Assembly: GCA_033239525.1 (NCBI GenBank)
Contig: BSYO01000038.1
Coordinates: 5,707,041-5,771,040 of the forward strand
Source of the DNA: Nepenthes gracilis
Lineage: Eukaryota; Streptophyta; Magnoliopsida; Caryophyllales; Nepenthaceae
Direction of reading: 5' to 3'
DNA length: 64,000 bases
Both the position numbers and the translations under genes were made by a program. Shown here one piece after another: positions 1 through 64,000 of this stretch (the stretch's first letter is position 1; the number at the start of each line of letters is the position of its first letter). The notes under the pieces are model-generated. The model ran no database searches. It saw only the letters and a list, made by a program, of their open reading frames with translations, and had not been told where the DNA came from.

Positions 1-2059
1 TCCAAATTTACAACAACTCATCCACATAATACTATAACTTCAATATTTTACATACAATGATCAAGTCCAGTCATCTGGCCATAAATAATAACCATAACAT
101 ATCCTCGAGATCAGGAATATACCAAATATAACATCTCCACTCGCCAAAAGGAATATCCGAGCCCAATCACGTCCGAGCTCCTGCAAGCGTATTCATGCCA
201 CTAGTCTGAAGGGATAAAACATAAAAACGTGAGCTTAGAGCTCAGCAAGCATCATCATATAAAAACAGTACTTGTAAATTAGGAATGGAGATATCGCATA
301 GAAATCACGTAAAATAAAACACAATATCCGTGAAATCCCTAAAAATCGAGGAGATGTCTCGTACTAAATCATCATCGGTATTAACTCGTTCCTCCAGGAC
401 AAGATCATATAAATCACGATCCAATAAAATCTCATAGACGATATCATATCATATGATCCTAGGTCATATTACATAATCACGACCGTCACCACATCCGTGT
501 GGGACACATACCGTCGTCCGGATCTAAAACTCATAATGCAGAAATCAAGAGAAGACCGCCGGAACTAAAATATAAACAAAACATGTTCCGGGTTTATCAC
601 ATCAGTACGTACGAGACATTCCTATCGCCCATCCGTGGGCCAAACCACGGATCTCAAATCGTCGTCCACGCAACACATGCAGAAATACAAAGCATGCACG
701 AAATCGGAGAACCAAAGATCAATGATACCAGTTTGAGGAAGGGTTAACCTCGTCTGGTAACCACGGCTATATTGGCTGTGATTTAAGCCAACAGCTCAAG
801 GCTCGGCTACGGTTTAGGCTAGTAGGTCAAGGCCATCCATGTACTCTGTCTCCCATAGATTAGGAACTTGCTCACTATGTTTTACCACCCGCGGCTTTGG
901 GTGCAACCTCAAGTTTTAGTTATATATTAGGACGTCCGAATATATTAGTTTTTCGTCAATTCCTTACGATGGTTCTCAATTAAATACACAGTGGGGCAGG
1001 TCAGCTACAAAATGTCTCAACCTTCCTTCCAGCGGAAGTAGCCTATCATATATGTCCCCGTCGGGACTAAACCTCCCGGTCGGGAGCGGCGCCACAAATA
1101 GCCAATGCCTCGGATCACAAATCGACCCCTAGGGTCTCAGACCGCCATGGTACCGTAATGATCCCACCCCCGACAGCATGCATGATTAGTGCAAGTCCTG
1201 GTTCATGGTTCCATAACATACTGATACACAAACATACATATAGATCGTCCGGGTGTCCAAAATCCCTCCAAATCACAAATACCAGTACAAAATCACCGCA
1301 CAACCGATAAAATATACATGCATGTACACAATTAATAAATTGGGGGTATATAAAAATATTGCATGTTAGTAAAATCTCCCACAGTAGTCAAAATGTATCA
1401 GAAATTAAATTAGACCAAGAATAGGGCTAGAGGATACTTGCCTTAACATTATACTCTGCAGATCTGAAGAAAGGATGTCCCAAAGCACTCCAATCGAGCA
1501 TTTCTCTCTCCTACTCCATGCACCACGCGGGCACAGCCCCCTCTCCTCTCCGCACGCGGCCTCAACCGCACCGCTACCGCAGCCTGCCGCCTCGAACGGC
1601 CGTCGCCGCCGCAACACCCCGACGAGCTCTCCATCTCAGCCATCGCGCATGACTCCTCTGTCCTCCGTTCTTCTCCACGCCCGATTTCTCCCCGTTGCTG
1701 CAGCACACGTCGACGCCACTCCTCTGCCACCGATCTACCACCGCATAGCTTGCGTGGCCGTCATCGGCCTCCTCGGCACCACCCAGTCGGTGCCGACGCT
1801 ATTACATAGCCGTCGTCGTCGATCTCCACGCAACCCTCTCTCCTGTGCGATTCTCTTCTCCCACGCCGCAGCCTTCGCGGCCTCACCGGCAAGCCACCGC
1901 CGCCGCCGACTTCTTTCATCTCCCTTCTCCTATTCCTCCTCCTTTTTCTTTGCGCTCGACACGCTATCCCCCCTTTTTCTCCCTCTCTCTCTCCTCTTCT
2001 CCCTCTCTCCCGACACTTTTCTCCTCTTTTCTTCTTATTTCCCATTTTCTTTTTCCTTA

Positions 2060-2103
<44 letters not shown>

Positions 2104-2286
2104 AATCTTAAATTTTAAAATCCAAATCAAATTCCAAATAACAGCACAGGCGCGCCTCGGGCGCTGCTCCAAAATCCTGATCATTTTTTAAAATTTTAGA
2201 ATATTTTAATTTACTTTCATCACATCTGAAATACCCAAAATCACAATTAATATTAAAATAATCCAATCAGGATCTGACATATTACA
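1..2286 (-). mobile_element. Ty3/gypsy LTR, family C copy 1, truncated by the window edge
   Basis: Read on the minus strand, the LTR starts TGTAATATGTCAG at 2286 directly after a purine-rich tract (minus AAGGAAGGGAGAG, 2287-2299), the usual polypurine tract/3' LTR junction of plant gypsy elements. It runs leftwards out of the window. It shares its layout with the solo LTRs at 48315-50826 and 58138-60625: a CT/GA-rich block near 1460-2050, a simple repeat at 2057-2098 and a TGTAATAT start. Open frames on both strands in the CT-rich block are low-complexity and I do not treat them as genes. Confidence 0.8.
2057..2098. repeat. (TTA)n microsatellite in LTR C1
   Basis: About 14 TTA units. The two other family C LTRs carry AT-rich simple repeats at the equivalent place, just after the GA/CT-rich block: ATT-type at about 50576-50632 and AT-type at about 60410-60424. 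Confidence 0.95.
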
Positions 2287-2299
2287 CTCTCCCTTCCTT

Positions 2300-4257
2300 A
2301 TAAAAATTTCGTCCTCGAAATTTACGCATATCAGTCCTTGAACAAATAAGAACAATTCTTCCGAACTTAACCTTGATCAAAAGATTCCTTCAAAAATCTG
2401 ATCATCAACACCTAATCTTTCTATTCCAATATCGGAATCAAAATCTCAACATAAAATAACTTCTCAAAATCAGCAACAATTCACACTCAATCACATGCCA
2501 ATAATCAACCCATATTTCTCTCAACATACATACACCAAACACATCATCACGATCTGCCAAGCTAGGGACAATGCCATTCTGCTGGCCACCTCTCCAATTC
2601 GTTGCAAAACCTCAAAATTCCTATTGAACCTCAACCTCATTCCATCACTTGCCCTTGAAACTTGAAACTTTTCTCTTCATGACGCTTTCAGAAATATCTG
2701 ACCACTCTTCTCGATCATCCACTCAAGCTACAAATCTGATCTCATGCTTGAATTCTCGAATCAATTCTTGTAACCGATAGCTATGAATCCACACGCTTCC
2801 ACTGTGCAACTCTGATCAATCGTCTGCTTCCAATCGCAATCAAGGGCTTCAAAATTAGAATACCGTGCAATTTTCTCATATCGATAATGTGCCAACGACC
2901 AAACTCAAGAATAACTTTCTGATCAGCAAGCAAAGAGCCAACTTCATCAACTTATCCATCATCATCCAAGATGCCACCAAATTCCTCGCTGTCCAACGCA
3001 AACCAAAACAAAATCTCGAAGGCTTCTTCCTCTTGGCTTCTACCTTTAGGCACAAGACGCATGATCAACTCGCCACTCCGCCGATGAAGAATCTTCGATG
3101 TTCTTAACAAATTTAGATCACTTCAACTCCATAATAGCTGTTGACAACCTCAACTACTCCCTAAGCTTCCGTCCGACAACCGAGGCTCTGCTTGATTGCG
3201 TCCAGCCTCATGACCGCTCGAACAAAATGATCTTCACTTCTGATCTTCACAAAATCATCTTCCGCAGATAGGAGCTTGCTTTGAAGCCCAATCCTGGTAG
3301 GAATTATTCACTGATAACTCTACAACTTCTCTACTCAAAACAAAGACAGAAGACACTGTAGCACAAACTCTTAACGCAACTCTGATCCTGAATAGCATAC
3401 GCATAGGCTGAGAATGGATCCACCTACCTACTCCTTCATCGACAAAATCTCCTTCTACTCCGTGAGATTTCAGACTGATCAAATCTAAGCCGCCACTTTT
3501 CCAAAATCACAAGACTCAACAAAACCTCCACATAATCAACGTCCTCAAACTGGATTTCAAATTAGATTCTCTACCTAAGAATCCAAATCAAATCTTACCA
3601 CTAAGAGCTATGGATTCACATGCTTCCGCTTTTTCTTATGAAAATTTACATAACAAATCCGAAGACTTTCGACCCAAAACATTATTAATAATATTCTCCT
3701 TTTTTGAAATAATTTTCTCAAGCCTTTATAATCAAATTAAACAACAATTATCATTATACAAATAACATTTCTAAATCCTCAAAGTAAATACCTCAACTGC
3801 TAACTCCAAGCCATACGTGAAGTAATTTTGATCAAAACATTCAACCGCCGTAACCCATAGACAATCATCCAAAAACGCTGCATCAGAACACAACCTCAAA
3901 TCTTCCTCGATAGCATCACAACCTACCACAGATTAACTTGATCCATCCGGGATCGACCAAATTGACATTGTTGAAAATCTGCCCTTTATTTCTAGAAAGC
4001 TCTCATTACAATTACTATTCCAATAAATACCGATCGTTTCAACGTCAAACGTCCCACTGACGCTACAATTCTCAAGGAATCATCATCTAATTGCTTAATA
4101 AATTCAACTAGATCTAAGAAATCACGCATCTTCACAACAAACGATAGTCCTTCCCTAACCGGCCACCGCCTCAAACTTATGCAAATATACAAGCATGCCA
4201 TTGAAGAAACAATATGCCCAAAATAACACTAGTTTCAAAATAACACTGTAAATTCAG
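2300..4257 (-). pseudogene. Decayed gypsy integrase and pol C-terminus belonging to LTR C1
   Basis: The minus strand just upstream of the LTR ends with the FxDEILF-like pol terminus (TTCGAGGACGAAATTT at about 2310-2325). Further right are an integrase C-terminal remnant around 2550-2600 (GEVASRMAL...) and a core remnant near 2920-3020 resembling MDFVSGLP and LTKSAHF. Many stops and frameshifts break it, so no product is possible. Between about 3480 and 4257 I see only AT-rich sequence that may be older pol; that part is weak. Confidence 0.6.
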
Positions 4258-5616
4258 TATTTTTGTCCCGATACTCATCCATGCTTTTATTTTTATATTA
4301 CCTATGACTTGAGCATGTATATATATTAATTTAATATCTGATTTCTTAGTTTTTGATCGATTTTTACACCGAAACCCTAACCCCATGCCCAAATGCCTTC
4401 ACCCTCCGATTTTTGGGGCTTTTACGTAAATTGGCTCAAGAATTTTATTACCCATACCATGTATATGTTAATTTATCGATTGGATATCCAATTTGGTAGT
4501 TTTATGCAAAATTACGTTTGTCGGAACCCTAACCCACGTCCGGACCTTGTTTAACAAATTATTTTGAGTTTTATACATAATTTGACCTTATATAATGAAA
4601 AGCCATGTCTTGAATATGGTTACTTACCGATTAGGTGTCCCATTTTTCAAATTTTGTCCAATTTTATACATACGGGACCCTAAACCCATGCTCAGCCTGT
4701 TCACCAAAATTAATTGATACTTTTGCATGGTTCAATTTTCTTTTATGGATATTTAATCATATGTAATTGTATATACTCAATCATATATTTCAAAAATATT
4801 ATTGTGAACCGTTTGTGAATAAATTATCGTCTGAAAGCTCTAAAGTTACGTTTGTCAGATATGGTAAGGATTTCCTAATTGTTCCAAAATACCATGCAAA
4901 ATATGTATATATTTAAAGTCACGTGAAGACTTAAGCCCACAAGAAATGATTATTTGTATATATATATATATATATTAATTAAGATATGTATATATATAAA
5001 TGAAATACCACAATTTGATATATGTATGATTCATTTTTTTAAAGTGAGAACTTTGTGAAATAAGTTTGGTGGACTTTTCCTCAATAAATAAGAAATCATA
5101 AAACCTGGACCACAGATTTATATTTCAGAGGATAGTATCCTATGTCATGTCATTGATATTATAGTGGAAATTTAAGGATTACCCTGACTGTGTATTGTAG
5201 CGGATGATATTCCTTGGCATACTTTAGTATATTATTGTGAAAGAACGGGGACTGCATCTAGGCCACGAGGGACATGATTACTTATCGATTGGGTGTCCGA
5301 TTTTTCAAGTTTTGTCCAATTTTGTACATATGAGACCCTAAACCCATGCCCGACGTTGTTCACCTGAATTAATTGTTACTTTTGCATGATTCCATTTTGT
5401 TTAATGGGTATTTAATCATATGTAATTGTATATGCTCAATTATATATTATGATATATTATTGTAAACCATTTGTGAAGGAATTATCGTCCGAAAGCTCTA
5501 AAGTTACATTTGGCCAATGTGGTAAGGATTTCCTAATTGTTCTAAAGTATCATGTAATATGTATATATTTAAAGTCACGTGAAGACTTAAGCCTACAAGA
5601 AATAATAATATGGGGT
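4258..5616 (+). repeat. Two partial gypsy LTR fragments in tandem, joined to pol of element A
   Basis: The sequence from 4258 aligns by eye with the middle of LTRs A and B (bits such as GATACTCATCCATGC and ATGACTTGAGCATG). A block at about 4612-4960 recurs at about 5272-5610, about 660 bp downstream, covering the CCTAAACCCATGC and AAAGTCACGTGAAGACTTAA segments. At 5617 the LTR sequence stops abruptly and reverse-transcriptase coding sequence begins. The 5' LTR, primer site and gag of element A have thus been lost or rearranged. No gene is present. Confidence 0.6.
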
Positions 5617-8285
5617 TGTGTGTGTACTACCATGAGGTAAATAAGATCATGGTCAAGAACAAGTACCCGTTGTCGAGGATCAATGATCTCTTTGATCAAT
5701 TGCAAGGGACCCATGTGTTCTCTAAGATTGATCTTTAGTTTGGGTATGATCAGCTTAGGATTAAGCATGATGATGTGGCGAAGAATGCTTTCCGGACGAG
5801 ATATGGTCATCATGAGTTTCTTGTGATGCCGTTCAGATTGACGAATGCACCGGCCGTGTTTATTGATTTGATGAATCAGATCTTCTAGCCGTACTTGGGT
5901 AAATTTATTGTGCTTTTCATTGATGATATCTTGATTTATTCACGGAGCATCTGAAGATCATGTTTCAGACCCTTCGAGAGTCTAAGTTATATGCAAAGTT
6001 AAAGAAGTTTGAGTTTTGGCTTGATGAGGTTGTGTTCTTGGGTCACATCATTTCAAATGGAGGCATCTCAGTGGACCTGAAGAAAGTTGAAGTAGTGATC
6101 AGTTGAAATCGACCGACGACCATGATGGAGGTCCGTAGCTTTTTGGGAATGGCTTGTTATTATTGCCATTATGTGAAAAACTTCTCTCAAATTGCTTTGC
6201 CACTTATCCGTTTGACGAAGAAGGAAGCAAGTTTTGATTGGACCAAAGAGTGTGACCGAAGCTTCCAAGAGCTGAAGGATCGTTTGACTTCAGCACGAGT
6301 CTTGACTATCCCTATTGGTTCGGGTGGTTTTGAGGTGTATTGTGATGCCTCTAAGTTTGGCCTCGGATGTGTCTTGATGTAAAATGGAAAGGTGGTTGCT
6401 TATTGATCTCGGCAATTAGAGATTAATGAAAAGAACTATCTGACTCATGATTTAGAGTTAGCTGTGGTGGGGTTCGCATTGAAGATTTGGTAGCACTACT
6501 TGTATGGCAAGAAGTTTCTTGTGCATTCTGATCACAAGAGCCTCAAGTACTTGTTCTCACAGAAAAAGATGAATATGAGGTAGCGGAGATGGATCGAGTT
6601 CCTTAAAAATTATGATTGCGAGACACACTACCAACCGAGGAAGGTGAATGTGGTCACACATACCTTGAGCCGTTAGACCAGTTTTGTATCGAGACTATAG
6701 ATCAAGAAGATGGAGATGCTAGATTGCTTGAAATTTTGCAATATCCAGCGTTATGTCAAAGACAACTGGTTAATGTTGTCATTCTTACAGGTGTAGCCAG
6801 AGATCCTTCAGAAGATTAAGGAAGGGTAGGCAGGCAATCCATTTCTGATGGATATTGCTAGAGATCTTGACCAAGACTCTTGGAGAGATTTTTGTGTCCG
6901 AGTTGATGGAGTCTTGTGCTTCCGGGATCGTTTGTGTACACATGACAATAAGGACTTGAAAGAAGAGATTATGAAGGAGGCTCATAGAATCAGTTACACG
7001 ATCTAGCGTGGGATAAATAAGACGTACTAGGTTTTGAAGAAAATGTTATGGTGGAGAAATATGAGGAGGGAGATTGTTACTTTTGTTGGCCAATGTCTGA
7101 TTTGTCAATAGCTGAAGGCTGAGAGGAGGAAGCCCATGGGATTGTTGAAGCCCTTGCCCATTCCGAATTAGAAATGGGAAGATATTTTTATGGATTTTGT
7201 TTCAGGCTTGCCTAGGACTCTAAGGAATCATGATGCTATTTGGGTTATTGTGGATTGGCTAACGAAGTCGGCTCATTTCTTAGCCATTCGGACAACGTAC
7301 TCTCAGGATTGCCTATCACAGTTGTACATTAATGAAATTGTTAGACTGCACGGTGTTCCAGCATCTATTGTATTCGATCGTGATCCACGTTTCATCTCTA
7401 AGTTCTGGGAGAGTTTGCACCAAGAGCTAAGGACGAATCTGAAATTCAGTGCAGCATATCACCCTCAGACCGATGGCCAGTCCGAGCAGATGATTCAGAT
7501 ATTGGAGGATATACCTAGAGCCTCGGTGATGGAGATGAGAAGAAACTGGGATGATCACCTAGCATTGGCCGAGTTTACTTACAATAATAATTGCCAGGCC
7601 AGTATCGGCATTGCTCCTTTTGAGGTACTATATGGTAGGAAGTGTCGATCTCCCATTCATTGGAAGGAGACAGGAGATAGGCATTTGTTGGGTCCTAATG
7701 TATCTGGGAGACGTCAGAAAAAATCGCGGTAAATTTTGAGAAGTTGAAGATGGCCTAGAGTTAGCAGAAGAGTTATACTGATCGGAGGAGATCCGAGTTT
7801 AGATTCAAGGTCGGAGATTTTGTTTTCCTCAATGTGTCACAGTGGAAGGGGGTCTCTAAACTCGGTGTTAAGGGAAAGTTGAAGCCGTGGTATATTGGAC
7901 CCTTTGAGATCCTAGAGAGAGTCGGAGAAGCAGCATATCGTTTGGCGTTGTAACCGAGTTTAACTGAGGTGCACAATGTCTTCCGTGTCTTGATGTTGAG
8001 GAAGTATGTTCACAATCCAACACACGTCCTCAATTATGACCTCTTGGCTATCTAAGAAGATTTACCATATTCGGAGAACCCGGTTCAGATTTTAGATCGA
8101 AAGAATCAAATTTTGCGCTCGAAGACCATCCCGCTAGTGAAAATTTTGTAGAAGAATCACTCAGATAAGGATGTGACGTGGGATAAGGAGGAGGAGATTC
8201 GGGACAAGTATTCCCATTTATTTCAAGGCATGTCTTCTCGTTTAAGTGTTAGAATTCGTTAATTTCGAGGATGAAATTTTTTAAG
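5617..8285 (+). pseudogene. Ty3/gypsy element A pol remnant (RT, RNase H, integrase, chromodomain-like end)
   Basis: Conceptual translation gives reverse transcriptase from 5617 ([12 protein letters not shown], then FIDDILIYS at about 5920-5945, with the catalytic DD intact), RNase H at about 6120-6690 (CDASKFGLGCVLM) and integrase from about 6780. The integrase core is at about 7187-7730 (MDFVSGLPRT, HPQTDGQSE, GRKCRSPIHW). A Tekay/Del-type tail is at about 7960-8260. At least a dozen stops (for example in the RT after SKIDL and at 5887) and frameshifts make it dead. There is no gag or protease upstream. The 3' end runs into a polypurine tract at 8285-8295 and the 3' LTR. Confidence 0.9.
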
Positions 8286-8296
8286 TGGGGGAGAGT

Positions 8297-10341
8297 TGTG
8301 AGGTTATGGATTTTAAAATATAATAATTAGGAAATAATTAAATTAATATAATCAAAATTAGACTAAACACTTGTAGTGAATGTAGGAAATCAGGTTCCGA
8401 GAACATAGGAGTGATCAGTGAGGGGCGCTCGTTGGGCACCTTGGGCTGCGCCGCGAGGGCCCAAAGCAATGGCTGATGTGCCTGCTGGGGGATTGAGCAC
8501 CTAGGCAAGCACTAGAACCCGTGCTGGGCGCGCCGGTCCGCAATTTAAATCGAGCCACGTGGGTTTCAAGGTCATTCTTTCCAGTTTTTTGAGACAAAGA
8601 GAGAGAGAGCACGAAGAGAAAGAGAGAGAAGGAGGAATTCAAGGTTCTCGAGTCTAATTCCGAACTCAAACTAGTTAGAAAAGTTATAGATCAATCCGAG
8701 ATAAGTGTACTTATACCCTTTTCTCTCATTTTCTTGCACTTTCATTTCATTTTCTTCAAGTATCCTCATTCCGATACCTAATTAAATTGTTATTTCATAT
8801 TACCCATAATCTTAGAATGTAAATACCTCGATTTCATGTCTGATTTGTGAGATTTGTACAATTTTTGCATCCGATAAACCCTAATCATGCCCCTCTTCAA
8901 AATTTACCGAATTTCTTGTAAGTTTTACATAATTTGGCTTTAGAAATTGGAAACTGTAGCTTTGTGAATGTGGGCATCTTCATTTTTTGGTATTTGTTCA
9001 TATATATTATTATATGTTAATTTTAAAAAAAAAACCGAAGACATTATCAGACATGAATCGGGGTATTTATATGCATGTGCATTAACTATGTTATCTTGTA
9101 TATTCTCTAGAAATTTATATGCAATTGTGAAGGAACATTATTGTCCGAAAGTTTTAAAGTTGTGTTGGGCTCTCGGCGGTAAGAATTTCTATTTTTCTCC
9201 ATGCTTTATATCGATCATGCATGTAGCCTAAGTCATTAGGAAATGTAAACTTTCAAGAATTATACACATTATGAGAAGTGTAAGAAGAAAATTCCATAAT
9301 GTATTATGTTTGATGAATCGTTTTTTTGGTGCGAGAACAATATTTTATGAATAGATATAGAATTTTTCTAAGAATAAGAAAAGGTGAATTGGGCCCAGTA
9401 TTACATTTCAGAGCGTAGCATTCCCTAGAATGTCATACGATATTACTGTGGAAGCATGAGGACGGCCTCAAGGCCACGGGAGATATGGTGGCATATGTGA
9501 TACGACCCCGTATATCGGGTTAAAGGAATACCGCTCACCACAGGGTGTTGAACGGTATGGGTTGCGTCTTAGGATATATGGAAGCATACACATTCATTTC
9601 TTCGTTCGACCGTACCGTTAGCTAGTAAGGCTTATTGGCCCTGGTCTACGTGTTTAAATACAATTTCTGCATGTTTTGAAACCTAAAGAAAGAATAAGTA
9701 AAATGGGAAAGAGAAATGATTTTCGGAGATGTATTTATTCATGCTTCATGTTCAAGCATCATTATTCTTCCCTTATATCCCTCCCCTACTTTATTTTGTA
9801 TATACTACTTACTGCCTTGATTGTATTATACTTACTAAGTATTTAGCTTACCTTTGCTTCTTTCCTTCCTTTAGATTAGTACGCCCTCATGCCTAATGAG
9901 GCCGAGTAGAGCCTAGGAGTTGGATAGGCTGCATATCTTGAAGAAAAAGCTTAGTGGACTTAGTATTGTTATTTTGTTTCTGGGGGAGCTTTTTTGTATC
10001 ATTATTGATGGTTTTGTATGTTAATGTATGTATATGATGATGATGAGATACTTATAGTATAGTCTCCACTGTTATTGATGGATGTATGTGATTCTGCAGG
10101 TCTTTATGGTTTATCGTGAATTCCTAGTGAAATCTTGTCTGAGCCTACGTCGTAACCAAAGTTGTGATGTCAATGCCACATCTTTGCTATGACTGTTTGG
10201 ATCCTATGTGTCTTGTTGTTGATATCTATTGTGATTGTATGTTATACTATACAGGTATTTTGTGCAGGTTGTACTAGTTTGATAGCCATTTTACTACCCA
10301 AATTCTACCAGATTTTGGTTAGGAAAACGTGGTCTGTCACA
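8297..10341 (+). mobile_element. 3' LTR of gypsy element A
   Basis: Starts TGTGAGGTTATGG after the purine tract GTGGGGGAGAGT and ends GTCTGTCACA, so it has TG...CA termini. It holds a GA-rich block near 8588-8640, the shared LTR module near 9465-9535 (GGCCACGGGAG, then GACCCCGTATATCGGG) and a terminal block near 9890-9940. The next bases (10342 on) continue in the middle of LTR B, so A lies inside B's 5' LTR. The 5-mer after it, GTGAG, corresponds to GCGAG in B's intact 3' LTR. Confidence 0.85.
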
Positions 10342-12182
10342 GTGAGGGTTATTTCTGCGTCATTTTTTAGCAATCCAAGAGGGAGGAGAGAGAGAAAACA
10401 AGAAGGAGAAGAGAGAGAAGGAAGAGATCAAAACTCTTGGGTTCAAATCCGGCTTGGAGGTTGTTAGAGAAGTTGAAGATCGGATCAAGACAAGTGCACT
10501 TATATGTTTTTCTTCCTCCCGTATCACTTTTTCTTCCGATCTCTTTGGGTATTTTCATCACGATATCCGTCTATACTTTTACTTTATAATACCTATGACT
10601 TAAGCATACATATATGTTGATTTCATATCCAACTTTTAAATTTTCTGTGGTATTTCGTATGTACCAAACCTAACCTACGCCCCCTTTGGATTTATCTGAT
10701 TTATTTTAGATTTATGTATGATTTGGCATTTGAAACTTGAAACCTTAGCTTCATGGATGTGGGTACTTTGATTATTTAGTATTTATTCACATATATTTTG
10801 TACATATTATTTTATGTGTTCTAGATGTATCGTTGGACGTGAATAGTGATATTTATTAACTTGTACGTTATATATGTTATTTTGTGTGTGCACCAAAAAT
10901 TATGTTATGCACTTTTGTAAAGGGATTTGTTGTTTGGAAGTTCTAAAGTTATGTTTTTCTCATTCTGGTCAGAATTTTTTGAATGCTCCAAGCTTTATGT
11001 TGATTTATGCATGTGAAGATTTAAGCTTACAAGAATATGAAACTGTGTATAAGTATACTAAAAAATATGATTATCTATATATGTATCTGAAAATTATGCA
11101 AGTTATGCAAAGTATATGTAGGGAACTCACCAATTTGTTATGTTTGATAATTTGTTTTTCAGGAGTGAAAACTTTGTGTAAGATTATGGTGGAACCTTCT
11201 CTTAAGAATAAGTAATAATGAAATTCGACTAAGGATTTGTATTTCAGAAGGTAGTATCTCCTAATATGCTTTAGAATATTTTATGATAAATTGAGGAATT
11301 ACCTCTGGGCCACAGGGGACATAGTGGCATAAGAATAAGAACTATTGGCCCAATATATTAGGAATTATAAGTATACTGTCCACCATGAGATGTTAAATTT
11401 GAGATCCGTGGGTAGTGCCTTAAATTATGTGGAATAACATCATCCTTTTCTCAATTTGACTACACCGTTAGTTGGTAAGGCCTACTAGTACTGTTCTGTA
11501 AATATAAAGAAATTTATATATATTTTAGAACCTAAAAGAAGAATAAGTGAAATGGGAAAGACAAATATATTCCAAAAAGTGTATTTGATCATGTTTCATA
11601 TTTATGCATTTATATTATACTTCTATATCCTTCCTTTGATTTATTTTGAGTATAATACTTATTGTCTTTGATTATATCATGCCTTGTTGAGCATTTAACT
11701 CACTCCTTACTATTTTATTTCTTTCAAATGAGTACAAGCCTATACCTGATGAGGCAGAGTGAGAATTAGAGGTTGGTTAGGCTGCAAACTTGGAGGATTA
11801 TTTTGTGGACTTAGTTGTATGGTTTTGTACCATATGGGGTACTTTGTATTATTTTTGTGACGGATGTGTATTGATGTATGGGTATGTTGATGATATACAT
11901 GTGGTTAGTTGTCGTTATATTTTGATGGATGTATATACTTTCGCAGGTTTTTATGGTTTTGATGTCTAGGTACCTAGTGACATCTTATCTAAGTCGATGT
12001 TATAACTTGAGTTATAATGTTAGTTTCACGAGATTGTTGTGGCTTTATTTTGGATCCTGTGTTGTCATTGTGGATATATATATTTGTTGTATAGGGAGAT
12101 TATATAAATTTGTATTAGTTTGATGGTTATTTTACAACCGAAACCATGCCGGTTTTTTGTTAAGATTTTTAGAATCATCACA
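10342..12182 (+). mobile_element. 5' LTR of gypsy element B, first ~270 bp missing
   Basis: Collinear with the complete 3' LTR of B at 45783-47924, but starting at the position equivalent to about 46051. It ends AGAATCATCACA and is followed directly by a primer-binding site. The missing first ~270 bp should lie left of element A, but I do not find them there, so a deletion is likely. Confidence 0.85.
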
Positions 12183-12183
12183 A

Positions 12184-12195
12184 TTGGTATCAGAG
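12184..12195 (+). promoter_or_regulatory. Primer-binding site (initiator Met tRNA type) of element B
   Basis: TTGGTATCAGAG one base after the LTR end. This is complementary to the 3' end of plant initiator methionine tRNA, the usual primer for this group. Confidence 0.9.
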
Positions 12196-13788
12196 AAAAG
12201 AGATATCTTACGCTTCATCCGAATCTTGTGCAAAAGTTTAGGTTAGAGTAAGTTAGATTGAATAAGTAGATGAAGGTATAGGATGATTAAGTTAGATTAG
12301 ATAGTTCTAGTTATCCTAGTTTAAGTAAGTTAGGCTAGAACAAAGTTAGGAATAGTAGTTAAGTTTGAATGTCTAGCATGCGGTGTCCTACTTAGTGTTC
12401 GAGTCATGAGGTAACATGCATTGTTCTTGTTTCAGAAAAGATATTAGCAGCTAACGCATGCCACCAAGACGGAGGTTGATGCGTGGAGGCGGTCAACTAC
12501 GTGACTAAGAAGGTAAGTACATGAAGTTGTTTGGAAGGATGGCGAGACTTAAAAGTTTTGGAAGATCTAGTTCGGGAGAGAAGCTGTAGGGGGATATATT
12601 AATGATTAAATTAGGTTGATCTTGATCCGAGGACTAAGAGTAGGGAGCTTAATAGCATGGCAAGTGAGTCGGATGGGGTGAAATCAACGACTCGAGGTCA
12701 ATATAATTTGGAGTCAATTTCTGGTGTCAGCGAATCCAAAGATGTCGATTTATGATCGATTTAGTAATAATCAAGTGCCTGAATTTTTGGGTGGTACGGA
12801 TCCTGTAGAAGTTGAAATGTAGATCCTGAGAATTGAAATAGTGTTTATGGTGACCCAATGTCTGGGAGGTGATAAAGTAATTTTTGCCTTAGATAAATTT
12901 GAAGGTAAAGAGTCATGAGTCGAGAAGATAAAGAGATATCACGGAATATATTTGTGGATATTTTTACGGATAAATATCTTTCAATGAGTTTTTAGGAGAA
13001 TATTTCAAATTGTGGGCAGTCAGTCACATGATCAAGGATTGTCCTTATCCCATGGGTCGGACAGTGAAAAAGTCTAGTGCCTTAGATTGGGGTTTTACGG
13101 TATAGGCACAAGGTGTAGAGGTGTCATTTACCGTGGTGGAAGGTAGGTTTTTAAATTTTAACATTTCAGTATATATGTTATTTTGGATTCTGAATTTATA
13201 TTTTTATTTGTATTTCCTAAATTTATTCATTCATTCAAGGATTATAGCCTTTATACTAGTTATATCGAGGTCTACAATATTTTCATGGATCTGTAGATAC
13301 GACTGATTAGGCTGATTTGATTTCATATGTAGTGCTGAGGTTTGATATGATATTGGGAGTAATTGGGTTAGTGAGTCGCCATATTGGTATAAACTCTATC
13401 AGTAAGGATATTATATTTTGCAATCGAATTGTAAAATTTAAAGTATGAGGCAGAGTTGATTGAGTGACGACAAAATTAGTATTGTTTTGCCTGCAGGTTA
13501 TTTAGTAAGGATGTGTGCCAAGTTTATTCGGCAGATATGACCACAATCGGGAATTATTATGTGGTTATTAAGTATCTGATCTTATAATAATTTGAGGATG
13601 TTTTATAGAGGAAAGGATTAGCCTAGATTATCTTTTGATCATTAAATTAATGTTGATGTTGAGGATGTACCGGAATCGACACCGATTTTTAAAGATTTCT
13701 TATAGAATTGAAGAAGTATTAGTTGGGTGCCCGCCGTGGGATGCTTTAGAACTTTTGGGGTGAGTAAGATGAACCAATGAGGTTACAT
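12196..13788 (+). pseudogene. Gypsy element B gag, protease and RT N-terminus, decayed
   Basis: ATG at 12458 opens MPPRRRL, matching the gag start of element F (MPPRRQ). A gag core remnant follows near 12750-12900 (FYDRF, PEFLGGTDPVE). A protease remnant lies near 13120-13250, where the expected DSGS motif is degraded. The reverse-transcriptase N-terminus begins near 13700 and breaks at about 13788 within the segment equivalent to LRLCIDY, where poly(T)-headed foreign DNA begins. RT resumes at about 42729. Confidence 0.75.
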
Positions 13789-16316
13789 TTTTTTTGGTAA
13801 GTAATTAATTGTATTAAAATAAAAATAAAAATTATAAAAACCAATGTTCTATTACTAAATGTTTTGCCGACTTGGAGTTAGAACAAAGACACTAGGGCAT
13901 TCCCTGAGCACTATGTAACATAATATGAAACCAAAGTAAAAATACCAAAAGAAACAGTCGGAGATACACAAACTCGTAAAGATACCAAATGCTCCAAACC
14001 GGCCATCCATACCAGGAGATTCATTCCATCCACTTCTTCCAAACCGGCCATCCATTCTGAGAAATCCATTCCGACCAACCATCCATAACCATTCGTTCCA
14101 CATCATCCAACCGAAGACCAATCCATCCATAACTGCCCACCGAAGACCAATCCATCCATATCTGTCAATCCATTTTGGGAAAATCATCCAACCGCATACA
14201 AAACCAATCCATCCTTCTTTGTGAACCAGGAAAACCATTTCGCCTGTAATTCTATACTGGACTTTCATCCCACCCCTTCTGCCAAATGGCAAGCCATACC
14301 AAGAACTACATTCCGTCCAATTCTAGCGAACCGGGCATCCATTTTGAAAAATCCATTTCGACCATATCTTTCCACAATCCGAGACAAAGGACCGACTAGA
14401 GGCTACCAAATCGGCAAAAAGACGTATTCCGGCAAACAAAGGTATACCGTCTGGAATGCCAACTACTTATTTATTTATTTATTTTTCCTTACCCATACTA
14501 GTAATAACACCATACCGGGCATGGCACAAACTTGCCCACACAAGCATACCAGCAAAGGGCGCCAAACCGGCAAGTGGGCTTATTCCAACATAAGGCATAT
14601 ACCGGCAACCAAATAGGATTATGGCATTCTATCCAGAATGCTCTCCTTTTTTTTATTAGAAAAGGACTCAACTAGTACAAACTACATACTCGCAGAAAGT
14701 AAAAGATCGACCAAAGGAGAAAGTAAAAGATCGGCAAAGGCTTCTTCAAACCGAATAAACCAAAGATACCATGACATATCGCACAAACGAAGCTAAATTC
14801 CAAACCGGTAAAGAAAGGCATACTTTCCGGAATGCCTACTTTTTTTTTTTTCCTCTGGGAATAAACCTCCATACCAGTACCATACCGACAATTGCACAAA
14901 CTCGACTAAATTCCAAACCGGTAAAAACATCATGACCAAAGGCTTCCAAAGAGTACAATGACAAAGCCCAAAGGCATCCCATCTGGAATGCCTACTTTTT
15001 TCTTCCGCTTGGCGAGGAACCAAATTGGTAAAAAGACTCAAGAGTACATGTGTATATATATATATATATATATATATTTACCTATACCGATAATAACACC
15101 ATACCGGGCATTGCACAAACCTACCCGCATAAGCATACGGCAAAGGATTATGACACCAATGCTCTTGCAAGACCCAAAAGTTTGTTTTAAAAAAAAAAAA
15201 AAAAAATGGGCTCATTCAACTTGCGTTGCCCGGAATAAGGGGAAGCGTTTGGATAAAGCGTAGTGCAGGCATAAGGCATCATGGGCGGTGGTTACAGGCG
15301 GATTGGGCGTAAGTGAGCTTGGGATTTTGGAGTGAAATAGCAAAAACAGCCCAAATGTCAAACCATGGGATTACGGCACTCTATCATTTATGAATGCTCT
15401 TTTTTTTATTAGTCCAAAATGACTCAGGCATTGGTTGGAAATTTTACAAACTACATACTCAAGTACTTGAGAAAGTATATGAAAGATCGAACAAACAACC
15501 AAAGGCTTCAAAAACCAAACTATAAATAAGAGTCAGCACAACATATCGGCAAACAAAGTAAAAGAAAGGCATACCATCTGGAATGCCTACTTTTTTTCTT
15601 CCGCTTGGAATAAACCTCCATACCAGTACCATACTGGCAACTACACAAACCCAACTAAATTCCAAACCAGTAAAAACCTCATATGAAAAATATTCTAGCC
15701 GGCAAGAGTACATTTCGCCCAAAGGCATCCATCTCCGGCAAAAAAAAAAATTCCATCAAGGAGTAAAGATCGGAAAGACTCCATATATATAAAATATATA
15801 TATATTTACCCCGGTAAATTTAACTTCCGAATGAGACCTAATAACACCGGAAATTCGAAGGTCTCGAATTTTGAAGGCATCGAAAAAGGTCACAATCCTG
15901 CCCACACAAGCATACCAATAAAGGGCTCCAAACCGGCAAGTGGGCTCATTTTGAAAAACATAAGGCACCGGAAATTTAAAGAAAATTCTATTACGGAAAG
16001 ACACTTTGGCAAATTGAACAATGAAGATTATGCAAATTATGACACTCTATCTGGAATGCTCTCCTTTATTATTTTTTTATTTTTTGGAAAAGGACTCAAC
16101 AAATACAAACTACATACCCGCAAAAAGCAAAAGACTTACCAAAGGCTTCTAAATTGGCACAAAGATGCATACTGACAAACAAGGTAAAAGAAAGGAATAC
16201 CATTCAAAATGTCTACTTCTTCCTTTTTTTTCCTTCCAGAACACCAACCAAACTGTCAACTACACCCACGTCTACAGGCGATTGTCAAGCAGTCAGTTGG
16301 CCATCCAGATGGCCCC
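13789..16316 (-). mobile_element. Poly(A)-tailed non-LTR insert (family N) built of ~0.7-kb repeats
   Basis: The left edge is a T run followed by GGTAAGTAA, that is a minus-strand 3' end TTACTTACC-A(n), shared with inserts at 17849, 26848, 38888 and 44543. Next to it is the family 3' block with GTTTTGCCGACTTGGAG. The body is a decayed array. A landmark resembling TATGGCACTCTATCTGGAATG recurs at about 14622, 15369 and 16039 (spacing about 750 and 670 bp), with subrepeats rich in ACCGG (CATACCAGTACCATACCG, CTGGAATGCCTACTTTTTT). I see no coding sequence. Confidence 0.6.
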
Positions 16317-17386
16317 ATTTTTTTTGATTTGGATAAGAGGATAAGCATTGAATAAAACCTACTACCCCGCCAGACCACAAATCTCATACCTCATAAGGTT
16401 ATCCTCCTCCTTGTATCCAATCCTCGGACTACTTACCCTCAGACAACCATCCATAACGTGCCTCACCTAAGCACTGCAACCAACATCCTCCTGAATCATG
16501 TTACCCTCTTCACCAAATGCTAGTGTAGAGCAAGGAACCTAAAGTCTGTTGACACGGAGGTAGCTGAAAGCTCCAACCTATTTCGAACGGTATCTGTTAT
16601 CCTGGCAATCACTTGGTGCACATCTCTGACTTCTGGATTGTTAAAAACACGATGGTTCTGTTCCATCCAGATGAAGTAGGTGGTTGCAGCTAGTGTAGGG
16701 TGGAATGACAAGGCTATTGCATTTTTAGCCTTCCATCTACTTGCTGCCCAACGGGTATTGCGCCCCATTCTTGATAGGGACAATATATCCCAAATGCCAG
16801 TGTAGAGCAAGGAACCTAAAGTTTGTGGCACAAGAGGAAGCTGAAAGCTCCAACTTATTTCGGACGGTATCTGTTATCCGGGCAATCACTTGGTGCACAT
16901 CTCTGACTTCTAGATTGTTAAAAACACGATGGTTCCGTTCCATCCAGATGAAGTAGGTGGTTGCAGCTAGTGTAGGGCAGAATGACAAGGCTATTGCATT
17001 TTTACCCTTCCATCTACTTGCTGTCCAACGGGTATTTGCGCCCCATTCTTGATAGGGACAATATATCCCAACCTTGAGACATATTTGTTGCCTTACATCA
17101 GTAGTGAAGTTACATTTGAATAATAAATGATCATGACTTTCAATCTCATTGCTGCAAAAGGGGCAGTTGACAGAAAGGTTCATGAAGCAGCTAAAGCGAT
17201 CCAAAGTACTAAGTCATCCACGAATATACAACCATAGAATAAAAGCATTGGCAGGGATGTGGTGAGGGCCCCAAACAAGAGAGGCCCACTCAACCTCTTT
17301 TCTCATACTCTGAAACAGCTTGTAAGCTGATTTAATAGAGAACCTTCCATCAATGCTGGCTTGCCAATGGATCGAGTCACACTTGT
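16317..17386 (-). pseudogene. LINE ORF2 C-terminus (zf-RVT domain) and 3' UTR, left part
   Basis: The minus strand encodes the zinc-binding reverse-transcriptase-associated domain at the end of plant L1-type ORF2: DSIHWQASIDGRFSIKSAY at about 17330-17385, then CPFCSNEIESHDHLLFKC at about 17110-17165. The 3' UTR ends at an A tract (minus) at about 16317-16325. The frame runs on directly from the LINE piece at 42168, across the copia insertion. The inner ~280 bp are duplicated in tandem. Stops make it non-functional. Confidence 0.85.
16514..17070 (-). repeat. ~280-bp tandem duplication inside the LINE
   Basis: Copy 1 (16514-16790) and copy 2 (16791-17070) are about 93% alike by eye; both include CATCCAGATGAAGTAGGTGG and end CAATATATCCCA. 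The duplication repeats the coding stretch after the zinc-finger segment. Confidence 0.9.
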
Positions 17387-17834
17387 GAAAAAAGATTTTT
17401 TGTCCCAAATTATACAACAATATTTCAACCTCGTGCAATAAAAGCGGAAGCAGTAAAAAATTAAATATTCAATACACGTAATGAATATTTATTTCTAAAT
17501 GCCAACAATAATAATAAGTATACGAAATATATATGATAATAAGCAATAATAAAAAGATAATTTTTTGGTTACGAAGGAAAAATTTGATACCCACGATAAT
17601 CGAGAAAACTCCTTCGGGTTTTAACTGTCAGGGAAGAAATGCACTAACAAAATCTACTTACAGATTGGGTAGTAATGATATGCTAACCTAACCGACTTAC
17701 TCCCGTCTTGTGATCGCTATTAAGGAATTCCTTGGATTTGTTCGTGGTAGCGAAACCAGATACCTTTCGATCTTCATGTTAATCTTTTCTCTCAAATCGT
17801 TTGAAATAGCATACACGACTAGATCCCCTTTTCC

Positions 17835-18648
17835 AACGTACCGACGTCCCGTGCGCTGTTACAGGATGAACCCCTCAACCAACCTGTGTTTACTGAGGCG
17901 TATTGTATGGAATCTTTTTTGGTAGTGGTATACTGGTCTGCTGCAGGGATCTAACGTTGCTGTTGCGCGGGGCTGTGTGTCGACATATCAGATGCCAATT
18001 CCCGCTGAAGCTCGTTGGTTTTGGACACTTGAGCTGGATGTAAAATGGTGCTGGAGATGACAGCTAAAAGTGTTATAAATCTCTGTTGCTGGTTTCGTGG
18101 ATCTCAGTTGTGCTGCGTTGACTCCTGATGTGTTGATATGGGATGAAGTCCTCATTCAATTGTGCGGCTGGTCCCGGGTGGAGCCTTGATGCTGATGCTA
18201 GCCCTGTTTTTTTTACAGCGTGAGATGGGGTTTTTTTTTTTTTTGTATGAAAATTCCTGTGGTCATGTTATCCTGTGGTCGGGGATTGTTGCTGCTTTAG
18301 TTTCATGGAGTGCTGCCGCTTGACTGATCAGTTACGATGGATCTGGTGTCTCGAAGCCGTCTCCTTTTGGTGTTTCTATTGATGCATGTTGAGTTTATGT
18401 TGAGTATGCTGAACCTGTTTTGATAGAACCCAATTTTTTGTTAATTAGGTTAATCGGCGTTCCTCCTAGAGGGTTTTTCATTTGTTTTTTTTATGACTTT
18501 CCTGTTGTACTAGAAGCTCGGGGTATGCCCTAGCGGTTTATGTTTTTACTCCAAGTCAAAATACTTGGAGTAAAAACATAGATTCTGTAATTTTTTTCTC
18601 CCTATAATCCAAAATACTTACTTACCAAAAAAAAAACGTACCGACGTC
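17835..18648 (+). mobile_element. 5'-truncated LINE/SINE-like insert (17849-18634) with 14-bp target duplication
   Basis: The duplication AACGTACCGACGTC lies at 17835-17848 and 18635-18648. The paralogous position in the 5' LTR (about 41527-41550) lacks the insert. The 786-bp body ends AATACTTACTTACC plus an A run, the same 3' end as family N. It contains a strong hairpin (18539-18580) and no recognisable coding sequence. Poly(A) plus a long duplication indicates target-primed reverse transcription. Confidence 0.9.
18539..18580 (+). promoter_or_regulatory. Perfect 18-bp-stem hairpin near the 3' end of the non-LTR insert
   Basis: Arms 18539-18556 and 18563-18580 are perfect reverse complements around the loop CAAAAT. 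The core CTCCAAGT/ACTTGGAG is found at the same distance from the tail in other family N inserts. It is a possible recognition structure for the LINE reverse transcriptase (inference). Confidence 0.8.
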
Positions 18649-19141
18649 TCCAATGAAGGTAGAAGGGTAGAAATAATGGATCGATAAAGAGAATGTGTTA
18701 GGAAAACTTGTTAATACATGAAGCACAACAATAAATGATTAGTTTTCTCAATTGGAGCGAGATTAGAGAAGTAAAATCGGAATATTTCTCAAGGAGAGGT
18801 GCTCCAAAATGCTCAATCAAAAGCTAGGCTAAAAGAATTATGGTGCTTATATATAAAGGGCTTGAAAAATAGTTTTAAGAAATTTGCTCGTTGCTGCGGC
18901 GCTCGAGCGTAGGGCTTCAGGATTTTGTCCTGAAGCGGGTGGAGAGCTCACGGCGAGCGCAGGGCTTCAGGATTTTGGGCTCGAGCAAGTGGAGAGTTTA
19001 TGTCAGACGTGGGATTCCTGAAAGCCGGAATGGACAGTTACGAAAATATATTGATACAACACTTCAAGGAAACACAACCCGATATCAACACAAGATTACA
19101 TATGGTCATGGAATATGCTAATCATAAAAATGACCCTAATA

Positions 19142-19759
19142 ATCTCCTCCTTTGGTAATTCTGTGACAAACTTAGAAAATAAAGAAATACAAGTGAAGCA
19201 TGGGTTCAAACACCATTGAGATAGAACTCGTGTATATAAAAATCTACACCTAGAGAAAAATATAAATAATACAATAAAAAAACATAAAAATCTATACTAG
19301 CACTATTGTGTTGATGCTGTGACTGCCGCGTCGATACTATAACTTTGTTGCTTGGTTAAACAGGGTTAGTACAAAAAGGTATAATATAAGATGATATAAG
19401 AAGACGGTAACAATAGAAGAAGAAAAATAATATGCAGCAGTAAAATGAATAAATGGCAAGACAGAAATAAAGATAAAGTTAGCAAAAGAAATACAAGTAG
19501 TACAAAAATCCAAGAAGAACTCCCCCTCACAAAAATAATAATGTCTTCTCCTAACATAAAGAATAAAGTCTCCCCCTAACATAAAGAATAACGTCTCCCC
19601 TAAAGTACATAGAGTCTCCCCCTATCAAAATGAAACGGATCTCCTCCTTTTTGTCATGAAGAGCCAAAGAGTGGCGATCACTCAGAGTCGAAAGAATCGC
19701 TGAAGGGCTGATGACCATAATGACGCCGCCACCAGCAAAGCTCAGCCTCCTGGGATTCC
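19142..19759 (-). promoter_or_regulatory. Copia polypurine tracts and 3' non-coding region
   Basis: The tract next to the LTR is AAAGGAGGAGAT on the minus strand (19142-19153). Further right, 19519-19648 holds five to six copies of a GGGGGAGA-type purine motif, some within a longer unit (minus TTATGTTAGGGGGAGAC). No gene is seen in this stretch. Confidence 0.7.
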
Positions 19760-20856
19760 AAGTGGCTATCCAAATGCTCAAAACCAGCAAACAAATACAA
19801 CTGTAGCTAAGACTGGGAAGTAAGGATCCGATCCTGCGAGGAATACAAATGCTCAAATCGATCATCAAGATGGGATAGTTGGTCCATCAGAGCTGCTGAG
19901 GAAGAGGTGGAGTGCCGGTGAGGAGCAGACGGTCCGGGACCCAAGGGGTTAGGGAAGGATGATGCAGAGCCAGATGGACCATTCTCAGGCTGATAGGTAG
20001 GCACCGTAGGGAGAGGTTCATTGAACGGCTCCTAGGGGTCCAAAGCAAAGTGACGCGAGTGGGACTGACTCTGAGTAAAAGTGGTGGAGGTGATGGGGCG
20101 AGTGAGTTGGAGACGAGGAAGATTGGAAAAAGGATGATCGAGGCCAGCAAGCAGCTGCTGAATAAGGCACTTGTGGGGAAGAGTATCCTCTTTACGGGCG
20201 GAAAAGTGGGAGATAATGTGAGAAGTGATATGAAACAACAAGTCTATGGGCAGATCACTCAGTAGAACATACAAAAACAAGTCTTTGTCCATGGGAATGG
20301 ACAAAAAGTGAGAGACAGGGAAAAGATTCGTGAGCATGATGCGGCTCACGACCAGACGCCGGGGAGAGGAAGGAGGTATTAAAGGCTCGCCCATTCCACT
20401 CCGTAGGGACACCATGGATGAATGTAGCAACCTCATTGGGATGAGGCTGGGAGAATAAAGGAAAGGGGTAGGCCGGGTTTGTCACCCGATGAAGGCCAAG
20501 AACGTGTGCAATCACATCCGAAGTAATTCGGATATGTGCCCCCATACAAAGGTGGAGAAGGAATTGGAGGAAGTCTCGTGAATATTAAAATAGAACTTTT
20601 GAATAAGAATAAGAGATGGAGCAATCAAACTGGTGAGGATTGGCTCCCAACGACGGTCAGTGAAGACAGAAGATATGGAGGGGTCGAGGAAGTCAATGCC
20701 GATTTTCTGTTCAAGGGAAAGTTACCGATGGGACATGTGGGTGATGAATAAGGCCTTAGCCGCGGGACTAATAAAATGATCGAGAGCGGAGAGCCCACTC
20801 AACCGATTGAGTTTGCCGATCGATTTTCGTGCCAAGGGTTTTCTCGGGGCCGACAT
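19760..20856 (-). pseudogene. Extra ORF downstream of copia pol (plant-transposon-protein-like domain)
   Basis: Starts with ATG at 20856 (MSAPRKPLARKSIGKLNRL) and continues, after a stop (HR*LSLEQ) and a frameshift near 20540, through RITSDVIAHVLGLHRV, a hydrophobic middle (SHFLSIPMDKDLFLYVLL) and DTLPHKCLIQQLL, to a Pro/Ser-rich end with a short coiled-coil-like stretch (LMDQLSHLDDRFEHLYSSQD). This pattern matches the putative plant transposon protein domain found in many SIRE-, Athila- and Ogre-type elements; its function is unknown. Position after RNase H is that of the env-like ORF in SIRE/Maximus elements. It is broken here. Confidence 0.65.
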
Positions 20857-21877
20857 CTGAAAGATACAAAAAAAGTCTAAGGACACTGAAATAAGGTTAT
20901 ATCGAAGCCCGCATTTAATTATAGATATAGATATATTTGTTTATCGGTGCCCCTGTTTCTTTCTCCCCCCCCTTTTTGGGGAATGTGAAGGTGTGTGTTG
21001 TGTGAGCCACGAAGAGAGGCGCAGCGGCTAGTGGCACGAAGCAGCCGCTCGTGAACCATGCTAAGAAGCACCTGGCACAGCGTCAGAGGGCCAGGAACGT
21101 AGCCCCAGGCACCGGAAAGGCATGGTGAGTGACCGGATCCAAGTTGGATCCATGGGGGGTAGTGCCTAGCTGGAAGCACTAGATCCATGGTTATATCTAG
21201 GGTGTGCAAATGGATCCGAGACAGGGTTATGGAGGCGCCATTGATGTTGGAAGCACCAGGAAAATAGGGGAAGAGGATGGTAAAAGAACCATGGCCAACG
21301 CACAAGATCCATGTAAGAACTAGTGGATTTGGAGCAAATGGGTAAAGAAAGTGATAACACATGAGTAGATTCATCCAATGATGAAGGGAAGAGGTGCCGG
21401 TGGCGCCATTAATAGCGGATGGCAAAACCAGATATGGAAACAAAAAGAAAAGGGGAGAAATTACCTTGAAGACGCCCACAATAGAAAGAAAAGAGTGAAG
21501 ATCTAGAGGTGGATGAGTGAGAAAGGTGTAGTTGAAGATAGGAAAGCGTGCGAGCAGAGAGAGAGTGAATGAGGGTTTGGGCTGCCCACGCTGCTCGCTA
21601 GAAAATAAAGGGGAGCAGCGTGTCCTCGAGCCCATGGTAGGCGCATAGAGTGCGTGCCTCTTTTTTGTGTTATATTTGTGTTTTAAAAAATGACAAAAAA
21701 CCACACAAAAAATTTTTTTCCATTTAATGAAAAATTCATCCAAAAAAAATTGCCACATTCTCCCCTTGTTGGGAAAAAAAATATGCGTCATTCTTCAGGT
21801 GGCAAACACACACCGATGGCTATTTTCAAAAATTCAAGATGCGCACTATCTAAGGGTTTAGTGAGAATGTCGGCCAG
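20857..21877 (-). other. Copia spacer between RNase H and the extra ORF
   Basis: About 1 kb with no recognisable domain. A 290-residue minus-strand open frame (20919-21791) exists, but its composition is erratic and nothing in it resembles a known family. It may hold the leader or promoter of the extra ORF (inference). Confidence 0.4.
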
Positions 21878-23110
21878 TTAATTGTCGGTTGGAATATGTT
21901 CAAGTGATATGACTCGAGTTTCCACGAGCTCATGAATGAAATGATATCGAATATCGATATATTTGGTGCGGAAGTGTTGGACTGGATTTTTAGAAATATT
22001 TATAGCATTAGTATTGTCACAATAAATTAGTATAATATCTTGGACAATACCATAATCAAGAAGCATTTGTTTCATCCATAGGAGTTGTGCGCAACAACTT
22101 CCCATGGCAATGTATTCAGCTTTGGCTGTAGATAATGAGATGGAATTTTGTTTCTTACTCATCCAAGCCACCAAGTTGGAGCTGACATAAAAACATCCAC
22201 CGGAGGTACTCTTTCGATCATCAGCATTTCCAAGCCAATCTGTATCACAATATCCAGCCAAGGCAAAATTTAAGTCGTTAGACAAGAAAATCCCATAATC
22301 AGAAGTCCCATTGATGTAGCGAATAATACGCTTAACATCACCTAAATGGGATTCTTTTGGATCGAATTGATATCGAGCGCAAACACTGACACTGAATGCA
22401 ATGCCGGGTCGGCTAGCAGTCAAATACAGGAGACTACCAACCATACTTCAATAAAGAGTTGGATCGACGCTCTTGTCCACAGGATCACGATCCAGTTTTG
22501 ATGAAATGCTCATGGGTGATCGGGTATGTTTGGAGTTATCAAGCTTGAAGTGCTTGATAAGGTCATTGGCATATTTGGAATGGGAAATAACGGTACCGTG
22601 AGAGAGTTGCCGAATTTGTAAGCCAAGTATATGAGTTTTCCAACCATACTCATTTCGAATTCCAAAGCCATACAGTCTGCAAAGGAATGAGCATGAGAGT
22701 CCACAATAGCACCAAAAATAATATCATCAATAAAAACTTAGACTACCAACATACATTTTTAGTCATTTTTACAAATAAAGTTTTATCAACACTGCCCCGA
22801 ACAAAATCATGATCACTAAGGTATGATGTGAGATGCTCGTACCATACTTTGGGAGCTTCCTTGAGTCCGTATATAGCTTTTTTTAGCTTGTGCACATGGT
22901 CCAAAAATGCTGGATTCACAAACCCCTTTGGTTGTTCCACATAGACTTCCTCTTAAATGAAACCATTTAAGAATGCATTTTTTATATCCATTTGATACAA
23001 TTTAAATCCCATGGTACAAAACAATAGATAGAAGAATACGGGTGATATAGTCAATGCCTTCCACTTGAGTATATCCTTGAGCAATAATGTGAGCTTTATT
23101 TCGGGTGATA
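21878..23110 (-). pseudogene. Copia reverse transcriptase C-terminal half and RNase H
   Basis: From right to left: ENITRNKAHIIAQGYTQVEG next to the solo LTR, then QMDIKNAFLNGF and EQPKGFVNP...LKKAIYGLKEAPKVWYEHL at about 22780-22940. The catalytic segment follows as FIDDIIFG at about 22715-22740. Then comes the RNase H block at 21878-22444 (GYCDTDWLGNADDRKSTSG, SLSTAKAEYIAMGSCC, IHIRYHFI-type end). Stops and indels interrupt RT; the RNase H part keeps a 188-codon open frame. Confidence 0.9.
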
Positions 23111-23163
23111 TTTTCTGTAACGACCCAAAATTTTAAAACAAGAAAAATTTCAATCATCAAGTT

Positions 23164-23592
23164 CGGTCAACGCAAGTTGACCGGAAAACAAAATAAGAAA
23201 AGTACATCGGCTTAAGATGGAATCAAGTTCGGCCTTGATTTGGGAAAAAGAAGTCCGAATTTGCTTGAAAGAAAGCACTCCGGATTTCCGAAGTACAAAG
23301 AAGTCCGGATTTGCTTAAAAGAAGTCCGGATTCCCTTAGTAAAAAGCACTCCGGACTTCCGAAGTAAAAAGAAGTTCGGATTTAATGAAAATGAAGTCCA
23401 GTCCTGTAAGGCCGGAATGCGGTGTGTGCAAGGTAAGGACGGAGTAGTTTTGGGTTCAAAGAGATGAAAAGCCGAAGTTAAAGTAGATGAAGGAGTAATC
23501 CGGTCAACGAAAAATGTTGACCGGAAAAACATGAACAAATGAATAGAAATGAAAGGAGAACGAAATCCGGTCAACGCTCGATAGTTGACCGG
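23164..23592. promoter_or_regulatory. Three inverted W-box pairs in LTR E1
   Basis: CGGTCAAC/GTTGACCG pairs at 23164-23183, 23500-23524 and 23567-23592, separated by 4-8 bases. TTGACC is the W-box core bound by WRKY transcription factors. The same arrangement recurs in E2. Confidence 0.75.
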
Positions 23593-24299
23593 AAGTTGTT
23601 TTGATGAAAGGCTGAAGTCCGATCACAGAAAATAAGGAAAAAATATTGGGAAGGCACGACCATCAATAATCTAGCTATTCCCAAAACTTATTGGAAAATG
23701 TAAATCATAAATGACCCTCTTTGGAAAATATAAAATTATAAATATCACTCTTTGGAAAATGAAAAGCTATAAATGACGGCCACCAAAACCTAGGGCTATA
23801 AATAAGGACTAAGAACATCAGAAAAATGTACCCAGTAGAAATTCTAAGTAAAGAAAGACCGAACAATTCAAGGCAAAGAAAAGGAATCCAGGCAAGATAC
23901 TCACCCTATTTCTAAAGCTCATGTTTATGTATGTTGCTACGAAAGTATATGATATTCTATATGAAGCATGCCTTTCTGTTTTATGACTTATCGTTCTGAA
24001 GCGCATGTTTAAAAAGAAACTATGTTACGCATGATGTTAGATTTTATTCTGTTTATGATTTTCTGACAAGTGTTATGAACTTCGATGTTGCATGTTTACG
24101 GAAAAAGAACTTTGACCTTAAGAGGGAACTTTTCTGTTTTATGAATTATTATTTTGAAATGTATGATATTCATAATGTTATGGTTATTCTGCTGAACGTT
24201 GATATTACATGTTTATGGAAAAAGAACTTCTACCTTAAGATAGAACAAGAAATTTTATCATTAATATCCATTCTGTTAAAAATAACTCTGCATTTAAGA

Positions 24300-25170
24300 C
24301 AAAAGAGCACCAGCATTTTACAGTAAATAACTTTGGATTTAGAGCTCCGGCATTTTGGAAAATGAACTTCGGATTTAGAGCTTTGTTTAACAGTAAATGA
24401 ACTCCGAATTAAGAGCTTCGAATTTTAAACAGAAACGCACTCCGGATTTAGAACTTCGGATTTTAAACAGAAACGCACTCCGGATTTAGAACTCCGGATT
24501 TTAAACAGATACGCACTACGGATTAAGAGCTTCGGATTTTAAACAGAAACGCACTCCGGATTTAAGAGCTTCGCATTTTAACAGAAACGCACTCCGGATT
24601 TAGAACTTTGGATTTTAATAGAAATGCACTCCCGATTAAGAGCTTCGGATTTTAACAGAAAATGAACTCTGGAATTTAGAGCTTCGTATTTTGAAAGAAA
24701 ATGAACTCCGAATTTTAGAACTTCGGATTTTAAATGAACTCCGGAGTTGAGAACTTCAGAGTTTTGAAAGAAAAATACTCCGGTTTTTTTCAAAGAAATT
24801 CACTCCGTCCCTTTGAAAAGAAAAGCACTCCAAAACACTCCGGATTGTTGAACAGAAAAGCACTCCAGACTTTTGATGAAAAACACTCTGCCGGTTATGA
24901 AAAAGAGCTCCGGCCTTCTGTTTAAAAAAGAACCCCGGCCAATTATATAAAAAGAAAACTTAGGCTTTTTACTCCGACTTTTTACTCCAGCTTTTGATAA
25001 CAACTCATGATCCAAGAACTCCGCCTTTTGAAACGAACTCCGGATTTTGGGAGTCCGGCTTTTTATGTAAAAGAATATGTAAAAGAAATTCGGCTATGTA
25101 AAAGAGCTCCGGCTTAACAAAAGAACTCCGGCTCACTGGAACTCCGGCTCTCTGTATGAAAAAGAACTCC
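24300..25170 (+). repeat. 38-bp minisatellite (CTCCGGAT-rich) in LTR E1
   Basis: The clearest units start at 24427, 24465, 24503 and 24541, exactly 38 bp apart (AAACAGAAACGCACTCCGGA...). More divergent GAACTCCGG units extend on both sides to about 24300 and 25170. LTR E2 has a related array from about 63480 to the window end. Confidence 0.9.
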
Positions 25171-26058
25171 GGCCTATGTATATATGAACATGGAAAAATG
25201 CATGTAATATGGACAGTAAGTGGAACTCTACGACTTTTGAATTATGATGAATGGCCATTAAAGAAAACGAACCAAGAATCGAGTTTCCATTAAGCTTGCT
25301 GTTAAAGATGGATGAAGGATATTGGAGTGACACTCGAGGATGCCTCCTGGGCCACGGGAGGGAACCTTTTGGTGGCATAAGAACTATGGACTATGGCCCC
25401 GTATGCCGGGTTAAAGGCATTACCTCCCGCCCCGGGGAGCATAATGTGGGGATATGGCTTTAGGTTGTGGGGTTACACACAACTCGTCCTCGATGTTGTC
25501 CGCTCCCATCCGGTCCTTAAAGATGATATGAATTCCGAATGATTTTGATGAATTTTCCGAAGACAAGATGAAAAGAATAAGAACTGAAGAAGAAACGATA
25601 TGATGATTTTCATATACTATGCTATATTATGAAATTATGTTTTGATTAAATTATATGTATGATTATGTTTTCTGCATGTGAGTATCCTGCTGGGCTTTGT
25701 AAGCTCAATCTTGCCACTTTTCAGATGACAAGCTTATGGAAGATGAAGTTGAGTAGAACCTTATGGTGTAGTTGAATGGTTAAGCTGGCCGGAGCAGATT
25801 TTTTTTGAGTGCTTTGTTTATTTTGCTTTTTGAGGAGACTTGTAAAATTTATTCCGCTACTTATGAATGTTAGTATGTTTCTGTGATACTTTAGGATTAA
25901 TGAAATTATAAATCTCCAGTATGCATCTCAGGTTTGAAAGAAAATAAATAAAAAATTTTATGTTCACCCATATATCTTTTCATAATTTATTTAAAAGCAA
26001 GGACTTTGGATTTGACGATGGCTTTTGATGGTAATAAAAGTCGGGTCGTCACATTTTC

Positions 26059-26847
26059 ATTTTTATCGGTTTTATTTTTGAAGATCTATTTGGTCCCGAT
26101 GACATTTGTATGTGAAGGATGAGGGACCAGGGACCATATATCATTCCTCACAAATTGATTCAATTCCTCATATAGTGCATTTGTCCAGCACTCATCGGAT
26201 AAGGCCTTTTCTACCCTTTTAGGTTTGATATGACAGACATAACAGGTATAGACGAGCTGATTTAGAACACGGCAGCACGACCTCATACCTTCACTTACAT
26301 AGCCTAACATAAGGTCATTTTGATGATTGAGCTTAACTCTGGCAGAAGGTTCATTTATAGGAATGGCGTTAGGAGTTACTTGCTCAATATCGGGAAATGA
26401 TGAGTTGAGAGAAGAGTCAACATGATCATCCCTTTTATTAGAACAGTTAGCGCTTTCAGGATGCTCGAGAGGGATATCATTCACAACAACATTTATGGAT
26501 TCCATAACCGTTTGAGTGTATAAATTAAAGACTCGATAGGTTCAACTAGTTAGGGAATATCCCAAGAATATTCCTTCATCACTTTTTGAATCGAACTTAC
26601 CTAAATTTTTCCTATCTCGTAAAATAAAGCATTGACTACCGAAGATATGGAAATACTTAACATTGGGTTTCTTTCCTTTTAAAAGTTCATAGGGGGTTGT
26701 TTCTGTCCTGAGTCTTAAGTAGACCTAGTTGATTATGTGATAAGCCGTACTCATAGCCTCGCCCCAAAAGTGCATGGTAATATTCTTACATTGCATCATA
26801 GTTCTGGCCATTTTTTGAATAACCCAATTTTTACGTTCAATAATCCC
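26059..26847 (-). pseudogene. Copia integrase C-terminus and RT N-terminus
   Basis: The minus strand gives IIERKNWVIQKMARTMM, FWGEAMSTAYHIIN, TTPYELLKGKKPNVKYFHIFG and FDSKSDEGIFLGYS (integrase end, about 26530-26845). Then comes the linker and RT start: ALSDECWTNALYEELNQF and NDIWSLVPHP at about 26100-26220. A few stops are present. It continues left into the RT half at 23110 across solo LTR E1, and right into the integrase core at 37410 across gypsy F. Confidence 0.9.
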
Positions 26848-27209
26848 TTTTTTTTTTTGGTAAGTAAAATTAAATTAAATTAAAAAAGGTACAAAAACTA
26901 TGTTCTAACTCTAAGTGTTTTGCCGACTTAGAGGTAGAACATAGACACTAGGGTAGACCCCGAGCACCACCATGAAACATTCCATGATATCAAAAGAGAA
27001 CATACAAAAGGGAAAAAACCGGCCAAAGGACCATCACCCAAACCGGCCATGAGCCTTCGGCATAATCGGTTGAGAGCCACAGCACAGCATTAACATATTG
27101 ACATTTTGTAGCAAAGATGCATACTGGGCAAAAATGTAACATGTCATTCCCGCATTTACAGCAACATGTTGCGTACCGGCAAATATCCAATCCGGCCAAA
27201 ATGCAATGT
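26848..27209 (-). mobile_element. Short family N insert in copia integrase
   Basis: Poly(T) plus GGTAAGTAAAA at the left edge is the minus-strand 3' end. The hairpin CTCTAAGT/ACTTAGAG lies at 26909-26916 and 26926-26933. The body is 360 bp with several ACCGGCCA motifs. It separates PQQN from IIERKNW of the copia integrase. I see no clear target duplication. Confidence 0.8.
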
Positions 27210-27615
27210 CGTTTTGTTGAGGGGTGATGGTGTGAGGTTTTGGGTCTAAAAATATAATAAATATGAGGAAATTAACCTGATATTCATTAATACTAGACCT
27301 ATTGAATGTACGAGTATGCGTATTAGAAGGAAAATCAGGTTGTGAATTGCTGAAATGCTGCAGTAGTCCACGCCTGCTGTGCGCTCAAGCGCAGGCTCGA
27401 GCACAAAAAGCAGTGGCGCAAGCAGTAGGCCGCGCTTGTTGCGCGCTTGAGCAGTAAAATCCAGTAGCTCCCCAAACTGTTGAGCGCTAGTGCGCGCTCG
27501 AGCGGTAAAATCTAGTAGCTCCCCCGCCCGCTAAGTGCCTGTGCCGCTCGAGCGCGGGTCGGCAGGGAGGCTGCGCTCGCCGCTCGCTCGCCCGACGCTT
27601 GAGCACCTCAACGGG

Positions 27616-27623
27616 TATAAAAA
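27616..27623 (+). promoter_or_regulatory. TATA box of LTR F (5' copy)
   Basis: GGGTATAAAAAC, directly downstream of the CTCGAG-rich block. The 3' LTR has the same box at 34795-34802 in the same setting. Confidence 0.7.
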
Positions 27624-28718
27624 CAAGACCTGCTTCATATTTCTTTGATTTTCTCATTTCTAGAGGGTTTTTAGAGAGGAGGAGAGAGGAAGAGCGCCGG
27701 TTTTAGAGAGAGAAAGGAGGAGATTGAGCTGTAGAGTCCGAATCTGTCCAAGAGCCAGTTATAAAAGTGACAGCATGCGTCGAGGCAAGTATTCTCATAC
27801 TCACTAACTTTTCACTTTCGATATTTTTTGATTATTGTCGGGTATTTTCATCTCGATATCCATCCAAATCATGGAAAATGTGATACCCGTGACTTGAGAC
27901 CAAGGATTATGTAACTTATTATCCGATTTACTCACCGATCCGACCAGTGAAGTACCGTCAAATCCTAACCTACGAAAAATTGGGGGTTTTTCGTTTTCGC
28001 AGCTCATTTCATTAAATTGACCCCAAAATGTGAATCCCCACATCCCAAATGTGTTTATATGTCGGCTGCACGATCAATCTTGCACGTCTAGACCCGTTCG
28101 CAGTGTCCGGGCCCTTTTAAATAGGGCGCTGACACTGTTCACCCGAAATTGAAAGGTAAGTGTACATGCTTTATCTCTCTCCAATTGTGATGGAACTTAT
28201 GACTAAATGTTGTGTCAAATTGTAGGCTCTAAAATATGTAATTGTACACCAAGAGCAAGGGGATGCGTCCAGGAGGCTTCTAAGGTGGTGTTTAACAAAC
28301 TGAAGTAAGTACAATCAAACTCTTTTACGAGTTGAACTTATTGGTTGAAAGATCTAAGCTCTAAAAGAAAGAAAGGAACCGAACAAGTAAATGGAAGGGA
28401 ATCCACAAGTGTAAAGTGATGGATTTGGTCTCCCGATTGGAGACATGTGATGGGAATGTGATTTCCCGATTTGAGAATGTATATGGAAATGGTGGATTCC
28501 CTCTCAATGATTAATACTAATCTTAAAACTAGGACCACGGATCACAAGGGTAGTACCCTCTAGCTTACCATGTACATCATGGTGGGAACCCAAGGAATAC
28601 TCCGGCCACTCCTGGGGCGGGTGATGTTTAGGGTACACTTTAGGATGCTGCTGTGAAAGAACAAGGATTGCCCTGGTCCCCGGGGGATATGGAGCGATTG
28701 AGATGGCTGAGTGCTACA

Positions 28719-28840
28719 GGCCTAAAATATAGCCGTTGGTCGAATGATGCAGACCTAAAATGTAGCCGATGGTCGAGTGCTGCAAACCTAAAATGTAGCC
28801 GATGGTCGAGTACTGCAGACCTAAAATGTAGCAGTCCTTA
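28719..28840 (+). repeat. 33-bp tandem repeat, four units, in the 5' LTR of F
   Basis: CCTAAAAT recurs at 28721, 28754, 28787 and 28820, exactly 33 bp apart (unit contains GTAGCCGATGGTCGAGTGC). The 3' LTR has only two units, at 36072 and 36105. The short open frame through the repeats is incidental. Confidence 0.95.
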
Positions 28841-29691
28841 AAATGTGTGGCAGACAGATTTCTTTCATCGTCCTCTCACATCGTTGGTTAGTACGACTTA
28901 CAAGCTCGGGTCCGCAAAGATTGATGAAAGCAATGAAAATGAATGAACGTAACCAGAACAAACATGAGAACTAAAGGATTCGTGATACTCCCCCTCCTCT
29001 CATGCTTTCTTTATCCAAGTTATAGGATTCCCCTACCCAGTTAATATCTTTCCTGTAAATTGCTGTAATTAGTGATGTATGATTTTATTTGTTGGGCTGT
29101 ACGCTCACCCTTGCTGTATCTTTCAGATAAGAACACATTGATACCCGATGAGATAGAGTAGACCATAGAAATGTGATTGACAACTGATATTGCACGTAGG
29201 ACTTGGGGCTGGGACTTAGCAGATTTTGCGTATGAAACAGGAATTTTGGTCCTACTTTTATAAACTGTATAAAACATGTATGGTGATGATTGATGATGTT
29301 TAGCATGAATGAATGATGAATTAGTTTCTGCTGTATATTGTGGTTTTTATGCTGCCGCAGGTCCTTCTCATTGTGGTTATGATCGAGGTTCCTAGTTGGC
29401 ATCCTTCCCCACCGGCATTATATTGAAGTTATGATGTCGGTGCCGTCTCGGTTGATGCGGCGATTAGATCCTGTGTAGTGTGTTGAGCATTAGGACTTGT
29501 AGTTTTATTGTGGATGGTTGTAGATTGTTATGCAGGGTTGATTTACAGGTGTTTATATTTCAAAAAATGCTCGATTTACAAACAGAACTCTGCCCAATTT
29601 TCTATAAAAATTAATAATTTTAATTAGGAATACTAGTTTACTATTATCCTTGACGGAGGTTATTTAAGGAGAATAACTCGGTCCATCACAG

Positions 29692-29703
29692 TTGGTATCA
29701 AAG
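29692..29703 (+). promoter_or_regulatory. Primer-binding site of element F
   Basis: TTGGTATCAAAG, one base after the LTR end. It differs by one base (G to A) from the initiator-Met-type site TTGGTATCAGAG seen in element B. Confidence 0.85.
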
Positions 29704-29928
29704 AAGGGATGCCTTAGGATGAATCTGAATTTATGCAGAAGCCTAGGATAGTATGGCTTAAGGCCGAATGAGTGAACGTGAAAAAGTTAGGATAATTAAA
29801 CACACTCATTTCGAATGTTCTCTTCAATTGCATAAGTGTTATCATATCTAGTAATGTCGTTGGGGACGGTTAAACCTTTGGCTCAACCTTTGTTGTTTCT
29901 TTTTCAGTGGTGACTTCTAAAGTTGACG

Positions 29929-30920
29929 ATGCCGCCTAGACGTCAAGGTTCACAAAGGGATGAGTTGCCCTAAGATCGAGAGGCAGAGCATTTGAATTTG
30001 TTGGGGCATCTCACGAACATCATTGAGAATATGGAGCAACGACATCTGGCCCCTATTCCTGTTCCGGCTCTTGTTCAGGCTCCTGCTAATCCGGAGCCAT
30101 TTGCTTATGATCGCTTCATTTAGGAGCGAGCGTTGGCGTTTACGGGAGAGCCTGACCCACTTAAGGCAGATTTGTGGTTGGAGAGCATTAAAAGGGTATT
30201 TGTCGTGATCAGATACCCAGCGAAGGATCAGGTGCTATTTACATCTTATCGACTAGAGGGTGAGACACACCATTGGTGGCAGATGAGAAAAAGAGCGTCG
30301 GGTGTACCGGAGGCTGAGATTACCTAGAAAATATTTGAGGATGCATTTCTAGAGAAGTACTTTCCATCTAGCCTCCGTGTTCAGAAGGAGAAGAAATTTC
30401 TCAAGCTAAGGCAAGGGAACAGAACTGTGGAGTACGATGCCAAGTTTTTAGAGTTGTCACAGTTCGCTCCCTATATGGTCGAAGATGAAGAAAGGAGGAC
30501 TAAGAAGTTCTTAATGGTCTTGCAGGATGATATTCGCAAGCAGCTGGCGACCCTTAAATTGGCCACCTATGCTGATGTACTGGATCGGGCCTTGATTTAT
30601 GAGCAAGAGCATACAAAGGAAGAATTTTTCAGAAAGAGGTCGGCTAGTAAGAGCAGGACAAGTGCCAACACCGGGACTAGTTTGGGGAGACCATACAAGA
30701 GGCCGAGGTAGTCGGTTTCTGGACAGAGTGGATAGAGGAGTGGCAATATTTCATCATCTTCTCAAGCCTCGGTGGGTTCATGTCAGCATTGTGGAAGAAT
30801 GCATGAGGGTAGACCGTGTCCCAAGTTGATGGGTGCTTGCTTCGCTTGTGGCCAAGTGGGGCGTAGAGCCAGGGAGTATCCTCAGGCATCGAGGTTTAGG
30901 GCGCCGAAGCCCACAGTGTA
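29929..30920 (+). pseudogene. Element F gag
   Basis: ATG at 29929 opens MPPRRQGSQRDELP. The capsid region follows, with FTGEPDPLKADLWLESIKRV, GETHHWWQMRKR, FEDAFLEKYFPSSLR and RNRTVEYDAKFLELSQFAP-like segments. A zinc-knuckle stretch lies at about 30780-30890 (CQHCGRMHEGRPC, CFACGQVG), whose second knuckle has lost its His and last Cys. Several TAG/TGA stops interrupt it, most of them consistent with CAG to TAG or CGA to TGA. Protease follows in the same frame. Confidence 0.9.
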
Positions 30921-33900
30921 GGGTAAAGATTTTGCGGTGTCTGCTAGCAAGGCCAGAGCATCAGAAGAGGTGGTGGAAGGTATACTTCCAATTTGTGATA
31001 TTTTTTGCTTAGTACTTTTTGACTCTGGGTCCACGCACTCCTTTATTTCTCCTCGGCTGGCTTGTTATATTACACCCTCCCTCGTGACCCTTGATTTTTC
31101 TTTGGTTATATCGACACCCACGGGGTCCTCTATTATGACCGATGTGTCCTATCCGGGGTGTATTGTGGAGGTGAAGGGACTTCTTTTGCCCGTTGATTTG
31201 ATTCTTCTAGATATGCATGATTTTGATGTTATCTTGGGTATGAATTGGCTGTCTAAGTATCATGCAACTATTGATTGTTTCTACAAAAGCGTAGACTTTG
31301 CTATTCCGGATTGCCAACCCTTTTATATTCAAGGAGTTCAAAGGGTGGAGCCATCTAGTTTTATTTCTACTCTACAGGTTCGTCATTTATTGAATAGTGG
31401 GTGTGAAGCCTTTTTGGCTTATGTTAGTATGGTGGAAAGTCGAGATTTGTCTGTAAAAGACATTCCGATGGTGTGTGAATTCGAGGACGTGTTTCCCAAC
31501 AAATTGTCTGCCCTGCTCCCACATCTTGAGATTGAATTTGGGATTGATCTCATGCCGGGATCGGCACCCATATCAAAAGCCCCCTACTGCATGGCTCCTG
31601 TTGAGTTGAAGGAGTTGAAACAGTAGCTACAAGACTTGCTTGATACGGGTTTCATTAGACCCAATGTATCGCCATGGGGCGCTCCGGTCCTATTCGTCAA
31701 AAAGAAGGATGGGGCTTTGAGGTTATGTATAGACTACCATGAGTTGAATAAAATTAGAATCAAGACAAGTATCCTCTGCCGCGGATCGATGACTTCTTTC
31801 ACCAATTGCAGGGACCCTTAGTATATTCCAAGATTGACCTTCAGTCGGGATATCATAAGCTTCGTATTGAGCAGGAGGATATTGCATAAACGGCTTTCCA
31901 AACGAGGTATGGTCACTATGAATTTTTGGTGATACCATTCGGGTTGACTACTGCTCCAGCCGTGTTTATGGACCTGATGAACCAGGTCTTCCAGCCATTC
32001 TTGGATAAGTTTGTTGTGGTTTTCATTAATGATATTCTGATTTACTCCAAAGATCATGCCGAACATCAAGGGCACCTGAGAATTGTGCTGTAGTCTCTTC
32101 GGGAACATCAGTTGTTCGTGAAGTTAAAGAAGTGTGAGTTTTGGCTTGACAGGGTGGTGTTCTTAGGCCATGTAATTTCTCATGGAGGCATCTTGGTGGA
32201 CCCACAGAAAATTGAAGTGGTGGTCAATTGGAGTCGGCCGATAACCATGTCTAAAGTTTGAAGCTTTTGGGGGATGGCTAGCTGTTCTCGTCGTTTTGTG
32301 GAGAATTTTTCTCAGATAGCCTTGCCCCTCACTCGTCTGACAAAGAAGGAGGTAAGTTTCGCCTGGACCGAGGAGTGTAACAAAAGCTTCCAAGAATTGA
32401 AGGATCGGTTGACAACTACCCCGATTCTAACTCTTCCTGATAATTTCGGTGGGTTTGAGGTGTATTGCGATGCATCTAAAGTGGGACTCAGATGTGTTCT
32501 TATGCAAGGGGAAGAGTAGTTGCTTATAGGTCTCGACAGTTGAAGACTCATGGGAAAAACTATCCGACCCGTGACTTAGAATTGGCCGCGGTAGTTTTTG
32601 CTTTGAAAATCTGGAGACACTATCTTTATGGTGAGAAATTTCTGGTATACTCCGACCACAAGAGCCTCAAGTATTTGTTCTCACAGAAGGAGCTAAATAT
32701 GAGGCAGCGGTGATGGATTGAATTTCTAAAGGACTACGATTGTGAGATTCAGTATCGACCGGGGAAAGCGAATGTGGTCGCAGATGCCTCGAGTCACTGA
32801 ACCTGTTTGGTGCCAACCATGCAGATTAAGCAGATAGAGTTGCTAGACTTTTTGAAATCTTGCCATATCCAGCGCTACACTAAGGGTAACCGGATGATGC
32901 TATCCTTTCTGTAGGTACAGCCTGAGATCCTTCAGAGGATCAAGGAAGGGCAGGTGAGTGACCCATTTCTGATGGATATTGTGAGAAACCTCAGTAGAGA
33001 CTCTCGAGCTGATTTTAGTGTGTATGTAGATGGAGTTTTGAGATTTCAAGAGAGGCTATGTGTACCAGATGTTAAGGAACAAAAAGAAGAAATAATGAAG
33101 GAGGCACACAGGACTCGATACACGATTCACCCCGGTATAAACAAGATGTATCAGGATTTGTGGAAAATATTCTGGTGGAGAAACATGCGATGAGAAATCG
33201 TGGCTTAAGTTAATCGATGTCTCGTCTGTCAGCAGCTGAATGCTGAGAGGAGAAAGCCTTCTGGATTATTACAGCCCCTACCCATTCCCAGCTAGAAGTG
33301 GGAGGAGATCTCGATGGACTTCGTGTCAGGATTGCCTAGAACTCTGAAGAATCATGATGCGACCTGGGTCATTGTTAACTAATTGACGAAATCTGCTCAT
33401 TTTATAGCCATTCGGACCACGTACTCCCACGATCGTCTGGCATAGTTGTACATCAACGAGATCGTGAGACTGCATGGTGTGCCAGCATCAATTGTGTCCG
33501 ATCGCAATTCACAGTTCGTCTCTAAATTTTGGGAGAGCTTGCATCGAGAGTTAGGGATGAACCTAAAGTTTAGTGTGGCGCATCATCCTCAGACGGATGG
33601 CAAGTCGGAGTGGACGATCCAGATACTAGAAGATATGCTTTGGGCTTCAGTGTTGGAGTTCCATGGGAATTGGGATGCTTTTCTAGCGCTGGCCGAGTTC
33701 GCTTACAACAACAGTTTCCAAGCGAGAATTGGAATAGCTCCCTTTGAGGCACTTTATGGTAGGAAGTGTCGATCTCCCATCCATTGGGAGGAGACTGGGG
33801 ATAGACGGTTGTTGGCCCCGGATGTTATTCGAGAGACATCGGAAAAGGTAGCAGTGGTTGTAGAAAAGTTGAAAGTCGTCTAGAGCCGACAGAAAAGTTA

Positions 33901-34376
33901 TGCTGATCAAAGGAGATCCGAGCTTAGATTCGAGGTTGGAGACTTCGTCTTCCTTAAGGTCTCGCCGTGGAAGGGGATTTCCAGGTTTGGCGTAAAAGGG
34001 AAGCTGAAGGCCCGTTTCATTGGACCGTTTGAGGTTCTTAAGTGAGTTGGCGAGGTGGCATACCGTCTAGCTTTGCCACCGAGTCTGGCCGAGGTGTACA
34101 ACGTCTTCCATGTTTCCATGTTAAGGAAGTACGTGTATGATCCATCTCACGGGATTGATTATGGTCCTTTGGCTATCGATGAGGATTTGGCTTATGTAGA
34201 GGAACCGGTAGAAATCTTAGACCAGAAGGACCAAATTTTGTGCTCCAAGACGATTCCTCTAGTGAAAGTTTTATGAAGGAGCCACTCCCGTGAGGAGGCA
34301 ACATGGGAAAGAGAGGACAGAATCCGGGAAAAGTATCCCCATCTATTTCGAGGTATATAACTTATTCAAGTTTTGG
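30921..34376 (+). pseudogene. Element F pol: protease, RT, RNase H, integrase, chromodomain-like tail
   Basis: Protease: LFDSGSTHSFISP at about 31016-31055, with a 229-codon open stretch to 31626. [23 protein letters not shown], then [12 protein letters not shown] near 32020-32045, where the usual DD is ND. RNase H: CDASKVGL near 32465 and [18 protein letters not shown] near 32660. Integrase: HPGINKMYQDLW and CLVCQQL zinc site, MDFVSGLP, LHGVPASIVSDR, GRKCRSPIHW. The tail EEATWEREDRIREKYPHLF is like Tekay/Del chromodomains. A one-base deletion near 31770 and many stops make it dead. Confidence 0.95.
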
Positions 34377-34420
34377 ATTCATTAAATTTTGGGACGAAAT
34401 TTCTGTAAGTGGGGGAGAGT

Positions 34421-36973
34421 TGTGAGGTTTCGGGTCTAAAAATATAACAAATACGAGGAAATCAATGTGATGTAATTAATACTAGACCTATTGAATGTAT
34501 GAGTATGTGTATCAGAAGAAAAATCGGGTTGTAAATTGCTGAAATGTTTTCAGCAGACCGCGCCTGCTGTGCGCTCGAGCGCAAAACGTACTGGAGCAAG
34601 CTGCAGGCCGAGCCTACTGCGTGCTCGAGCTGAGCTCAAGCGGTAAAATCAAGTAGCTCCCCCGCCCGCTGAGAGCTAGTGCGCGCTCGAGCGGTAAAAT
34701 CCAGTAGCTCCCCCGCCTGCTGAGCACTTGTGCAAGCTCGAGCGTGGGCCAGCAGAGAGGCCACACTCGCCCGGCGCTCGAGCGCCCCGACGGGTATAAA
34801 AACGCAACCTGCTTTGCACTTCTTTAGCTTTTCTCATTTCCAGAGGGCTTTTGGAGAGGAGAAGAGAGGAAGAGCGCCAGTTTTAGAGAAAGAAAGGAGG
34901 AGATCAAGCCGTAGAGTCCGAATCTGCCCGGGAGCCAGTTATAAAAGTCATAGCACGCGTCGAAGCAAGTGTTCTCATACTCACTAAGTTTTCTCTTTCA
35001 ATGTTTTTTGGTTATTATCGGGTATTTTCATCTCGATACCTACCCAAACCATGGAAAATGTGATATCTGTGACTTGAGACCAAGGACTATGTAACTTATT
35101 ATCCGATTTACTCATCGATCCGACCTGTGGAGTACCGTCAAACCCTAACCTATGGGAAATTGGGGGTTTTCTATTTCCGCACCTCCTTTCGTTAAATTGA
35201 CCCCAAAATGTGAATCCCCACGTCCCAAATGTGTATATGTCGGCTGCGCAATCGATCTCGCACATCTCGACCCGTTCGTGGCGTTTGGGCCCTTTAAATT
35301 GTGTGCCGACACTGTTCACCGAGACAAAAAGGGGAAATTTGCATGTTATACCTTCATAAAATGTTGAGATGACCTTGAAATATGAATCCCCACATCCCAA
35401 AAGTAAGTATGTGTTGATCGGACGTCTGATTCCGTAAAATTTTACCCGTTCAAGGCGTCCGAGCCCTCTAAAAGTGGCCTAACACTGTTCACCCAAAATT
35501 GGAAGGTAAGTGTACATGCTTTAGCTCTCTACAATTGTGATGGAACTTATGACTAAATGTTGTGTCAAATTATAAACTCTAAAATGTGTAACTGTGCACT
35601 GGGAGCAAGGGGATACGTCCCGGAGGCTTTTAAGGTGGTATTTAACCAACGAAGGTAAGTATAATCAATCTCTTTTATGAGTTGAAGTTATTGGTTGAAA
35701 GATCTAAGCTCCAAATGAAAGAAAGGAACCGAATGAGTAAATGGAAGGAAATCCACAAGTGTAAAGTGATGGATCTGGTCTCCCGGTTGGAGACATGTGA
35801 TGGGAATGTGATTTTTCGGTTTTAGAATGTATATGGTAATGGTGGATTCCCCTTCAAAGATTAAGACTAATCTTGAAACTAGGACCACGGATCATAGGAG
35901 TAGTACTCTGTGGCCTACCATGTACATCACGGTGAGAACTCAAGGAATACTTTGGCCCCTCCTAGGGGCGGATGATATTCAGGGTACACTTTAGGATGCT
36001 GCTGTGAAAGAACGAGGATTGCCCTAGTCTCCGGGGGATATAGGGCGATTGAGATGGCCGATTACTGCAGGCCTAAAATGTAGTCGATGGTCGAGTGCTG
36101 CAGACCTAAAATGTAGCCGGCCTTAGAATGTGTGGCAGACACATTCCTTTCCTCGTCCTCTCGCATTGTTAGTTAGTACGAACTACTAGCCCGGGTTGTA
36201 AAGATTAAAGAAAGTAGCGAAAATAAATGAACGTAACCAGAACAAACATGTGAACTAAATGATTCCCGATGCTCCCCCTCCTCTCATGCTTTCTTTATCC
36301 AAGTTATATGATTCCCCTACCCAGCTACTATCTTTCCTGTAAATTGTTGTAGTTAGTGATGTATGACTTTACCTGTTAGGCTAGACGCTCACCCTTGCTA
36401 TATCTTTCAGATGAGAATACATTGATGCCCGATGAGACAGAGTAGACCATAGAAGTGTGATTGATAGCTGATTTTCATGCAGGACTCGGGGTTGGGACTT
36501 AGCTAATTTTGCGTATGAAACAACAATTTTGGTCCTACTTTTGTAAACTGTATAAAACATGTATGGTGATGATTGATGATGTTTAGTATGAATGAATGAT
36601 GGATTAGTTTTCACTATATATTGTGGTTTTTATGCTTCCGCAGGTCCTTCTCATTGTGGTTATGATCAAGGTTACTAGTTGGCATCCTTACCCACCGACA
36701 TTATACTGGAGTTATGATGTCGGTGCCGTCTCGATTGATGCGGTGATTATATCCTATGTAGTGTGTTGAGCATTAAGACTTGTAGTTTTATTGTAGATGG
36801 CTGTAGATTGTTATATAGGGTTGATTTACAAGTGTTTGTATTTTGGCAAACGCTCGATTTACAAATAGAACTCTACCCAATTTTCTACAGAAATTAATAA
36901 TTTTAATGAGGAATACTAGTTTACTATTATCTTTAACGGAGGTTATTTAAGGAGAATAACCCGATCTGCCATT
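34421..36973 (+). repeat. 3' LTR of element F
   Basis: Starts TGTGAGGTTTCGGG after GTGGGGGAGAGT. Same order of parts as the 5' LTR: CTCGAG block 34560-34790, TATA box 34795-34802, GA-rich leader, two (not four) 33-bp units at 36071-36125. The last bases differ from the 5' LTR, which ends CCATCACA: here GATCTGCCATT runs straight into the TRIM. Confidence 0.9.
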
Positions 36974-37409
36974 TGTAACGTCCCAGTCACCCGCATGGAG
37001 ATATTGTCCGCTTCGGCAGCTACACAGGCTCTGCATGGTTTTGCTCTTGGCAGACGGTCTTCACCACCCCCAAATCATGTCTCCATGGGAAAGGTATCCA
37101 CACCGCTATAAGAGCGTGTTTCGTGCCCCCTTCCAATCTGATGTGAGACTCTACAGTTGACCCCCCTCAAAGGGGCCCAGCGTTTTCGCTGGCACACCAA
37201 ACCCGGGTCCTCGCTCTGATACCACTTGTAAAGTCCCCGAGCACCTGCATGGAGATATTGTCCGCTTTGGCAGCCCACACAGCTCCGCATAGTTTTGCTC
37301 TTAGCAGACGGCCTCCACTGCCCCCAAAACATGTTTCCATGGAAAGGGTATCCACGCCTCTATAAGAGCACATTTCGTGCCCCCTTCCAATCCGATGTGA
37401 GACTTTACA
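36974..37409 (-). mobile_element. TRIM (terminal-repeat retrotransposon in miniature)
   Basis: Two direct terminal repeats of 182 bp (36974-37155) and 183 bp (37227-37409), both TGTAA...TACA, flank 71 bp. Next to the right repeat, 37213-37224 is the complement of TGGTATCAGAGC, a primer site on the minus strand. Purine-rich sequence abuts the left repeat. Total length is 436 bp with no coding capacity. The interior holds two adjacent hairpins. The size and layout fit plant TRIMs. Confidence 0.9.
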
Positions 37410-37414
37410 GATGG

Positions 37415-38310
37415 GGGAAGAGAATTCATAATGAATTCCTTCAGCATTACAAAATGTTTTGAAATTGGAATTTTCAAACTCCTTACTATGGTCACTTCAA
37501 ATTCTAATGATAAAAGTTTCTTTTTCATTAGTGAATTTTTTACATAAAACTTTTACGGGATCAAATATGTCAGACTTTTCTTGGATAAGATCTACCCAAG
37601 AATACCTAGAGTAATCATCAACAACCACTAAAATATACTTTTTGCCACCTAGACTTTCAATTCTAGAAGACCCCATAAGATCCATCTGAATTAATTCAAG
37701 GGTTCGCGATGTGTGAATGTCATTATGAGATGAGTGACTTGTTCTAATTTATTTTCCTAATTGACAAACGCCACACACATGATGTTTTACATTTGACAGT
37801 TTAGAGAGCCCTTCAACACAGCTTTTCTTTAAAATTTTTTATAGGCTTTTAAAATTTAAGTGGCCAAGGCGTTGATGCCACAATTCAGTGGTGTCAATTT
37901 TAGTAGAGTTACATTCAAGGATGTGGTTTGGCTCGATACTATAAAGATTGTCATGAGTTTTCTTGCCCTCTAAGACAATCGAGCCATTTGTGTCATAGAT
38001 GGAGCATTTATCTTGAAAAAATCAGACCTCGAAGTTGTCATCACAGAATTAACTAACACTCGGGAGGTTAGATTTCAACCCTGAGACATACAAGACATTA
38101 TAAGACTTCGAGAGTCCAGAGATACAGATCAAACCCCGGCCATAAATAGGTGCTCTTGTGCCATTGCCAAAGACAACCGTTCCAACAGGATAGTCTGATA
38201 TTGAGGAGAACATGGCTTTATTTTAACAAATGTGTCTAGAGCATCCACTATCTAAGTACCACAGAGACTAATTTTGAGCTTTTAAGACAATATGAGCAAC
38301 ATTGTATGGA
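37415..38310 (-). pseudogene. Copia protease, GAG-pre-integrase and integrase core
   Basis: The minus strand gives WYLDSGCSRHI (aspartic protease active site, about 38240-38275), ELWHQRLGHLNFKSL (pre-integrase, about 37845-37890) and CGVCQLGK (zinc site). Then comes the core: MDLMGSSRIESLGGKKYILV, DDYSRYSWVDL, IRSDHSKEFENSNF. The core stops at SSP(I) where gypsy F is inserted. Several stops are present. Confidence 0.9.
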
Positions 38311-38887
38311 TATGTTTTTGAAGAGTTTTTCAGCTCACTTTTCTTTATCCAAATTTTTTCCTTGAATTCACTTTTTGATTCAACATTTTTACTTGTTCAT
38401 TTAAGTACTAAATGTGATCAATAAGTTTATTCATTTTTAGCCCTTGTCTTTGGTTGTATAGAAGATTCATAGTGTAGTATTAAGGACGAATGTGACCAAC
38501 GTTTTCATACGCATGACAATTAGGCACAAACTTAGGTATAGGAGAAGCATTCATAGATCTCTGATTGAAATTGGTATATGACTTCTAAGTTTTTGAAGGT
38601 TTGTTCGTGACTTTTTGACTATGTAAATTAGGCAAAAGAATTGAGCCAAATCTTTTCTCCACAGTTGAGGCACGATCTTAATGACTTTGGATGTTTTAGT
38701 ATTTTTGAGTGAAATTTGTGTGGCAGGAATAAAATTAGTTTTAGGTTGTGGACCATGTTGGAAAATTTTCTCAACATACCCCAAACCTTTGTTATTACCA
38801 GCAACTTTTCCAAGCCCCAACATATGATCAAATTTTTGGGTTCCACTCAAAACTTTTTTCAGTTCGTTCGTAGTATTTTCACGCTCC
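38311..38887 (-). pseudogene. Copia gag C-terminal part and linker
   Basis: Minus-strand reading gives ENTTNELKKVLSGTQKFDHM, LGKVAGNNKGLGYVEKIF and a Lys/Ser-rich stretch, as in the long gag proteins of SIRE-type elements. Frameshifts and stops occur before the protease motif. Confidence 0.7.
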
Positions 38888-39722
38888 TTTTTTTTTGATA
38901 AGTAACTAAAATCTGATTAAAAGAAAAAAGGTACACAGAACTATATTCTAACTCCATGTGTTTTACCAACTTAGAGATAGATTTTTTTTTTTGGTAAGTA
39001 AGTGTGTATTTTAGATTTATGGGAGAAAAAATTACAAAGCATAATGTTATAACTTAGAGATAGAACATAGCCGCTAGGACATTCCCTGAGCACATCATGG
39101 AACAAACGTGAAAATGAAAGGAAATTACACAAGAAAATAAAAACGACCAAAAATTTTTCTGCCAACCAGCCATTAACCTTCAAGCCAACTGGAATGGGAA
39201 GCAGAAGCAGAAGCAGAATCAGAATCAGAATAAAAAACGAAATGAAAGGTTCCAGTTTCAAAGCAGAGCAGCTTCAGCATTCTAAAGCCACTGAAGGAGA
39301 CTGCCCAAATACCACCATCCACACCGGCCACAAGCCTTCGACTCAACCAATAGAAAGATTCAGCACTACATTTACAGACCGGCTATCGCAGCATAGTTGT
39401 AAATTGGGTAGACAGCCATCCCAGCCAGTAGCAGCAAACCAGGCGATTCTGGCTTTTTCAATATTTGGTTGCATATCGGCAACTAACCAAATCGGGCAAA
39501 ATGAATACTGGCATTTTACAAAGCAGTAGTAGGAGCATTCTGGCAGATCATAGCACAGTAGGCTCTCCAAATAGCCTAACTCCATACTGGCCAAATAACA
39601 CAGCATACCTGTCACAGAACTCATCCAAACCGGGTAGATGGCCACGTCAGCATGACACCAAACCTGCATGGGGACCCACATGCCAAGCTAGCATTATGCA
39701 ACAGCAGTGGCATACCGGTATT
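38888..39722 (-). mobile_element. Family N insert in copia gag, itself hit by a short second copy
   Basis: Left edge T run plus GATAAGTAACT. A second, about 70-bp, 5'-truncated copy (38982-39050) sits inside it with a 14-bp duplication AACTTAGAGATAGA (38968-38981 and 39051-39064). The body contains ACCGGCCA/CCGGC motifs and a short AGAAGC/AGAATC microsatellite near 39200-39230. Copia gag resumes at about 39723. No coding sequence. Confidence 0.8.
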
Positions 39723-41060
39723 CTGAAGTGGAGAATTAATTTTAGCAATTAAGGAGCTGTTTTTCACTTCCAGATCATGATGAGCAATAGTGGTACCCTT
39801 CAATTTTGTCATAACTTTAGCCTTTTCTCTTTTCAGGTCGATGAGTTTACTATTAAAGATTTTATTCATTTTCTTTACTTTCAAGTATTCCCTAAACAGT
39901 TTCTCATATACTTCTTAAAGTCCATCAAAATCGTTATCAGATTCTTCATGAGAAGAATCTGACTATTCAGGAGATGCACTAGTAGCCTCACCACCACTAA
40001 ATATAGATGTCTTAAATGCCATATAATATACTTCATTATCTTCAGAGAATTTTTCATCGTGATTTGTACATCTTCATCATCTGTTAGGGACACATTTAAA
40101 GCTTTTTCTTTTTTATGTTTAAAATTTGGGCACTCAGTCCTGATTTGATCGAAGCCGTGGCATTCATGGCATTGGATTTCTTGGGGTTTCTTATTTTTAG
40201 AATCTTTAGTTTTCATTTTATCCTTTTTGACTGAAGTCTTGGATAGATCAATTTCTTTGGAGAGTCATTTACTGTTCTTATTTTTGAAAAATTTCTTAAA
40301 ATTTTTTACGAACAGTATAAAATTCTCATCACTACATGACTCATCGTCCGAGTGATGATCTTTCTCTTCCTTTACAGTTTTCAAGGTAATTGATTTGTTT
40401 TTTTTTGGATTGAGAAAGAGTGTGCTCATAAGTTTAAAGGGACCATACAAGTTTTTCTATTTTTAATTTATCTAGATCTTTGCTTTCTTCAATGGCAGTG
40501 ACTTTTGGTCTAAAATGTTCAGGCAAAGATCGTAAAACTTTTCGGATAATTCTATCATCAGGAATAAGTTCTCCTAAATTAAATGTAAAGTTCACAATGT
40601 CATTCAATTTTGCATAAAATTTATCAATGTCTTGTCATCTTTCATTCGTATTTGTTCAAACTTAGTGGTGAGCATTTACAATTTTAAATTTTTAACAAGT
40701 TTAGTTCCTTCATGGGTAATTTCAAGAATATCCCAAGCTTCTTTTGATTTCTCATACATAGAAATACGTTTAAATTCTTCAGAGAAAATGGCCATAAAAA
40801 TAGTATGTAACCCCTTACTATTCCAATTACATGCATCAAATTTCTCTTTAGTCCACAAAGATAATACTTTTGGTTTGCCACCGGTGGAACTTGTGGGTGG
40901 AGTCCATCCAATTTTGGTACTAGCCGACACTTGCGCATACATTGATTTTAGAAACGATCTCATACATACTTTCCAGTACGCATAATTGCTCCCATCAAAG
41001 TAGGGAGGAACAGACGAAGATTGACTAGTATGCCTCTAGATTGGGGTCGTGGATCGGGGT
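39723..41060 (-). pseudogene. Copia gag (N-terminal and zinc-knuckle part)
   Basis: Near the primer site the minus strand reads PPYFDGSNYAYWKVCMRSFL, then WTKEKFDACNWNSKGLHTI and YEKSKEAWDILEITHEGT (40676-41030), a classic UBN2-type copia gag. Downstream are DFLFVKN-like acidic/basic stretches and one zinc knuckle, CHECHGFDQIRTEC, at about 40130-40172. This lacks the canonical CX2CX4HX4C order (His is second). A coiled-coil stretch (LREYLKVKKMNKIF) leads to the family N insert. Confidence 0.85.
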
Positions 41061-41063
41061 GAG

Positions 41064-41076
41064 TCTCTGATACCAA
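41064..41076 (-). promoter_or_regulatory. Primer-binding site of the copia element
   Basis: The complement of TTGGTATCAGAGA, next to the 5' LTR end. This is the initiator-Met tRNA type used by SIRE-like and many other plant elements. Confidence 0.9.
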
Positions 41077-41077
41077 T

Positions 41078-42167
41078 TGAAAAAGGACTTTTCGTTTCAA
41101 ATTATATAATAATGTTTTGACCTCGTGTAATAATAGCGAAAGTAGTAAAAAATTATATATTCAATACACGTAATGAATATTTATTTCTAGATGCCAACAA
41201 TAATAATAACCATACAAAATATATATGATAATAAGTAATAATAAAAAGACACAAATTTTTAGTGACGAAGGAAAAATCAATACCCACGATAATCGAGAAA
41301 AACCCTTCGGGATTCAACGGCCAGGAAAAAAATGCACAATAAAAATTAATTTATAGATCGGGTGGTAACAACACGCTAACCTAACCGACTTACTCTCGTC
41401 TTGTAATCCCTACTAAGGAACTCCTTGGATTTGCCCGTGGTAGCAGAGCTAGACACCTTCTGGTCTTCACGTCAATCTTTCCTCTCGGATCGTTTGAAGT
41501 AGCATACATGACCGGCTCCCTTTCTTCAATGTACAGATGTCTCCAATGAAGGTAGAAGGGTAGAAATAATGGATCGGTAAAGAGAAGTTATTGAGAAAAC
41601 TTGTTAGTACATGAAGCACAATGATAAATGATCGGTTTTCTCAATTGGATCGAGATTAGAGAAGTAAAATCTGAATGTTTCTCAAGGAGAGGCGTTCCAA
41701 AATGCTCAATCAAAAGTCAGGATAAAAGAATTAATGTGCATATATATAGAGGGCTCAAAAAATAATTTTAAAAAATATGCCCATTGCCGCGGCACTCGAG
41801 CGCCACTCGAGCGAGAAGGAAGCGAGCCGCGAGCGAAGTGTTTTGAGATTTTATGCTCGAGCTCGTGGCAAGCTTAAGGCAAGCATAGAGCTTTGGGATT
41901 TTGGGCTCAAGCAGGTGGAGAGCTCATGGGGAATGCAGGGCTTCGAGATTTTGGGTTCGAGCAGGCAGAGAGCTCATGGCAAGCATGAGACTTTGGGATT
42001 TCAAGCTTGAGTAGGTGGAAAGCTTATGTTAGGCGCGGGATTTCTGGAAGCCGAAATGGATAGTTATGGAAATATATTGATGCAACACTTCGACGAAACA
42101 CAACCCAATATCGACACAAGATTACATATGGTTACGGAATATACCAATCATAAAAATAACCCTAATA
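41078..42167 (-). repeat. 5' LTR of the copia element
   Basis: 1,090 bp, reading TATTAGGGTTA... to ...TTTTTCA on the minus strand. The target duplication ACTTG follows at 42168. A CTCGAGC-rich, internally repetitive block lies at 41790-42010 (repeats of GGAGAGCTCATGG and TTTTGGG), upstream of a TATA-like CTATATATATG (about 41740-41750) in transcriptional orientation. Confidence 0.9.
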
Positions 42168-42728
42168 ACTTGACTGAGTCTAGTACATATTGGGGCATGC
42201 TATCAATAATGGCAAACACCTCTATATTATATGTATTTGGCCATCTCCAGTTGCCTTGATGAATAATGTCTTTAACTTTTGCGTCAATGGGAAGACCCGT
42301 AACCGTCCTTAGTCATTGCAAGAATGAATCACAAAGCGGTCCCTTTGGATGCCAATTATCAAATAGGAACGTCTCGGCACCATCCCCAATAAGATACTGA
42401 ATGTATTTACAAATCTCCACACGAATGTTCATGAGCTTTTTCGAGGTCCATGGGGCCAATTGAGGGACTTTAATGGTCCAAATATATCCATTCTTGATGC
42501 GGTAGGTGTGAATCCAAGACGACTAGATTGACTCAGAATTTTTCGTGATGACACACCAAAGTAGCCGACTTATTAATGCCTTATTTGATGCCTAGAGGTT
42601 CTTGATACCCAAGCCCCTCTCTTTCTTAGGAGCACAGAATTCACCCCGTGCGACTTTTACCTGCATCCTCCCTTCAATGTTCCCATTACATAAGAACCTA
42701 CGAATCAAGCATGTGGATGACTAAAAAT
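42168..42728 (-). pseudogene. LINE ORF2 C-terminal region, right part
   Basis: The minus strand reads FLCNGNIEGRMQVKVARGEF, CAPKKERGLGIKNL, ALISRLLWCVITKN, LIGDGAETFLFDNWHPKGPL and NWRWPNTYNIEVFAI, then YVLDSVK at the copia boundary. This is the region between RT and the zf-RVT domain of plant L1 LINEs. Joined to 17386 it continues in frame into CDSIHWQASIDG. At least three stops are present. It begins near 42728, where gypsy B resumes. Confidence 0.9.
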
Positions 42729-44542
42729 ATTAGGTTGTTCAGGAGATGAATAGTTTTATAAACGGGCATTGGAAAAATAAATAAGAGACTCATTCGATCT
42801 ATTGTAAGGGTTTGATGTTTTCTAAAATCGATCTATATCAAGAGTGTTGTCAATTGTAGATAATTAAGAGTTGTACCTGTGGTAGCATTCAAGATAAAGA
42901 TACAGTCGTTACAAGTTTCAGTAATACCATTTAGGTTTGTAGGTTAATTGGCATTTTTATAAATTTTATGGATTGGATCTTTCAACCATATTTAGGTCAG
43001 TTTTGTGAGGGCCTTATCGATGAATTTAGGAAATTATGAGGGGGTATGAACTCTATTTGAGGACTACATCATAGATTGTGAAAGACAGTTAACTTTGTGC
43101 TCAATTGAAAAAAGAAGGTAAGTTTGGTTAGGGAAAGTGTTATATTGGGCATATGGTTTCTTTAAAAGCATGAATGTGGTTTTGTAGAGATTTGAGTGAC
43201 AGCTAATTAGGAAGGACTGATTAGTGTCGCGAAAGTGTACGATTTTCTTGGGTCTAACTAAATCCAGTATGATATCCGTTAAGTGTTCCTTGAGGACTAC
43301 AACATCCGTGGGACGTTTGGCTTAGAAGTGATTAGTATCCTTCGGAATGAGATATGTGAGGATAACTTTCAAGGAATGAAGGTAAATTCATTGACTATGT
43401 CGTTTGGGTTGATCCCTAATAGATCAAGTGAAGTGTAGTAGAATGTGATACTTTTGAGGAATATTTAGAATTGTATTTTCCAGCATTGTATACAGGTGGT
43501 TGCCCTTGGGTTGAGTTTGTGGGAAGCCTATTATCAGAATTACTCCACCAATGGTTTGGAGTTAGTAATTGAGATCTTTACTTTGAAGATTTATAGGTAT
43601 TACTTATAGAGATAGTTATTGTCTAACTGATTTTAAAAGTTTGAGAAGTGTCATAAAGAGGAGATGATCATGCGACGATGCAAGTAGATAGATCTGCTTA
43701 AGGGCTGTGAAGATGAGTCTCGTTGTCATTTAAGGGAGACAAATGTTAGTACTGATGATTTAATGTTTGGAGTCTTCTGATTTAATATGTCTTCGATACT
43801 TCATAGGAGATGTTGAAGGGTGAACCGCGAGGAGATCCTAATATTTAAGCAAATGGGGTGCTTTGCTTATGATTTTGGGAAGATGAATTGTATTCGAAGT
43901 ATTGAAATTAAGAAATTATGAGATGAGAAATCCTTATGGTTTTGTTTCGGGGTTGTTAGGACAGTAAGGATTTTTGATATTCGGATAATTGTGGATTAGC
44001 TAACAAGGACGATCCATTTATTGCAAATTTGGATGGTATGATTGGATTGAATAAGTTGACTTGTCGGTATACTAACGGGGTGATAAGTTGTTAAATATTT
44101 GAGATTTGAGATTTTGGTGGTAACTTGAGGCTGTACCGAAACTCTTGGGATAATTATTTCAATTGTGTTTCCTAAATTGAATGTAATCTAAAGATTATGG
44201 GTTTTGCCTTAGATATATCAATATCTTTGATATTTTCTTAGGTTTATAACTGTCATGTAATCTAGGTATCCGATATGAATCAATGAATTTGAATTGTAAG
44301 AGGATTTTTAGTGCGCAAATAAATGATTTATTAGAGTAGCATAACAGGAGTGTGTGAGCCTATAGCCCCGAGATTTCAGAATAAGATTGAGGTTCCAAGT
44401 GTATGGTCATTTTTTAGGCTTAGGGTGAACTAAAGTAGGAGTTCATTAGTCCGTTTGAGGTTTTTAATTAAGTTGAAGAAGTAGTCAATAAATTTGATTT
44501 TCTTTCAAATTTGATTGATTATCATGATGTCTCCCATGTATC
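42729..44542 (+). pseudogene. Gypsy element B pol, middle part (RT to integrase)
   Basis: Heavily decayed plus-strand pol. It opens near 42730 at the position where the 13.8-kb piece broke (LRL...), then FDLL*G and DVF*NRS, equivalent to DLFDQLQG and FSKIDL. Integrase and tail remnants appear near 43930-44000 (GFVSGLL-like) and at 44450-44540 (SPFEVFN*VEEV...DVSHV). It is interrupted at 44543 by a family N insert. Confidence 0.7.
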
Positions 44543-45509
44543 CTTTTTTTGGTAAGTAAATTGCATTAAAAAATAAGAAAGAAAATACAACACCTATATT
44601 CTATTCCAAGTGTTTTGTCAACTTGGAAGCAGAACATAGTAGCAAGGGCAGACCCTTAAAACCATGACATAAGACATGAAAGCAAGAGAACAAACAATAC
44701 AGCAAAGATCAATGAGTAAAATTTCGCCTACTCATCCTTCTAAACTGCAGGATGGTAACATGCGCCACACATAGAACAAAAATTCAAAACGAAATTTAGG
44801 CCTCCCATACCGGGAACATATGAGAGAAGGGACCGATTTGCCCATAGGATCCATGCCAGCTGGCCAATACCAGGAAAGTGAGAGAGAAGGAACCAGTTTT
44901 CCCATAAGATCCATGCATAAAATCCCAGAACATACACCTTGGATAAAGGCAGATAAAGACCATGGTCTTCACTGTAGTGCTTTAGCCTTTTACACCTCGG
45001 CACTTTGCATATATCACGGCCAAAAGCTGGAATCTTGTTCGATTGCATCTCGGTACTTGCCCAACTTCTCAACCCATCTCAGCCAAAGGCTAAAATCTCG
45101 TACGATTACACCTCGGCTCTTGCCCGACTTCTCAACCCAAAAGCCACTCAAACAATTAATCCTGGAAAGCAGATCATAAAATATCTCTTGCAATCTTAGG
45201 ACGGAATTTACGGGATCTCTGGTATTTGGATTTCTTTCCAGATTCACATTACCTAGATGTCAACAAAGACATCTGCTGAAAATTCTTTCCTGTAGGGGAT
45301 TTCTTTCCAGCATGGCACAGCTGCTAAAAGTTCAGCACAAAACCAAGACAGCAGGAATCATCTCCCACTCATAAGCAACTGAAGTCAAGAAAGCAATCCA
45401 CTCAATCGGCTGAAAGACAGCAAATCACTAGCAAAATAGGACACACGACAGCAGCAGCTAGCAGCCACTTGGAGCAAGGTGAAGACTCCAAAAATGTCTC
45501 CTATGTATC
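44527..45509 (-). mobile_element. Family N insert (44543-45493) with 16-bp target duplication
   Basis: ATGTCTCCCATGTATC at 44527-44542 and the same sequence with one change at 45494-45509. A T run plus GGTAAGTAAATT marks the minus-strand 3' end. The hairpin TTCCAAGT/ACTTGGAA lies at 44604-44611 and 44621-44628. The body repeats itself: AGAGAAGG...CCCATA-GATCCATGC about 60 bp apart near 44822-44918, and a CTCGGY...CTTGCCCRACTTCTCAACCCA unit twice near 45048-45140. Non-coding. Confidence 0.9.
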
Positions 45510-45782
45510 GATAATTGAGGAAGTGAGTAGGTGATCGGGTGAAGCCGTTGTGGGAGATTAGGACATTATTTTATGATAAGGTCTTACTTTAGATTTTAGA
45601 TTGAAAGAATCAGGTATTGAGAATTAGGATAATTCAGTTACTCAAGGTTTTCTAGAAAAGATCATTTCATTGAGGATGTGACATAGGAACGTGAAGAAGG
45701 AGTCTAAAAGGATTTTTTCTAATTATTAAATTTTGAGGTTTGTTAAATTTTGAGGACAAAATTTCTATAAGTGGGAGAGAAT
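45510..45782 (+). pseudogene. Gypsy element B pol terminus and polypurine tract
   Basis: Remnants of the chromodomain-like end (for example near 45640-45700). Then TTGAGGACAAAATTTCTATAA and the purine tract AGTGGGAGAGAA just before the 3' LTR. Confidence 0.75.
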
Positions 45783-47924
45783 TGTAAGATTCTAATTTTT
45801 ATAATATCGTAATTAGGAGTAATTAAAGTAATATAATAAAGATTAGACTTAATATATGTGAAAAAATTAAGTTTCAAATGTGGGATGGGAAACGGTAGGG
45901 GACGCCCAACTAGTGCCCAAGGCGGCACCACAAGTGCCCAATCCAAGGGACCCGCACTTGCCGGACACTCGAGCACTAGCGGCAGGTGCTAGGTCCAGCA
46001 GGGACATGCCTGCTGCATGCCGGGCTGGCGTTCGAGCACTAGCCCGTGATATATAACCTTGCGAGGATTATTTTCACGTCATTTTTCAGCAATCTAAGAG
46101 AGAGGAGAGAGGGAGAGAGAGAACACACAAAGGAGAAAAGACAGAAGGAGGACATCGAGGCTCTCGGGTTCAAATCCGGCTTGGAGCTAGTTAGAGAAAT
46201 TGTAGATCGGGTCAAGGCAAGTACACTCATATACTTTTCTTCCTCCTGTTTTGCTTTTTGTTACAATTCCTTTGGGTATTTTCATCCCGATACCCATCCA
46301 TACTTTTATTTTATGATACTCATGACTTGAGTATGCATATATGTTGATCTCATATTCAATTTCTAAGTTTTATGTGGTATTTCATATGTACTAACCCTAA
46401 TCTATGTCCCCTTTGGATTTACCCAATTTATTTGAGATTTATGCATGATTTGACCTTCAAAACTTGGAACGTTAGTTTTATGGACGTGGATACTTTGATT
46501 ATTTGGTATTTATTCATATATATTTTGTATACGTTATTTTATGTGTTTCGAAAATATTGTTAGATATAAATAGTGATATTTATTCACATGTACATTATAT
46601 ATGTTATTTTATGTGTGCACCAAAAATTATGTTGTTCGCTTTTGTGAAGAAATTTATTGTCCAGAAGTTCTAAAGTTATATTTGGCTCATTGTGGTAAGA
46701 ATTTCTTGAACACTCTATACTTTATACTGATTTATGCATATGTTTAAAGGCATGTGAAGATTTAAACTCACAAGAATATGAAAATGTGTATTAGTATACT
46801 CAAGAATATGATTATCTATATCTGTATCTGAGAATTATACAAGTTATGCAAAGTATATCAAAAAAACTCCACAATTTATTATGTTTGATGATTCATTCTC
46901 AAGGAGTGAAAACTTTGTATAAGATTATGGTGGAACCTTCCCTTAGGAATAAGTAATCATGAAATTTGGCCAAGGATTTATATTTCAAAGGATCGTATTC
47001 CCTGGTATGCCTTAGGTATTACTGTGGTAAATCAAGAAATTGTCTCTGGACCACGGGGGATATGGTGGTATAAGAATAAAGACTATTAGCCCAATATATT
47101 CAGGATTATAGGAATACCGTCCACTACAGGACATTAAATTCGAGGTTTGTGGGTAGTGCCTTAGATCATGTGAAATAACATGATTCTTTTCTCAATTTAA
47201 CTATACCGTTAGCTAGTAAGGCCTACTGATCCTGATCGGCAAAGATAAAAAAATTTATACATATTTTAGAATCTAAAGGAAGAATAAGTAAAATGGAAAT
47301 AATAAATGTATTCCAAAAAGTGCATTTGATCATACTTTATATTTATACATTTATATTATACTCCTATATCCTTCCTTTATTTTATTTTAAGTATAATACT
47401 TATTACCCTTAATTATATCATATCTTGCTGAGCATTTGGCTCATTCCTTACCATTTTCTTTCCTTCAGATGAGCACGAGCCTATACCTGATAAGGCGAAG
47501 TGAGGATTAGAGATCGGCTAGGCTGCAAACTTGGAGGATTATTTTGTGGACTTAGTTTTGTAGTTTTGTACCTCATGGAGTACTTTGTATTATTTTTGAG
47601 ATGGATATGTGTATTGATATATATGTATGTTAATAATATACAAGTAGTTAGTTTTCGCTGTATTTTGATGGATGTATATACTTCCGCAGATTTTTATGGT
47701 TTGATATTTAAGTATTTAGTGGCATCTTATTTGAGCCGACATCGTAACCGGAGTTATAACGTTGGTGCCACGAGACTATTGCGGCTTTATTTTGGATCCT
47801 ATATTGTCATTGTGGATATATATATTTGTTGTACAAGGATGTTGTATAGGTTTATATTAATCTGACGGCCATTTTACAACCAGAATCATGCCGATTTTCT
47901 GTTAGGATTTTTGGGATTGTCACA
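45783..47924 (+). mobile_element. 3' LTR of gypsy element B
   Basis: 2,142 bp, TGTAAGATTCT... to ...GGGATTGTCACA. U3 holds CTCGAGCAC and TTCGAGCAC motifs at about 45965-46040 and a TATA box, TATATAA at 46050-46056. A GA-rich leader follows. Collinear with 10342-12182. It ends exactly where minus-strand TAT integrase begins. Confidence 0.9.
46050..46056 (+). promoter_or_regulatory. TATA box of LTR B (3' copy)
   Basis: GATATATAACC, about 15 bp downstream of a TTCGAGCACTAG motif. The first transcribed bases would fall in the following GA-rich leader. Confidence 0.6.
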
Positions 47925-48309
47925 TAGCTTGTCTGCCCAAAAGTCCCCTACATCTTCTAGCTTTGTTTTTAACCCGCATAGTAGAGTTTGGTTCATCATT
48001 TTCACTTGCCCGTTTGCCCATGTATAGGTAATAGAAGTATAAACCAGCCGAATTTTCAAAATTGTGTAATACTTGGTAAATCTTTTGCTAGTGAATTGGG
48101 ATTCATTGTTGGTTATTGTGAGCTCAAAAATTTCAAATCTGCAGATAATGTTTTGACTAATGAACTCGGTCACATTTTGTTCAATTATTCTTGCCAACAG
48201 GAAGGCCTCCCCCCATTTTGTAAAATAGTCAATACCGATTATGATAAATTTTCTCTGTCTCGATACTATGGGTAATGGGTCTAATATATCGAGCCCCCAA
48301 TGAGCGAAT
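47925..48309 (-). pseudogene. TAT-lineage gypsy integrase core
   Basis: The minus strand reads PFAHWGLDI, IIIGIDYFTKW, ARIIEQNVTEFISQNIICRF, NESQFTSKRF and YTWANGQVKMMNQTLLCGLK, ending EDVGDFWADKL at the LTR B boundary. The wording (QN-ICRFG, NGQ-MNRT-L-GLK) is that of TAT/Ogre/Retand integrases rather than chromoviruses. Its N-terminal half lies at 50832 onward, across solo LTR C2. Confidence 0.9.
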
Positions 48310-50831
48310 GGCTATGTCACGAATCCAAACCAAGTAGGTCAATTTAAATAATTAATTATAATTTCTAAAATTTAAAATCTCAATTAAATCCAACAAATAA
48401 TACTAAATCCCAAAAATTCGAATGTGACAAAACCAAATACATAAGACTTGACAAGTCAAAATCCTCATAAGACCTCATCGGACAACCGTCCGAACGACAT
48501 AAATTCAACCTGCTCTATAATTATCATAAGGGAGGTAATAAATTAAACAAAATCATAAATTAGACATAATAAAATATCCTAACTGATTCCAAAATATAAC
48601 CATGGGCCTATATTCGGCCAATTTTCATAATACAATCATATCAATTTTTAATTTAAACCATAACAAAGTAAAACTCACCAAATCGGACAAATTACTGACG
48701 GATCATGTCCTAACTCCTGCAATGCATCCGAACCTTCTACTCTAAAGGGTCAAAATAGAAAACGTGAGCCAAATGTCTAACAAGTATCATATTTAAACAA
48801 AATGAGTCTAATAAATCAGATGAGAGGTCAAGGGATGAAAATCCAGTTAAATTATAGAATAAATCTAAATCACCGATAAAATAAATCTAATAGAAATCTA
48901 AGATCCAAAATCAAAAACTCAATGGTAATTTTGTACTCAAAGCAAATATCTAAATTCAAAATAAATTTTTAAATTTTGAAACAGTTCTCCTCGGGACGTA
49001 TATATATATATAAACAAAACAGAGGTGATCGGATCAATTCCAAAGTCGATGTCACTTCCGAGTCCAAGTCCAAGTCCATTACTCGATCAACTTGTGATTT
49101 AAGGTAGAATCTGATAGCCGGATGATCCAATAGCATGTGCAGAAATCGAAACAGCACCGCGACAAATATTCCAAAGGTCCGGATCAAAACATATAATCAA
49201 AATCGTTGTACTAGACATACCAAGGCCTAACTGAAGACGAAATTGGCGAATTTCAAATCCAAGTTCAAATCAAATTCCAATATAAATCAATACAGAAATA
49301 TAAATTATGTACTAAATTTGGCTTAATTATTTAAAAATTAGCTTGAGGAAAGGTTACATATAATCGAGATAACCTTATGCCAAAATCCATGTATTCTGTA
49401 CCCATAGATAAGGTTACTTACTATGTTTATCACCAGCGATTTTGGGTGCATTCCTTAAATTTGCTAAATATATTAGGACGTTCAAATATATTTTAAGGTC
49501 AAGTCAAATTATCCAAATGAAAAATGTCACTATTTCTAACATTTCCTACCGGCGAAAAGGGATTTACAAATAAATCTTCCTGTCCAGAGCTAGTCAGAAT
49601 GTTCAATTTCCAAATCCAAATGTAGTAACTATAACCTGACTCATGCATGTGAAAACGCACTGTTGTACAAATTTCGTGTACATTTTTGTTACACATACTG
49701 ATATAAATATACACTGAGTCCAATAAATTTTTGGGTTTCCAAAAAATAATAAATTTCTAAAATCATAAAACCCATATTCAAAGCCTCTAAAATAATCCAG
49801 TAAATTACACATATATATTCAGAATAAATAAAATGGGTGTATAAAAATTTATACATATTAGTAAAAATTTATATAGTATCCAAAATACATCAAATGCGAA
49901 ATCAAACCAAACGGGAGGTTTACAAATACTTGTCTTGACCTCATACTTTGTAGATTTGAAGAAATAATGTCCAAAAGTGGCCAACGGCACCTCTCTCTCT
50001 CCTGTCGGCCCGCGGCCCTTTCTCTCTCCTCCCTTCCTCTCTCTCTCGCGCACTTCTGCCTCTCCCTCTCTCCACCATCGCCGGTGATGGCTCTGGCTTT
50101 GACACAGGCAATGGCAGTGAGCACGGTAGCAGCAACCCGATAACAGACGGCGGCTGACAGCGGCATCACCCACGGCAGGTTCTCTCTCTCCTTTGGCCGC
50201 AACCCTACCGACACCCTTTTCCTCCCAAATCCAACAAAATTTCAGCTGATTTTCACAAAATCATCACATACAATCCCAAAATCAACATCCACAAGGAACG
50301 ATGACGAATGGACGACGACCGTTTGGTTTCAGCTCCTGATTTCTCCTTCTACAACCACCGGTAGACAAAATGGAGGGTACCACCACGAAAAGGGCTTCGC
50401 CAGCTTCCATCTCCGTCGTTGGGAGCTCCGGTAGCGGCGGTGGCGACGGCGCTCGCCAGCCTCCCTCTCTCTCCTCTCTTCTCCCCCCTCTCTCCCCAAA
50501 ACCATCCTTATCCTATTCACTGATTAGTTTTTTTTCTTCTGTTTTTTGGTTTTGTTTTAATATATATATATATATAACAATAATAATATTAATATTAATA
50601 TTAATATTATTATTATTATTATTATTATTTATATTTTCTATTTCTTATTATTCTAAAATTCGAATCAATATTTTGGCGACAATACGGGTGCACCTCAAGC
50701 GCCAACCCAACCGATCCTAATATCCTTTTGAATTTTACATTATTAAATTAATTTTTTATCACGTCCAAATTATCCAAAATCACAATTAATATCAAATTGA
50801 TCCAAATAAAAATTTGGGATATTACAGACCA
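48310..50831 (-). mobile_element. Solo LTR, family C copy 2 (48315-50826), with decayed target duplication
   Basis: Plus-strand ends are TGTCACGAATCC and GGATATTACA, so the minus strand reads TGTAATATCC... to ...GTGACA. It splits the TAT integrase between the zinc domain and PFAHWGLDI. On the minus strand the flanks are TGGTC and TAGCC, each one transition away from TGGCC, which also restores the expected W-P-F codons. Length is 2,512 bp. It includes a GA/CT-rich block and an ATT/AAT simple repeat at 50576-50632. Short open frames within it are low-complexity. Confidence 0.9.
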
Positions 50832-51690
50832 GGCAGCTGTAAGGTTTGAGTTTTGTGTATGATTGATGAGGAACGTTGCCATAAATTTGACAATTTTTTT
50901 ATTTCTTTATGAACTCTATGGTTCTCGCTTTATTGTTGGCCAGCAATAGCCCTATTACACAACTTTAAACATCGTATTCTTCCCCCTATGTGTGATCTAT
51001 AAATTCCGAGATGCACTTCACTCAATGTGTTGTCAGTTTCAGATAGTGCCAAGCACCTTATGTAGGAGATAGAGTATCCCTGTCTGTATAGTTTTTTATC
51101 CATGAGGGAATAATAGCCTGCAATCCTTATTATGTACTCAGCATTATTCGGACTTTTTAGTAGAAGGATTTTTTCTAATTTTTTTGTACGAAGCCATCTA
51201 GGTATCGCCATCTGAGATCTAAGGCACCTCTTATTCTGGGACTTCTTTGCTTAGGAGATTGAGGATTTCCCTCATCGTTCTGGCGTATTGTTCAAGGTTC
51301 TCAATTGCTACTGCTTTTGCTAGCTAATTTGCTCTCCAATTATCTTCTCTCACTTGCTAGCTAGCTAATTTGATCAATTATTTGGACACTTTGTATTTGT
51401 ACAAGTTCTCCTTTAATGGTTGAATATTTAAGATGATGTTCTTATGGGTTTGGAAATATGGTTGTAACTTTCTGGTGGAGTGAACTAGCAATAGAGTAAT
51501 CCTTTCAGTGTACACGTAATGAGTCTCAGTGTCTGTCAAAATTTTACTAATGTAGTAAACCTATTGTTGCACGTTGAACTGTTTCTTGATCAAGATGGAG
51601 CTTAACACCAAATATTGCCAGATAGAGGCATAATTCTTTACCTTGTTTTGGAGAAGTCAAGAGAGGAGGATTAGCGATGTACTCCTTCAA
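50832..51690 (-). pseudogene. TAT gypsy RNase H and integrase N-terminal domain
   Basis: RNase H on the minus strand: FQELKEYIANPPLLTSP, LYLAIFGVKLHL, VYYISKILTDTETHYVYTER and LVHSTRKLQPYFQTH (about 51400-51690), then REDNWRANQLAKAVAIEN near 51310-51350. Integrase zinc region: YRQGYSISYIRCLALSE and SEVHLGIYRSHIGG at about 50960-51110. Frameshifts and stops throughout. Confidence 0.85.
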
Positions 51691-52556
51691 TTCTTGGAAG
51701 GCTACTTTTCTTCCCTTTGTGTACATGCAAATTGGGAGAGGAAGTTGTCAACTACTCCTGGAATGTTCAGATCGAATTTAGTTACAGTTAATAAAATCAA
51801 ATTTTGGTATCTCCCGTCAGGGTTAGTGGGAAGTAAAGAAACAACGTTGAACTGTCTAGGCCTTAGAATCCCAGCAAGGTGTGGAAATAATCCAAATGGT
51901 CTATGAGATTAGAACTTCCATCGTAGAGCTCCAGGGTAGTCATTTTGAACTTGCAATGGAGCAGCTGCATCTGGATCTCTCTCGTGAATGGTAACCTGTC
52001 TAGGTCGGTCAAGTGTCTGTCCATACTTTCTCAAAATAGCTGCTACTTGATCTTTTTTATTCTCTTCTCCACCTAAGAAGTGGACATAATCCTCTTAGTA
52101 TAGAGGAATGTCCTCAACTCTAAGTGGTTTGGAGAGATATGCTAGGCCTGCTGACTATGGGCTATTCTTGGTAGGGTGCTATATAAGACTTTTTCTCGGG
52201 TTGAAGGCTTCACAACATATTGGGAATAGTAAGGATTCTGCCACTCTAGGTTCTCATCCTACGCTCCAAGATTTAGTTGGCCTTCTAGCCGAGTTTGGGC
52301 CCCATCTCTTGTGGCTTATTGGGTCTCGAGGTTGTCAAGCCACAGAATTATTTATTTGGTCCGCTGTTTTTCCTTTGATTTCTTCTTCTGGATACTAAAG
52401 TTTGGGAGTTGGAGGATGGAGACCTTAGTGGGGTCCCTCCAATTTGTTGCAAATTGTCTAGAGGATCTTGGACATTGTGTTCATCTAGGCCGCTAGCGTC
52501 TCCATGTTTATGTTTGTGGCCGAACGAGCATTTCCATGACTACCCTCCGTCATGTT
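51691..52556 (-). pseudogene. TAT gypsy gag, fused by deletion to RNase H
   Basis: The minus strand reads GNARSATNINMETLAA, MNTMSKIL and NKLEGP near 52420-52540, then MTTLELYDGSSNLIDHLDYF and LLGF*GLDSSTLFLYFPLTL near 51830-51945, as in TAT gag proteins. Near 51690-51710 gag runs directly into RNase H (LHVHKGKKSS, then FQELKEY), so protease and RT are missing. A large open frame on the opposite strand (52108-52398) is a shadow. Confidence 0.75.
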
Positions 52557-53547
52557 ATCATTGTGATGGAATACCTCCCAAATTCGTCATTAACTTAATC
52601 TTAATAATAAATAATCTACTAGGGCTGATCTAATAAATACATGCCAGCGTACATAAGATCCATAACACAATACCACAACCTCATGGCCTTGACAATGAAC
52701 CAAAACATTTTATCTTGCTGGACCTAAATCAGGAAGATGCCTATAAATACCTTCAGACCTGCAGAAACATTTTGATAGTCTAGATATGCTAGGTTTCAAC
52801 CAAAACATACAACAGCTAATCTAATTTCATAATAATACATACATCCAACCCTTCAACTTGTACGGGAATAACTAACATATAAAAATACAAAAGATGATCA
52901 GAAGACATCCACAAGACATAAAACTAAGCACTAATTATTCATTCCTACTCGTTGGGTATAAACTTGTGTGGATTATCTAAAGGGTTAATAGAAATAGTAA
53001 AGAAGTTAAATACTCTGTAATGCATATATACATATCAAAAAGCATGCATACTTTATACTTAAAATATAACAGTACATATCAGAAGGAACAAGGATGAACG
53101 AATAGTCATAAAACATGATCTGAAAATACTTTTATAATATATTCCAAATTTTTTATTTTATTATTTCATTATCTTACTCATCAAATTGGCTAAAAACTTG
53201 CTTTTCTTTGGGCGACTAGAGTTAGTAAGCCTTACTAGTTAAATGAGCGGTCAATCGAAACCTAGATAATATTTACTTCTACATAATCAAAAGCCTTCTC
53301 CTCTTATTCAAGACACGGCAGGCCATCTACATATAACACTATAGACGGGGCTATAGCCATAAGCAATCCTTAGTAGATAACGATCTTTCACTATAATATA
53401 TTAAGACATATCAAGATATACTATATGTTGAACTTTTCTTAGTCCAATTTCTTAACTTTTTAGGTAATTCTATATTTAACTTCATACATTCTTGGTTCTA
53501 AACCTTTTGGAGAATAGTTCACAATTTCTTAACATAATTGCAGAATA

Positions 53548-53931
53548 TGTTACGAACTCAGCATCCTGTTTATTTTTCCCGTTCCCTGTCCCCCGTTTTC
53601 CGTTTGTTTAATCTGTTACTACCTGTGGAGGGTTTCCCGTTCCCGTTTGCCCCATTACCCTATTTCCCGTATATATTGTCTGACACGGTATAATGAAAGG
53701 GGGAGAATTATTGCCCAACACCCTCTATCACGCTCTCTCTCTATCTCTCCCTATTCTCTCCTCTCTCGTTCTGTTCTTCCCTCTCTCATTTGTTTCTCTT
53801 CCTCTAACTGCTCCCCTTTTCGTCCTTCGTCTGCTCCAATCGCCGTTTCCCTCCGCCAGAACTTCCCTCGCCGTTCACTCCAGTCGCCACCGACGATGTC
53901 GTCGCCAGCCACGATCGAGAGGCACGCATCA
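53548..53931 (+). repeat. 5' LTR of the gene-capturing element
   Basis: 384 bp, TGTTACG...GCATCA. It contains CCCGTT-type repeats at the start, a TATA-like GTATATATT at 53669-53677 and an alternative TATAATG at 53689-53695. A CT-rich leader follows, then an ATG at 53896 whose frame leaves the LTR into the interior. No difference from the 3' LTR is seen. Confidence 0.95.
53669..53677 (+). promoter_or_regulatory. Probable TATA box of the gene-capturing element
   Basis: GTATATATT about 220 bp upstream of the LTR-encoded ATG. The same box recurs in the 3' LTR at 57829-57837, where it could drive read-out into flanking DNA. Confidence 0.5.
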
Positions 53932-54279
53932 TTTGGTGCTCTCATTGAGACCAAGGCGGAGGCGAACGACGGACGAGCTGTCGCTGCGCGCGAAGAGGCT
54001 ATGGCCGAATGGGCCAGTGCGCTGAAGGATCTCCGAAGCGCTGTCGACCGATTGGACACCCAACTATCCACCATGGCTTCAGTAGCAGCACAAATATGCT
54101 CGCCACGCACCGACACCAGCCAGTCACTCCTCCGACTCGAGCGCGACACTGAACGGTCAGTGACCTCTTCACCTTCTGTGATTTCTTCGCTTCTCCACCA
54201 CCCGGTTCCTCGAATACTCGTCCCTCGCTTCCCCGTCGTCTTCAACTTCATCACCATATTCGGCTTCCCCCTTCGTTAA
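53896..54279 (+). CDS. Gag-like N-terminal ORF starting inside the LTR
   Basis: 128 codons from ATG 53896: [40 protein letters not shown] and [15 protein letters not shown]. The charged, helical, heptad-like middle resembles the N-terminus of plant gypsy gag proteins. The first 12 residues are encoded by the LTR. From 54182 another frame is open in parallel, and the protein sense seems to move into it ([19 protein letters not shown]). A frameshift, a splice or a one-base indel would join the two. The same ATG in the 3' LTR reads out into flanking DNA. Confidence 0.6.
53933..53952 (+). promoter_or_regulatory. Candidate primer-binding site of the gene-capturing element
   Basis: TTGGTGCTCTCATTGAGA starts two bases after the LTR. 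It contains the TGG expected opposite a tRNA CCA end, but it is not the initiator-Met type used by elements A, B, F and the copia. I cannot name the tRNA. Confidence 0.6.
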
Positions 54280-54310
54280 TCCCTCATTAATTTCAAACTC
54301 ACCAGCAGTT

Positions 54311-57300
54311 GTGGTTCCCACAACTGAAGGGCTTCGAGCCTCCCTCACTGAGCCTTTGCCGATTCTAACTCAAATCGAGAAACCCCATTCACATGCGTTT
54401 CCTGATTCTCAATTCGACGAGCCACCTACCACAATATTCCAGCGAACCTTCACTGAAATTTCTCCCTCTGATTTCAAAATCACTAAGCCACAAACTGTCA
54501 CAAATCGGCCAAAATACCTTACACCACTCAAGAAATTAAACCTGATAGACCTAGATTGGGAGGGTGAAGGTGGTCAGATTTTCGTTCCACTTACAGAAGC
54601 TGGCTCCAATGAGTATAAATTCCCAACAGAACCGTTTCCAGAAACGGTTCCCCAGCCGCTTGCTGTGTTGGAGGATGAACACTTGCTACCCTCAGCTGTG
54701 GATACTTCCAGCATTCAACGTGTGAGAAAAATTGCTAATTCCCTAGGCCACCGGTTCAACCAGGAGGCCTTCCTAGAGGCTGTGGACCTTGCGCAACTGG
54801 TGGAGAATGGGGCAAGCAACGGTAGCCTTGCCAGAGTACCTCAGACTTCTTCGTTAGATAATGAAGATGTTAAAGGAACGGATGGGGGTGCGCAGAAACA
54901 TGGAACTGTTTTCTTGGATCCAGAACCTCAGGCAATTGAGGTTTGGCCTAAGAAACTACAACCATTTGATGGCAACGGGCAGGAATTGAACCCACTTGAT
55001 GACAGGACTAGAGACTTGGGGCCACTTGAAAGTCAACCCACTGAATTTCTCAAGGAGTTGCAGGGGCACCATACTGTTTTAAGGGAGTGCATTGAGCAGC
55101 TCACATCATTTGAAGCCTCGAGGGCAACTCTTGTATCATATTTAAGAGAGGCTCTCCATGAGCAGGAGTTTAAGCTGGACCAATATCGTAATCAACTCCA
55201 GGCTGCTCCGTTGCAGTCAGAACGGGCCGCCAATATATGCCAACAGTTGCTGAATTCCAGCAACGTGCACTTGCTAGATGATCAAGGTTTGCAAGAGCTG
55301 AGCACCACCCATCCAGGCGGCGAACAAATATCTCTGCTATACACAAAACAGCTGCCTTCTCCTGAGAAATTTGCTGCCATGGAAGACGATGACCCACAGA
55401 AGTCTGCAGCTGCTGCAGTGGCAGCCAAGCTTACTGCATCCACGTCCTCTGCCCAGATGCTCACACATGTTCAATCTTCCCTTACACAAGAGGGTGTCAT
55501 TAGCAGCGTGGTAGAAGAATCCCCAAGTGATATTCCTTCCGAAAAGCGACCTAAGCTTGAAAATGACCAATCTTATGTGCCACCGTCTGCTCAGCTTCCT
55601 CCATTACCATTATTTCCATACCCTGATGCAACTCAACAGAATGCTCCCACAAGTAATCAGCAGCCAACTCCAGATGAGCAGCTGCCTCCGCCTTCCTCTT
55701 CTCTGCCACTGCCACTGCTACCGCCCATGCCACAAGTAATCAAGGCTTTGAAGTTGTTGGTTGACGAGTGGTGGGTTGGTATCGTGCTAAATTCTGGACC
55801 ACCTACAAGTGTACTTCCAGCATCTACACCACTTGGACATCTTAAGATGGGTAAAACAGCTCACTACCTTGATGCTGCTACTGCCTCATCATTGATGGAT
55901 AAGCAAGGAAGAAAACGTCTACCAATCACACGTTTCTCTGAAAGGGCTGTTTCAATGTTGCTGCTGTCTTTGTCCTTCACATGGAAGGCGAGAGGAGATC
56001 ATCACCGTAATGTATGCAGCGTACCTGTCTTAGCACCAGGAACAAATCCTGCTAGTGCTGCCAGGTGTGGAATGAACATTGTGACTGTTGGGTCGGAGAC
56101 TAAGGGGCACATTAGTATTGACGAATCGAGAACAGCTGCTGTAGCCAACAAGGACAACCCGCCTACTCTCATGGTTACTTATCTTCCCACTCAAGGAGTT
56201 TATGAAGAAGCTGGGGTGCCCATGGAAAACATTCTTTATCTTGGTGGACCAAATATAGCCTTTCAAATCTACAACAACGAATGCACAAATGTTCGAATCC
56301 GCGGAGCTGGAATTGTGGCAGCCCTCACCAACGAAAGTTCTACTAGCAAATCTGATTATTTCTCTCACTGTACATCGGAGATGATATTCATTACTCATTT
56401 GGTGGCCGAAGATCCTGCGAAGCTTGCAAGGCCCTTGTTGGCTGATACATATGTAACCCTGTTGAAAGGTCGGAATGCAGGGTATGGCCAAATGCTAGCC
56501 AAGGGTGAACTGAACCTGGATATGCTAGCCAAGGGTGAACTGAACCTGGATATGGATGATTGCATCAGTGGAAAACGGCAAGGGATGATTCAAGGAATTT
56601 ACGAAGAAGATTGTGGTCAAATTTGTTTGGAGCCATTCACTTCAACTCCCATTGGATCTCCTTGTGGTTGTGTTTTACCAATGAGAGTTCGACTTCTTCT
56701 GAGTATAGCTGTTTATGCTCTCTTTCCCGAGGTTAATGAACTGGAGATTGAAGTTGCAGCAGGCACATATCTTAAACATAGTCAATTGCAAATTGTGGGT
56801 GCAACTACTGATAGCCAAAATCAGGAAAGGACAATTGTGGATCTCAACTTGGTCCCACTGGGCGAGAACTTTGATAATACCACTGCAACACTAATTTTTG
56901 AGAGACTTTTGCGGAAGAAGGGGCAAAGCCTGGCACCCAAAAGATTACCTCCTGGCGTGTTCTTTCCATTAATGAAAGCTACAGATGCTAAACTGGCCAG
57001 CGCATCCTTGGCATCTGCACTGCTATGTGAAGATGAAACACTGGATCCCAAAAAGGCAAAGGGAAAGATAATAGTTTGCCTTAGAGGGATAAATGCAAGA
57101 GTTGACAAGGGAATGCAATGTGCTTTGGCTGGAGCTGTGGGTATGGTTCTGGCAAACGACCAAGATAATGGAAATGAACTCATTGCCGATGCACATTTCC
57201 TACCTGCTTCACATATCAATTACAGTGATGGTGTTTATGTCTACTCAAATATCAACTCAACTAAGTCCCCTAAAGCCTACATTACTTATACAGATACAAA

Positions 57301-57853
57301 GTTGGGCACTAAACCTGCTCCTTTCATGGCAGCGTTTTCGTCCAAAGGACCGAACACGGTTACGCCAGAAATTCTCAAGCCTGATGTCACTGCACCAGAA
57401 GTAATTGTCATTGCAGCATTTACTGAAGCACAAGGGCCAACAAACGAACCATTTGATACTCGCAGAGTTAAATTTAACTCTCTCTCAGGCACTTCAATGT
57501 CATGGAATGCAGGCTGCGGTGTTGGCTTAATAGTATTAAAGCAACCTCTCTTGCATTTAACGGAAGCAATTTCTGGCTACAACGAACATGTGATTTGGGA
57601 TGAGTTTTTACTAAAGTCGGTATTCGGCGACCTCACAGTGGCTAAATCACATCACGCCTTTCTCTTGATCAACCTTGAGGACAAGGTTGTTTTGATGGGG
57701 GCGGCAATGTTACGAACTCAGCATCCTGTTTATTTTTCCCGTTCCCTGTCCCCCGTTTTCCGTTTGTTTAATCTGTTACTACCTGTGGAGGGTTTCCCGT
57801 TCCCGTTTGCCCCATTACCCTATTTCCCGTATATATTGTCTGACACGGTATAA
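54311..57853 (+). CDS. 1,180-codon chimeric ORF of captured gene fragments
   Basis: Open from 54182 to TAA at 57853. The stated start is a GTG; the first in-frame ATG is codon 357 (55379), so the first third needs a start upstream. By residue: 1-244 gag-like or unknown; 245-475 RPRD1/CID protein tail; 476-558 unassigned; 559-634 glycine decarboxylase P-protein; 635-764 NAD glycerol-3-phosphate dehydrogenase; 766-868 ALE2-like receptor ectodomain; 869-1064 subtilase; 1065-1132 retroelement tail; 1133-1180 LTR. Every piece is in sense and in frame. No complete enzyme is encoded. Expression or function is unknown. Confidence 0.75.
55043..55735 (+). pseudogene. Captured fragment 1: RPRD1-like CID protein, C-terminal part
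   Basis: Residues 245-475 of the chimera. [35 protein letters not shown] and [13 protein letters not shown] form the coiled coil that follows the CID (ENTH/VHS-like, RNA polymerase II CTD-binding) domain in plant RPRD1/CREPT-type proteins. [29 protein letters not shown] and a Pro-rich tail follow as in those proteins. The CID domain itself is absent. It may begin somewhat upstream (around residue 205), but that stretch is less clear. The family assignment is from memory of the motif order. Confidence 0.75.
55985..56212 (+). pseudogene. Captured fragment 2: glycine decarboxylase P-protein segment
   Basis: Residues 559-634. [59 protein letters not shown] and GVYEE match the conserved C-terminal half of mitochondrial glycine dehydrogenase (decarboxylating), which uses pyridoxal phosphate in photorespiration. 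Donor-typical residues have changed (for example SAHG to LAPG, PSTHG to LPTQG). The PLP-lysine segment is not included, so no activity is expected. Confidence 0.85.
56213..56602 (+). pseudogene. Captured fragment 3: cytosolic NAD glycerol-3-phosphate dehydrogenase
   Basis: Residues 635-764. [60 protein letters not shown] and [20 protein letters not shown] are characteristic of plant GPDHC-type glycerol-3-phosphate dehydrogenase. An internal stretch between RIRGA and GIVAAL is missing (roughly 35-40 residues in the family), and the N-terminal NAD-binding fold is absent. A 30-bp in-frame tandem duplication lies at 56492-56551. Confidence 0.85.
56492..56551 (+). repeat. 30-bp in-frame tandem duplication in captured fragment 3
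   Basis: Two identical 30-bp units, 56492-56521 and 56522-56551 (each begins ATGCTAGCCAAGGGTG), repeat [10 protein letters not shown] once more than in the donor family. Confidence 0.98.
56606..56914 (+). pseudogene. Captured fragment 4: ALE2-like receptor kinase ectodomain
   Basis: Residues 766-868. [80 protein letters not shown] and FERLLRKK fit the Cys-containing extracellular region of ALE2-type receptor-like kinases, which act at the plasma membrane in protoderm development. The signal peptide, transmembrane segment and kinase domain are absent. Confidence 0.8.
56915..57502 (+). pseudogene. Captured fragment 5: subtilisin-like protease, PA domain to catalytic Ser
   Basis: Residues 869-1064. 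[67 protein letters not shown] and [11 protein letters not shown] match plant SBT5-type subtilases. The fragment ends at SLSGTSMS, which holds the nucleophilic Ser, and the chimera switches to unrelated sequence right after it. The catalytic Asp and His lie upstream in the family and are absent; PGV-I is changed to [11 protein letters not shown]. No proteolysis is expected. Confidence 0.9.
57503..57707 (+). other. Retroelement tail and polypurine tract before the 3' LTR
   Basis: Residues 1065-1132. [20 protein letters not shown] and [17 protein letters not shown] resemble the last residues of gypsy polyproteins, where a LEDKV-type motif often precedes the polypurine tract. The tract GATGGGGGCGGCAA (57694-57707) abuts the LTR. 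This is probably what remains of the ancestral element's pol end. Confidence 0.55.
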
Positions 57854-58091
57854 TGAAAGGGGGAGAATTATTGCCCAACACCCTCTATCACGCTCTCTCT
57901 CTATCTCTCCCTATTCTCTCCTCTCTCGTTCTGTTCTTCCCTCTCTCATTTGTTTCTCTTCCTCTAACTGCTCCCCTTTTCGTCCTTCGTCTGCTCCAAT
58001 CGCCGTTTCCCTCCGCCAGAACTTCCCTCGCCGTTCACTCCAGTCGCCACCGACGATGTCGTCGCCAGCCACGATCGAGAGGCACGCATCA
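57708..58091 (+). repeat. 3' LTR of the gene-capturing element
   Basis: 384 bp, identical by eye to 53548-53931. The chimeric ORF continues 49 codons into it and ends at 57853. Transcripts presumably terminate here. Confidence 0.95.
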
Positions 58092-58132
58092 GAATATCCC
58101 TTCATAATTCTTTTTCATAAGGCTTACACATT

Positions 58133-60630
58133 TTTACTATGACTACCCCAAATGTTTCAAATGTAAAACGACCGTCAGACTAATACAAATCTGTACAATA
58201 CCCTATACAACATATATCTCAACAACAAACACATACAAGATTCAAAATTATGCCACAATATCGGTAGATCCGACACCAACCTAAAAATACGACGTCGGAC
58301 CTTTAGTAAGAAAGATGCCTACAAAAGTATCAATCTAATATATACACACATATCTAATAATATTGCGGAAGTAAAAATACATCCCTAACAAACTTCCTTG
58401 AACCTACACAATGTGCAATATTCTACTTTACTTCCATAAAATAATTCAGTATAAAATAATAATTCCATCCTTGATCAAACTTAACATCGGCAGTTTTAAA
58501 TATCACAAGATATCACACGGGCTAATAATATTGCCTAAAAATCTATAATACATCAAAAACCATATCCAAAAATCAAACTAACTAATTTATAATAAGTAAA
58601 ATGACCTAAACCTATCCAAAAAGAATAATACCTAAATATTAGAACCAACAAGTATAAACTCTTCCAAATCTTTGATCTAGCTCACTGGGCAATAACTCAT
58701 ACATCTCTTGTTCACCTGAAGGTTAATAAAATAGTAAAAAAGTGAGTTAAATACTCAATAAGATATAAATATAAAAAAGAATAAATGCTATATACTTCAA
58801 AATAAATCAAGGGAATGGAATAAGATTATAATGCATATACAACATAAAAAATGATCAAATAGTATTTTCGAAACATATTTAATTTCTTCACATTTTACAT
58901 CTGATTCTTTTAGGTTCTAAAACATGTAAAAATTTTTTTATTATTTAGAAATTAGGGCTAGTAAGCGTTACCAACTAACATAACGTTTAATCGATATCTG
59001 GATTGTATTTAGTCTACATAATCAAAGGGTATAGCCTCCTTATTTACATCCCATGAGTAGGATAGTGCTACTTATTATCTCCCGGTAGATGGGACCTGAA
59101 TCATACAGTAATACGTATTCAGACAACGATCTACACTATAATATATTAAGGTATGCGAGGAAATTATAGTAAGGTATATGAGGAAATACTATCTTCTGAA
59201 ATAAAAACTTTTGGTCTAAATTTTTTGATTTCTTTTCATATTTCATATTGGAATTCTACACAAATATTCATAATCATTTTTCCTTAATTTTGTCACTCCA
59301 AGAGAAAATACCAAAATATATAATAGATTATGAGTTTTAATTTTTTGATATAGATTCATAATTTTATATTCTTGAAAATACATATACATATTTCATATTC
59401 CTTTAAACTTATATAGATATATATTTTTATATTCATATAGACTTAAGTCTTAAATTTGAACAGATACTTTTTCATGAAAAAAAATATAAAGATAATCATA
59501 ACTTTAATATAAATAAACCGTAAATCATAATTCTTAAATTCCAATTATGTAGAAACTTTGGACATGTTTGTCGTTATAAAATAGGAACGAAATACTAAAA
59601 AATGCATATAATTTATGATACATTTAATTCCCAAAATCTCAAATACCAATATAAAATCATCAAATGGCCAGTAAAATATACATGCATGTACAAAATATAT
59701 AGATGGGATATATAAAAATAACATACATGTTAGTAAAATTTTTAAATAGTAGTCAAATAATATTAGACACGAAATCATACTAAAGATAGGGATAGAGGAT
59801 ATTTGACTCAACTTTATACTTTACAGATCAGAAAAAAGGATGTTCCAAAATATCTAAATCGGGCACTCTCTCCTAACGGCGTGGCCCCTTCTCTCCCCTC
59901 CCTTTCTCTCTCCTACCACATCCCATTCTACCTCTCTCCTTCACCGACAGCAGCACCAGCAAGGTCGACAATGATAACCACAACGGCATCACCCAGCAAC
60001 GGTGGCACGGTGGCGAGCGAAGGTGTAGATAACCGGCGACGACTTCCTTTCTCTGCATGCCTCTTTTTCACCCATTTTTTTCTAATTCACCCAATTTCAC
60101 CCAAAATTGACACATATAACCGCAAAATTAACATCTATAAAGAGAATGGAAGGATTTACTTGCTTCAATTATACAGATTTTCTCCTATAGTGGTGGTGAA
60201 TGAACTTTAGTTGTTTTGGTTTTGGCTCACGATTTCTCTCTCTACTCACAATGATGCACGAAATGGAGCGTACCATCACAATAAGGGCTTCACTAGTTTT
60301 CATTCCTGTCATTGGGACTTCCGGCAACGGCGGCAGTGCAATACCCTGCTCCGGCCACCCTCTCTCTCCTCTCTTCTCCCCTCTTTTCTTTCTCTCTCCC
60401 CGAAACCCTATATATATATATATTATTCTTTTCTCTTTTTATGTTTTTTTATTTCAAAATCTAATCGATGCACGGATAACAGTATAAACGTGCTATAGGC
60501 ACCACTCCATAATTTTGATCATTCCTCAAAATATTATAATATTTAATTAATTTTTACCATACCTATATTACCCAAAAAATAGTAAATAATTTTAATTAAA
60601 TTAGATAAAATTTTGAAATATTACATTTAC
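58133..60630 (-). mobile_element. Solo LTR, family C copy 3 (58138-60625)
   Basis: A perfect 5-bp duplication TTTAC (58133-58137 and 60626-60630). The minus strand starts TGTAATATTTC and ends GTCATA, a probable GTCACA with one transition. Length is 2,488 bp. It is inserted in LTR D. It carries the family C GA/CT-rich block (59870-60060 and 60355-60410) and an AT simple repeat at 60410-60424. The 135-residue open frame at 59803-60210 lies in this block and is not a gene. Confidence 0.9.
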
Positions 60631-61533
60631 CATGGAAAATTTTCTTGGTTATAAAATTCATTAATAACCACAGATAAGAAAAAATATAATAATAGTAAGG
60701 ACCATGTGGCATAAGATTAAATATACAGTATATTTTAAGTATACATAAATACATGGAATAAAATATAAAAATCATAAGCTTGAAGCACGACAATGTAGAA
60801 ATATATTTTTAGGTCTCTAAGTACGGAGAGAAAATTTTCATAATATGCATATTTGAGATACAAACAAATAAACGGAAGTTTTTGAGAAATCTTGTTATAA
60901 AAGCATGGTAAAGTAATAAATATACATATTTTTCATGTTTTTGCTTCAGAATATCAATTAGGATGAGTATTAGAATAATAATAGTCGAAATAAATAGGAA
61001 TAAAGAATAACAACCGAAAAAAGAAGCTTGGAGTGCATTTGCCTTAACCCAATCTACTAGTTTTCTTACTCAAATTGCTCAGATTGAAGGTTTCGGAGCT
61101 TCTCCTTCACTTTCTTTCTCTTCTCTTTCCTTCCCCTTCGCCTCTCTCTCTCTCCTCTCAGCAAGGATCTTGCGAAAATGGAAAAAAAAGGAAGCAGGTA
61201 GGGGTTTTAACCACTCCAGCGCTCGAGCGCCGGTCGAGTGCAACTCGAACGCAAACATACTGGAAATCGCTTTCGAGCGTTCATCAGGCATAAGGGTTCT
61301 GGAAAATATGCTTCGAATGTGGATCAGGTGCTGGTTGGGGTAGGGGTTCTGGAAATTATACCTACTCTGTGCTTAGGTTGCACCTCAGGTGCTCCACTGG
61401 CCTGCACCAGGCCAAGTTGTCCAGGTCAAATTTTAAACCTCTCAACCCAATTCTCACATCCATTATCCTTAATATCAATTGTATTGGCCTAGTAAATTAT
61501 AATTTTATGAAATCTGAAAACTTAAACCTTACA
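60631..61533 (-). repeat. First ~900 bp of LTR D (U3, leader)
   Basis: The minus-strand start of LTR D. 61217-61290 contains CTCGAGCGCC, TCGAGTGC and TTTCGAGCG motifs, followed downstream by a GA-rich leader (61085-61165), the same order as in LTRs B and F. No gene. Confidence 0.75.
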
Positions 61534-61538
61534 ATTGT

Positions 61539-62318
61539 CATGTGAAATGATGTCTTTGGGCAGTATGCTGGTCTGGGTCCTTGTGTTTGCCATGTCCTCT
61601 ATTCTTGGTTAATTTGTTTGACTATTATTGTTTCCATAGATGGTACCAATGATGTATCTCAAAGACCCAGTTAATTGTATGAATTAGAAATCCACCTTAT
61701 CACGTACAGGTATCCAAATAGAAATGGGTCCGATATTTGTAATTCAAAATCTGAATCTTGCGTACTATAATAAGATAAATAAAATGTAAGAGGTATATGA
61801 AACTCGCTCACTAATATATCCTTCGTTACTTAAATCAGAAAACTTTCTATTCAAAAGAGAAAGATGTAAGAAAATGGGTTCGAGAATATAGAGAGGATGG
61901 GGATGAATATTTATTTAGTGGGTAACACTCTGTTTGGTGCACTCGTCTCGAAGAGTGGCTTTTGATTATGCATTCGTTGGGGTGAGTATCTTTTGAATTT
62001 GTACACTCAGTTGGTAGATTGTCTCACTTCTTTTGTCATTATTCATTCTTCTTTGGGGGAGAAGCTATATTTATAGTAGTAGGCGTCGATTATCTAATGA
62101 GCTCGTAAATCAATGCATGGATATGGTGGCTCTTTGGTGATGAGAGGCGTTACTTGCATATGTAATGACTGTCTCAATTTAATAGGAAGATTACCAAACT
62201 TTCAATTATTGGATCGACGCAATCGACATCTAAAGTAGCTCATTAAGCAAGCCATTGTGATCCTTTAATATCCTATTGTTCAGGTTGTGTCTGTTGATTC
62301 AAGCGTTACATCGTTTGT
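61539..62318 (-). pseudogene. TAT gypsy gag N-terminus and 5' leader
   Basis: ATG at 61593 on the minus strand opens MANTRTQTSILPKDIISHDN and continues, beyond LTR D, into GSHGNARSATNINMETLAA at 52540. Upstream, to 62318, is about 720 bp of AT-rich leader with no recognisable gene. It may include remains of the TAT 5' end. It stops at LTR E2. Confidence 0.6.
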
Positions 62319-62365
62319 TGTAACGACCCAGACTTTAAAAATATAGAAAATTCCAGAAATCGAGT

Positions 62366-62903
62366 CCGGTCAACGCCAGTTGACCGAAAAATGCAATAAG
62401 AAAGGTAACTCGGCTTCAAGTTGAAATCAAGTTCGGTCCTTCCTTAATCCAGTCCGGATTTCCTTGATGAAAAGAAATCCGGATTTCATTGATGAAAATC
62501 TGGTCCGGATTTCATTGATGAAAATCTGGTCCGGATTTCTTTGATGAAAATCAAGTCCGGCCTTGTGAGGAGAAAACCGGCTCCTTGATGATGAAATCCA
62601 AATCGGCTTAGAAGTGAATTTCCAAACCGGCCGTAAGATTTGCATGTTGAAGACGGAGTAGATTATGAGTTCAGGAAGAAGAAGAAAGGCCGAAGCTGAT
62701 GTTGATGAAGGGCCGGAGTGATGATGAAGCTGAAGTATGCATGCTGGATTTAATATTAAAGGAAAAATGTTAAAAGTAAGTAATCTGGTCAACAATTGTT
62801 GACCGGAATGTGTGAAGGGAGGAGTAATCCGGTCAACGTGAAATGTTGACCGGAAAGCGTAAATGGGGGAAGGACGGAAAAAAAGGAAAGTGAGTCGGTC
62901 AAC
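62366..62903. promoter_or_regulatory. Inverted W-box pairs in LTR E2
   Basis: CCGGTCAAC...GTTGACCG at 62366-62386, the perfect palindrome GGTCAACAATTGTTGACC at 62787-62804, CCGGTCAAC...GTTGACCGG at 62829-62853, and a lone CGGTCAAC at 62896-62903. Confidence 0.75.
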
Positions 62904-63479
62904 GCCGAAATGTGTAATTAGGAAACCCCTATAAATAAGGAAACCGATGAAATAATAATTAATAAGGAAACTGAGTATAAGGAAATAACCAGTAAGGAAA
63001 CTTTGTATTAAGGAAATCAAGAATAAGGAAATAATATATAATAGGAAACCCTGGGAATTGGCAAACCCTAGCGACGGCTACCAGGCCCAAGGGCCTATAA
63101 ATAAGAATTAGAGAGCGGGGAAAAGAGGACTCGAGAGGGCTTGCTAGTAAGGAAAGACCACAAGTTCAAGGCGAAATAAAGAATTACAGGCAAGATACTC
63201 ACCCTGTTTTTAAAGTTCATGTTTATGCACGTTTTCTACCTAAGTATATGATATGTTCTGATGAAATTATGTATGTATGATGTCTGTTCTGTTTTGATGA
63301 TTTATCGTTCTTAAGTGCATGTTTAAAAGAAACTCTGATATTCATGATGATAGGTTTTATTCTGCAAATATGTTATGAAATATGTTCTGTTTACGAGTCT
63401 GACAATTGTTATGAATTTCGATAAATGTATGTTTACGAAAAAGAACTTAGGCCTTAAGATGGAACAAGAACTCCTGCTA

Positions 63480-64000
63480 TTGACTTCTGGTTTCTGTCAA
63501 AAAGATCTCTGGTTTTAAGAAAAAGAACTCCGGCATTTTTAAGAAATAAGTACTCCGTCCCTTTTGGAAAAGAACTCCGTCCAAATAACTCCGGTCTTTT
63601 TAGGAACAAAGTACTCCGTTCTCTTTTCAAAAGTACTCTGGTTTTGAAGAAGATGAACTCCGGCCTTTACGTCTTTAAAGAAGCACTCCGTCCTTTTAAG
63701 AAAGAGTATTCCGTCCTTTAAAGAAAAAGTCACTCCGGTTTTAGCACTCCGGATTTTAATGAAAAGACACTCCGGTTTTAGCATTCCGGATTTTAATGAA
63801 AAGACAATCCTGTTTTAGAACTCCGGATTTTAAAGAAAAGTCACTCCGGATTTTAAAAGAAAAGCCACTCCGGCCTTAGAGCTCCGGATTTTTGAAAGAA
63901 GAGTCAATCCAGATTTTAGAGCTTCGAAAATTGAAAGAAAATGAACACCAGATTTTAGAGCTTCGAAAATTGAAAGAAAATGAACTCCGGATTTTAGAGC
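63480..64000 (+). repeat. CTCCGG-rich minisatellite in LTR E2
   Basis: Irregular 25-40-bp units built on GAACTCCGG, ACTCCGTCC and CTCCGGATTTTA. Toward the window end the units regularise (AGCTTCGAAAATTGAAAGAA twice, about 54 bp apart). Homologous in position to 24300-25170 in E1. Confidence 0.85.

What the first reader, a model, noticed from the sequence alone, without database searches (positions are those of the whole stretch)
53548..58091. A young LTR element carrying fragments of at least five unrelated plant genes
Seen: perfect 5-bp target duplication, two 384-bp LTRs with no visible mismatch, no retroelement enzymes, and an interior with recognisable pieces of an RPRD1-like protein, glycine decarboxylase P-protein, glycerol-3-phosphate dehydrogenase, an ALE2-like receptor and a subtilase, all in sense. 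Known: plant LTR elements rarely capture host genes (maize Bs1 is the classic case). Inference: repeated RNA-level template switching built a multi-donor Pack-LTR element that has moved very recently. All other elements here are visibly old, which makes its integrity stand out.
Basis: partly seen in the sequence, partly recalled or inferred. Interest (0 to 1): 0.95.

Follow-up and report, generated by a model that had tools for sequence, protein, structure and literature searches.

The report
Jumping element built from host genes
A recently inserted jumping DNA element in the pitcher plant Nepenthes gracilis carries pieces of at least six unrelated plant genes in one long open reading frame, and related gene models elsewhere in that genome carry other combinations, which suggests a lineage that keeps collecting and reshuffling its host's coding sequences.

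Summary
Confirmed and extended. The element (53548-58091) has identical 384-bp LTRs and a GAATA target duplication and no recognised retroelement enzyme. It carries sense pieces of six host genes: RPRD1/CID, a PPR protein (via relatives), glycine decarboxylase P, GPDH, ALE2 and subtilase SBT5.3. The host is Nepenthes gracilis. New: (1) all 8 identified stretches lie in one stop-free 1,223-codon frame. (2) Seven other N. gracilis gene models share parts of the mosaic, six of them at least two donor pieces, with other genes attached (RPAP3-like TPR, ABCC transporter, lysyl-tRNA synthetase). (3) GPDH and ALE2 look nested in an older decarboxylase piece. (4) Identity to donors is graded, 98.5 to 85.1%, suggesting stepwise capture. 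Best reading: a non-autonomous, Bs1-like LTR element growing by repeated template switching onto spliced mRNAs. Not shown: LTRs around the relatives, donor introns, expression, an autonomous partner; the genome search did not complete in 16 tries. Bs1 has three donors; a maize survey found no element with more than one standard gene. New variant of a known kind.

The parts
53543..53547 (.). 5' target-site duplication GAATA
53548..53931 (+). 5' LTR, 384 bp, TG..CA, identical to the 3' LTR; TATATAT at 53670-53676
53932..53952 (+). presumed primer-binding region directly after the LTR; primer tRNA not identified, no self-priming complement of 9 nt or more in the LTR
   Evidence: sequence; self-complement search; assignment is inference
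53896..54279 (+). short ORF starting at an ATG inside the LTR, frame 1, possible gag-like start (inference); overlaps the main frame by about 100 nt with a frame change
   Evidence: no Pfam match above cut-off
54182..57853 (+). stop-free frame of 1,223 codons carrying all eight identified stretches; first in-frame ATG at 55379 (codon 400); runs into the 3' LTR
54710..54967 (+). backbone stretch (residues 177-262) shared with N. gracilis Nepgr_006027; origin unknown
55043..55729 (+). RPRD1-like (CID protein) piece, residues 288-516, 96.5% to Nepgr_027520
55736..55981 (+). PPR-protein piece plus an unassigned stretch, shared with Nepgr_007431, 021306, 004208, 001337
55988..56209 (+). glycine decarboxylase P-protein piece, residues 603-676
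56216..56593 (+). cytosolic glycerol-3-phosphate dehydrogenase piece, residues 679-804, 85.1% to Nepgr_009991; lacks 41 codons (123 bp, in frame) at 56299/56300
56492..56551 (+). 30-bp tandem duplication (in frame) within the GPDH piece
56597..56608 (+). IYEE stub read as resumed glycine decarboxylase between GPDH and ALE2 (inference from a very short match)
56612..56920 (+). ALE2 receptor extracellular-domain piece, residues 811-913
   Evidence: PF23180 2.9e-39; 92.9% to Nepgr_027751 over residues 815-913
56921..57502 (+). subtilase SBT5.3 piece (PA domain up to the GTSMS region), residues 914-1107, 98.5% to Nepgr_014395
57501..57521 (+). possible 7-codon remnant of the decarboxylase rear seen in Nepgr_008669, in another frame (weak, E 0.95)
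57524..57628 (+). 3' backbone, 35 residues, 88.6% to Nepgr_008669; origin unknown
57694..57707 (+). purine-rich tract abutting the 3' LTR (presumed polypurine tract); the LEDKV stretch just upstream resembles the end of Ty3/gypsy pol as recalled
   Evidence: sequence; motif scan found no second LEDK in the window; assignment is inference
57708..58091 (+). 3' LTR, 384 bp
58092..58096 (.). 3' target-site duplication GAATA

Best explanation
This is a young, non-autonomous LTR retrotransposon whose interior is a mosaic of host coding sequence. Inferred mechanism: an element RNA is packaged with host mRNAs in particles made by an autonomous partner; reverse transcriptase jumps from the element RNA to a spliced host mRNA and back to the element RNA, leaving an exonic sense patch; repeated rounds add and replace patches. 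Shown: LTRs, target duplication, six donors (one through relatives), one shared frame, shared donor order in other N. gracilis gene models, graded identity to donors. Inferred: RNA level, template switching, helper in trans, and the capture order: a PPR-decarboxylase core, then GPDH and ALE2 within the decarboxylase piece, then RPRD1 upstream and SBT5.3 downstream in the line leading to this copy.
For: Identical LTRs plus target duplication. 8 of 8 identified stretches sense and in one frame. Of the 347 proteins listed by the three protein searches (all 111 hits, 120 of 301, 120 of 2,230, some of them repeats), 7 carry two or more of the eight stretches and all 7 are N. gracilis, one being this locus. 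The PPR-X-GDC order is shared by Nepgr_007431, 021306, 004208 and 001337; GPDH-ALE2 by 007431, 008669 and 021307. In Nepgr_008669 decarboxylase sequence resumes after ALE2 and is followed by the same 3' backbone as here. On 99 ALE2 columns the four chimeras group together (95/94 support), beside the Nepgr_027751 gene (91/90), with three residues seen in none of the four ALE2 genes compared. Identity to donors 98.5 / 96.5 / 92.9 / 85.1%. No intron seen in the 687-, 582- and 309-bp pieces; SBT5.3/5.4-like genes in grape carry 5-10 introns.
Against: No other copy of the LTR was seen: none in the rest of the window, and the assembly search did not complete (16 tries). The relatives are known only as predicted proteins, so their LTRs are unseen and some parts may be gene-model fusions. 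The primer-binding site and autonomous partner are not identified. No N. gracilis donor gene was found for the PPR and decarboxylase pieces.
Confidence: 0.83

Rival explanations
1. An addition to the main reading: the long open frame is kept by selection on the element. A gag-like/host fusion protein, or simply a long ORF that protects the RNA from nonsense-mediated decay, is needed, so only in-frame captures persist.
For: 8 of 8 identified stretches share a frame; if the seven relative frames were random and independent the chance is (1/3)^7, about 1 in 2,200 (my arithmetic), and the 123- and 30-bp indels are also multiples of three. No stop in 1,223 codons.
Against: Only 29 amino-acid changes could be placed on the element's line in four pieces; with 4.3% of non-silent mutations making stops, no stop among 29 has chance 0.28, so point mutation gives no support. 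The main frame has no ATG before codon 400, the 5' ORF is in another frame, and a possible decarboxylase remnant is out of frame. Indels in coding repeats are often multiples of three anyway.
Confidence: 0.4
2. DNA-level assembly: a host chimeric gene or duplicated genomic exons were trapped between two LTRs, by insertion or recombination, and then mobilised.
For: Possible in principle; the donors' genomic structure was not seen, so introns could not be checked.
Against: Six donors, all sense and coding, with no intron seen in pieces up to 687 bp; nested order with return to decarboxylase sequence in a relative; exact LTRs and target duplication.
Confidence: 0.07
3. The chimeras began as a host retrogene family in N. 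gracilis that now serves the plant, and this LTR copy is a side product.
For: Seven further annotated gene models share parts of the mosaic; in some an apparently host-like portion is attached (ABCG in 007431; DUF26 in 021306 and an oxidoreductase in 001337).
Against: This copy is a clean LTR insertion; the eight models lie on contigs of six different lengths and differ in content; Nepgr_008669 has the same 3' backbone as this element; the host-like ends may be gene-model read-through.
Confidence: 0.08
4. Assembly artefact joining unrelated sequences.
For: Only one assembly was seen; the published male N. gracilis assembly was made from Oxford Nanopore reads with Hi-C scaffolding (PMC12244726, passages), and I assume but did not show that the window is from it.
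Against: Identical LTRs, target duplication, an unbroken 3.7-kb frame, and the same internal donor order in gene models on other contigs.
Confidence: 0.02

Closest known systems
Bs1 of maize (LTR retroelement with transduced host genes)
   Same: LTR element with segments of several host genes and a chimeric gene that is transcribed and translated (review PMC13317346, passages). That Bs1 is small, non-autonomous and carries a hybrid ORF with its pieces in sense is recalled. The 2010 Bs1 paper PMC2899935 is not held; the 2001 paper was not tried
   Different: Bs1 has three donors (proton ATPase, xylan endohydrolase, beta-1,3-glucanase); here six in one element and nine across the gene models counted, with relatives showing apparent gain, nesting and replacement. 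Expression is unknown here
LTR-captured or retroduplicated genes of rice, sorghum, maize and pepper
   Same: Host gene sequence inside LTR elements; in pepper about 72% of retroduplicated NLRs sat in elements without gag or pol coding potential (PMC5664825, passages)
   Different: In maize 425 intact elements had gene fragments and, under the conditions used, none had fragments of more than one standard nuclear gene (PMC2774510, passages). The pepper authors, working on six plant genomes, note two or three genes inside single LTR elements, so two or three is not unprecedented
Pack-MULEs and gene-capturing Helitrons
   Same: Mosaics of host fragments; stepwise capture is described for maize Helitrons (title and abstract start of PMC3288121, search listing)
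   Different: Those are DNA transposons (recalled: often with introns and pieces in both orientations); this one has LTRs, sense pieces only and no introns seen
Chimeric retrogenes by LINE template jumps (rice blast fungus)
   Same: Copies of different cellular transcripts fused to each other (PMC2104539, title and abstract start, search listing)
   Different: LINE-made and tripartite; here an LTR element with an apparently growing mosaic

Membership tests
LTR retrotransposon | Direct LTRs with TG..CA ends and target-site duplication | tested here: met
   384/384 identical, GAATA both sides
LTR retrotransposon | Primer-binding site and polypurine tract at the inner LTR edges | tested here: inconclusive
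   Purine-rich tract 57694-57707 present by eye; candidate primer site at 53932 not matched to a tRNA
LTR retrotransposon | Further copies with the same LTR / autonomous partner | not tested
   The genome search 'own' did not answer in 16 tries; none elsewhere in the window
Non-autonomous element | No gag-pol enzymes | tested here: met
   Pfam on the 1,223-codon ORF and three unassigned stretches
Bs1-type transducing LTR element | Pieces of more than one host gene | tested here: met
   Six donors, the PPR one through relatives
Bs1-type transducing LTR element | Pieces fused into one open frame | tested here: met
   8 of 8 identified stretches in one frame; first ATG only at codon 400
Bs1-type transducing LTR element | Transcribed and translated | not testable with these tools
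   no expression data
Bs1-type transducing LTR element | Homology to the Bs1 LTR or backbone | not tested
   no Bs1 sequence fetched; no kinship claimed
Retroduplicated (RNA-level) capture | Introns of the donor removed | tested here: inconclusive
   No intron seen in 687-, 582- and 309-bp pieces; donor gene structures not available; grape SBT5.3/5.4-like genes have 5-10 introns
Pack-MULE / Pack-CACTA / Helitron | Terminal inverted repeats (Pack-MULE, Pack-CACTA) or Helitron ends | tested here: not met
   No inverted repeat of 20 nt or more (seed 12) in 53000-58600; Helitron ends were not searched for, but the ends are LTRs with a target duplication

The most novel reading that the evidence does not exclude
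N. gracilis hosts a lineage of LTR elements that acts as a serial exon collector: each round of copying can patch another host mRNA in frame into a growing fusion ORF, so that the lineage continually produces new multi-domain proteins from at least nine host genes, with the open frame kept by selection on the element or by use in the plant.
Probability: 0.4. Interest if true: 0.88.

Novelty: new variant of a known kind. Interest (0 to 1): 0.74.

Why it matters
In the papers seen here, host-gene capture by plant LTR elements is mostly described gene by gene. Here one lineage appears to show successive states: a PPR-decarboxylase core, GPDH and ALE2 nested inside it, alternative extensions (RPAP3-like TPR; ABCC plus lysyl-tRNA synthetase), and a recent copy with RPRD1 and SBT5.3. 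If the relatives prove to be LTR copies, the steps of retroelement-driven exon shuffling can be read in order, junction homologies measured, and the question whether such elements keep a coding frame can be tested by comparing copies.

Tried and rejected
Other copies in the window: none by blastn or tblastn. Self-priming: the sequence after the 5' LTR has no complement of 9 nt or more in the LTRs; its reverse-complement matches (9-11 nt) lie in the interior. tRNA and Rfam scans of the window: nothing. Gag identity of the 5' ORF, of residues 1-287 and of the 3' 116 residues: no Pfam match above cut-off. Point-mutation argument for a selected frame: computed and found weak, P = 0.28. The sister proteins' own in-frame joins were not counted as evidence for a selected frame, because gene predictors favour open frames. 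Host-like portions attached to sisters (ABCG in Nepgr_007431, oxidoreductase in 001337, DUF26 in 021306, membrane-protein-like part in 006027) were not counted as captured, because they may be gene-model read-through. Literature: for Nepenthes, nothing on gene capture by retroelements among the titles listed (14 of 14 listed; 15 of 160; 8 of 114); for multi-gene LTR capture. The library holds open-licence papers only.

The tree failed on an empty row. One search used 8 rows; three further ALE2 proteins that I meant to add (P0240, P0278, P0245) were left out because the anchor string was not matched in them.

Full report
What is there. The window belongs to Nepenthes gracilis: the annotated protein Nepgr_032307 is 100% identical to the element's ORF over residues 190-1146. 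The element spans 53548-58091. Its two 384-bp LTRs are identical, start TG and end CA, and are flanked by GAATA on both sides. At 1.3e-8 or 7e-9 substitutions per site per year the absence of any difference gives a 95% upper age of 0.30 or 0.56 My. The other repeats of 120 bp or more found within the window are 64-87% identical except one pair at 94%; they were not sorted into LTR pairs, but nothing else there looks as young.

The interior. A single stop-free frame of 1,223 codons runs from 54182 to 57853; the other five frames over the same span hold 43-89 stops each. Eight stretches can be identified and all are sense and in this frame: a backbone shared with Nepgr_006027; RPRD1/CID; PPR plus an unassigned stretch; glycine decarboxylase P; GPDH; ALE2; subtilase SBT5.3; and a 3' backbone shared with Nepgr_008669. 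The PPR label rests on relatives, not on a match of the ORF itself. Identity to the nearest N. gracilis gene found is 98.5% for SBT5.3 (3 of 194 differ), 96.5% for RPRD1 (8 of 227), 92.9% for ALE2 (7 of 99) and 85.1% for GPDH (17 of 114). A nearer paralogue may have been missed in this polyploid species (ploidy recalled), so these are minimum identities. No decarboxylase or PPR donor gene of N. gracilis was seen; candidates scored were capped near 8,000 per search, and only 120 of 301 and 120 of 2,230 hits were listed.

The family. Of the 347 proteins listed by the three protein searches, 7 carry two or more of the eight stretches, and all 7 are N. gracilis gene models, one of them this locus. 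Nepgr_004208 and 001337 have PPR-X-GDC followed by ABC-transporter C and lysyl-tRNA synthetase pieces (PDB matches for 004208; Pfam and alignment to 004208 for 001337, with the synthetase below Pfam's cut-off). Nepgr_021306 and 021307 are neighbouring locus tags on a contig of the same length and may be one copy split in two; they read PPR-X-GDC-GPDH and GPDH-ALE2-TPR, the TPR matching the PDB chain of plant At1g56440 and RPAP3 best. Nepgr_007431 reads PPR-X-GDC-GPDH-ALE2-TPR and then an ABCG-type transporter; its decarboxylase part lacks 25 residues present here. Nepgr_008669 reads GPDH-ALE2, then decarboxylase again (75% over 52 residues to P0105, a P-protein from an unnamed source), then the same 3' backbone as this element. 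Nepgr_006027 shares only the 5' backbone. The eight models lie on contigs of six different lengths. The ALE2 parts of the four chimeras that carry one group together with 95/94 support beside Nepgr_027751 (91/90) and share three residues seen in none of the four ALE2 genes compared, which points to one capture (midpoint-rooted, 99 columns).

Order of events (inference). A PPR-decarboxylase core is the widest shared unit. GPDH sits between decarboxylase residues on its left (VYEE) and a resumed IYEE on its right; ALE2 follows, and in Nepgr_008669 decarboxylase resumes after it. This is what a jump to an mRNA and back to the element template would leave. In the line to this copy, SBT5.3 replaced the rear of ALE2 and nearly all of the decarboxylase rear (a possible 7-codon remnant stays, out of frame, E 0.95), and RPRD1 was joined upstream of PPR. 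The identity ranking fits, with SBT5.3 youngest.

RNA or DNA level. The pieces are all sense and coding; 687, 582 and 309 bp run without an intron. Grape genes like SBT5.3/5.4 have 5-10 introns (PMC5122586, passages). This favours spliced templates, but the Nepenthes donor loci could not be read, so it is not proved.

Is the frame selected? For: 8 of 8 stretches in one frame, chance about 1 in 2,200 if the seven relative frames were random and independent (my arithmetic), and 123- and 30-bp indels in frame. Against: no ATG in the frame before codon 400, a different frame at the 5' end, a possible out-of-frame remnant near the 3' end, and a stop-free record that 29 placed substitutions would leave by chance with P = 0.28. 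I hold this at 0.4.

Comparison. Bs1 of maize carries segments of three host genes, in a chimeric gene that is transcribed and translated (review PMC13317346, passages). A maize survey found 425 LTR elements with gene fragments and, under its conditions, none with more than one standard nuclear gene (PMC2774510, passages). Rice and sorghum have 672 and 1,343 captured genes (PMC3726574, passages). The pepper authors met two or three genes in single LTR elements (PMC5664825, passages). Six donors in one young element with a family of partial relatives goes beyond what I found, within a library limited to open-licence papers.

Limits. The own-genome search was asked 16 times and never answered, so copy number, the LTRs of relatives, donor introns and an autonomous partner remain open. 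The primer-binding site and the Ty3/gypsy affiliation (purine tract and LEDKV-like end, from recall) are tentative.

Noticed in passing
44775-45179 (+): The annotated protein Nepgr_032307 takes its first exon from here, about 9 kb upstream of the element (by eye); this looks like a gene-model artefact.
   Followed up: partly
53896-54279 vs 54182-57853: An ORF starting at an ATG inside the 5' LTR overlaps the main frame by about 100 nt in a different frame; a frameshift, a small intron or a sequencing error could explain it.
   Followed up: no
Nepgr_006027 (P0043): Shares the 5' backbone (residues 177-262) and is joined to a membrane-protein-like part; possibly yet another capture.
   Followed up: partly
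5611-8363 and 31718-34487: Two related repeats 72.5% identical with integrase-like ORFs at 7172-7732 and 33446-33883 (recognised by eye as decayed Ty3/gypsy).
   Followed up: no
27221-29683 and 34412-36966: A large direct repeat at 82-84% identity, matched in two blocks; nature not determined.
   Followed up: no
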